A DNA stretch of 40,722 bases. Source: Opitutia bacterium. GTDB taxonomy: Bacteria > Verrucomicrobiota > Verrucomicrobiia > Opitutales > Opitutaceae. Location of the stretch: positions 1-40,722 of the forward strand of contig JACPIS010000007.1 of NCBI GenBank assembly GCA_016187925.1, given 5' to 3'. Shown one piece after another: positions 1 through 40,722 of the stretch (position 1 is the stretch's first letter; every line of letters begins with the position of its first letter). Below the pieces are notes generated by a model, which was not told the origin of the DNA, did no database searches, and saw only the letters and a program-made list of their open reading frames with translations. Position numbers and translations under genes: made by a program.

Positions 1-242
1 TTGTTCCTCCGGCAGGTCTCGCAGGTGGCCTCGATCAGTTGCTCGCGGGTCAGGGGCAGCTTCAGCAGGATGGCCTTGGCGGAATATTCGAGGCGCTCAA
101 GGTGCTCGACCAGCCGGAAGACGTTGCCTTCGTACAGCCGGCTGCCCTCGAACACCCCGTCGCCATACAGCAAACCGTGGTCGAAAACCGACACCTTCGC
201 CTGCGCACTGTCCACATACTGGCCATCGAGATAAATGATCAT
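1..242 (-). CDS. ilvE: Class IV (branched-chain-type) aminotransferase, 5' part
   Basis: The first 80 codons of a PLP-dependent fold-type IV aminotransferase; the rest lies beyond the left edge. It starts with [10 protein letters not shown] and carries the family pattern [17 protein letters not shown] followed by an arginine (SRLY). In known branched-chain aminotransferases this segment helps form the PLP-phosphate and substrate pocket, normally as FEGIR; here the isoleucine is serine. The catalytic lysine is outside the window. The ATG at 242-240 is preceded by a good ribosome-binding site (GGGAGGA, about 6 bases away), which is unusual in this window. The gene diverges from the pseudopilin gene at 333. 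Branched-chain transaminase (IlvE) is the likeliest role, but D-amino-acid transaminase cannot be excluded from this fragment. A nearly identical 5' end lies at 40594-40722 in the opposite orientation. Confidence 0.8.
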   Translation of the reverse strand, partial: MIIYLDGQYVDSAQAKVSVFDHGLLYGDGVFEGSRLYEGNVFRLVEHLERLEYSAKAILLKLPLTREQLIEATCETCRRN

Positions 243-332
243 GAGTCCTCCCACTAAAGGACTTGCCGGAAAAAAAGCGAGTTTCAGCTTGAACAAAACC
301 GCAGCTCTGACTCCATCGGACGCCTCACTGTT

Positions 333-1067
333 ATGGTTTCAGCCGACCGCCGCACCACCGCAGGCTTCACGCTCATTGAGCTGCTTACGGTCATAGCCAT
401 CATCGGCATCCTCGCCGCCCTGATTTTCCCGACTGTCGGCAAGGTCCGTGAAACCGCCCAGCGCACCGTCGATGCCAACAACCTCCGCGAGGTCGTCAAG
501 GCCGCCCAGATCTACGCCGCCGACAACAACGACCGGCTGCCCGACCCGCAGGCCATCCCCAGCTCGACGTTGAACGCCGACGACAAGGTCATGCTCTGGC
601 CCGGCATCCTCGCCTACCGCGGCATCCTGAAGGACCCCGCCTTCTATTTCGCCAAGAACGACCCGGTGTTCAACGGCGCCTACCCCGCCGCCATCATCGA
701 CCCGGGCACCCGCAACACCCTCGCCACGGACTTCACGACCCGCGTGCTGAGCTTCGAGTTCGTCGGTGGCCTGCGCATGAGCGACGCGCCCACCACGCCC
801 GTCGCTTTCACCCGCGGCCTGCGCAACGACGGCCAGTGGGATGTGAATTCCGCCGTTTACCGCGACGCCGGCGGCCACATCGCCTTCCTCGGTGGCAACG
901 TCCAGTTCTACCCCAACCTCACCGAGGCCGCCAACCAGCTCACCCTCGCCAACGGCCGCAAGGGCTCCAACGTCCTCCAAGCCATCCCCGCCAACGCCCG
1001 CGTCTACGCCACGGCCTTCGGCGGCGTCGGCACCCCGGCCGGCACGCCGGCCAGCCTGCCCCAATGA
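333..1067 (+). CDS. Type II secretion/type IV pilin-like pseudopilin (prepilin N-terminal methylation domain)
   Basis: A 244-residue protein with a short basic leader, then [20 protein letters not shown] at about residues 11-30. This is the prepilin peptidase cleavage site with Glu at mature position 5, followed by the long hydrophobic helix used for membrane insertion and filament packing. The rest is a soluble domain; a part around residues 175-210 ([20 protein letters not shown]) resembles the 'GG..ylf.DGHV' tail of the many verrucomicrobial and planctomycetal pseudopilin-like proteins. No other secretion or pilus genes are adjacent, so it is an orphan, as is common for this expanded family in Verrucomicrobiota. 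The ATG at 333 has no clear ribosome-binding site. The gene is closed by a strong terminator at 1112-1139. Its exact role in the cell envelope is unknown. Confidence 0.85.
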
Positions 1068-1111
1068 ACCTTTGTTAGTCCGAAGCCGCCATTGCTTTCG
1101 GCTTACCCAAG

Positions 1112-1139
1112 AAGCCCGGTCGCAAGACCGGGCTTTTTT
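1112..1139 (+). terminator. Rho-independent terminator after the pseudopilin gene
   Basis: A perfect 10-bp stem (AAGCCCGGTC / GACCGGGCTT) closes a GCAA tetraloop and runs straight into a T tract. It lies 45 bases after the pseudopilin stop. Its presence argues against starting the pyrophosphatase gene at 1092 and supports the ATG at 1185. Confidence 0.93.
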
Positions 1140-1184
1140 CTTTCCCCCGCCGCGCCCGCCCCCCTAGCCTGTCCGACCATTCGC

Positions 1185-2858
1185 ATGTCAGCCGCCAGCC
1201 CCACCTACGTCATTGGCCATAAGAATCCGGACGCCGACTCCATCTGCTCGGCCCTGGCCTACGCCGCCTACAAGGAGCTGCGCGGCGAGACCGGCTACGT
1301 GGCGGCGCGCTGCGGCAACACCAACGCGCGCATCGACGCCATCCTCGGCCGCTTCCACACGCCGCTCCCGCTTTACCTGAGCGACGTCGCCCCGCGTGTC
1401 CGCGACGTCATGATCAGCGAGGTCCACAGTGTCGCGGAGAACGCGACCTGCGCCGAGGCCCTCGAATTCATCGACCGCCACGGCCACCGTCTTCTGCCCG
1501 TGCTCGGCACCAACCGGAAGCTCATCGGCACCGTCACCACCGCGCAACTCGCCCACGCCTTCCTGCCCCAGATCGCCGAGCCGAAGAAGATGCGGCTCGT
1601 CACCACCTGCCTCGACTCCGTCGCCCGCACCATCCGCGGCCAGGTGCTCCACCTCGGCGCCGCTCCCGACCGCGTCGAAGAGCTTTTTGTGCGCATCGGG
1701 GCGATGGAAGCCTCGTCCTTCTGGCAACTCTCGCAAGCCGAGGGCATCCCCGCCAGCCAGTCGATCATCGTCGTCGGCGACCGCCACGCCATCCACCAGA
1801 AGTCCATCGAGCTCGGCGTGCGCGCCCTCATCGTCACCGGCAATCGCCCGGTGCAGGACGACATCGCCGCCGCCGCGCGCGCCCACGGCGTGAGCCTCAT
1901 CCTCAGCCCTTACGACACCGCCACCACCGCCCTGCTCATCCGCACGGCCGGCCGGCTCGCCCCGCTCATCGACCGGAACTTCACCTCCATCAACGCCGAC
2001 CTGCGCCTCGCCGACATCCGCCGCCGCATCGGCGCGTCCACGGCCGCGGCATTCCTCGTTCTCGCCGACGACGGTTCCCTGCAGGGCATCCTCACCAAGT
2101 CCGACGTGCTCAAGCCCGTGCCGACCCGCCTCGTGCTCGTCGACCACAACGAGCTGACGCAGGCCGTGCCCGGCGCCGACGAGGTCACGGTCACCGAGAT
2201 CATCGACCACCACCGCCTCGGCCCCATCGCCACGCCGCAGCCTATCCTCTTCATCAACGAACCCGTCGGCTCCACCTGCACCATCGTCGCCGACCTCTTC
2301 CGCCGCCACGGCCTCAAGCCCACCGCGGACCTCGCCGGCCTCATGATGTCGGGCCTCATCTCCGACACGCTCCTGCTCCAGAGCCCCACCTCCACGCCAA
2401 AGGACGCCGAGACGCTCGCCTGGCTCGAATCACACGCCGACATCAAGGGCAAGGCGCTCGCCGAACTCATTTTCAGCTCTGGCTCCGTCATCCTCGCGAA
2501 TCCGCCGGCCAAGGTCGTCCGCTCCGACTTCAAAATCTACGACGAGGAGGGCACCAAGTTCGCCGTCTCGCAGGTCGAGGAGCTGGGCTTCGACAACTTC
2601 TGGGCCCACGCCCGCGATCTCACCGCTGCGCTCACCGCCCTGCGCCGCGACGAAGGCCTCGCCTTCGCCTGCCTGCTCGTCACCGACATCAACACGCAGA
2701 ACTCGCTCATGCTCGTGAAAGCCGAGCCGGACTTCATCCGCCGCATCTCCTACGCCCACGTCGAGAAGGACGAGATCTTCGACCTCCCCGGCGTCGTCTC
2801 GCGCAAGAAGCAGCTCATCCCCTACCTCACGAGCCTGCTGCGCGAGACGAAGGAGTGA
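1185..2858 (+). CDS. ppaC: Manganese-dependent inorganic pyrophosphatase with CBS and DRTGG regulatory domains
   Basis: A 557-residue family II (DHH/DHHA2) pyrophosphatase, hydrolysing pyrophosphate to phosphate in the cytoplasm. The N-terminal metal motif GHKNPDADSICSA is at residues 11-23. A CBS-pair regulatory segment (from about residue 65) is interrupted by a DRTGG-like domain (VVGDRHAIHQ... LIVTGN... SPYDTATT, about 190-250). After the second CBS half (ILTKSDV) come the remaining catalytic motifs, VDHNE and IIDHHRLG at about residue 340, and NEPVGSTCTIVADL. The DHHA2 domain is C-terminal. Known CBS-pyrophosphatases are inhibited by AMP/ADP and activated by ATP or diadenosine polyphosphates; the DRTGG-containing type binds Ap4A. 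The start at 1185 was chosen because the upstream extension runs through the terminator at 1112-1139. Confidence 0.92.
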   Translation: MSAASPTYVIGHKNPDADSICSALAYAAYKELRGETGYVAARCGNTNARIDAILGRFHTPLPLYLSDVAPRVRDVMISEVHSVAENATCAEALEFIDRHGHRLLPVLGTNRKLIGTVTTAQLAHAFLPQIAEPKKMRLVTTCLDSVARTIRGQVLHLGAAPDRVEELFVRIGAMEASSFWQLSQAEGIPASQSIIVVGDRHAIHQKSIELGVRALIVTGNRPVQDDIAAAARAHGVSLILSPYDTATTALLIRTAGRLAPLIDRNFTSINADLRLADIRRRIGASTAAAFLVLADDGSLQGILTKSDVLKPVPTRLVLVDHNELTQAVPGADEVTVTEIIDHHRLGPIATPQPILFINEPVGSTCTIVADLFRRHGLKPTADLAGLMMSGLISDTLLLQSPTSTPKDAETLAWLESHADIKGKALAELIFSSGSVILANPPAKVVRSDFKIYDEEGTKFAVSQVEELGFDNFWAHARDLTAALTALRRDEGLAFACLLVTDINTQNSLMLVKAEPDFIRRISYAHVEKDEIFDLPGVVSRKKQLIPYLTSLLRETKE

Positions 2859-2955
2859 GTTTAAAAGCACGGAAACCCCTGCGGATCCGCGCAGCGCAAT
2901 CTGGAATACGCTACACGACGGCGAAATCACAGTCGCGCGCGCGCAAGACGGCTGC

Positions 2956-3309
2956 TTGGAAATGTTCGTCAATGTGCCCTATATTCGTGAGCGAATAGCC
3001 CCACTCGGTGATTCCTTTCGAATACGGCTTCGCGGATTTCGCTCGTTCCATCTGACAGACAAACACGGGCGCATTGAAAGCACCGCCATTGCTGACCTTT
3101 CGAGGAGTGGCATTGAGATTAATTCGACCGAGTCAAAATCCATGCCTGTAAAGGTCGCGACGTCGATGGGCTATGTGATTCTCGATTTCGATGCCATTGA
3201 GCGCTTCCTCGATACTGGCGAGCAAGTTGCCTACGAAACGGTGCTCAAAGCCTGTTCGGAGTATTGGGACGAATGGGAAACGCGCGGTAGTGCCTCCAAG
3301 CAGCAGTAA
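2956..3309 (+). CDS. Small uncharacterised protein, start uncertain (probably further upstream)
   Basis: At least 117 residues from the ATG at 2956. I do not recognise a characterised family. It is a soluble, mixed alpha/beta protein with an aromatic C-terminal helix (SEYWDEWE). The reading frame stays open upstream to the end of the pyrophosphatase gene, and that stretch (2896-2955) reads like coding sequence: IWNTLHDGEI and following residues resemble the usual N-terminus of a family of small hypothetical proteins I recall only as uncharacterised. No ATG or GTG exists in this frame between 2857 and 2955; only TTG at 2950 is available. An AAGGAG lies at 2850-2855. The true start may be non-canonical, lost by mutation, or hidden by an indel. 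A small GGCGCA/TGCGCC hairpin follows the stop at 3310-3324, without a T tract. Confidence 0.6.
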   Translation: MEMFVNVPYIRERIAPLGDSFRIRLRGFRSFHLTDKHGRIESTAIADLSRSGIEINSTESKSMPVKVATSMGYVILDFDAIERFLDTGEQVAYETVLKACSEYWDEWETRGSASKQQ

Positions 3310-3421
3310 GGCGCAAACTGCGCCATGGCCTTGCCGCCGCAGGCTGCGCATCGCGACGCATCAGTCCGCTGCCAACATGTCACCCACCTCCCGCGCTCGC
3401 TCCGTGGCGAGCTCGACGGCC

Positions 3422-3763
3422 TCACCCGCGATGCAGTCCGAGCCAGTGAACCAAGGCCTCGTCGACCGCTGCGATTTCCGATTCATCCAGACTGCCGATG
3501 CGTCCGCCAATCCGACCGCTGCGGACCGTCATCAGCTTGTCCACCATGACCTGCGAGTCAGCCCGGAGTCCGCTGCGCTGCCCCGCCCGCACGGGTATCC
3601 GAAAGCGCTCCGCATCCTCGAAATGCGTCGTCAGCGGACAAACGGCGACCGTCGCATGGGTCGGGTTCACCAGGTCGGACTGCACCACCAGAGCCGGCCG
3701 GGGTTTGCCGCCAAAATCCCCGGGAATGGCGCACGCCACGATGTCCCCGCGACGCCAGTTCAT
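3422..3763 (-). CDS. PemK/MazF-type toxin (endoribonuclease)
   Basis: A 113-residue PemK/MazF-like toxin. The N-terminal WRRGDIVACAIPG, then GKPRPALVVQSD, is the conserved first beta strand and RPALVV motif of the family. A central VCPLTTHF and the C-terminal VDKLMTVRSGRIGGRIGSLD (the 'vDk...v...rig.ig.L' pattern) complete the fold. Characterised members cleave single-stranded RNA in a sequence-specific way when released from the antitoxin. The ATG at 3763 overlaps the antitoxin stop by four bases (ATGA), showing translational coupling; an upstream TTG at 3772 is less likely. The upstream gene encodes the ribbon-helix-helix partner. Target sequence cannot be inferred. Confidence 0.9.
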   Translation of the reverse strand: MNWRRGDIVACAIPGDFGGKPRPALVVQSDLVNPTHATVAVCPLTTHFEDAERFRIPVRAGQRSGLRADSQVMVDKLMTVRSGRIGGRIGSLDESEIAAVDEALVHWLGLHRG

Positions 3764-4026
3764 GGCTTCCAATCCGGGATGGCATCCACGGAATCAAGCC
3801 ACGCCTTCTCGTCCGGATTTTCGCGCCGGCTCACTCGAATCGACTGCTCCCGGAATTCCTCCCGCAGCCGGTCGTTGGCGCTGCCGAGAAGATACTGCTC
3901 CAGCGCTTCCTTGATCACCCAATTCTTGCCGCGCTTCACCGCCCGGGCCCGTCGCGCCAGTTCGCGGCTGAGCTCGGCCGGCAGGCGGACGCTGGTGTTT
4001 TTTGACCCGGACATGGCCACAGGCAT
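3760..4026 (-). CDS. Ribbon-helix-helix antitoxin of the PemK/MazF pair
   Basis: An 88-residue protein with an N-terminal ribbon-helix-helix segment (SVRLPAELSRELARRARAV followed by KNWVIKEALEQYLL, about residues 14-50), as used by CopG/PemI-type antitoxins to bind operator DNA as a dimer. The C-terminal part is charged and tryptophan-containing (AWLDSVDAIPDW) and probably wraps the toxin. Starts at 4026 (MPVAMSGS) and 4014 (MSGS) are both possible; 4026 is listed. A TTG at 4050 would put the operator palindrome inside the gene and is disfavoured. There is little room for a ribosome-binding site, so the mRNA may be leaderless. The gene diverges from glnS and heads a two-gene operon with the toxin. 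Confidence 0.85.
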   Translation of the reverse strand: MPVAMSGSKNTSVRLPAELSRELARRARAVKRGKNWVIKEALEQYLLGSANDRLREEFREQSIRVSRRENPDEKAWLDSVDAIPDWKP

Positions 4027-4030
4027 GGTG

Positions 4031-4049
4031 TGCAACACAGTGTGTTGCA
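4031..4049. promoter_or_regulatory. Perfect palindrome, probable autoregulatory operator of the toxin-antitoxin operon
   Basis: TGCAACACA-G-TGTGTTGCA is a perfect 9-1-9 palindrome placed 5 bases before the antitoxin start at 4026. Ribbon-helix-helix antitoxins normally repress their own operon by binding such symmetric sites over the promoter, so this is the natural operator candidate. The position so near the start codon would block transcription initiation or early elongation. Binding is inferred, not shown. Confidence 0.7.
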
Positions 4050-4123
4050 AGCTGTGATTTCATCACCCCTCGCCAAGCCCGACCTTGCCATGCCCGCCCG
4101 GATGCCCCTTGTTGGTTGTCCCC

Positions 4124-5962
<1,839 letters not shown>

Positions 5963-5989
5963 GGTCAGCGCAACAGCACCTGCAGCGGC

Positions 5990-6186
5990 GGTCTATGACC
6001 ACAGCCGTCCCACAAGAACTCGTTTCGGTCCTCTTTTGCATGTCATCCTGAGCGAAGCGAAGGATCCACGTGCTCGGACGCGATGCAGGATTCGCACGCG
6101 TAGATTCTTCGCTGCGCTCAGAATGACAGGATACGAAGTTGACGCCGGAAGTCGGGTGCGCTGTGGGATGTCTGTGGTCTATGACC
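5990..6186. repeat. 197-bp nested palindromic element (MITE/REP-like)
   Basis: Two nested inverted repeats. The outer arms are 5990-6014 and 6162-6186: both begin with GGTC...GACCACAG read inward and match at 20 of 25 positions. The inner arms, 6041-6066 and 6103-6128, match at 23 of 26; each contains a TGTCAT.CTGAGCG core, a sequence class I know as widely dispersed in bacterial genomes. The spacers between outer and inner arms also resemble each other in inverted orientation. No open reading frame in it looks coding. It fills most of the gap between glnS and the esterase; 6187-6338 holds nothing else I recognise. It may be a non-autonomous mobile element or a folded transcript element. Confidence 0.75.
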
Positions 6187-6338
6187 GCCGTCCGGCAAGG
6201 CGAACCCTTCCGCCGTCCCCCAGACTGCGGCGGACAAGCCGGGTGACCCGCCCACGCCACCGCGCCCGCACAAACTTGCTGCGACGCAAAGCACGTTCGC
6301 TCGCGTAACTCCCGGGCGTAAGCAGCGTCTTTTTCGCC

Positions 6339-7277
6339 ATGCGCTTCCTTGTCCTGCTTCCCCTGTCGGTGTGGTGCGCTGCGTTCCTGCCTGCCCGGGC
6401 TGCGAATGACCGCGCTGCTCCAGAATGGATCACGGCCCAAGTGCGCGCGCCGCAGGTGCAACAATGCACCTTCGTCAGCGCCGCAGCGGGAACGAAGGTC
6501 AGCTACCATCTCTACACTCCTGAAGCCTACAAGACCGAACCCGCCCGGCGCTTCCCGGTGATCTACTGGCTCCACGGCTCCGGGGGCGGCCTCCGCGGCA
6601 TAGCGCCCCTCGCCGCGCATTTCGATGCCGCCATCCGCGCCGGCAAACTACCGCCCGTCATCGTCGTCTTCCCCAACGGCCTCGCCGAAAGCATGTGGTG
6701 CGACTCGCCGGACGGTCGCGCGCCTATGGAGACCGTCGTGATCAAGGAACTGATTCCGCATATCGACGCGACCCATCGCACGCTCGCCACACGTGCCGGC
6801 CGCCTGATCGAGGGTTTCAGCATGGGCGGCTACGGCTCGGCGCGCCTGGGTCTCAAACATCCTGAACTCTTCTGCGCCGTGTCGCTCCTCGGCGCTGGGC
6901 CGCTGCAGCAGGAGTTCGATCCGGACGACACTCCACGCTCCGAGCCCGCCCATGCCCAACGGCTTTTCGCCCAGGTGTGGGGCGGCGAGCAGACCCGCTT
7001 CAAGGCCCAAAGCCCATGGGAACTGGCCGGGCAACATGCCGCCGCCAAGTCGCCACCGCCCTTGCTGATGCGGCAAGTCGTCGGTGATCGCGACGGCACC
7101 TTGGCCAACAACCGGCGCTTCGACGCGCGCCTCACGGCACTGAAAATTCCGCACACCTTCACGGTGCTGCCCGGGGTCGGCCACAACACCCGGGCCGTTT
7201 TCGCCGCGCTTGGCGAAGCCAATTGGAAATTCTACCGCGCGGCGTTCGAGGGAGTCCCGGCCGTGGGCAAACCGTAG
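6339..7277 (+). CDS. Secreted alpha/beta-hydrolase esterase
   Basis: A 312-residue exported serine hydrolase of the esterase D/feruloyl esterase-like type. The N-terminus (MRFLVLLPLSVWCAAFLPARA) is a signal peptide. The fold is shown by FPVIYWLHGSGGG (oxyanion-hole region, about residues 71-83), the nucleophile elbow GFSMGGYG with Ser161, an acidic candidate Asp250 or Asp252 in GDRDGT, and His282 in GVGHN. Such enzymes hydrolyse carboxylic esters, often acyl decorations on plant polysaccharides or simple esters; no substrate can be assigned. It stands alone between a palindromic element and a converging gene for another secreted protein. No clear ribosome-binding site precedes the ATG. Confidence 0.85.
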   Translation: MRFLVLLPLSVWCAAFLPARAANDRAAPEWITAQVRAPQVQQCTFVSAAAGTKVSYHLYTPEAYKTEPARRFPVIYWLHGSGGGLRGIAPLAAHFDAAIRAGKLPPVIVVFPNGLAESMWCDSPDGRAPMETVVIKELIPHIDATHRTLATRAGRLIEGFSMGGYGSARLGLKHPELFCAVSLLGAGPLQQEFDPDDTPRSEPAHAQRLFAQVWGGEQTRFKAQSPWELAGQHAAAKSPPPLLMRQVVGDRDGTLANNRRFDARLTALKIPHTFTVLPGVGHNTRAVFAALGEANWKFYRAAFEGVPAVGKP

Positions 7278-7289
7278 CCGCGAACCACT

Positions 7290-7358
7290 GCAGCCGCGCC
7301 ACGCTCCTCGCCGAGCACGCGGAAGATGGCAGTGATGCTCGGGCCGGGGTTGGGACCG
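7290..7358 (-). pseudogene. Remnant of a gltX 3' end
   Basis: On the minus strand this stretch translates as [18 protein letters not shown], matching the C-terminal end of the intact GluRS at 8450-9844 ([18 protein letters not shown]). The core 7310-7353 matches 8498-8541 at 41 of 44 bases. Two of the three differences are silent third-position changes and the third changes an alanine to proline. Upstream and downstream similarity fades quickly and no start or longer frame exists, so this is a broken fragment. It lies between the converging esterase and TraB-like genes. Confidence 0.8.
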
Positions 7359-7364
7359 AAAAGG

Positions 7365-8141
7365 TCACTTCACCGGGACGTCGATCTCGTGCGAGTGCGT
7401 GCGGAGCCATTGCTCCGTGTCGACGAGGTCGAACAACGGCTGGCCGGCCAGGTGCCGGAGCACGAAGCTGCGATTGTCGATGCCGGTCAGCACAAGGATG
7501 CGCCGGCCGGGATTCTCCCGGACTGCCAGCACGACCTGCCGGGCGATGTGCTCGTTCCAGCGCCGGCTGCCTTCCGCCGCGACCGGTCCGTAGACGGCGT
7601 CCCGCAAAGCGCTCTTGCCCGCCAGCACGGCGGCCGTGGTCGCATCCTGCACGTCCGCAGTCGTCTGCCAGTGGGCCTTGAGCAGCTCGGCGGCGGTCTT
7701 CTCGTGCGCGTCCAACGCAGCGGTGAGCGCGGGCTGCTCCGTTTTGGCCTGCTTGATCGCGGCAATCGTGGAGTTGACGATCTCATCGAACATCGGCTGC
7801 CCCGGCTCCGAGGGGTAGGCCTTGAACGTCCCGCCGGCCAGCAACGGAAAGACGACTTGCGTGTATTCGATCTTGCCCGGATGGACGGTGCGCTTCTCCA
7901 ACTCGCCCGGGCTGACATCCAGCACCAGCACGTCCGGATGCACCGCGGTGATGAGGCGCTGCAGCACGTCGAGACTGTAGGCCGGCACCTGCGCATGCTG
8001 GCGATAAAGCGTGCCGAGCACGTAAACCTCGCTGCGCGGTGCCTCCCCCGAGGCCGCAGCGGAATCAGCGGCAAGCAAGCCGAGCAGAATGAGGAGCATC
8101 CGGCGGCCGGACGTGAACCAGGGAAAGGACGGAATTTTCAC
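7365..8141 (-). CDS. Secreted TraB/GumN-like protein of unknown function
   Basis: A 258-residue exported protein starting with GTG at 8141. It has a basic n-region and a hydrophobic core (MLLILLGLLAADSAAASG), so it is probably cleaved by signal peptidase I. The mature part begins EVYVLGTLYRQH and VLVLDVSPGE, then has a long helical middle, and ends with RRWNEHIARQVVLAV and ILVLTGIDNRSFVLRHL. This order (GT.H strand, 'D/E' strand, R-N-helix, 'v.vG..H...l...L') resembles the TraB/PrgY/GumN and ChaN-like fold, but the usual histidine of the last motif appears replaced by Asn (GIDN). A later ATG at 8099 would leave a signal peptide without basic residues, so GTG is preferred. The family call is tentative and no substrate is known. 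Confidence 0.6.
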   Translation of the reverse strand: MKIPSFPWFTSGRRMLLILLGLLAADSAAASGEAPRSEVYVLGTLYRQHAQVPAYSLDVLQRLITAVHPDVLVLDVSPGELEKRTVHPGKIEYTQVVFPLLAGGTFKAYPSEPGQPMFDEIVNSTIAAIKQAKTEQPALTAALDAHEKTAAELLKAHWQTTADVQDATTAAVLAGKSALRDAVYGPVAAEGSRRWNEHIARQVVLAVRENPGRRILVLTGIDNRSFVLRHLAGQPLFDLVDTEQWLRTHSHEIDVPVK

Positions 8142-8449
8142 GAGAAGTGAGAAACCCGCATCGTTCTGCCCCAGCCGCAGCCGGCAAGCGACGAGCCGCG
8201 CGGAGCCTGTCAGCGGGCCGCATTTTTGCAGCGCGGCTGCTCTGTCCTCGCTTCGTGACGCGTCGCCCTCGCCGCGGAATCACGCCCTCTCCGCTGGGGC
8301 AGCGCGGTTCCACTGCCCTCCGCACCCAGGGAACAGCTCACCGGGACGGTTCGCCCTATCCGGCCCGACTCAGGCAGTCGAACGCGATTCCCGTTCGCTG
8401 AAAGTGCGTTGAGATCAACGCGCACCACCCTCGATCACCTGATTCCGAC
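8142..8449. other. Intergenic gap with no recognised gene
   Basis: Just over 300 bases lie between gltX and the TraB-like gene, both on the minus strand. No frame here has coding character. The only structured element is the hairpin at 8406-8421. The promoter of the TraB-like gene must be near 8142-8250, but no convincing -35/-10 pair is visible. Confidence 0.5.
8406..8421 (-). terminator. Weak hairpin downstream of gltX
   Basis: GCGTTGA-GA-TCAACGC is a 7-bp perfect inverted repeat 29 bases after the gltX stop. Read on the minus strand it is followed by ACTTT. The very short loop and T tract make termination possible but weak. Confidence 0.35.
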
Positions 8450-9844
8450 TCAGCCGCTCGCGAGCAACTTCTGCAGTCGCGACGCGACGCGGTCTTTGCC
8501 GAGTACGCGGAAGATGGCGGTGATGCTCGGGCCGGCGTTGGTGCCGGTGACGGCGAGGCGGGCGACGGCCTGGTAGTCGCCGAAGCCGAGCCCCTTGCCC
8601 TCGGCGAGCGTCTTGATGCCGGCCTCGACGGTGGCGTCGGTCGAAAAATCCATCGCAGACAGCGCGGCGATGAGCTCGGTGAGGCGCGTCTTCGGGTCGC
8701 CCTTGGCCATGACCTTGTCCTTCACCTTGGCGTCGACCGGGAAATCGTCGCTGAAGAAATAGCCCGTGTAGGCGCCGAGTTCGTCGACCGATTTGATCTT
8801 CGGCTGGGCGAGCGTCATGATCTCGCGGAAATATGCCTCGTTGGCCAGCGCGGCGGCGCCGGCGGGAATCTTGGCGAAATAATCCTTCGCGAGCGCGACG
8901 AACTTCTCTGTGGGCTGCTCGAGCAGGTAGACCATGTTAAGGTACGCGAGCTTCTTGCCGTCAAACTTGGCGTTGCTCTGGTTGACGGCGGGCAGGTCGA
9001 AGAGCTGCACGATCTCGGCGACGGTCATCTTTTCGCGGTCGTCGCCGGGATTCCAGCCGAGCAGCGCGAGGTAGTTGACGAGCGCCTCGGGCAGGAAGTG
9101 GCGCTGCTGGTATTCCTCGATGAGGGCGCCCTTGTCGCGCTTCGACATCTTGCCCTGGCCCATCTCGGGCGACTTCAGGATGAGCGGGATGTGCGCGAAC
9201 ACCGGGGGCGTGACGCCGAAGCCTTCGTAGAGGCGCACGTGCTTGCTCGTGTTGGACAGGTGATCCTCACCGCGGATAATGTGCGAGACCTGCATCGTGA
9301 TGTCGTCGACGACGTTCACGAAGTGGAACACCGGGTTGCCGTCCGAGCGGAAGATGACGAAGTCCTCGTCCTCCTGGCGCTCGACGCGGCCGCGGATCTG
9401 GTCGTCGATCACGACCGGGTCGCACTTCACTTTCTCGACCTCCTTCTTGCGGTGGTCGTCAAACACTTTGTAGCGCTCGCCCAGCATCTTGAACCAGATG
9501 GCGCCGTCCTTCTCGTAGGCACGGCCGGCCGCGAGCAGCTTCTGCAGGTATTCCTTGTAGATATGCGCGCGCTGGCTCTGGCGGTAGGGGCCGAAAGCGC
9601 CGCGCTCGCCCACGCCGTTGGGGTTCGGACCCTCGTCCCAATCCATGCCGAGCCACGTCAGGCTGTCGTAGATAAGCCGGAGGAACTCTTCGCTGTTGCG
9701 CGCCTGGTCGGTGTCCTCGATGCGCAGGATGAACGTGCCGCCGGTGTGGCGGGCGTAGAGCCAGTTGAACAGCGCGGTACGGGCGCTGCCGATGTGGAAG
9801 AACCCGGTGGGACTGGGAGCGAAGCGGACACGAACTTGGGACAT
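8450..9844 (-). CDS. gltX: Glutamyl-tRNA synthetase
   Basis: A 464-residue class I synthetase attaching glutamate to tRNA-Glu. The ATP-binding motif [17 protein letters not shown] is at residues 9-25, with FF where YL or FL is more common. LRIEDTD, the [12 protein letters not shown] motif and GKMSKRD at about residue 232 are all present. The C-terminal anticodon-binding helical domain ends in [20 protein letters not shown]. The ATG at 9844 is chosen because the longer frame adds a low-complexity leader absent from the family; no ribosome-binding site is visible. GlnS in the same window suggests that this enzyme need not charge tRNA-Gln, but discrimination cannot be read from sequence alone. 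A broken copy of its 3' end lies at 7290-7358. Confidence 0.96.
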
Positions 9845-10051
9845 GGGAGAAGTGCGAGCTAGGAGAAAGCCCCGAGCGCTGTCAAAGCCTGAGCCGGTGC
9901 CACCGCCGGTGGCTCCGGACCCGAGACAGGTCTGCCACAAAAAGGCCCAAAATCACCGAACGCGAGTTGCGCTCTCAAGGCGCCCCAGGTGCGCGGGTCA
10001 CCTGAAGCGCAGGTTCAATCCATCCACTTGAGCCTCGCGGATCAGACCGAC

Positions 10052-10174
10052 AGGTAGGGCGCACCGCCAAGGCTGCGCACTTGTCGCCGCCAAGGCTGAC
10101 ACACTTGTCGCCGGCCCGGTGCGCCGGGAACGTGATATCACCCTCGCGGCGGAGCGGGCCGCTCCGCCCTACCT
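10052..10174. repeat. 123-bp element with perfect 10-bp terminal inverted repeats
   Basis: The ends AGGTAGGGCG (10052-10061) and CGCCCTACCT (10165-10174) are exact inverted copies. Inside are two direct units starting CCGCCAAGGCTG and ending ACTTGTCG (10064-10086 and 10087-10110), then a 10-bp perfect hairpin GGCGGAGCGG-G-CCGCTCCGCC (10148-10168). The GTAGGGC end sequence recurs in elements near 18 kb. The rest of the gene-free stretch 9845-10288 shows only a small CAGGTG/CACCTG inverted repeat near 9986-10004. Confidence 0.75.
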
Positions 10175-10288
10175 TTCGTTTCGCGGGCGTCAGTCTATGG
10201 CGCGAGCCTCAATAGTGCCTCTTTGTGGCTCAACCCTTCCCTGCCTTGGCTTGTGGTCCGCGGTCTTCCGCTCAATCTGCGGGAGAAA

Positions 10289-11041
10289 ATGCCCTCTGCC
10301 CTGCCACTCGACCCCGCCGAATTCACCCCGCGCTTCGCTGCCGCCGCGCGCCAGACAGGCTTCCAGCTCCAGCAATACGGCGAGATTCACGGCCACCCGC
10401 TACTCGCCTACACCAAGCGCACCGCCGGTCCGCGTCCGCGCGTCTATCTCTCCAGCGGCATGCACGGTGACGAGCCCGCGCCGCCGTGGGCGCTGCTGCG
10501 GCTGGTCGAGCAAGGCTTCTTCGACGCGCGCTGCACGTGGTTCGTCTGCCCGCTGCTGAATCCCACGGGGTTCGCCCAGCGCACGCGCGAAAACCACGCC
10601 AAGGTCGACCTCAACCGCGACTACAAGGAGCGGCACAGCATCGAAGTGCGCGCCCACGTCGCCTGGCTGGAACGCCAGCCGAACTTCGACCTGATCATCT
10701 GCCTGCACGAGGACTGGGAGGCGCAGGGCTTTTATCTCTACGAACTCAACCCCGAGAACCGGCCGACGCTCGCCCACGCGATGATCACCGCCGCGCAAGC
10801 GCATTGCCCGATCGAGACGGCCGCGGTGATCGACGGGCGGCCAGCGACCGAGCCGGGCATCATCCGGCCGGTCAGCGATCCGCTGCTGCGCGAGACATGG
10901 CCCGAGGCGATCTACCTCCGGCATTTCCACAGCACGCTCGATTACACGATCGAGACCGCGTCCAGCCGGCCGCTGGAGGAGCGTGTCACGACGCAGACTG
11001 TGGTCGTGCGCGCGGCGCTTGCCGAGTTCCTGAAATCATAA
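10289..11041 (+). CDS. M14-family metallocarboxypeptidase-like enzyme
   Basis: A 250-residue zinc-dependent hydrolase of the M14 carboxypeptidase/succinylglutamate desuccinylase type. Zinc ligands can be placed at His59 and Glu62 in SSGMHGDEPA and at His140 in ICLHEDWEAQGF; the catalytic glutamate is Glu222 in YTIETAS. The NPTGF and DLNRDY segments (about residues 91-113) match the Asn/Arg substrate-carboxylate-binding region. There is no signal peptide, so it is cytoplasmic; MpaA-like trimming of cell-wall peptides is one possible role, but other amide substrates are equally open. The ATG at 10289 follows GGGAGA closely. Its 3' end overlaps the converging pseudouridine synthase gene by six bases. 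Confidence 0.85.
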   Translation: MPSALPLDPAEFTPRFAAAARQTGFQLQQYGEIHGHPLLAYTKRTAGPRPRVYLSSGMHGDEPAPPWALLRLVEQGFFDARCTWFVCPLLNPTGFAQRTRENHAKVDLNRDYKERHSIEVRAHVAWLERQPNFDLIICLHEDWEAQGFYLYELNPENRPTLAHAMITAAQAHCPIETAAVIDGRPATEPGIIRPVSDPLLRETWPEAIYLRHFHSTLDYTIETASSRPLEERVTTQTVVVRAALAEFLKS

Positions 11042-11908
11042 CGGCGCCTGGTCCGGCGCAGTGGCGCGCGGAAGCGGCGCGGGAAATTTTTCGGCGACGA
11101 ACGCGTCGATCAACCGCTCAGCCTCGGCGCGCGTCAGTCCCATGCGTTTTTCCGCGAAGCGCGCCATGTCCTGCGGCCACGGGGCGCGCAGCAGGTAGTC
11201 GAACCCCGACGGACGCAGGTCGATGACGGCGCAATGCAGCGCCTGCCGCGTCAGGGCGAGCAGCGCGGAGTGCCGCGCCGTCCAGCCGTGCTCGGCGAAC
11301 TCCAGGTAGAGCGTCGAGTCGGGTCCGTAGAGCTTGTCGCCGACGACCCGGTGCCCGATGGACTCGGCGTGCGCCCGGATCTGGTGCTTGCGACCGGTGA
11401 TGAGTTGCACACCGACGAGCGTAAAGCCCCCCGCGACGACCAGCGGCGTGAGCAGCGTCTGCGCCTCCTGGGCGCCCGGGCCGCCCGACTCCACCACGCG
11501 CTGCCGGACAGTGACGCGCGACTCCGTGTCCGGTCCGAGCGGGCGGTTGACGTTCACCGGTTCACGCAGCTCGCCCTCGAGGATGGCGACGTAGCCCTTG
11601 CCGAGCAGGCGCTTGCCCACGGCCTTCTGCAGGCGGCTGCCGGTCGCCTCGTCCTTGGCCAGAATCACCACTCCAGAAGTCTCGCGATCGAGCCGATATA
11701 TCAGGCGGATGGTCTGCAGTCCCAACCCCTCCCGCACCGCGCCGGCCAGGCTCGACCATGGGCCGTTCTTGGAGGGGTGCACCACCAGCCAGCCGGGCTT
11801 GTCCAGCACGAGCAGGCGGGCGTCGTCGAGCAACACCCACGACTTCAGCTCGTTGGGATCGACCAGCGGGGCCTGCGGCGGCGGCAGGGCTTCGGCGGGG
11901 TCAAGCAT
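11036..11908 (-). CDS. RluA-family pseudouridine synthase
   Basis: A 290-residue RNA-modifying enzyme that isomerises uridine to pseudouridine. The RluA signature YRLDRETSG contains the catalytic Asp74 (usual form HRLDRxTSG, here Tyr for His). LLVLDKPGWLVVHPS precedes it and TGRKHQIRAHAESIGHRVVGDKLYG follows, as in the family. There is no N-terminal S4 domain, so it resembles the shorter RluA/TruC type rather than RluC/RluD. The C-terminal tail (about residues 255-290) is helical and proline-rich and not obviously conserved. Target (23S rRNA or tRNA) cannot be decided. It converges on the M14 gene and diverges from hpf. Confidence 0.9.
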   Translation of the reverse strand: MLDPAEALPPPQAPLVDPNELKSWVLLDDARLLVLDKPGWLVVHPSKNGPWSSLAGAVREGLGLQTIRLIYRLDRETSGVVILAKDEATGSRLQKAVGKRLLGKGYVAILEGELREPVNVNRPLGPDTESRVTVRQRVVESGGPGAQEAQTLLTPLVVAGGFTLVGVQLITGRKHQIRAHAESIGHRVVGDKLYGPDSTLYLEFAEHGWTARHSALLALTRQALHCAVIDLRPSGFDYLLRAPWPQDMARFAEKRMGLTRAEAERLIDAFVAEKFPAPLPRATAPDQAPL

Positions 11909-12112
11909 GGAGCGGAGCGTTCAAAGTTTTTCTCGTCATAGCCACCGGAGAAAGTTTGCCAAAGCGTTCCGCGCGACTACTGATTTTCCCCGTCGAATGA
12001 GCCCTTTCCACGCAGGAAAGATTTCGCCGGTCCGCAGGACGGCAGGCGCGTATAGTCAGGAGGAGACGTTCGGTGTTCGACACGGATTTTGTCGTTAACC
12101 CAAAGGATACCC

Positions 12113-12490
12113 ATGAACAATGCAATCCATCCCCACGAGATCATCGTGTCCGGCATCCACCTCGAACTCACACCGTCGCTGAAGACGTATGTGAAGGAGA
12201 AGTTGGAGCGACTGTTCCGGCACGAGGATCACATCGTGAGGATCAAGGTGGAGCTCGAATGCGACCGGAAGCACAACCGCGAACACAAGTTCATCGCGAA
12301 GGCGCACGTCGAGATCCGCGGTCCCAACATCAACGCCGTCGCCGACTCGGAGGAGATGCACAAGTCGATCGATCTGCTCGTCGACAAGCTCGACCACGCC
12401 CTCCGCCGCCGCCACGGCCAGCACAAGGACAAGCGCAACCATCCCCACACCGTCGAGTGGCAGGATGTCGCGCTGCCCAAAGCCATTTGA
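12113..12490 (+). CDS. hpf: Ribosome hibernation promoting factor (short form)
   Basis: A 125-residue HPF/YfiA-family protein. It has the beta-alpha-beta-beta-beta-alpha fold: IIVSGIHLELTPSLKTYVKEKLERLFRHEDHI, then VELECDRKHNREHKFIAKAHVEIRG and a C-terminal helix SIDLLVDKLDHALRRRHGQHKDKR. The family binds the decoding region of idle 30S subunits and promotes 100S dimers or inactive 70S. The lack of a C-terminal dimerisation domain makes it the short type. The ATG at 12113 is supported by AAAGGA five bases upstream; an upstream TTG at 12089 is unlikely. A TATAGT at 12051-12056 may be a -10 element but has no matching -35. A terminator follows at 12527. Confidence 0.92.
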   Translation: MNNAIHPHEIIVSGIHLELTPSLKTYVKEKLERLFRHEDHIVRIKVELECDRKHNREHKFIAKAHVEIRGPNINAVADSEEMHKSIDLLVDKLDHALRRRHGQHKDKRNHPHTVEWQDVALPKAI

Positions 12491-12526
12491 ATTTCGGCCA
12501 CCCCGCCATTGCTATAACACCCCCAC

Positions 12527-12562
12527 AGCGGGCCCGCCTAATCCGGCGGGCCGCTTTATTTA
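12527..12562 (+). terminator. Rho-independent terminator after hpf
   Basis: A GC-rich stem (AGCGGGCCCGCC against GGCGGGCCGCT, one bulged base) is followed by TTTATTTAT. It separates hpf from the hut operon. Confidence 0.85.
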
Positions 12563-12624
12563 TAGCCGCCGCGCCGGCCGGATTTCGGTTTCCAAAGCCC
12601 GCCCGGCGCTTATGACATAAGCCC

Positions 12625-14163
12625 ATGCCCGGTGTCCTCGCCCTCTCGGGGCAAAATCTTACCCTCGCCCGCATCCGCACCGCGCTCCAGCACCGCGACC
12701 GCCTCGCGCTCGCGCCCGGAGCGCTCCGTCGCATCCGCGCCTCGCGCGCCATCGTCGACCGTCTGCACGACGACCCCGAGCCGCACTACGGCATTAACAC
12801 CGGCTTCGGCATCCTCGCGCACCAGCGCGTGCCGTCGGCCGACATCGAGAAGCTCCAGGAGAACCTCATCCTCAGCCACGCCGTCGGCGTCGGCGACGAG
12901 GTGCCGGCCGAGATCATCCGTCTGATGCTGCTGCTCAAGGTCAACGGCCTCGCCGTCGGCATGTCGGGCGTGACGCCGCGCGTCATCGACTACCTCATCC
13001 GTTTCTACAACGCCGACGCCCTGCCGGTCGTGTTCACCAAGGGCTCGCTCGGCGCCTCGGGCGACCTCGCCCCGCTCGCGCATATGGTGCTGCCGCTGCT
13101 CGGCCTCGGCGAGATGACCTACCGCGGCAAGCGCCAGCCGGCCAAGGTTGTCCTGCAAAAACTCGGTCTGAAGCCGCTCACGCTCAAGTCCAAGGAGGGT
13201 CTCGGCCTGATCAACGGCACGCAGTTCATGTCGGCCTACGGCGTACATTGCCTGCTGCGCATCGCCAACCTCACGAAGACGGCCGACATCGCCGCCGCCA
13301 CCACGCTTGAGGCCGCCCGCGGCAGCGCCGCGCCGTTCGACGCGCGCATCCACGACGCCCGCCCGCACCAGGGCCAGCGCGACGTCGCGCGCAACCTGCG
13401 CGCCCTACTCCGTGGCTCGCGGATCCTCCCGTCGCACGCGCATTGCGGCAAGGTGCAGGATCCCTACTCGCTGCGCTGCGTGCCGCAGGTGCACGGCGCC
13501 GTGCGCCTCGCTGTCGCCCACGCCCGGCAGGTCGTCGAGACCGAGATCAATTCCGCGACGGACAACCCGCTCGTGTTCGCCAACGGTGACGTCATCAGCG
13601 GCGGCAATTTCCACGGCGAGCCGCTGGCGTTCGCCCTCGACTACCTCGCCATCGCCACCGCCGAGCTGGCCTCCATCTCCGAGCGGCGCATCTACATGCT
13701 GCTGCACGGCGACACCATCGGCGATCTCAAGGTGCCCCGCCTGCTCATGAAGGACACCGGCCTCAACTCCGGCTTCATGATTCCGCAATACACCGCGGCC
13801 GCGCTCGTCTCGGAGAACAAAGTGTTCGCCCACCCGGCCTCGGTCGATTCCATCCCCTCCTCGCTCGGGCAGGAGGACCACGTGTCGATGGGCTCGATCA
13901 GTGCGACCAAGCTGCTCGAGGTCGTGAAGAACGTCGAGACCGTGCTCGCCATCGAGCTCATGTGCTCCGCGCAGGGCCTCGAGTTCCTCCACCCGCTGAA
14001 GGCCGGCCGCGGCGTCGAAGCCGCGTTCACCGCGGTGCGCCGCGTCATCCCGTTCGCGCAGGCCGACCGGCTCTTCCACGACGACGTCCAGACCGCGCTC
14101 GAGCTTGTGCGCAGCGAAAAGCTCGCCGCCGCCGCCGAGCGCGCCGCCGGCAAACTGCTCTGA
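12625..14163 (+). CDS. hutH: Histidine ammonia-lyase
   Basis: A 512-residue enzyme that removes ammonia from L-histidine to give urocanate, the first step of histidine use. The autocatalytic MIO cofactor triad Ala144-Ser145-Gly146 is in [23 protein letters not shown] (about residues 53-60), the GLINGT segment, [20 protein letters not shown] and the Q-E-D-H-V-S-M motif near residue 420 are all in place. It is the first gene of a hutH-hutU-hutG-hutI operon. No ribosome-binding site is seen and the start ATG follows directly on ATAAGCCC. A strong palindromic element follows within the operon at 14167-14218. No hut repressor gene is nearby, so control is unknown. Confidence 0.97.
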
Positions 14164-14166
14164 TGT

Positions 14167-14218
14167 TGGAGGGCCCGCCTCCCGGCGGGCCGCGGCTCAG
14201 CCGGAGCTGAGCCCTCCA
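14167..14218. repeat. Double-hairpin palindromic element inside the hut operon
   Basis: Terminal inverted repeats TGGAGGGC and GCCCTCCA enclose two perfect hairpins: GCCCGCC-TCCC-GGCGGGC (14173-14190) and GGCTCAGC-CGGA-GCTGAGCC (14194-14213). It occupies most of the 79-base hutH-hutU gap. There is no T tract, so it is not a classical terminator; it may protect or process the mRNA, like REP elements in other operons. Confidence 0.8.
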
Positions 14219-14242
14219 GAAACCCACACCCCCTTTCGCCCC

Positions 14243-15952
14243 ATGCCCCCCAAGAAAACCAAGAACACCAAAGCTCAGCCCCGCGTCATCCGCGCACCGC
14301 GCGGCACGCAGCGCACCTGCCAGACCTGGGCCGCCGAGGCTGCCATGCGCATGCTGATGAACAATCTCGACCCCGAGGTCGCCGAGCGTCCGCAGGACCT
14401 CGTCGTCTACGGCGGCCGCGGCAAGGCCGCGCGCAACTGGGCGAGCTTCGATGCCATCCTCGCCACGCTGCCCAAGCTCGCGCCGGACCAGACGCTGCTC
14501 GTCCAGTCCGGCAAACCCGTCGGCGTCGTGCGCACGCACCCCGACGCCCCGCGCGTACTCATCGCCAACAGCAACCTCGTGCCGAAGTGGGCCACGCAGG
14601 AAATCTTCGACGACTTCGAGAAGCGCGGCCTGATGATGTACGGCCAGATGACGGCCGGCTCGTGGATCTACATCGGCACGCAGGGCATCCTGCAGGGCAC
14701 CTACGAGACGTTCGCCGAGGCCGGGCGCCAGCACTTCGGCGGCGACGAGTGCGGGAGCCTCGGCGGCACGCTCGCCGGCCGGCTCTGCGTCACCGGCGGT
14801 TGCGGCGGCATGGGCGGCGCGCAACCGCTCGCCATCACGATGGCCGAGGGCACCTGCCTCATCGCCGATGTCGACAAGTCCCGCCTGCAAAAGCGCGTGC
14901 ACGACCGCTATCTCGACGAGATCGCGCCGTCCCTCGACGAAGCCATCGACCGCGCCGTGCTCTACACCGAACACCGCAAGGCGCTCAGCGTCGGTGTCGT
15001 GGCCAACATTTCCGACCTGCTCGAGCGGCTCATCGCCCGCAAGATCAAGGTCGACGTGCTCACCGACCAGACGAGCGCGCACGACCCGTTGCACGGCTAC
15101 GTGCCGGTCGGCTACGATCTCAAGGTCGCCGCCGTGCTGCGCCGGAAGTATCCGAAAAAATACCAGAAACTCTCGCTCGCCTCGATGGCTCGCCACGTAA
15201 AGGCGATGCTCGCACTCCAGAAGCGCGGCGCAAAGACCTTCGACTACGGCAACAATCTTCGACAGCGCGCCTTCGACCAGGGCGTGAAGCGCGCGTTTGA
15301 TTTTCCCGGTTTCGTGCCCGCCTACATCCGCCCGCAGTTCTGCCTCGGCCGCGGACCGTTCCGCTGGGTGGCGCTCTCGGGCGACCCGGCCGACATCTAC
15401 GCAACCGATCAGGCGATCATGGAGCTGTTCCCCGAGGACAAAGCGCTGCACCGCTGGCTCAAGATGGCCGGCCAGCGCATCGCCTTCCAAGGATTGCCCG
15501 CGCGCATCTGCTGGCTCGGCCTCGGCGAACGCCACCGCGCCGGCCTGCTCTTCAACCAGATGGTCGCCGACGGCCGCCTGAAGGCGCCGATCGTCATCGG
15601 CCGCGACCACCTCGACTGCGGCTCCGTGGCCAGCCCGAACCGCGAGACCGAGGCGATGAAAGACGGCTCCGACGCGATCAGTGACTGGGCCATCCTCAAC
15701 GCCATGGTCAACATCGCCAGCGGCGCCTCGTGGGTGAGCTTCCATCACGGCGGCGGCGTCGGCATCGGCTACAGCCAGCACGCCGGCCAGGTCATCGTCG
15801 CCGACGGCACGCCCGAAGCCGCGAAGCGCCTGGAGCGCGTGCTCACGAACGACCCGATGATGGGCGTCTTCCGCCACGCCGACGCCGGCTACGACATTGC
15901 CCAAGGCTGCGCCGACCGCCTCGGCGTGCCCATCCCGATGCGCAACTGGTGA
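14243..15952 (+). CDS. hutU: Urocanate hydratase
   Basis: A 569-residue NAD-dependent urocanase converting urocanate to imidazolonepropionate. Family hallmarks include [26 protein letters not shown] near the N-terminus, [39 protein letters not shown] (NAD-binding region), TDQTSAHDP, and near the C-terminus the active-site region [19 protein letters not shown]. The ATG at 14243 removes a 46-residue upstream extension that overlaps hutH and the palindromic element. The N-terminus starts with a lysine/threonine-rich tail (PPKKTKNTK). It is followed after four bases by the GTG of hutG. Confidence 0.97.
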
Positions 15953-15956
15953 CCCC

Positions 15957-16832
15957 GTGAAAGCGATCCCTCCTCTCGTCCCCGGCAACTGGCCCAAGGA
16001 AATCCCTGCGTCGCGTTTTGCCGCTTCGATCCGACGCGACTCGCCCGACGGCTGCCGGATCGCCCTCGTCGGCCTGCCCGATGACCGCGGCGTGTGGATG
16101 AACCACGGCCGGCCCGGCGCCGCCGGCGGCCCCACGGCGTTCCGCGCCGCCCTGGCCCGCTACGGTTCGGCCGACTCTGCTGCCGGGCTGATGCCGAAAG
16201 TCTACGACGCGGGCGACGTCACCGCCTCCGATTCGCTCGAGGAAACCCACCGGCGTGTCACCGCCGCAACCAGCGCCTTGCTCGACGCCGGACTGTTTCC
16301 CATCGCCGTCGGCGGGGGACACGACCTCACCTTCCCGTTCGTCCGGGCCGTCGCGGCGCGTTTTCCCAAGCCCACCGGCGTTTACTTCGACGCGCACCTC
16401 GACGTGCGTGAGACGACCGGCTCCGGCATGCCGTTCCGCCGGCTCGTCGAGGATTGCGGCGTGCCCGCGCTGCACCTGCACGGCTTCCGGCCGCTGGTGA
16501 ACAGCCGCGAACACTTCGCGTGGTTCAAGGCGCACGGCGGCAAAATTTATCCCGACAAGGCCAAGATCGCTCTGCCGAAGGCGAAGCATCTCTTTGTGAG
16601 CTTCGACCTCGACGTGCTCGACTCCGCTCACGCTCCCGGCGTCAGCGCGCTCAACCCCGCCGGCTGGACCGTGCGCGAAGCCGAGGCCTGGGTACGCGCT
16701 TGCGGCGCGAGCAAGAACGTCCGCTGCTTCGACCTGATGGAACTGAACCCCGCCCACGACCTCGACGGCCGCACGGCGCGCGCCGCGGTGCACCTGTTCC
16801 TGACGTTCCTGTCCGGTTTCGCCGGACGCTAA
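15957..16832 (+). CDS. hutG: Formimidoylglutamase, arginase/ureohydrolase family
   Basis: A 291-residue ureohydrolase with the binuclear manganese motifs GGGHDLT (about residues 119-125), YFDAHLDVRE (about 143-152) and SFDLDVLDSAHAPG (about 218-231). In hut operons, proteins of this family hydrolyse N-formimino-L-glutamate to L-glutamate and formamide, giving the one-step end of the pathway rather than the HutF plus formylglutamate deformylase route. Many agmatinases have DP after the third motif; here it is DS. The GTG start at 15957, four bases after the hutU stop, is preferred to an earlier frame start inside hutU. Position between hutU and hutI makes the substrate assignment strong. Confidence 0.92.
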   Translation: MKAIPPLVPGNWPKEIPASRFAASIRRDSPDGCRIALVGLPDDRGVWMNHGRPGAAGGPTAFRAALARYGSADSAAGLMPKVYDAGDVTASDSLEETHRRVTAATSALLDAGLFPIAVGGGHDLTFPFVRAVAARFPKPTGVYFDAHLDVRETTGSGMPFRRLVEDCGVPALHLHGFRPLVNSREHFAWFKAHGGKIYPDKAKIALPKAKHLFVSFDLDVLDSAHAPGVSALNPAGWTVREAEAWVRACGASKNVRCFDLMELNPAHDLDGRTARAAVHLFLTFLSGFAGR

Positions 16833-16835
16833 CTC

Positions 16836-18047
16836 GTGAAATCCCTCCTCATCCGCAACGCCCGCATCCTGACGCTTGGCAGCTCCGAGCTGCCCCGCCG
16901 CGGCGCGGAGCTGCGCGACCTCGGCGTCATCCCGCAGGGCGACGTGCTGATCGAGGCCGGACGCATCGCTGCCGTCGGCCCCAACATCAACATCCCCGAC
17001 ACGCCCGACACGATCAATGCGGCCGGGCGCGTGCTGATGCCGGGTTTCGTCGACTGCCACACGCACGCCTGCTGGGCGGGCGACCGCCTCGCCGAGTGGG
17101 AGATGAAGCTGCGCGGCGTGCCTTATCTCGAGATCCTGCAGGCGGGCGGCGGCATCCACTCCACCGTGCGCGCGGTCCGCGCCTCTTCCGAGACACAACT
17201 GGCCGCGGGTCTGCGCACGCGGCTCGACGCCATGCTGCGCGGCGGCACCACGACCGTCGAAGTGAAGAGCGGCTACGGCCTGTCGACCGAAGCGGAACTC
17301 AAGATGCTGCTCGCCATCCGGCACGCCGCCAGGGACTGGCCGGGCCTCGTGATCCCGACGGCGCTGCTCGGCCACGCCTACGAGGGCGACTTCGAGGAAT
17401 TCGTCGAGCGCACCATCACCGAGACGCTGCCGCAGCTGCGCTATGAATTCCCCGGACTGACGGTCGACGCCTTCTGCGAGAAGGGCGCATGGACCGTCGA
17501 CGCGTGCGTGCGGCTCTTCGAGGAGGCTGCGCGACGCGGTCATCCGTGCCGCGTGCATGTCGACCAGTTCAACTCCCTCGGCATGCTGCGCGAGGCGCTG
17601 CGCCTGGAGGCGCGCAGCGTCGACCATCTCGAGGCGACGGCCGACGCGGATATCGCCTTGCTCGGCCAGTCACGTTCCTACGGCGTCATCCTCCCCTGCA
17701 CCGGTTTCCACACCGACGGTCGCTACGCGCGCGGCCGCACACTGGTCGACACCGGCGCCGCCCTGGCCTTGGCGACCAATTGCAACCCCGGTTCGGCGCC
17801 GACGCACTCCATGCCCTTCGCCATCGCCCTGGCCGTGCGGCACTGCGGCCTGACACCCGCCGAAGCCATCACCGCCTGCACGATCAACGCCGCTGCATTG
17901 CTCCACCGCAACGACCGCGGGCGCATCGAGCGCGGCCTGCGCGCCGACCTGATCCTGCTCGCGCACAAGGACGAGCGCCAGCTCGCCTACGAATTGGGTG
18001 GCAACCCCGTCGATCTCGTCATCTGTGGCGGACGGGTGGTTGGGTAA
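16836..18047 (+). CDS. hutI: Imidazolonepropionase
   Basis: A 403-residue amidohydrolase-fold enzyme that opens the imidazolone ring to N-formimino-glutamate. The metal-binding FVDCHTHACWAGDR is at about residues 68-81; GGGIHSTVRAVR, TTTVEVKSGYGL, LGHAY, RVHVDQFNSLGM, SVDHLEA and LATNCNPGSAPTHSMPF are all characteristic, with the catalytic His in the HVDQF and DHLE segments and a metal Asp/Asn region near NCNPG. It starts with GTG three bases after the hutG stop, so translation is probably coupled. It ends the operon; the following convergent gap holds several palindromic repeats that may serve as transcription ends. Confidence 0.96.
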   Translation: MKSLLIRNARILTLGSSELPRRGAELRDLGVIPQGDVLIEAGRIAAVGPNINIPDTPDTINAAGRVLMPGFVDCHTHACWAGDRLAEWEMKLRGVPYLEILQAGGGIHSTVRAVRASSETQLAAGLRTRLDAMLRGGTTTVEVKSGYGLSTEAELKMLLAIRHAARDWPGLVIPTALLGHAYEGDFEEFVERTITETLPQLRYEFPGLTVDAFCEKGAWTVDACVRLFEEAARRGHPCRVHVDQFNSLGMLREALRLEARSVDHLEATADADIALLGQSRSYGVILPCTGFHTDGRYARGRTLVDTGAALALATNCNPGSAPTHSMPFAIALAVRHCGLTPAEAITACTINAAALLHRNDRGRIERGLRADLILLAHKDERQLAYELGGNPVDLVICGGRVVG

Positions 18048-18082
18048 GCAGGCAGGAGCTGCCCTCGAGTCAGCCCGCCCTA

Positions 18083-18267
18083 GGCTCGACGCAAGGTCGA
18101 GCCCTACGACATCCGTGGCGGGCGGATTATCCGGTAGGGCGAACCCTCCGGGTGAGCCGCGAGCTTCGGCTCGGTGGGGACGCCTCGCCCTGCGCAAACC
18201 GGCTCTCCTTGTAGGGCCTGATCTTGAGTCAGACCTGCCGGCTCGACGCAAGATCGTGCCCTACGAC
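18083..18267. repeat. Cluster of three GTAGGGC-ended palindromic elements
   Basis: The convergent gap between hutI and the maoC gene contains: (a) a hairpin GGCTCGAC-GCAAG-GTCGAGCC at 18083-18103; (b) an element with AGGGCGA (18136-18142) and TCGCCCT (18185-18191) as inverted ends, and an inner CGAGC-TTCG-GCTCG hairpin; (c) an element with GTAGGGC (18211-18217) and GCCCTAC (18258-18264) as inverted ends. The 28-bp stretches 18083-18110 and 18240-18267 match at 26 positions as direct repeats. The end sequences are related to the element at 10052-10174. There is no gene in 18048-18308. Confidence 0.75.
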
Positions 18268-18308
18268 CCAGCCTTTGCCACGGCGGACCCGATCGGGCCA
18301 AGCTGCCG

Positions 18309-18833
18309 TCAGTAGCCCGCGGCCCCGTAAGGCCCCTGACCCCGGCCATAGATCAGGATCATGCGCTCGAAGGTGCAGACCAGCCGGCCGTCATGCGTCT
18401 TGGCGGTCGTGCGCACATGGATGATGCCCTGCCCCGGCCGCGACTTGGACTCGCGTTTCTCCAGCACGGTGGACTCGGCGTAGACCGTGTCGCCTGCGCG
18501 AACCGGTTCGTGGAATTTCACGTTCTTCCAAGCAAGATTGGCCACGATCTTCGAGAAAGTCTTCGTCATCATGCCGGTCAGCACCGCCAGGACGTGCAGT
18601 GGATTAATGGGAAGCGGCCCACCTGCTGTATGGGCATGGAAATCAAAATCCGTGAGCGCGGGCGATTGATCGAGCGCGCGCAACGTGTGCGTCATGCTTT
18701 CTTCGGCCGTAAATGTCTTTCCCGGACGGTGCTCGTAGGTTTCGCCGACTTCCACATCCTCGAAGAACAGGCCCATGCGTTCGAGAAAGACTCCCGGCGC
18801 TACTTCGATGTGCGAGGCGTGCTTGTTGTTCAT
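18309..18833 (-). CDS. MaoC-like hydratase (first of two)
   Basis: A 174-residue single hot-dog domain protein of the MaoC/(R)-specific enoyl-CoA hydratase group. LFFEDVEVGETYEHRPGKTF is the typical N-terminal strand and GDTVYAESTVLEKRESKSRPG plus GIIHVRTTAKTHDGRLV the later strands. The hydratase helix has PLPINPLHVLAVLTGM in place of the canonical GD.NP.H segment: the NPLH portion is kept, the usual acidic residue is not obvious. Members hydrate 2-enoyl-CoA thioesters; this subgroup resembles mesaconyl-CoA or itaconyl-CoA hydratases. It is the last gene of the citE-maoC-maoC operon, four bases after its neighbour, so the two hot-dog proteins may form a heterodimer. Confidence 0.82.
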   Translation of the reverse strand: MNNKHASHIEVAPGVFLERMGLFFEDVEVGETYEHRPGKTFTAEESMTHTLRALDQSPALTDFDFHAHTAGGPLPINPLHVLAVLTGMMTKTFSKIVANLAWKNVKFHEPVRAGDTVYAESTVLEKRESKSRPGQGIIHVRTTAKTHDGRLVCTFERMILIYGRGQGPYGAAGY

Positions 18834-18837
18834 GGGC

Positions 18838-19359
18838 TCAATAATTCAACCGGGTGAAATCATCCTGCCCCGCACGCGCGATGAGCACGTCGTAGACGAG
18901 GGTGGCGACCGTCTCGTCGCGCTGGTTGACACCGAGCGTGCGGACCTTGAGCCGGCCGGCCTTGGGCGCCTCGGGCGCGTCGGCTTTCTCGAGGATTTCC
19001 GACTCGGCGTAGACCGTGTCGCCACCGAACATCGGCTTGGAGAGTGTGATCTCGTCGAAGCCGAGCAGGCGCACGCGCTTCGCGAAGGTTTTCCAACTCA
19101 TGCCCAGCACGACCTTGGTGGTGAGCGTGGAATCCATCAGGCATTTCTTCCACTCGCCGTGTGCGGCGAACTGCTCGTCGAAGTGCAGCATCTGCTGGTT
19201 GAGCGTGTCGAGGCACTCGTCGCGGCTGTCCTGCTGCGAGAGCGTGAGGCCCGGGCGGTGCTTGAACCGCTGACCGACGGCGAACTGCTCGAAATCGAGC
19301 CCGAAGCGCTCGCGGTAGCGTTGCTCGCCGGTTTGGACGTAGGCGGTGAAGGAGCTCAT
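18838..19359 (-). CDS. MaoC-like hydratase (second of two)
   Basis: A 173-residue hot-dog protein beginning MSSFTAYVQTGEQRYRERFG. FEQFAVGQRFKHRPGLTLSQQD and the late GDTVYAESEILEKAD and GRLKVRTLGVNQRDETVATLVYDVLI are MaoC-type. The central helix has little of the canonical D.NP.H catalytic signature, so this protein may be the non-catalytic partner of the downstream MaoC protein. The gene lies seven bases after citE and four bases before the other maoC gene. Pairs of MaoC genes with a CitE-type lyase occur in routes for methylmalyl-, mesaconyl- or citramalyl-CoA; which one applies here cannot be told. Confidence 0.8.
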   Translation of the reverse strand: MSSFTAYVQTGEQRYRERFGLDFEQFAVGQRFKHRPGLTLSQQDSRDECLDTLNQQMLHFDEQFAAHGEWKKCLMDSTLTTKVVLGMSWKTFAKRVRLLGFDEITLSKPMFGGDTVYAESEILEKADAPEAPKAGRLKVRTLGVNQRDETVATLVYDVLIARAGQDDFTRLNY

Positions 19360-19366
19360 CGGTGAA

Positions 19367-20209
19367 TCATTGGTCCGCGCGCCGCAGCACGCCTTGGGCG
19401 GAGCGATACATCGGCACGTCGATCATCTGGCCGTCGATGTTGGCGACATGGCCGCCGGCCGCCTCGAAGGCCGTGACGATGCGCCGCGCCCGCTCGACCT
19501 GCGCCGCCGCCGGGCGAAAAGCCGCTTTGATCGCAGCGCACTGCTTGGGATGGATGGCGAGTTTGCCGACGAACCCGAGTGCCCGCACGCGGGCGCATTC
19601 CGCCTCGAGCCCAGTTGCATCCTCCAACTCGATGAAAGGCTGGTCGAGCGACGCGACGCCGGCGGCAGCGCAGGCGTGCACGACCTTGGTCCGCGGCCAG
19701 AGCAGGGCATCCCACGTCGGTTCGCCGCCGGTTTCGGCCGACAGGTCGAAGCCCCCGAAGGCCAGTGCGACCGTATGCGGCGCGGCGGCAATCGTGGCGC
19801 AGTGCCGCACGCCGAGCACTGTTTCGATCAGACTGAGAAACCGCACTGTCTGGGGCAGTCGCGTGGCCGCGTAGCGCACCTCGTCGGCCGACTCGACCTT
19901 GGGCAGCACGAGCAGGTCGGGCGCGATCCCGGCCGCAACGATGGCGTCGAGGTCGCGTTTGCCGGTCTCGGTGCGCGGATTGTTGATGCGCAGGGCGCTC
20001 ACGAACGGCGCGGCGCCCACGCGGCCGTGCTGCCTGAGCCACGCCACGACCTCGCCGCGCACCCGCTCCTTGTCCGGCACCGGCACGGCGTCCTCCAGAT
20101 CGACGATGACTCCGTCGGCGTCGCTCGCCGCCGCCTTGGCAAAGCGCTCGGGGCGCGAGCCGGGGGTAAAAAGCAGCGCGGCCAGCCGGAGGGACGGGGT
20201 GCGGGGCAT
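19367..20209 (-). CDS. HpcH/HpaI aldolase, CitE-like acyl-CoA lyase
   Basis: A 280-residue TIM-barrel lyase of the citrate lyase beta-subunit-like family. LFTPGSRPERFAKA, DADGVIVDLEDAVP (about residues 30-44), LRINNPRTE, LVLPKVES, the Mg-binding glutamate Glu129 in SLIET and AFGGFDLSAETG are all present. Stand-alone CitE-like enzymes cleave or form malyl-CoA, beta-methylmalyl-CoA or citramalyl-CoA; a citrate-lyase role is unlikely because no alpha or gamma subunit gene is adjacent. The ATG at 20209 is preceded by GAGGG; a TTG at 20224 is less likely. First gene of an operon with two maoC genes, divergent from gltB. Confidence 0.88.
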   Translation of the reverse strand: MPRTPSLRLAALLFTPGSRPERFAKAAASDADGVIVDLEDAVPVPDKERVRGEVVAWLRQHGRVGAAPFVSALRINNPRTETGKRDLDAIVAAGIAPDLLVLPKVESADEVRYAATRLPQTVRFLSLIETVLGVRHCATIAAAPHTVALAFGGFDLSAETGGEPTWDALLWPRTKVVHACAAAGVASLDQPFIELEDATGLEAECARVRALGFVGKLAIHPKQCAAIKAAFRPAAAQVERARRIVTAFEAAGGHVANIDGQMIDVPMYRSAQGVLRRADQ

Positions 20210-20320
20210 GTTGCCCTCACTCAAAGGCTTTTCGTCCGCAGTGAAACCAAAAACGCGTTTCGGGGCCGCGCGGGCAAGTCGGGCTTATACACGCATTATG
20301 TCATTCCTTATGATGGAAGG

Positions 20321-20336
20321 GGGCACGGGAGGTGCT
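20321..20336 (+). promoter_or_regulatory. Sigma-54-like promoter motif upstream of gltB
   Basis: GGGCACG, four bases, GTGCT matches the -24/-12 consensus TGGCACG-N4-TTGCW at 9 of 11 fixed positions, including the invariant GG and GC with correct spacing. Initiation about 12 bases after the GC would give a leader of only a few bases before the ATG at 20353. A nitrogen-controlled glutamate synthase promoter is plausible, but GC-rich sequence makes chance matches common. Confidence 0.4.
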
Positions 20337-20352
20337 CAATAATCAGGTTGCT

Positions 20353-23300
20353 ATGAGCCAATCCGTATCCTCTTCGCCCCTCTACGATCCCGCCAATGAG
20401 CACGATGCCTGTGGTGTCGGTTTCATTGCGCGCCCGGACGGCATGCGCACGCACGAAGTCCTGAAGCACGCCCTCACCGCGCTCAAAAACCTGGCTCACC
20501 GCGGTGCCATTGACGCCGACTCCAGCACCGGCGACGGCGCGGGCGTCATGACCCAGCTGCCCTACGAGCTGCTCCGCTCCCATCTCGAAGCCGCCAAGAT
20601 CAGCGTCATCCCGCGCGACCGCGACCTCGGTGTCGGCATGTTTTTCTTCCCCCGCGAAAGCGACCTCGCCCAGGCCCAGATCAAGAAGATCGTGATCGAG
20701 GCCGTGAAGGAGGAGGGCCTCGGCTTCGTCGCCTGGCGCGACGTGCCGACCGACTATTCCATCCTCGGCCGCAAGGCCGCCGACACGCGGCCCGCCGTCG
20801 TGCAGGCCATCGTGGCCCGCATGGACGACGCCAGCGACGACGAGTTCGAGCGCCGCCTCTACCTCGCCCAGAAGGTCGCCGAACGCCGCGCCGGCGAGGC
20901 CCGGCTCGACGGCTTCTACGTGTGCAGCTTCTCCTCGCGCACCATCGTCTACAAGGGCCTGCTCAACGCGCCCGAGGTCCGCCGCTTCTTCCCCGACCTC
21001 CGCGATCCGCGCTACCGCACGGCCTTCGCCATCTTCCACCAGCGCTACTCGACCAACACTTTCCCGACGTGGCACCTCGCGCAACCCTTCCGGTTGCTCG
21101 CGCACAACGGCGAGATCAACACCATCCGCGGCAACCGCGTGCGCATGCACGCCCGCGAGCGTTCGATGGCCGGCGGCGTCTGGGGCGGCCGCTTCAGCGA
21201 TCTCCACCCGATCGTCCAGCCGGGCATGTCCGACTCGGCGAGCTTCGACAACGTCCTGCAGGTCCTGACCCTCGGCGGCCGCTCGGCGCTGCACAGCATG
21301 ATGATGATGGCGCCGCTCGCCTGGGAGACCAACCCCCGGCTGAGCGAGCAGGCCCGCGGCTTCTTCCGCTACCACTCCCTGCTCGTCGAACCGTGGGACG
21401 GTCCCGCCGCCCTCGTGTTCAGCGACGGCCGCTACGTCGCCGCCACGCTCGACCGCAACGGCCTGCGCCCCGCCCGCTTCAAGATCTATGAGGACGGCCA
21501 TGTGATGCTCGCCTCCGAGACCGGCCTCGTGCCGGAGCTCACCGCGCCGGTCACCTACTCGGGCCGCCTCGGGCCCGGCCGCATGATCGCCATCGACCTC
21601 GTCGGCGGCCGCGTGATGATGGACGAGGACATCAAGCGCGAGATCGCCGAGGACCCGCAGTACCTCGCGTGGTGCGAGCGCCACATGCTCAACCTGCAAA
21701 AGTTCGCCTCCTCCCGGCCCGAGTCCGAAATCATCGAGCCGCCCGCCACCTACCAGGCGACGTTGCTCCAGCAGCAGCTCGCCCACGGCTACGACCTCGA
21801 GGAGCAGGAACTCATCCTCACCCCGCTGGCCGAGGGCAACGAGCCGACCGGCTCCATGGGTGACGACACCCCGCTCGCCATCCTCTCGCGCCGGCCGAAG
21901 CTTCTTTATTCCTACTTCAAGCAGCTGTTCGCCCAGGTCACGAACCCGCCGATCGACTCCATCCGCGAGAAGTCCGTCATGTCGCTCGGCGCCTCGCTCG
22001 GGCCGCGCGTGTCCCTGTTCGAGACCAAGCCGTCGCCCACCGGTGTGCTGACGCTCGACTCTCCCATCCTGCTCGACCACGAGGTCAAGGCGCTCTCCGC
22101 GGTGCCGTTCTTCCGCAACGCCGTCGTCCGCCTGCCTGTGTTGTTCGAGGTTTCCGCCGGTCCCGACGCGCTCGCCGCGGCGGTGCGCGACCTCGCCTAC
22201 CGCGCCCAAGTCGCAGTCGAGGCCCACGGCGCCAAGATCCTCATCCTCACCGACCGCGGGCTCTCGCCCGACCAGGCCGCCATCCCGATGCTGCTCGCCA
22301 TAGGTGCGGTGCAACACCAGCTCATCCGTGCCGGCTTGCGCATGAAGTGCGACGTGATGGTCGAGACCGCCGAGGTCCGCGAAGTCCACCACATCGCCTG
22401 CGTCATCGGCTACGGCGCCAACGCCGTCAACCCGTACCTCGCGCTCGCCTCGGTCCGTGAACTCGCGACCCAGGGCAAGCTCGCCGCCGGCATCACGCCC
22501 GCGCAAGCCGAGAAGAATTTCCAGAAGTCCATCGAGGCCGGTCTGCTCAAGATCATGGCCCGCATGGGCATCAGTACCCTCGCCAGCTACCGCGGCGCCC
22601 AGGTGTTCGAAGCCATCGGCATCAGCAACAAGGTCGTCGAAGAATGCTTCGGCGGCACACCCTCGCCCATCGGCGGCATCGGCTATCGCCAGATCGCCGA
22701 GGAAGTCCGGCGCCGGCACGAACGAGCCTTCCCGCGCCCGGGCGGCGCCGCCTCCGAGGCGGAGGCCGAGGCCACCGCCGTGCCCGCCACCTCGCTCACC
22801 AACGAAGGCTATTACCGCGTCAACAAGAAGGGTGACGGCGAATACCACGGTTGGAATCCGAAGGTCGTCGCCGGCATGCACAAATTCCTCAAGAGCGGCT
22901 CGCCCGAGGAATACCGCACCTACGCGAACACCGCCGACGAGCACCAGCCCATCACGCTGAAGGACCTGCTCAAAATCCGCTTCCCCGCCGCCGGCCTGCC
23001 CATCGAGGAGGTCGAGCCCATCGAGGACATTCGCCGCCGCTTCACCACGGCCGGCATGTCGCTCGGCGCGCTCTCCCCCGAGGCGCACGAGACGCTCGCC
23101 CTCGCGATGAACCGCATCGGCGGCAATTCCAACTCCGGCGAAGGCGAGAACGGCGACAGCGCCAACTCCGCCATCAAGCAGATCGCCTCGGGCCGCTTCG
23201 GCGTCACCGCCGAGTACCTCGCCAACGCCCGCGAGATCGAGATCAAGATGGCCCAGGGCGCCAAGCCCGGCGAGGGCGGCCAGCTGCCCGGCCACAAGGT

Positions 23301-24948
23301 CTCGCCGCTCATCGCCCGCCTGCGCTTCTCCGTGCCCGGCGTCACGCTCATCTCGCCGCCGCCGCACCACGACATCTATTCCATCGAGGACCTCGCGCAG
23401 CTCATCCTCGACCTCAAGGAGGTCAACCCGCGCGCCAAGGTCTGCGTGAAGCTCGTCTCCTCCTCCGGCATCGGCACCATCGCCGCCGGCGTGGCCAAGG
23501 CCTATGCCGACGTCGTGCTCGTCTCCGGCCATGAGGGCGGCACGGGCGCCTCGCCGCTCGGCTCCATCAAGAACGCGGGCTCCGACTGGGTGCTCGGCCT
23601 CGCCGAGGCGCATCAGGTGCTCATGATGAACGGCCTCCGCAACCGCGTCACGCTCCGCACCGACGGCGGCATGAAGACCGGCCGCGACATCGTCATCGCC
23701 GCCATCCTCGGCGCCGAGGAATTCAACTTCGGCACCGCCGCGCTCATCGCGGCCGGCTGCGCGATGTTCCGCGTCTGCCACCAGAACACCTGCCCCGTCG
23801 GCGTCGCCACCCAGCGCGAGGACCTCCGGGCCAAGTTCCGCGGCAAGCCCGAGAACGTCATCGCCTTCTTCAACGCCGTCGCCGAGGAAGTCCGCCACTA
23901 CCTCGCCCGCCTCGGCGCGCACACGCTCAACGACGTCATCGGCCGCCCCGAGCTGCTCGAGCAGATCGACGACCCGGCGAACCCGAAGACACGTTACATC
24001 AATCTCTCCGGCGTCCTCCACAACGTCGACCCGACCGGCCAGCTCGACCGCATCCACACCCGCGAGCGCAACGAGCGCTTCGGCTCCGAGGGTTCGCTCG
24101 ACGAGCTCATCGTGCAGGAGGCGCGCCACGTCATCGCCGGCCGCGCCGGCCGCTTCAGCGCCAGCTACAAGGTCAAGAACACGAATCGCTGCCTCGGCAC
24201 GCATCTCTCCGGCCAGATCGCCTACCTGCGCGGCAGCCATCATCCGCTCGCCCCGCGCACCGTCGACCTGCGGTTCAACGGCACGGCCGGGCAGAGTTTC
24301 GGCACCTTCCTCGTCGCGGGCGTGCGCATGACGCTCACGGGCGAGGGCAACGACTACGTCGGCAAGGGCATGAGCGGCGGCGAGATCATCATCCGCCCGC
24401 GCAGCGACGAGACGTTCCCCTGGGAGACCAACTGCATCATCGGCAACACCTGCCTCTACGGCGCCACCGGCGGCCTGCTCTTCGCCGCGGGCTGGGCCGG
24501 CGAGCGCTTCGCCGTCCGCAACTCCGGCGCCACCGCCGTCGTCGAGGGCGTGGGCGACCACGGTTGCGAATACATGACGCGCGGCACCGTCGTGGTGCTC
24601 GGCCGCGTCGGCCTCAACTTCGGCGCCGGCATGTCCGGCGGCCTCGCCTTCCTCCACGACGAGCGCGGTGTCGTGCCCGATCGCGTCAATGCCGCCATGA
24701 TCACGCTCGAGCGCCTCTCCGACGCCGGCGAGATCGAGGCGCTGCGGCAGCTCGTCTCGGCCCACGCCGAGGCGACCGCCAGCCCGCACGCCCAGCGCTT
24801 GCTCGCCGACTGGAGCGCCACCGTGGCGAAGTTCTGGAAGGTGATTCCGAAGCCGCCCGTCGCGGACGTGCCCAAGCCGCTCTACAAGTACGAGCCGGTG
24901 ACCGCGCCCGAGACGGTCTCTCCGAATCGCGAGGCTATTCTGTCATAA
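20353..24948 (+). CDS. gltB: Glutamate synthase large subunit
   Basis: A 1531-residue iron-sulfur flavoprotein making two glutamates from glutamine and 2-oxoglutarate. After a 19-residue propeptide, Cys20 in HDACGVGF would become the N-terminal nucleophile of the class II amidotransferase domain (to about 430). A central domain follows, then the FMN-binding synthase domain (about 810-1200; GMSLGALSPEAHETLA, then GGNSNSGEGEN), then the GXGXG beta-helix domain to about 1480. The [3Fe-4S] ligands are Cys1136, Cys1142 and Cys1147 in CAMFRVCHQNTCPVG. No gltD small subunit is adjacent, so either it is encoded elsewhere or the enzyme is ferredoxin-dependent; the length suits either. The ATG at 20353 is chosen by the propeptide length; a GTG at 20332 would add seven residues. 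An antisense frame covering nearly the entire gene is a codon-bias shadow. Confidence 0.96.
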   Translation: MSQSVSSSPLYDPANEHDACGVGFIARPDGMRTHEVLKHALTALKNLAHRGAIDADSSTGDGAGVMTQLPYELLRSHLEAAKISVIPRDRDLGVGMFFFPRESDLAQAQIKKIVIEAVKEEGLGFVAWRDVPTDYSILGRKAADTRPAVVQAIVARMDDASDDEFERRLYLAQKVAERRAGEARLDGFYVCSFSSRTIVYKGLLNAPEVRRFFPDLRDPRYRTAFAIFHQRYSTNTFPTWHLAQPFRLLAHNGEINTIRGNRVRMHARERSMAGGVWGGRFSDLHPIVQPGMSDSASFDNVLQVLTLGGRSALHSMMMMAPLAWETNPRLSEQARGFFRYHSLLVEPWDGPAALVFSDGRYVAATLDRNGLRPARFKIYEDGHVMLASETGLVPELTAPVTYSGRLGPGRMIAIDLVGGRVMMDEDIKREIAEDPQYLAWCERHMLNLQKFASSRPESEIIEPPATYQATLLQQQLAHGYDLEEQELILTPLAEGNEPTGSMGDDTPLAILSRRPKLLYSYFKQLFAQVTNPPIDSIREKSVMSLGASLGPRVSLFETKPSPTGVLTLDSPILLDHEVKALSAVPFFRNAVVRLPVLFEVSAGPDALAAAVRDLAYRAQVAVEAHGAKILILTDRGLSPDQAAIPMLLAIGAVQHQLIRAGLRMKCDVMVETAEVREVHHIACVIGYGANAVNPYLALASVRELATQGKLAAGITPAQAEKNFQKSIEAGLLKIMARMGISTLASYRGAQVFEAIGISNKVVEECFGGTPSPIGGIGYRQIAEEVRRRHERAFPRPGGAASEAEAEATAVPATSLTNEGYYRVNKKGDGEYHGWNPKVVAGMHKFLKSGSPEEYRTYANTADEHQPITLKDLLKIRFPAAGLPIEEVEPIEDIRRRFTTAGMSLGALSPEAHETLALAMNRIGGNSNSGEGENGDSANSAIKQIASGRFGVTAEYLANAREIEIKMAQGAKPGEGGQLPGHKVSPLIARLRFSVPGVTLISPPPHHDIYSIEDLAQLILDLKEVNPRAKVCVKLVSSSGIGTIAAGVAKAYADVVLVSGHEGGTGASPLGSIKNAGSDWVLGLAEAHQVLMMNGLRNRVTLRTDGGMKTGRDIVIAAILGAEEFNFGTAALIAAGCAMFRVCHQNTCPVGVATQREDLRAKFRGKPENVIAFFNAVAEEVRHYLARLGAHTLNDVIGRPELLEQIDDPANPKTRYINLSGVLHNVDPTGQLDRIHTRERNERFGSEGSLDELIVQEARHVIAGRAGRFSASYKVKNTNRCLGTHLSGQIAYLRGSHHPLAPRTVDLRFNGTAGQSFGTFLVAGVRMTLTGEGNDYVGKGMSGGEIIIRPRSDETFPWETNCIIGNTCLYGATGGLLFAAGWAGERFAVRNSGATAVVEGVGDHGCEYMTRGTVVVLGRVGLNFGAGMSGGLAFLHDERGVVPDRVNAAMITLERLSDAGEIEALRQLVSAHAEATASPHAQRLLADWSATVAKFWKVIPKPPVADVPKPLYKYEPVTAPETVSPNREAILS

Positions 24949-24983
24949 ACCTCCAGTTGGTTTGTGGCCTGCTAAGGCTAGGC

Positions 24984-25008
24984 GCGGACGGCCCCACTCC
25001 CCGTCCGC
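24984..25008 (+). other. Hairpin between gltB and the porin gene
   Basis: GCGGACGG and CCGTCCGC form an 8-bp perfect stem around a 9-base loop. There is no T tract. It may attenuate or process a gltB-porin transcript, or sit in the porin leader. Confidence 0.45.
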
Positions 25009-25033
25009 CAACCTACTAGCAACCACCACCAAC

Positions 25034-25771
25034 ATGAGAAAAACCCTGCTTGCGACCGGCGCGCTTCTGCTCGCCTCCCTCCTCCACGCGGAAGACGCCA
25101 AGTCCTCCTACGCCATCACCACGGATTTCACGTATGCCTCGGAATACATCTTCCGCGGTGTCGAGCAGCAGGACCAAGCCTTCCAGCCCTCGGTCACTTT
25201 CACCAAGGACACGCTGTCCCTGGGTGTCTGGACCAGCCAGGCGATCACCAACAAAAACCTCGTCTGGGCCGAAGGCAGTGAAATCGATCTCTGGGGCGGC
25301 TACGGCATCCCGTTCGCGGAGAAATACACCTTCACCGTCGGCGGCACCTACTACCTGTATCCGTCGGCCCGCGCCTCCCTCGGCGAACCGGATAGCACCT
25401 ACGAGCTGAGCGCCGGCGTCTCCGGTCCCGTCGGCCCGCTGACCGGCACGGCGACGTACTTCCACGACTTCAAGCTCAAGGCGAACACCTTCGAGTTCAC
25501 CCTGGCCTACAGCGTACCGCTGACGGACAAGAACTCGACGTTCGATCTCAGCGCCGTCTACGGCTTCAACAACATCACCGATGGCAACGGCGATCTGCCC
25601 GGCACGGGCGGTGTCGACTACCGCTACTACTGCCTGCACGCCGTCTACGGCTACAAGCTGACGCCCGCCGCCACCCTCAAGGTCGGTCTGCACTTCTCGG
25701 ACGTCTCCAAGCTGCCCGGCGCCCCCGGTGCGAACACCGTCCTGACCGTCGGCATCACGACCGGCCTGTAA
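25034..25771 (+). CDS. TorF-family putative porin (outer membrane beta barrel)
   Basis: A 245-residue outer-membrane protein with signal peptide MRKTLLATGALLLASLLHAED. The mature start TDFTYASEYIFRGVEQQDQAFQPSV is the hallmark of the Gcw_chp/TorF family. Alternating hydrophobic strands continue throughout (for example YTFTVGGTYYLYPS, LKVGLHFSDVS), and the protein ends in VLTVGITTGL, a typical barrel-closing strand. Members are presumed small-solute porins; none of the substrate data can be read from sequence. It follows gltB by 85 bases on the same strand, so shared nitrogen-related control is possible. The ATG at 25034 gives a proper signal peptide; the upstream extension has none. A strong terminator follows. 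Confidence 0.87.
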   Translation: MRKTLLATGALLLASLLHAEDAKSSYAITTDFTYASEYIFRGVEQQDQAFQPSVTFTKDTLSLGVWTSQAITNKNLVWAEGSEIDLWGGYGIPFAEKYTFTVGGTYYLYPSARASLGEPDSTYELSAGVSGPVGPLTGTATYFHDFKLKANTFEFTLAYSVPLTDKNSTFDLSAVYGFNNITDGNGDLPGTGGVDYRYYCLHAVYGYKLTPAATLKVGLHFSDVSKLPGAPGANTVLTVGITTGL

Positions 25772-25792
25772 GCCAGCTCGAGTAAATTCGCG

Positions 25793-25831
25793 AAGCCGGC
25801 CCACCGCACGGTGAGCCGGCTTTTGTTTTTT
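25793..25831 (+). terminator. Rho-independent terminator after the porin gene
   Basis: AAGCCGGC pairs with GCCGGCTT, and an inner CACC/GGTG extends the stem. It is followed by TTTTGTTTTTT. It ends the gltB-porin unit. Confidence 0.93.
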
Positions 25832-26112
25832 GCCCGCCCACCGCAGGTGCCGTTGCCAAGCGGAGCGTGGTACGGCACCGCTCGCGATTGCCGGGGCAGG
25901 CCTGCCTCGGTGATGAAGTGCGGCACCGCCACCCACCGCCATACGCTGTCAGGCGCTGGTCTGTGAAGCCGATCCGCATCGACTTCACCCTGTTGGGAGT
26001 GTCCAACTCCAACAACACTGTTTGTCCGCCGTCGCGCTGCCGGGCCCGTCGTCTGGAATGTTTATAACATCGCCATCATCACCAGACGATGCGGTCTTGG
26101 TCGATCATCACC
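25832..26112. other. Convergent gap with small inverted repeats
   Basis: Between the porin terminator and the 3' end of the GH66 gene no coding sequence is seen. Two inverted repeats are visible: an imperfect GTTGGGAGT / AACTCCAAC around 25991-26013, and an exact 8-bp pair TCGTCTGG (26049-26056) and CCAGACGA (26082-26089) 25 bases apart. The latter could help end the minus-strand transcript. Neither resembles a known site. Confidence 0.45.
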
Positions 26113-28005
26113 TCAACTGCCTGAGCCCGTCAGAGATTCCGCTCCCGTCGCCGACCGCTCGAGAAACAGCACGTCCCAGTACTTGAGTGAAGGTATGATT
26201 ACATCCACGTACTCCCCATCGGCATCGTGGCCGGCGGCGAAAGGAAGCGATCGGTATCGGCCGCCGTCGCAGTCGGGCGAGGCCCAGCCCACGGAAGATA
26301 TCTTCCCCGCCAGGCGCAAACGGACACGCACATCCTTCAGCAGGGGCGCATCGGGCCGGTCGGCCTTCACGTCGCGCCAGTGCGCGTTGTCCGAGCCCAG
26401 CAGGTTGATCAAGTGCACCATGGTGGTATCCCCCTTTTGGCGCGTGAAGGCCCACACTGCATTCGGAACCCCGTAAGGATTGGAGGGATGATCCAGCAGG
26501 ACCGCGGTCGCCGGAGCCGGCACGACCTCATAGCTGAGGAAATTTTCGTAGGCCGTCAGGAAATCGTAGTAATGCCGCAGCGCCGTGCGCAGGGCCGGCG
26601 ACGGGGTGAACTTCTCGTTGTCCGGAAAATATTCGCTGGAGAGCAGCCGCGAGCCGTCGCCCAGCTCGATATGCGAGGCGCCCACGGCGAGGATCGCCGC
26701 ATTGGTCAGAAGGACACTGGGCTTGTTGAACTCCCTGCCCGCCTTGTCGGGACCGGAGTAGCCCCGGTGCATGTAAGCCGGAAACACCAGCGCGGCCCGG
26801 GGATTGGCGGTATGCACCTCTTCGGCCGCCGCCATGATGCTGGCAAACGTCTCGTGGTTTTCCCAGAGTTCCGAATACACAAAATCCACGGCGGCGCGGG
26901 CGGTCAGATTCTGGCCGGTGGTGTTGACGGTCTGGAAGACGATGCGCTTCTTCAGGAAATCGCGGGCGCGATTGACGAAATCGGGGAACCCGGCGACGAA
27001 ATCGACCGGCGACCCATCGTAGGCAAAGGCTCCCTGGGTCCCGAAGGTGTCGATATGCCAGCCATCGAACGGATAGACGCGAAACAATTCGCCCATTTTC
27101 CCGAAGAGGTAGTTTTGCCACTCGGGATCGTTCTGGTTCATGTAGCAAAGCCGTGAGGTCTGCCAGTCGTAGCCGCCGCCGGTGATCGCCAGCGCCTTCA
27201 TCGTCTCCACCGTCCTCGGGCCGGTCGGTCCCTCCCAAGTCGCCCATTGGAGCTTCACTCCGGAGCCATTTCGGAACGCATCTTCGTAGGCGCTGTAACT
27301 GGCATTGTAGGCCATGCACACCATGTTGCGTTCGTGCGCCCGATCGAGAAATGCCCGCAGGATTACGGCGTCGATTTCCCGTCCGGCGATGTCCCGCCAG
27401 CGCGCCGCCGGATGCCCGGGGTCGCCCGCCAGCGGCTGCTCGTGCCGGTATTGGTAGTCGTAGAACTCCAGGCCGTTCAGGTGGTATTTGTTCAACTCCG
27501 CGATCCACGCCGCGGGATCCGCCCCCTCCGACCGGGAGTAGTGCGCGATGTATCCGTAGCGGGGAAACCGCGTCCAGTCCGACGAAACATCCACCGCCGT
27601 TTCAGTCTTGGAAACGGCCCGTGACGCGGAATCGACCAGCTGCACGTCCACGAAATAGCCCGTGAAGTCCTCGGCTGGCGCCGTCCACGCCACGAGTCTT
27701 TCCGCCTCCTCTGCCTTTGCCAATGCGAAGGGCGCGCTCGTGGCAACGTGCACCTGCCGGCCCAACCTCCAGAAGGAAACCTCCAGACGCAGTCCGGATA
27801 TTTCCACCGGGGCCGCGTTATGCAGCCGCACGTGAAGGGTGACCTTTTCGCCCGGAGCATACCGGGATTTGTCCGGATACGCCTCCACGGCATGAGCCTG
27901 ATCTGCTGGCAACGGGAGTTTCGCCGCTGGGACGGGCGTGGGCAGCCCCAGGGGCAGGCCGAGTGCGAGGAGCGTCAGAAGGCGGCGGACAGTGATGCGA
28001 TGCAT
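26113..28005 (-). CDS. Glycoside hydrolase family 66, dextranase-like, secreted
   Basis: A 630-residue exported enzyme (signal peptide RRLLTLLALGLPLGLPTPVPA). A beta-sandwich domain (about residues 35-140, YAPGEKVTLHVRLHNAAP) precedes a TIM barrel that carries the GH66 pattern: FPRYGYIAHY, LEFYDYQYRHEQPL, the nucleophile candidate Asp319 in DGWHIDTFG, and the acid/base candidate Glu379 in VYSELWEN. A C-terminal beta domain follows. Known GH66 enzymes cut alpha-1,6-glucan (dextran) internally or make cyclic isomaltooligosaccharides; I see no large inserted carbohydrate-binding module typical of the latter, so an endo-dextranase is more likely. It is the last gene of a minus-strand operon, 16 bases after GH31. 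No ribosome-binding site is seen at the ATG at 28005. Confidence 0.85.
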   Translation of the reverse strand: MHRITVRRLLTLLALGLPLGLPTPVPAAKLPLPADQAHAVEAYPDKSRYAPGEKVTLHVRLHNAAPVEISGLRLEVSFWRLGRQVHVATSAPFALAKAEEAERLVAWTAPAEDFTGYFVDVQLVDSASRAVSKTETAVDVSSDWTRFPRYGYIAHYSRSEGADPAAWIAELNKYHLNGLEFYDYQYRHEQPLAGDPGHPAARWRDIAGREIDAVILRAFLDRAHERNMVCMAYNASYSAYEDAFRNGSGVKLQWATWEGPTGPRTVETMKALAITGGGYDWQTSRLCYMNQNDPEWQNYLFGKMGELFRVYPFDGWHIDTFGTQGAFAYDGSPVDFVAGFPDFVNRARDFLKKRIVFQTVNTTGQNLTARAAVDFVYSELWENHETFASIMAAAEEVHTANPRAALVFPAYMHRGYSGPDKAGREFNKPSVLLTNAAILAVGASHIELGDGSRLLSSEYFPDNEKFTPSPALRTALRHYYDFLTAYENFLSYEVVPAPATAVLLDHPSNPYGVPNAVWAFTRQKGDTTMVHLINLLGSDNAHWRDVKADRPDAPLLKDVRVRLRLAGKISSVGWASPDCDGGRYRSLPFAAGHDADGEYVDVIIPSLKYWDVLFLERSATGAESLTGSGS

Positions 28006-28021
28006 AGGAAATGGTTTGGGG

Positions 28022-30544
28022 TCAGCGGATCTCGATCCGGTGGGGGGAGCCGTCATCCCGGATGCGCACCGTGACGATTCCGTCCTCGGCGGACCAACCC
28101 GGGCCCGGTCCACCGGGCGGGAGCGCGGCCAATTCTTGGCCATCGATCAGCACCCGGCCGACGGACTGGGGGGAGCGGAAGACGCAGGCAAAATCGCGCG
28201 GCGCGGGCTGGTAGCTCCCGCGATGCGTTCCGATCGAAATCACCGACCTTCCCTCCCCCTGCTCATAGCTCACCACCGTGCGGCGCCAGATCCCCCGTTG
28301 GTAATCGGGGCTCAGGCCATCGTCCTCGTAGAGTTCGGTCGAGGCGCGCCCCTGGGCATCGGGATAAATGGAGAAGGTGATCAGGTCCCACGGCTTCTCG
28401 CCGACGTGGTTCATGGCCGGAGCGGCCGGAATGATGCTGCCGCCGCGCACATACAGCGGTATCTTGTCCAATGGAGCGTCCGCCCGCACCATCTCGCCGC
28501 CGGGCACCGTGGCCCCGGTCCAATAATCATGCCAGAGCCCCTGGGGCAGATACACAAGGCGGCTGGTCTGGCCGGACTTGAGGATCGGCGCGGCGAGGAG
28601 ATCGGATCCGATCATGAACTCGTCATCGATTCCAGCGGTGTTCGCGTCGTCCTGATAGTTTAGCACGAGTGGACGGAAGAGCGGCACGCCGGTGCGGTGC
28701 GCCTCCTCCAGGCTGGTATAAAGGAAGGGGAGCAGCCGATACCGCAGCTTCAGATACTTCCGGGCAATGTCCTCGTAGTGCTTCCCAAAACGCCATGGCT
28801 CATGGTCGTAGGCGTCAATGGCGGCGTGATTGCGGCAAAACGGCGCGAGGAAGCCGACCTGATACCACCGGGCGAGCAATTCGCCGTCGGCCCGGCCGAT
28901 AAAGCCCGGGATGTCCGCGCCCGCGAACGGCTCGCCCGAAAGGCCGACCGTCGTCAGCATCGGGATGGACAGGGCGAGCGACTCCCACGTGCTGGTGTTG
29001 TCGCCCGTCCACATGGTCGAATACCGCTGGATACCCGCATAGCCGGCACGGGTGATGACATAAGGGCGCCGATCGGGACGCAGCCGCTGCAGCCCCTCAA
29101 ACGTCGCCCGCGCCATGCCGAGAGCGAAGACGTTTCGGTTCATCGCATACGAGGTGTTCGCTCCGCCGTCGTCGAAGACCACATCGCCCTGGGTCTGGCC
29201 GGAGCGGTCGATGAAGTCCGCGGGCTCGTTCATGTCCGTCCAAATCCCCGCGACTCCCTGATCCAGGTAGGCGCGGTGCAGGTCGCCCCACCAGCGGGCG
29301 GCCGCATCCTTGGTGTAGTCCACGAACACCGCCTTCCCCGGCCACACTTCGCCGATGTAGAGTTCGCCGTTTTTGCGGCGAAGGAAATGCCCGCCGGCCA
29401 GACCCTGGTCGAACACGTAGTAATTGCGGTCCTGGGCGGCCAACTCCGGCTCGCTCCGCGGCGCCGCCGTATCACCCGCCGCGGCGGCCGGCTGGTATTT
29501 GACCCCGGGGTCGACGATGGTGACGACCTTAACCCCTTGGCGCCCCAAACGCTCGAGCAATCGTTTCGGCTCGGGGAACCGCTCCTGATCCCAGGTGAAG
29601 ACCCGATAGCCGCTCATGTAGTGGATATCGAGATGCACGACATCCAAAGGGAGATCCTCAGCGCGGTAGCGCCCGACGATGTCCTCGACCTGCGAAGCCG
29701 GATAATAGCTCCACCGGCTTTGCTGGTGCCCGAGGGCCCAAAGCGGAGGCAGGGGCATGCGTCCGGTCAGGTCGGCATAGCGGCCGACCACTTTCTTCAG
29801 GGAAGGCCCCCAAAAGAAATAGTAGTTCATTTCGCCGCCTTCCGCCGAATACGAGATCCACTCCTGGGAGGAAGCGCCGAAGTCGAAACGCGTGCGGTGG
29901 CTGTTGTCGAAAAACACGCCGTAGGCCCGCCCGCCGGCGAGTCCGAGGTAGAAGGGAATGCTCTGGTAGATCGGGTCCGTGCCTTCGACGTAGCCCGGCG
30001 TGTCGGAACACCACATGGAGAAGGTGCCGCGGCGCTTGTCGAGCCGGGCGGCCTTCTCCCCAAGGCCGTAAAAGTGCTCTTCCAAGCCGAGTCGCTTCCT
30101 GGCCTCGACGGTGCCGGTCGCGGGGTCAAAGGACATTGGCCCGGCGTCGGCGTTGATCAACTCATGGGTCGCAGCATCGCGATATTCGATGAGGAGTGGC
30201 TGCCGCCGGATCACCACTTCCAATTCGCCGGTGAGGAGGCGAACGCTGGTGTCGTCCTCCACCAGGCTCCAGGCTACCGGCGACCAGTCGGTCCGGGCGA
30301 TCGCCCAGGAGTGGTCGCGCTCCGGCAAGGGCCGGCCAAAGGCCGCCCGCACCCGGACGAGGTCCGAGGCGAGGACAGAAACCCTGACGGTGGAGCGGTC
30401 GGTGCAAACCAGATCGACACCCGCATCGGTGCGCACGACCCGTGCAACATTGCCGATGCCCTGCCGTTGCGGCCCGTCCGCGAGCGCGGTCTGCACGGGC
30501 AAGCATGACAAGCAGCAGGCGAGAAGCAGATATCGTGTATTCAT
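28022..30544 (-). CDS. Glycoside hydrolase family 31 alpha-glucosidase, exported
   Basis: An 840-residue exo-acting alpha-glycosidase. The N-terminus (MNTRYLLLACCLSCLPVQTALA) is a signal peptide, so it works in the periplasm or outside. An N-terminal beta-sandwich contains HFYGLGEKAARLDKR; the TIM barrel has the nucleophile Asp437 in GIWTDMNEPA and acid/base Asp515 in MWTGDNTSTW, with LDIHYMSGYRVFTWD and PFCRNHA (subsite -1 residues) in proper order. C-terminal beta domains include VRGGSIIP and LYEDDG. The family splits alpha-1,4 or alpha-1,6 glucosides or alpha-xylosides; with a GH66 neighbour, isomaltooligosaccharides are the natural guess. It sits 113 bases after the TonB receptor, with a hairpin in the gap. 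Confidence 0.93.
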   Translation of the reverse strand: MNTRYLLLACCLSCLPVQTALADGPQRQGIGNVARVVRTDAGVDLVCTDRSTVRVSVLASDLVRVRAAFGRPLPERDHSWAIARTDWSPVAWSLVEDDTSVRLLTGELEVVIRRQPLLIEYRDAATHELINADAGPMSFDPATGTVEARKRLGLEEHFYGLGEKAARLDKRRGTFSMWCSDTPGYVEGTDPIYQSIPFYLGLAGGRAYGVFFDNSHRTRFDFGASSQEWISYSAEGGEMNYYFFWGPSLKKVVGRYADLTGRMPLPPLWALGHQQSRWSYYPASQVEDIVGRYRAEDLPLDVVHLDIHYMSGYRVFTWDQERFPEPKRLLERLGRQGVKVVTIVDPGVKYQPAAAAGDTAAPRSEPELAAQDRNYYVFDQGLAGGHFLRRKNGELYIGEVWPGKAVFVDYTKDAAARWWGDLHRAYLDQGVAGIWTDMNEPADFIDRSGQTQGDVVFDDGGANTSYAMNRNVFALGMARATFEGLQRLRPDRRPYVITRAGYAGIQRYSTMWTGDNTSTWESLALSIPMLTTVGLSGEPFAGADIPGFIGRADGELLARWYQVGFLAPFCRNHAAIDAYDHEPWRFGKHYEDIARKYLKLRYRLLPFLYTSLEEAHRTGVPLFRPLVLNYQDDANTAGIDDEFMIGSDLLAAPILKSGQTSRLVYLPQGLWHDYWTGATVPGGEMVRADAPLDKIPLYVRGGSIIPAAPAMNHVGEKPWDLITFSIYPDAQGRASTELYEDDGLSPDYQRGIWRRTVVSYEQGEGRSVISIGTHRGSYQPAPRDFACVFRSPQSVGRVLIDGQELAALPPGGPGPGWSAEDGIVTVRIRDDGSPHRIEIR

Positions 30545-30596
30545 GAGCGCGATGGGCGGGTCAGGCGAACCTACTCGCTTTTCCTGGCCGGGCCTC

Positions 30597-30624
30597 GCGC
30601 ACACCGAGGCTGGCCGGTGTGCGC
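30597..30624 (-). other. Intercistronic stem-loop between TonB receptor and GH31 genes
   Basis: GCGCACACCG and CGGTGTGCGC form a perfect 10-bp stem with an 8-base loop. There is no T tract on either strand. Similar hairpins after the highly expressed first gene of transport operons stabilise the upstream mRNA, giving more receptor than enzyme; here that is inference. Confidence 0.6.
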
Positions 30625-30657
30625 TTGGCCCCTGCGGCGAGGCCGGTCGGGATGGTG

Positions 30658-33600
30658 CTAGAGTTTGGTTCCGAAGCCGATGTTGATGCTGCGACCGGGC
30701 GCGTAGAGGAAGCCGTAGCGGTGCTGATCATCGAGGACGTTGTATACGTTCACCTGCACGTAGGACTTGTGCCCCTTCCACTGGAAGTCGTAGCGCCCGA
30801 AGATATCCACCGTATACTGCCGGTCGGTATACATGACGACGGGGTTGCCGTTGTTGTCGGTGATCGCCCCGCCGCCATGCGTGTAACCGCTGGCGAATTC
30901 CTTGGGCCCCTCGTAGCGCACGCCGCCACCGAGCACCAGCCCCTTGAGCGAGGCCCACTTGTCGAAGCGGTAGTTGGTGAACAGACTCCAAGTGTCCTTG
31001 GGATAATCCTGCCCCTGCGCGCCCGGGAAGATCTGCCCCTTATACTGATAGGTCGAGCTGTCGGACTCGTCGCTGTATTGCTCGTTCTTCCCATACACGC
31101 CGCGCAGGCCGAAGTTTCCGTTCGGGAAGAGCCAAGGCGTCCAACGATCCTGGGCGTAATAGGGATACTTCGGAAAGCTGCCGAGTGTGAGAATCTTGTG
31201 GTTGTTGTGCGTGAAGTTGAAGATGATCTGCCACTCGTCCACGGGCGTGATGATGAGCTGGCCGTCGTAGCCCGAGTTCTGGTCGGACTGCGTGGCGTAG
31301 AGCGCCGTGGTGGAGTCGAAGCCCACGAAATCCTGGGTGGCGCTGTTGTAGCCGGTGTAGGCCGGAGCAGAGCCGAAGAACCAGCCCGGCCAATCGTCCG
31401 CCCCCGGGTGTCCCTGGTAGACTTCGCGGGTGTAATTGTAGATGGAGTCCAGATAAGCCGCGCCTTCGGGGGTGGAGGCGTTGATCACGGCGTGAGGGGC
31501 GTTCGGACCGCCATTCTGGCTCGGGCTGCCGCCGCCCGCGATGAGACTGCGGAAGGCGGATTCGTCGACTTGGTTGCCGTTCGTATCAAAATAGCGGACC
31601 GCACCCGACGTTTTCGCCGCAGTCCACGCGTTCTGAATGGCCACGCGCAACGGGTTATAGGCGTCGTTCCGGTAGCTGTCCCAAGTGGGGTCATTCGGAC
31701 CGTAGGGGCTCTGGCTCAGCTTGGTAAGATCGCCCCAGTAGGCGTAATTGTTCGAGTAATCGATCGTGGGATTACCGTTCTTGTCGAGCCACCTCGTCGC
31801 CGCGTCGGGATTTTCCGACGTGATCTTGTAGACGGTCGGCTTGTTCGGATCGAACCGGTGGTAGGCCGTCTGCGGCGCCCACCAGATCGGTCCGTTCGGC
31901 ACACCCGTGCGCGTGATCTTGTATTTGGAGATGCTGCCGGAGACCCGGCCGCCAAACAGGTCGAACTTGAGGCCGATTTCCTTGTTCTTGGCCTTGACCG
32001 CGCCGATGGCGTTGCCGGTGAGGTCGCGCAATCCATCGAAATTCGGGTTCAGGCCGCCGGAGGTCAGGGCAAAGAACGACACCTGCTTGATCGGGGAGAC
32101 ACTGATGCCGATCTGCCGGGTCAGGTCCGTCTGGGCACGGCTTGAGACCGCGTTGGAGCTGCCCAGGCTGCCGTCGGCATAGCGATACGTGTTGTTCTGG
32201 GTCGACACGCTGTTGCGATCCCGCCGGAGGCCACCGAGAATCGTGACCCGGCCGTCAAGGAAACTGCCGTTGTAGATGGCGTAGTAGCCGGTCTCCTTGG
32301 CATTGGAAAAATTCCAGCCCAGCGGACGGATCGGCCGGTCGGGCGTGCCGTCGCCCTGGGTGCCGAAGCGGAACTCCCGGGGATCGGCCGCACTCTTGTA
32401 GTTGAACACGCTGTTGGCCGTATCCAGGCCGCTCGTCTGGATGGACTTTTTGTCCTGCTCCGTGGAGACGCCCACGAGGAAATTGTTTTTCATCGCCGCC
32501 CATTTGTTGTCCTCAAACAGGTTGAGCTTGTAGTTCAGTTCGACGCGGGCCTGATCGGCCCGGGTGCCTTCCAGCACCTGCGACCAGGAATACTGCACGA
32601 TCGAGTTCGGCACCGGATTCGCGCCCCAGCCGCCACCTTCGCGGTCGCCGGCCGCCGGGTTGAGGATCACCGGGACGACGGTCGACCAAAGGGAAGACGG
32701 CCCGACGTTGTTCGTGACATTTCCGTTCACGTCCCGCGTGAGGAAGCTCACCGAGGAATGGTCGACCGCCGCCAGCAGATGCAGATCGTCGGTGAGTTCC
32801 TGCGTCAACTTGAGTTCGATGTTGCCGATGTGCGAATTCTGGAAGGTGTCCGGGCCGGACCAGCGCATCGTGCGCAGGCTGAGGCCGGGGAAGCTGAGAA
32901 AGCCGGCGCGCTCAAAGCGCTCCTGGCCCCCGTTGGCGTCGCCGGAACTGATGTCCGCCCGGGCGCGAAGGCTCTGGAAACCGATCCCCTTCTTCTTTTG
33001 TTCGCCATACTCGGTATCGACCAGGATCTCGGTCTTGGGCCAGGGCTTGAAGCTGAAGACCGGCGCGACGAAAAACTTCTGGTGATCGTAGTGGTCGGTG
33101 AAATCGCCGCCCTCCTCGAGCGCACCGGTCAGCCGATACGCCGATTCACCGAGGAAGCCCACCCGGCCCAGTGGTCCGGTCGAGTCGAGCGTCGCCCGCT
33201 TGAAGGCGTAGCTGCCGAAGGTCAGGTCGACGGCATCGGCTCGCGTGCTCTCGGGGGTCTTGACCAAGTAATTGACCACGCCACCAAAGTTGCCGATGCC
33301 GTAAAGCAGCGCCGCCGGCCCGCGCACAACCTCGATGCGGTTGATGTTCACTGTGTCACTGGACGCCTTGCGGCGGAATCCGTCGCGCAGCGCGTTCTCG
33401 GTGAGGAAGCCGCGCATGACGAAGGTCGAATCAGTCTTGTTCGACGTCTGGCCATTGGGATTGTTCACGCCACCCGGGTTCTGGTAGGCGTTGCCGCGAG
33501 TGTAGTCATTCTGCGACTGGATCTGCACGCCGGCGCTGAATTTGAGCGCCTCGCGGAGGCTGGACGCACCCGTGTCCCGGATGAACTGGTCCGTGATCAC

Positions 33601-33879
33601 CTCGAGCGACATGGGGAGGTCCTTGATCGGGCTGTCCAGACGCGTGCCCGAAATGGCGTTGGTCGCCTTGTAACCCTTGTCCTTGGCCGTCGTGACGGAA
33701 AAGGGGCTGAGAACGATGGGCTTCTCGGCCTCGCTGTTCAGGTTCGCGGCGGAAGCCGGATCGGCGACGACGGGCCCGGCAGCCTCCGCGCCAAAGGCGC
33801 AGGTAGCAGCGATGAGCCCAAAAGTGAGAAACGCCCAGACTGGCCGGACGGCGGGGATCGGAGGAGTGCGAGAGATCAT
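30658..33879 (-). CDS. TonB-dependent outer membrane receptor
   Basis: A 1073-residue outer-membrane transporter. The signal peptide ends near AFGA (residue 31). The mature N-terminus has IVLSPFSVTTAKDKGYKATNAISGTR (about 55-80), the conserved start of Opitutaceae receptors, where the TonB box would lie. The plug domain follows, with LPMSLEVITDQFI, MRGF and RIEVVRGPAALLYGIGNFGG. The rest is a large beta barrel ending SINIGFGTKL. TonB energy moves bound oligosaccharides, siderophores or vitamins into the periplasm; the GH31 and GH66 genes downstream point to alpha-glucan oligomers. No SusD homologue is present. The ATG at 33879 gives the proper signal peptide; an upstream in-frame extension to 33933 lacks support. 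Divergent from the kinase gene. Confidence 0.94.
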   Translation of the reverse strand: MISRTPPIPAVRPVWAFLTFGLIAATCAFGAEAAGPVVADPASAANLNSEAEKPIVLSPFSVTTAKDKGYKATNAISGTRLDSPIKDLPMSLEVITDQFIRDTGASSLREALKFSAGVQIQSQNDYTRGNAYQNPGGVNNPNGQTSNKTDSTFVMRGFLTENALRDGFRRKASSDTVNINRIEVVRGPAALLYGIGNFGGVVNYLVKTPESTRADAVDLTFGSYAFKRATLDSTGPLGRVGFLGESAYRLTGALEEGGDFTDHYDHQKFFVAPVFSFKPWPKTEILVDTEYGEQKKKGIGFQSLRARADISSGDANGGQERFERAGFLSFPGLSLRTMRWSGPDTFQNSHIGNIELKLTQELTDDLHLLAAVDHSSVSFLTRDVNGNVTNNVGPSSLWSTVVPVILNPAAGDREGGGWGANPVPNSIVQYSWSQVLEGTRADQARVELNYKLNLFEDNKWAAMKNNFLVGVSTEQDKKSIQTSGLDTANSVFNYKSAADPREFRFGTQGDGTPDRPIRPLGWNFSNAKETGYYAIYNGSFLDGRVTILGGLRRDRNSVSTQNNTYRYADGSLGSSNAVSSRAQTDLTRQIGISVSPIKQVSFFALTSGGLNPNFDGLRDLTGNAIGAVKAKNKEIGLKFDLFGGRVSGSISKYKITRTGVPNGPIWWAPQTAYHRFDPNKPTVYKITSENPDAATRWLDKNGNPTIDYSNNYAYWGDLTKLSQSPYGPNDPTWDSYRNDAYNPLRVAIQNAWTAAKTSGAVRYFDTNGNQVDESAFRSLIAGGGSPSQNGGPNAPHAVINASTPEGAAYLDSIYNYTREVYQGHPGADDWPGWFFGSAPAYTGYNSATQDFVGFDSTTALYATQSDQNSGYDGQLIITPVDEWQIIFNFTHNNHKILTLGSFPKYPYYAQDRWTPWLFPNGNFGLRGVYGKNEQYSDESDSSTYQYKGQIFPGAQGQDYPKDTWSLFTNYRFDKWASLKGLVLGGGVRYEGPKEFASGYTHGGGAITDNNGNPVVMYTDRQYTVDIFGRYDFQWKGHKSYVQVNVYNVLDDQHRYGFLYAPGRSINIGFGTKL

Positions 33880-33996
33880 TGTGGAGCAGACGATAGACGC
33901 GGCGGGTGTTACGGAACGAAAGGGAGCGGCCAAAAGACTGCTTTTCCGGACGCACGCGGACAGGGGCTGGGGTGCCAGAGGCGTGGCCGCAAAAGA

Positions 33997-34012
33997 GTGC
34001 TGTCGGCAGCAC
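33997..34012. promoter_or_regulatory. Hairpin/palindrome in the receptor-kinase divergent region
   Basis: GTGCTG-TCGG-CAGCAC is a perfect 6-bp inverted repeat about 120 bases before either start codon. It could be a regulator site or a leader hairpin; nothing further supports a choice. Confidence 0.4.
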
Positions 34013-34057
34013 CCGGGGTTAACGCCGATAATGCCCGACGTCCGCGGAGTTGCCTAG

Positions 34058-34073
34058 CTACCCAAGTGAGTAG
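34058..34073. promoter_or_regulatory. NarL/LuxR-type palindromic site candidate
   Basis: CTACCCAAGTGAGTAG is an imperfect palindrome (12 of 16 symmetric positions). Its arms, TACCCA and TACTCA on opposite strands with a two-base centre, resemble the TACYYMT heptamers that NarL-family regulators bind as inverted pairs two bases apart. It lies in the 252-bp divergent region between the TonB receptor and the kinase, 59 bases before the kinase ATG. The NarL-type regulator encoded at 36858 is the obvious candidate to bind it. Confidence 0.45.
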
Positions 34074-34131
34074 TTCTGGCAGGCGCCTCCCGAGAATCGT
34101 TGCGAACCCCGGCAAGGGCGGCGATCACCGC

Positions 34132-36861
34132 ATGACGGACAAAAAACTTGGCCTCCTCCCCCGCCCGCTTCATTGGTTTCCGGCCCTCATGCGCCACCTG
34201 CTGAAAAATTTTCCGCGCATCCTGAGGATCCTGGTTGCCCTGCCTGTTTTTCCCGTCTGGACAATCGCCGCCGCCGCGGCCGGCCAACCCGCCGCCGCCG
34301 TGCGGGAGATCATGATCGGCGAGCTCCTCCCCGCCGGAGTCGACGGACAAACGGTCGAAGTGGAAGGCACGGTCACCGCTGTCTCCCGGGTGGGCGGGCG
34401 ACTGACACTCGAGCTAAGCGCCGGAACGGGGCGCATCAACGTGACCATCGCGGACGGACTGGGCCTGCCCGGACCACTGCTCATGCACAGCCATGTGCGT
34501 GCCACGGGCATTTGCCACGGCACCTACACCGTCGACGGGCATTGGGTCGCCGGCTCGCTCTTTGCCCCCGGGAGCGAGGCCGTCCGCATCCTCGATATCG
34601 CACCGACGCTGTGGAGCGAGTATCCACTGACGGACCTCGGCGAGCTGGCGCACCGTCTCCAGAAGGAAGGAGCCGCCCCATTGGTGCATGTTCGCGGGGT
34701 CGTTCATGCAGGGCGTCCGGAGGGAACGGCGACGCTGGAGGACGGGACCGGGCATCTCGTGATCGAGCATCTGACCCAATCCGCCGTCCGCGCAAACGGC
34801 CCGATTGAAATCCTCGGCCTGCTTACCCGGCAGGGCGGAGACCTGAAGTTGTGGTGCGGCTTCTCCCGCCCGGCGATACAGGGAAGTGCGGGCGAGACGG
34901 AAGCTCTCCCGGTATTGACCACCGCGGAGCAGATCCACCAACTGAGCGCGCGGGAATCGCAGCGCAGCTATCCGGTCAGGCTGCGAGGCATCGTGACCCG
35001 GGTCATTCCGGAGAACCACGCCATCATCCTTCAGGATTTCACCCGCGGAATCTACGTGGACCGTCTCACCTCCGCGCAACGGCCGCAGGTGGGCGACTAC
35101 TGGGAAATCGAAGGCACTACGGACCCCGGCGAATACTCCCCCTTTGTCCATGCGACCGCCGACCGCCGCCGCGGCCTCGGCTATCTGCCCGACCCGCTGC
35201 GCCCATCCTGGGATCAGATGCTCAACGGCAGCATGCATTGCCAATACGTCGAGCTGGAGGGATTCGTCACGGCCGCCCGGGCAAATCAACTGACGCTGTT
35301 CACCCGGGCCGGCCGGGTGCAGATCACTCTCGACGATCCCTCCGCGAGCGACCTCAAACCTTACGAAAAGGCCATCGTGCGGGTTCGCGGCTCGCTCTTC
35401 AACCGATGGGATACCCAGACCGGCCGGATTCGCATCGGCGAATTCTTTGTCGGCGCTCCGACCATTTTTATCGACCAGGAACCGTTGGGCGACCTGCTGG
35501 CAGCTCCGATCAAACGGGTGTCCGAACTGCTCCTGTTCGACCCCCACGCCGGACCGTTCCAGCGGGTCAGGGTGGCAGGAAAGGTCGTCCACGCCGACGG
35601 CCCCCTGATTTTCCTGATGGATGAGGGCGGCGGACTGCGTCTCCGGCTCGCCGCGCCCAAGTCGCTCGCCCCGGGAGACCTGGTCGAAGCGACGGGATTC
35701 CCGGAATGGAGCGGCCCATCCCCGGAGCTGCAGGAGGCCGCCGTGCACCTGACCGGTCACGCCGCCCTGCCCGCTCCGCGGCGGATACCCTCCGCCCACC
35801 TGCTGCGCGAGGAGTGGGACTCCACCCTTGTCACGCTTGAGGCCGAGTTGCTGCAGACCAGCCGCGAAGGCGAGGCCGACATCCTTCAACTGCAAAACGG
35901 CGTCCACCGCTTTGTCGCCCGCCTGCCGGCCGGCGGCGCCGCCCTGCCCTCGCTGCCCGCCGGCAGCCGTCTCTCCCTGACCGGTGTTTATGTCGGCATG
36001 GGCGGCAACCGGGCCGCCGGCCGCCCTATCGATGCGTTTGAACTCCGGCTGAACACCGCCGCCGACGTGCGCGTGATAGCGCGTCCGGCTTGGTGGACCA
36101 TTTCCCGGATGCTCGCGGTCATCGGGCTGCTGCTGGGAGTATTGTTCCTGGCCCTGCTCTGGATCCGCCAGCTGCGCAGGCAAGTCGAGGAACGTGCCGG
36201 GCAACTCGAACGGGAGATCGGGGAGCGCCAGCGCATCGAGCAGGAACGGACCCTGGAGCAGGAACGCAGCCGCGTCGCCCGCGACCTGCACGACGAACTC
36301 GGCGCCGGCCTCACCGAAGTCGGCATGCTGGGCGCGCTCGCCCGCACCTCCTCCCTGCCGGAGGCAACTAAGGAACGCTACCTGGCCGAGCTGACCGACA
36401 AGGCCCGGCAGCTGGTCGCCACCTTGGACGAGATCGTCTGGGCGGTGAATCCCCGCTACGATTCAGTCGGATCCATCGCCGAATACTTTTCCCTCTACGC
36501 ACAGCGCTTCCTGGAACTGGCCACCGTGCGCTGCCGGTTGGACATCGCCCGCGACCTGCCCGAGCATCTGGTGAATTCCAAGATGAGGCACGGCCTGTTC
36601 CTGGCGTTCAAGGAAGCGCTCAACAACATCGTGCGCCACGCCCGGGCGAGCGAAGTGACACTGACCCTCGCGGTGCTCGACCGGCAGCTTGTCCTGACGG
36701 TGACGGATAACGGGTGCGGACTTGCCGCCGTCGATCAGGCCCCCGGCCAGGACGGATTGGCGGGCATCACAGAGCGCATCCGCTCAGTCGGCGGGCGCTG
36801 CCTGGTCGAGAGCACACCGGGAACCGGCACCTCCCTTCGCTTTTGCATTCCCCTGCCATGA
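34132..36861 (+). CDS. Sensor histidine kinase with repeated OB-like extracytoplasmic modules
   Basis: A 909-residue membrane sensor. An N-terminal hydrophobic segment (about 27-50) is a signal or anchor. The region to about 650 is extracytoplasmic and contains six similar beta-rich modules with the pattern V.V.G.V....l.L.D..G.I.V.L at about 74-106, 185-216, 281-313, 372-403, 478-508 and 566-598, resembling OB-fold units. One transmembrane helix (about 660-678) leads to a coiled coil, then a HisKA_3 domain with phospho-acceptor His720 in RDLHDELGAGLTEVGML and a HATPase domain (EALNNIVRHA, DNGCGL, GLAGITERI, GTGTSLRF). It phosphorylates the response regulator, whose start overlaps its stop by four bases. 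An ATG at 34189 is an alternative start. The ligand is unknown; the divergent glucan genes suggest a sugar. Confidence 0.88.
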   Translation: MTDKKLGLLPRPLHWFPALMRHLLKNFPRILRILVALPVFPVWTIAAAAAGQPAAAVREIMIGELLPAGVDGQTVEVEGTVTAVSRVGGRLTLELSAGTGRINVTIADGLGLPGPLLMHSHVRATGICHGTYTVDGHWVAGSLFAPGSEAVRILDIAPTLWSEYPLTDLGELAHRLQKEGAAPLVHVRGVVHAGRPEGTATLEDGTGHLVIEHLTQSAVRANGPIEILGLLTRQGGDLKLWCGFSRPAIQGSAGETEALPVLTTAEQIHQLSARESQRSYPVRLRGIVTRVIPENHAIILQDFTRGIYVDRLTSAQRPQVGDYWEIEGTTDPGEYSPFVHATADRRRGLGYLPDPLRPSWDQMLNGSMHCQYVELEGFVTAARANQLTLFTRAGRVQITLDDPSASDLKPYEKAIVRVRGSLFNRWDTQTGRIRIGEFFVGAPTIFIDQEPLGDLLAAPIKRVSELLLFDPHAGPFQRVRVAGKVVHADGPLIFLMDEGGGLRLRLAAPKSLAPGDLVEATGFPEWSGPSPELQEAAVHLTGHAALPAPRRIPSAHLLREEWDSTLVTLEAELLQTSREGEADILQLQNGVHRFVARLPAGGAALPSLPAGSRLSLTGVYVGMGGNRAAGRPIDAFELRLNTAADVRVIARPAWWTISRMLAVIGLLLGVLFLALLWIRQLRRQVEERAGQLEREIGERQRIEQERTLEQERSRVARDLHDELGAGLTEVGMLGALARTSSLPEATKERYLAELTDKARQLVATLDEIVWAVNPRYDSVGSIAEYFSLYAQRFLELATVRCRLDIARDLPEHLVNSKMRHGLFLAFKEALNNIVRHARASEVTLTLAVLDRQLVLTVTDNGCGLAAVDQAPGQDGLAGITERIRSVGGRCLVESTPGTGTSLRFCIPLP

Positions 36862-37538
36862 CCGAACCCCTGATCAAAGTCGCTGTAGTCGAGGACAACA
36901 AAACCACCCGCGAAGGGCTGGAATCCATCATCAACCTGGCGGCGGGCTGCCGCTGCGTGTGCGTCTGCCCGACGGCCGAAGACGCCTTGCGGCTCCTCCC
37001 CAAACACCAGCCGGAGGTGGTGCTGATGGACATCCAGCTGCCCAACATGTCGGGAGTGGAGTGCACGGCCCGCCTCAAGGAGCTCATGCCCGCAGCACAG
37101 ATCATCATGGTCACGGTCTACGAAGATCCGGAGCGGATTTTCCAGGCCCTGCGCAGCGGCGCCTGCGGCTACCTGCTCAAACGGGCCGTTCCCGAGCAAA
37201 TCATCACGGCCATCCGCGACGTCCATCAAGGCGGAGCCCCGATGAGCGGGGAGATCGCCCGCAAAGTCATCAGGCAGTTCCAAAACCAGGCCGCGACCAC
37301 CGAGGCCGTCGACCATCTTTCCGCCCGGGAGCGGGAGGTGCTCGAACTAGTCGTCCACGGATTCGCGAACAAGGAGATCGCCGAACGGATGAGCGTCTCC
37401 GTCGAGGCGGTGCGCTGGCACCTGAAAAATATCTATCACAAACTCCACGTGCACACCCGTACGGAAGCTGCGCTAAAATTTCGCGCCGGCAGCCACTTGG
37501 AAACGAACGCGCAACGCACCGACTCCCGCACTACCTGA
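36858..37538 (+). CDS. NarL/FixJ-family response regulator
   Basis: A 226-residue two-component regulator. The receiver domain (residues 5-122) has the acidic pair in VVEDN, phospho-acceptor Asp58 in VLMDIQLP, Thr in MVTVYED and the conserved Lys in YLLKRA. A LuxR-type helix-turn-helix follows (about 150-212: LSAREREVLELVVHGFANKEIAERMSVS, then VRWHLKNIYHKL). Translation is coupled to the kinase through an ATGA overlap. It most likely controls the divergent TonB receptor-GH31-GH66 operon and perhaps its own operon; the palindrome at 34058-34073 is a site candidate. After the stop, 37539-37661 holds nothing recognisable. Confidence 0.94.
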   Translation: MTEPLIKVAVVEDNKTTREGLESIINLAAGCRCVCVCPTAEDALRLLPKHQPEVVLMDIQLPNMSGVECTARLKELMPAAQIIMVTVYEDPERIFQALRSGACGYLLKRAVPEQIITAIRDVHQGGAPMSGEIARKVIRQFQNQAATTEAVDHLSAREREVLELVVHGFANKEIAERMSVSVEAVRWHLKNIYHKLHVHTRTEAALKFRAGSHLETNAQRTDSRTT

Positions 37539-37661
37539 TCCCGGCAATCCCGCGAGGCCCGGACAACTATATCGCGGCGATCGACTGCCAAAACAGGCAA
37601 GGAGTGCGACTCGATCTGGCGATGGAACATGACGCTGGCGCCCGGCCGGCGGAACCGTCAT

Positions 37662-40409
37662 TCAGCCCGTGTTTTTCAGGCCGCTGCTGATGCCGTTGAT
37701 GGTGATCTCCACGACCCGGCGCGTCGCCTCGCTCTCGGCTTCGCTCAGCTTGCCGGAGCGCCGGCGGCGCAGCATCTCGACCTGCAGGTAATTGAGCGGA
37801 TCGATGTAGGGATTACGCAGCGACACCGAGCGCTGGAGCACCGGCTCGCTCTCGAGTATCTGGCGCTGGCCGGTCACCTGCAGGATGGCGCGTTCCGTGC
37901 GCTCGAATTCCTCCGTGAGCTGGCCGAGGATGCGCTTCCGCAGCCGCGCGTCGCGCACCAACCCGGCGTAGAGCGTCGCGATGCCGAGGTCGGCCTTGCG
38001 CAACGTCAGCTGGGCATTGTCGATCATCGTCTGGAAAAACGGCCACTCGCGGTGCATCGCGCGCAACAGCTCCAGTCCGGCCGGACCATCGGCCAGCACG
38101 GCCTCCAGGCCGCGCCCGAGGCCAAACCAGCCGGGAAAATTGAACCGGCTCTGCATCCACGAAAAAACCCACGGAATGGCGCGCACGTCACTCACGCTCC
38201 GCGCTGCGCGGCGAAACGCCGGACGCGAGCCGAGCTTCAATTCGGAGATTTCATCGATGGGCGTGGCTTCGCGCCAGAAATCCAGGAAGCCCGGATCGCC
38301 CTGCACCAGCGCGTGGTAGGCGGTGTGGGCCGCGTCGCTCATGCGGTCCATCGCCGTCCGCCACTCACGGCGCACCTTCGGGGCGCGCCGGGCCGCGTGC
38401 GCGCCGAGCAGGACGCCGTACGCCATCTGTTCAAGAATGCGGTGCGCGAGGTCGGCGTCGTGGTAACGGGTCGAGAGCACCTCGCCCTGCTCCGTGACGC
38501 GGATGCCGCCGTCGCGCAGGCCGACCGGCTGGGCGAGGATCGCCTTCGCCGCCGGGCCACCGCCGCGCGCGATGCTGCCGCCGCGCCCGTGGAAAAGCGT
38601 CAACCGCACGCGATGCGCCTGGGCCACGCGCATGATCGTCTCCTGCGCCGTGTAGAGCGCCCAGTTGGCCGTCAGGTAGCCGCAATCCTTGTTCGAGTCT
38701 GAGTAGCCGAGCATCACGTGCTGCCGCCGGTCGTGGCGCGCCAGATGCGAGGCGAAAGCCGGAGCGGCAAACAGTTCGTCCAGAATCCTTGGCGCGCCCA
38801 CGAGGTCGTCGCGCGTCTCGAACAGCGGGGAAATCGGCAGCGTCGCGCCGGTCCAGGCTTCCAGCAGCGCCACCTCCAGCACATCGGAAACCTCCGCGGT
38901 CATACTGATCACGTAAAGACCCAGTGCCTCCGGACCGTATTTCGCCGACGCCTGCGCGGCGACTCGCAGTGGACCGAGCACATCCTTCACGGCAGCCGGC
39001 GCGGCGGCCTCGGTCTCGGGCGGGAGCACGCGCGCTCCGGCGAGAGCCGCCGTAAGCACTTCGCGTTTCTGCGCCTCGAGCAGATCGGGATAATCCGGCC
39101 GCTGTAACAGCCACGCGACCGCAGGCGCGTGCTGCGCCGAGTGCTGGCGCAGGTCGAGCCGTGCGGTGTGCAGGCCGAACACATGCAACTGGTCGCGCGC
39201 CACCCGGAGATCGCCCTCCGCCAGCGCGGCACCGCGCCCGGCGCGCAGCCCGGCGTCGGCCGCATCCAGCACCGCCGCCACTTCCTCCGTGCGGATGGCC
39301 GCTCGGCCGTCGGCGCCGGTCTCAGGGCGCAATTCCCGCGCCGCCTCAGTCAGGTGCTCACGCAGCGCCGCCAGACGCAGACGGAAGGGTTCATGCGGGT
39401 AGCGCGACGCGAGCGCCTGCCAGCGGGCCGATTCGCCTTCGTCCGACGAGGCCCGGCGCAAAGCCTCCGCGGCGGCGGGGTCGCGCTGGTCGGAAAGAGT
39501 GAGACTGCGCGAAAGCCAGTGGGCCGCACCGCGCATCTTTTCCAGCGCCAGGCGCCGGTGCAGTTGCAACACCTCTTCCGTGACCGCGGCGGTGACGTTC
39601 GGGTTGCCATCGCGGTCGCCGCCGATCCATGAACCAAAAGTCAGCCAGCGGTGCGGAGGCCGGACCTTCGGGTAGTGCGCCGCGAGGGCGTGCGCGAAGT
39701 CCGCCTGCAACGCCGGCAGCACTGAGAAAAGCGTCATGTCGAAATACCACAGGCCGGTCTTCGCCTCGTCCGTGACTTCCGGGCGCATCGCCCGGCTGCG
39801 GTCCGTCAGCCAGAGCGTCGTGATTTCCCGGCTGACCGCCGCGGGGTCGAGCCAGCCGGCGCCGTCGGTGGAGCCGTCGCGCTCGCGCAGCAGCTCGGCG
39901 AGGCGCCGCAGCTTGGCCAGCACCGTGCGTCGCTTGGCCTCGGTGGGATGGGCCGTGAGCACGAGTTCGATCGAGAGCGAGTCGACCAGTTCCTGCATCG
40001 CGCGCGTGCTCACGCCGCGGCGCTTCAATTCACCCACGGCGGCCGCGATGGATTCGCGCGGGGGTTTGCCGCCGCGCAGCCACGCACGCCGGTGTTCGCG
40101 GATGCGGCTCACGCGGTGGTTTTCCTCGGCGAGATTGACCAGTTCGAAATAGAGCGTAAAGGCCATGCCCTGCGTGAACGCGCCCTCGGCATCGAGCCGG
40201 GCCACCGCCCGGGCCAGCTTCCGCTCGGCCTGCGCATCGCCGGCGCGCCGCGCCTTGGCGAGCCGGCGCAGGCGCTCCACGGTCGTGTAGACAGCACGGC
40301 CCTCCACCTCCGAGATCAACCGGCCCAGCAGCGCCCCAAGGGCACGCACCTCGCCGGCCAGGGCGGGACGATCGGCAGCAGGGGTAGAAGCAGCGGAGCG
40401 AACAGGCAT
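37662..40409 (-). CDS. ppc: Phosphoenolpyruvate carboxylase
   Basis: A 915-residue anaplerotic enzyme adding bicarbonate to phosphoenolpyruvate to give oxaloacetate. Signatures: VLTAHPTEAKRR with active-site His154, FGSWIGGDRDGNPNVT (about 247-262), MLGYSDSNKDCGYLTANW, LTLFHGRGGSIARGGGPA (the mobile catalytic loop) and the C-terminal NGISSGLKNTG, the conserved end of the family. Length fits bacterial PEPC (about 880-930). The ATG at 40409 (MPVRSAAS) is preferred over longer in-frame starts up to 40595, which would run through the repeats of the divergent promoter region; an ATG ten codons upstream cannot be excluded. No ribosome-binding site is clear. It stands alone, divergent from the aminotransferase at 40594. 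Confidence 0.96.
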   Translation of the reverse strand: MPVRSAASTPAADRPALAGEVRALGALLGRLISEVEGRAVYTTVERLRRLAKARRAGDAQAERKLARAVARLDAEGAFTQGMAFTLYFELVNLAEENHRVSRIREHRRAWLRGGKPPRESIAAAVGELKRRGVSTRAMQELVDSLSIELVLTAHPTEAKRRTVLAKLRRLAELLRERDGSTDGAGWLDPAAVSREITTLWLTDRSRAMRPEVTDEAKTGLWYFDMTLFSVLPALQADFAHALAAHYPKVRPPHRWLTFGSWIGGDRDGNPNVTAAVTEEVLQLHRRLALEKMRGAAHWLSRSLTLSDQRDPAAAEALRRASSDEGESARWQALASRYPHEPFRLRLAALREHLTEAARELRPETGADGRAAIRTEEVAAVLDAADAGLRAGRGAALAEGDLRVARDQLHVFGLHTARLDLRQHSAQHAPAVAWLLQRPDYPDLLEAQKREVLTAALAGARVLPPETEAAAPAAVKDVLGPLRVAAQASAKYGPEALGLYVISMTAEVSDVLEVALLEAWTGATLPISPLFETRDDLVGAPRILDELFAAPAFASHLARHDRRQHVMLGYSDSNKDCGYLTANWALYTAQETIMRVAQAHRVRLTLFHGRGGSIARGGGPAAKAILAQPVGLRDGGIRVTEQGEVLSTRYHDADLAHRILEQMAYGVLLGAHAARRAPKVRREWRTAMDRMSDAAHTAYHALVQGDPGFLDFWREATPIDEISELKLGSRPAFRRAARSVSDVRAIPWVFSWMQSRFNFPGWFGLGRGLEAVLADGPAGLELLRAMHREWPFFQTMIDNAQLTLRKADLGIATLYAGLVRDARLRKRILGQLTEEFERTERAILQVTGQRQILESEPVLQRSVSLRNPYIDPLNYLQVEMLRRRRSGKLSEAESEATRRVVEITINGISSGLKNTG

Positions 40410-40466
40410 CCCGCGACTATTGACGGGCTCCGCGGCCATGCAGAGCGCAAAATCGGCCGGCTTTGC

Positions 40467-40548
40467 GTCATAGCTCCGCCGTCGCAGCACTCGCGACGTC
40501 GCGCCCCGACAACGGATTTCATTGCGAGTTGTCATAGCTGTCATAGCT
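40467..40548. promoter_or_regulatory. Three GTCATAGCT repeats in the ppc/aminotransferase divergent region
   Basis: The 9-mer GTCATAGCT occurs at 40467-40475, 40531-40539 and 40540-40548; the last two are in tandem with no gap. All three have the same orientation, pointing to the aminotransferase gene. They lie in the 184-bp region shared by the two divergent genes, which suggests a regulator site, though repeat decay is also possible. Confidence 0.45.
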
Positions 40549-40593
40549 CGGGCCACGCTTGGCAACGCCACGACGGCGCGCGATATTCGCATC

Positions 40594-40722
40594 ATGCAGA
40601 TTTATCTCGATGGCCAGTATGTGGACAGTGCGCAGGCGAAGGTGTCGGTTTTCGACCACGGTTTGCTGTATGGCGACGGGGTGTTCGAGGGCATCCGGCT
40701 GTACGAAGGCAACGTCTTCCGG
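40594..40722 (+). CDS. ilvE: Class IV (branched-chain-type) aminotransferase, 5' part, second copy
   Basis: The first 43 codons of a fold-type IV aminotransferase, cut by the right edge. It has [10 protein letters not shown] and the canonical [13 protein letters not shown] with the PLP-phosphate-binding region arginine. It differs from the copy at 1-242 at only 4 of 129 bases: three in codon 2 (Gln for Ile) and one in codon 34 (Ile for Ser). Here the family-typical isoleucine is kept, so this may be the functional copy. The upstream sequences of the two genes are unrelated and no Shine-Dalgarno sequence is seen here, unlike at the left copy. D-amino-acid transaminase cannot be excluded. Confidence 0.8.

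Follow-up and report, generated by a model that had tools for sequence, protein, structure and literature searches.

The window, by which we mean the whole 40,722-nucleotide stretch analysed (contig JACPIS010000007.1 of an Opitutia bacterium, family Opitutaceae), carries a sensor histidine kinase gene and its response regulator gene, divergent from a TonB-dependent receptor gene that is followed by genes for two glucan-digesting types of enzyme:

26113–28143, minus strand: GH66 dextranase-type enzyme, probably starting at ORF codon 47, with a likely signal peptide (by eye)
28022–30604, minus strand: GH31 alpha-glucosidase-type enzyme with a likely signal peptide (by eye)
30658–33933, minus strand: TonB-dependent receptor, transcribed divergently from the kinase; its likely start is the ATG at 33879, ahead of a signal peptide (by eye)
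33880–34131, no strand: intergenic stretch separating the TonB-receptor gene from the divergent kinase gene; putative regulated promoters
34132–36861, plus strand: sensor histidine kinase of 909 aa (start ATG 34132, stop TGA 36859–36861), with six OB modules, a transmembrane helix, HisKA_3 and HATPase_c
34216–34284, plus strand: N-terminal hydrophobic segment, residues 29–51, a signal peptide or signal anchor (Kyte-Doolittle peak)
36088–36174, plus strand: transmembrane helix, about residues 653–681, then a basic/coiled linker (hydropathy)
36262–36855, plus strand: HisKA_3 and HATPase_c kinase core (Pfam; His720, motifs KEALNN 827, DNGCG 859, GLAGI 875)
36858–37538, plus strand: response regulator with Response_reg and LuxR/GerE HTH, Asp58 (Pfam); its start overlaps the kinase stop (ATGA)

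The array, its module types and conserved core, the membrane helix, the kinase motifs, the gene overlap and the neighbouring enzymes are all read from sequence or prediction. The features of a HisKA_3 (NarL-type) kinase are present, namely HisKA_3, HATPase_c, a phospho-accepting His and the N and G boxes, where we take KEALNN to be the N box, DNGCG to be G1 and GLAGI to be G2. The kinase and regulator domains all score above the Pfam cut-off, and the kinase motifs are intact. The protein ends after HATPase_c, and REC and HTH lie on the separate gene of the co-encoded LuxR-type regulator. This core and regulator are shared with NarL/DesK-type kinases, DesK being the nearest solved relative, and the difference lies in the sensor part. 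The two-component system itself is ordinary; its sensor architecture is real, widespread and apparently undescribed.

Among the neighbours, the nearest solved relative of the GH66 protein is a dextranase (E 2e-120), and the TonB receptor has its nearest solved relatives among siderophore receptors and the like. About 252 bp separate the presumed starts of the receptor and kinase genes. This region holds only short repeats, noted without a chance comparison, and one sigma-70-like match at 34003–34032 (shuffle mean 0.0), neither of which is evidence of function; no regulatory site was identified in 33880–34131. GH66 exceeds the cut-off in 2 of 252 genomes of the window's family, the window genome included, which leaves room for a separate acquisition of the enzyme set. 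The same locus was also looked for in other GH66 carriers: none of ten inspected loci (L154–L163) shows it, and no OB kinase lies within the 13–20 kb covered at each.

Structure and module types of the OB array

Two hydropathy peaks, at about residues 29–51 and 653–682, enclose some 600 residues, and within these AlphaFold2 (48 sequences) resolves residues 54–654 into six successive beta units with a mean pLDDT of 89.5 and a pTM of 0.69. The four membrane-proximal modules modelled alone reach a pLDDT of 91.7 and a pTM of 0.82. The modules, in the order A-B-B-A-B-A, are:

34291–34599, plus strand: OB module 1, type A, residues 54–156 (AlphaFold2, profile homology, VIA-align)
34621–34878, plus strand: OB module 2, type B, residues 164–249, carrying EDGTG; absent from five-module relatives (AlphaFold2, profiles)
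34918–35187, plus strand: OB module 3, type B, residues 263–352, opening the conserved B-A-B-A core (AlphaFold2, profiles, VIA-align)
35206–35490, plus strand: OB module 4, type A, residues 359–453 (AlphaFold2, profiles)
35509–35772, plus strand: OB module 5, type B, residues 460–547, carrying MDEGGG (AlphaFold2, profiles)
35779–36093, plus strand: OB module 6, type A, residues 550–654, adjoining the membrane (AlphaFold2, profiles, VIA-align)

Profile–profile comparison separates the modules into two homologous types. Probabilities were 95.7–98.5 in all six within-type pairs (modules 1, 4 and 6; modules 2, 3 and 5) and 1.7–82 across the nine between-type pairs, three of which (1.7, 2.1 and 3.3) are no better than the controls, in which 150 column-shuffled trials stayed at or below 2.9 and comparisons with kinase segments at or below 3.3. 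Judged by these profiles, the array is made of six units, beyond chance. A tree built from 83 modules supports the split between A and B at 1.0; of the core positions, A1, A3 and B4 form monophyletic groups (0.987, 0.83 and 0.79) and B2 does not. Six copies of a single repeat are ruled out by the two types, in the profile comparison and the module tree alike. Across 48 sequences, 13 columns of the core are invariant. Net charge is −11 for the window array and −4 for its core, the core mean over 48 sequences being −7.1 (range −23 to +3).

The fold of the individual modules is supported to different degrees. VIA-align gave Z scores of 10.6–12.8 for the whole array and 10.8–12.2 for the core among the 50 matches listed, very few of which fall outside modules 1, 3 and 6, and the matched chains presumably contain OB domains; for these three modules an OB barrel is found by structure among the matches listed. 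Modules 2, 4 and 5, which these searches barely covered, are very likely OB as well, given their predicted strands and within-type profile homology (95.7–98.5). The structural matches include YgiW (1nnx), and the top Foldseek matches include the tandem-OB proteins p204 HIN, CST, Teb1, Cdc13 and Pot1. Query-normalised TM-scores to the latter are low (0.10–0.25), so the array shares with them its module fold, not its shape.

No Pfam or NCBIfam model exceeds its cut-off over the OB array of the window kinase: PF01336 reaches 24.6 bits against a cut-off of 27 (21.9 in another search); with E allowed up to 1 it is matched in 25 of the 48 members, among them the window kinase. The OB model Rep_fac-A_3 is above cut-off for one module in two hybrid relatives (L015 and L017), and NCBIfam kinase models match the window protein only from about residue 650, below cut-off. 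A single known sensor domain (PAS, Cache or propeller) was set aside, there being no Pfam match at E up to 10 and six predicted OB units in its place.

Much of what the earlier note had proposed for this protein agrees with these results: six beta units in about 600 residues before the transmembrane helix, EDGTG and MDEGGG turns (at residues 203 and 496, both within B modules), and a layout unlike PAS, Cache or propeller sensors, the predicted structure being six OB units and not one known non-repetitive domain. Its repeated OB-like units stand as six OB-type modules, and the internal comparison recovers them, but they are not a plain repeat, having two types, a constant B-A-B-A core and a variable N-terminal extension.

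Relatives and their gene neighbourhoods

The membrane-proximal B-A-B-A core is present in 77 of 77 profiled relatives, and the N-terminal part varies. For instance, 25 of 49 relatives from genome contigs are short forms that start almost directly with B-A-B-A. PA14 is above cut-off, as partial matches, in all four long window-type relatives scanned, and was found neither in the window kinase nor in the two hybrid relatives scanned. The core is joined to HisKA_3 kinases and to HisKA-REC hybrids, and one Acidobacteriota plasmid encodes it in combination with a GGDEF domain. Its profile matches 54 of 387 Verrucomicrobiota genomes, which, together with the lack of a curated family above cut-off for the window array, bears out the suggestion of a poorly described sensor class. 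Searches of the open-licence PMC literature, judged mostly from the lists of matching papers, turned up no account of a sensor kinase with an OB array. The one joint match for OB-fold, histidine kinase and Verrucomicrobia (PMC7159879) has conflict systems as its subject, judging from an excerpt, and the term OB-fold does not occur in the searched text of one review (PMC8534201).

The window kinase falls in a clade of seven members (local support 0.944, midpoint-rooted tree). Of its six relatives there, L042 has no flanks, and the other five all adjoin alpha-glucan-type enzymes. L054 and L047 each adjoin a GH13 (partial matches); L040 adjoins an alpha-amylase-like gene and another gene that has 59% identity with the GH13 of L054; L045 adjoins an alpha-1,3-glucanase-type (GH87-type) gene and a GH65; and G192/L183 adjoins homologues of the L045 set (58–68% identity). 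Care must be taken in counting these, as the clade members are related and have inherited their GH13 and GH87-type neighbours in common, which leaves about three independent cases, one of which is the window. For L039, the next relative outside the clade, two neighbours were scanned one by one and neither showed a glycosidase.

Across the wider class, glycoside-hydrolase matches number 19 among 150 OB-kinase neighbours and 0 among 96 control-kinase neighbours (p 9e-5), a count of matches, not proteins, among the 25 families listed per scan, with the families chosen afterwards. Counting the 7 sulfatase/3-keto-disaccharide-hydrolase matches of the control raises p to 0.21, and for the class as a whole an enrichment in carbohydrate genes is not robust. 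Neighbours there are mixed and include, for example, di-haem peroxidase, pilin-like and Ig-domain genes; for the 1544-aa neighbour of L048 no solved relative was found.

Proposed function and rival readings

The kinase probably senses pieces of starch- or dextran-like glucans (alpha-gluco-oligosaccharides), because its closest relatives adjoin enzymes that digest such glucans. Of the two partners, carbohydrate or protein, that the earlier note had put forward for a possibly multivalent surface, carbohydrate is favoured to this extent, by the gene context of the window and its clade relatives, and it is through gene neighbourhood that we infer the link between kinase and glucan. In the proposed mechanism, the A-B-B-A-B-A array of an inner-membrane kinase would hang in the periplasm and bind alpha-gluco-oligosaccharides, most likely isomalto-oligosaccharides freed from dextran by the adjoining GH66. 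Binding would change the conserved membrane-proximal B-A-B-A unit, and the change would pass through module 6 and the transmembrane helix to the HisKA_3 kinase, which would phosphorylate the co-encoded LuxR-type regulator. The regulator would then switch the divergent TonB-receptor, GH31 and GH66 genes, presumably at a promoter between the divergent genes. We give this proposal as a whole about an even chance (roughly 0.5).

Known systems offer partial parallels. The sensors of the hybrid two-component systems (HTCS) that belong to Bacteroidota polysaccharide utilization loci are propeller/Y_Y_Y proteins with a fused AraC-type output, and the window kinase is like them a membrane sensor kinase linked to glycan-degradation genes. 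It differs in its six OB modules and separate LuxR-type regulator: no Reg_prop/Y_Y_Y propeller was matched in Pfam at E up to 10, and no REC or AraC-type HTH is fused to the kinase. According to excerpts of one paper, HTCS periplasmic regions bind oligosaccharides, and in Bacteroidota a set of GH66, GH31 and TonB transporter governed by a SusR homologue has been demonstrated to be a dextran locus, FjDexUL of Flavobacterium johnsoniae containing GH66, GH31, SusCD-like genes and a SusR homologue (PMC10316084). The window likewise clusters GH66, GH31 and a TonB-dependent receptor with a linked sensor and regulator. However, an OB-array two-component system stands in place of the SusR homologue, and no SusD-like match was found among the 18 window ORFs scanned (Pfam, E up to 1e-4).

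The array could instead be a docking surface for a protein, such as a periplasmic binding protein, the adjoining TonB receptor or another envelope protein, so that the kinase reads contact and not free sugar. YgiW and SipA (BOF family) are periplasmic OB proteins, although small, soluble and without a kinase; excerpts of PMC6370654 state that SipA binds antimicrobial peptides and OmpA and that its homologue YgiW, also among the array's structural matches, is reported to interact with OmpF. The receptor gene does adjoin the window kinase, but receptor genes are not constant neighbours of OB kinases: with the window receptor as BLAST query, one gene was labelled in 49 OB loci (L039–L087, in L087), and TonB_dep_Rec_b-barrel was matched in 2 of 63 neighbours in one scan and was not among the 25 families listed in another. 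We regard docking as unlikely, though worth keeping in view. That the modules are mainly a stalk or spacer, with ligand binding by an N-terminal domain (PA14 in the long relatives) that the window protein has lost, seems rather improbable. The PA14 matches in the long forms and the varying number of N-terminal modules above a constant core would fit it, whereas the many short forms, the two hybrids without PA14 and the 13 invariant core columns argue otherwise.

Tandem-OB proteins such as HIN-200 p204, CST/CTC1, Teb1, Cdc13 and Pot1, which are likewise strings of OB folds, are intracellular nucleic-acid binders. Sensing of extracellular nucleic acid would follow these nearest structural matches, but the negative net charge speaks against such a ligand, as does the glycan-related gene context of the clade, and this reading is very improbable. 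It is also improbable, if less so, that kinase and regulator merely adjoin the glucan genes and control something else. The mixed neighbours of the wider class and the intergenic region's lack of an identified regulatory site leave room for this; the divergent arrangement and the alpha-glucan-type enzymes of different families beside all five flanked clade relatives favour glucan sensing.

More broadly, tandem OB arrays may form a new extracytoplasmic sensor class, a tentative reading to which we give slightly less weight than to the mechanism above. Such arrays would combine two module types, a constant membrane-proximal B-A-B-A and an N-terminal extension that varies (four to nine modules, with PA14 in some). 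In at least two phyla they would be exchanged between HisKA_3 kinases, HisKA-REC hybrids and diguanylate cyclases, and they would detect glycan fragments, with the window clade specialised for alpha-glucans of different linkage. A string of OB folds is here apparently used for signalling outside the cytoplasm, the best-matching strings in the PDB being intracellular nucleic-acid binders. Verrucomicrobiota are important polysaccharide degraders, yet to our knowledge little has been established about the way they detect these substrates. A sensor family that is common, whose outputs can be swapped and whose ligand can be guessed from gene neighbours, would make their polysaccharide sensing directly testable.

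Sensor array on an ordinary two-component pair

The window kinase gene runs from an ATG at 34132 to a TGA at 36861 and encodes 909 residues, with hydrophobic peaks at about residues 29-51 and 653-682 and some 600 residues between them. The second peak is followed by a basic linker and then by two domains above the Pfam cut-off, HisKA_3 (711-774) and HATPase_c (821-908); His720 is present and the nucleotide-binding boxes are intact. The start codon of the downstream regulator gene, which encodes a receiver with a LuxR-type HTH, overlaps the kinase stop codon (ATGA). Judged by sequence, kinase and regulator form a complete two-component pair. These parts are ordinary. The sensor array is apparently undescribed: no Pfam or NCBIfam model reaches its cut-off on the window's array, although Rep_fac-A_3 exceeds it for one module in two hybrid relatives, and no description of an OB-array sensor kinase was found in searches of an open-licence library, which omits most subscription journals.

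Structure prediction of residues 45-665, with 47 relatives included, gave six successive beta units (mean pLDDT 89.5, pTM 0.69), in agreement with the earlier note, which had claimed six before the transmembrane helix. Modules 1, 3 and 6, counted from the N-terminus, account for almost all of the 50 matches listed by VIA-align (Z 10.6-12.8), which barely cover modules 2, 4 and 5; the chains among them include tRNA synthetases, RPA, YgiW and similar proteins, and the matched domains are OB folds. It is profile comparison that links modules 2, 4 and 5 to the others, assigning modules 1, 4 and 6 to type A and modules 2, 3 and 5 to type B. All six pairings of modules of one type gave profile-profile probabilities of 95.7-98.5, against 1.7-82 for the nine pairings of an A with a B module. 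Of these nine, six stand clearly above the controls, which peaked at 2.9 (column-shuffled, 150 trials) and 3.3 (kinase segments), and three do not. The split into A and B has support 1.0 in a tree built from 83 modules of 16 proteins, and the EDGTG and MDEGGG turns quoted in the earlier note are both present, each within a type B module.

Membrane-proximal core

Scanning genome contigs with the window kinase reported 451 relatives, of which 80 were kept: in 49 of them (L039-L087) the match lies in the sensor, in the other 31 (L088-L118) mainly in the kinase part. HMMs for A and B were built from an alignment whose training set held 47 of these 49 and none of 28 further loci profiled from the window's own family (L011-L038; L010 duplicates L045). 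The order B-A-B-A lies directly before the membrane in 49 of 49 and 28 of 28, respectively, although all profiled relatives were found by similarity to the window protein, which biases them toward the same core; in detail, one A is split into two matches in L087 and one is a short fragment in L027. Once weak N-terminal matches (about 9-24 bits) are set aside, the window's order A-B-B-A-B-A recurs in eight relatives, 14 lack module 2 and read A-B-A-B-A (L042 is cut by a contig end), and 27 have B-A-B-A alone (L058 is truncated; in L087 a long N-terminal part has no module assigned). Family loci carry four to nine modules, weak matches counted. A hybrid histidine kinase (L017/L165, G173:C1 about 2153153-2157784) has nine by HMM, A-B-B-A-B-B-A-B-A, or ten with one weak match. 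A partial PA14 match above cut-off precedes the array in all four long window-type relatives scanned; the Pfam scan found no PA14 in the window kinase.

Predicted alone, the core reached pLDDT 91.7 and pTM 0.82, so its internal arrangement is defined more sharply than the layout of the full array. Three core positions form monophyletic groups in the module tree, A1 (0.987), A3 (0.83) and B4 (0.79); B2 does not.

Alpha-glucan enzymes and the candidate ligand

Genes for a TonB-dependent receptor, GH31 and GH66 are transcribed divergently from the window kinase. The closest solved structure to the GH66 is a dextranase (E 2e-120), and those closest to the GH31 are alpha-glucosidases and a candidate GH31 alpha-glycosidase. 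The same set, with a SusR homologue, is found in the dextran utilization locus of Flavobacterium johnsoniae, and GH31-GH66 pairing is reported in 70 other Bacteroidota loci (PMC10316084). Few members of the window's family have a GH66: two of 252 genomes, one of them the window's own, carry it above cut-off. Adjoining the glucan operon, 20332-25771 holds genes for a glutamate synthase large subunit and then Gcw_chp, of unknown function; histidine-utilization-type genes (aromatic amino acid lyase, urocanase, amidohydrolase) lie at 12625-18047 (+).

A midpoint-rooted tree of 54 sequences, computed on core and kinase together, places the window kinase in a cluster with six others (local support 0.944), and alpha-glucan-type enzymes adjoin all five of these that have flanks, L042 having none. 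L054 and L047 each neighbour a GH13 (partial matches, that of L054 with a sub-cut-off CBM53 match), while L040 neighbours an alpha-amylase-like gene and a gene 59% identical to L054's GH13. L045 adjoins an alpha-1,3-glucanase-type gene, GH65 and a weak GH71/GH99-like gene, and homologues of this set (58-68% identity) adjoin the kinase of genome G192 (locus L183), forming a conserved cluster that is probably an alpha-1,3-glucan utilization locus:

L045:8941-14243, GH71/GH99-like, alpha-1,3-glucanase-type and GH65 genes beside an OB kinase
L183:11783-17211, the same cluster beside an OB kinase

Common descent accounts for shared neighbours within sub-groups, so these amount to about three independent associations, the window's GH66/GH31 counted, and they span three linkage types. 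Two neighbours of L039, the next relative outside the clade, were scanned singly and showed no glycosidase. Even so, the neighbours of this clade offer the best evidence that the ligand is an alpha-glucan.

For the OB-array class as a whole, a link to carbohydrates is plausible. Among the families listed (25 per scan), 150 neighbours of OB kinases gave 19 glycoside-hydrolase family matches (GH13 5, fucosidase 3, GH2 2, GH16 2, GH77 1 and GH53 1 in one scan; GH2 2, GH16 2 and GH3 1 in another) and 96 neighbours of control kinases gave none among the matches listed. This corresponds to p = 9e-5, with families picked afterwards and two matches possible in one protein, and to p = 0.21 once the controls' five sulfatases and two 3-keto-disaccharide hydrolases (7/96) are counted. 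Ten further family loci, one from L045's genome, contributed 59 neighbours, with GH28, GH94 and GH26 genes beside housekeeping genes.

Architecture, conserved core, regulator overlap and neighbours are established by sequence or prediction. The array would lie in the periplasm and bind sugar, the signal would travel through module 6 and then the membrane helix, and the pair may control the divergent operon; searches for a regulator binding site found none, and the kinase might merely be adjacent to the glucan genes. The array could instead dock a protein partner: interactions with porins or OmpA are reported for the periplasmic OB proteins YgiW and SipA, and with peptides for SipA (PMC6370654). 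It might also serve as a stalk or sense nucleic acid.

Outputs and spread of the sensor

Window-type proteins combine HisKA_3 with a separate regulator. One short family member (L032) also has HisKA_3; both long family members scanned (L015, L017) carry HisKA, HATPase_c and a receiver in a single chain. The search for the same array in other kinases that the earlier note proposed has found the B-A-B-A core with HisKA_3 and with HisKA-receiver hybrid kinases. Two further proteins carry the core:

L064:10484-11917, kinase-less B-A-B-A array ending in a hydrophobic C-terminal segment, encoded on the same strand as an OB kinase and regulator; the next called gene is a sugar transporter
L182:6884-8890, plasmid pACPOL4 of Acidisarcina polymorpha (Acidobacteriota), OB core (25% identity), then a hydrophobic segment and a diguanylate cyclase part

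The L064 protein could be a decoy or co-receptor. The cyclase part of the pACPOL4 protein is annotated as such, with GGEEF visible in the translation, and a GH27 gene lies about 3 kb away; the OB sensor is also present in Acidobacteriota, there coupled to another output. Of 387 Verrucomicrobiota genomes, 54 (in 32 of 197 genera) match the core profile; within the window's own family, 88 of 252 genomes match the sensor part. The OB-array sensor is portable across output types.
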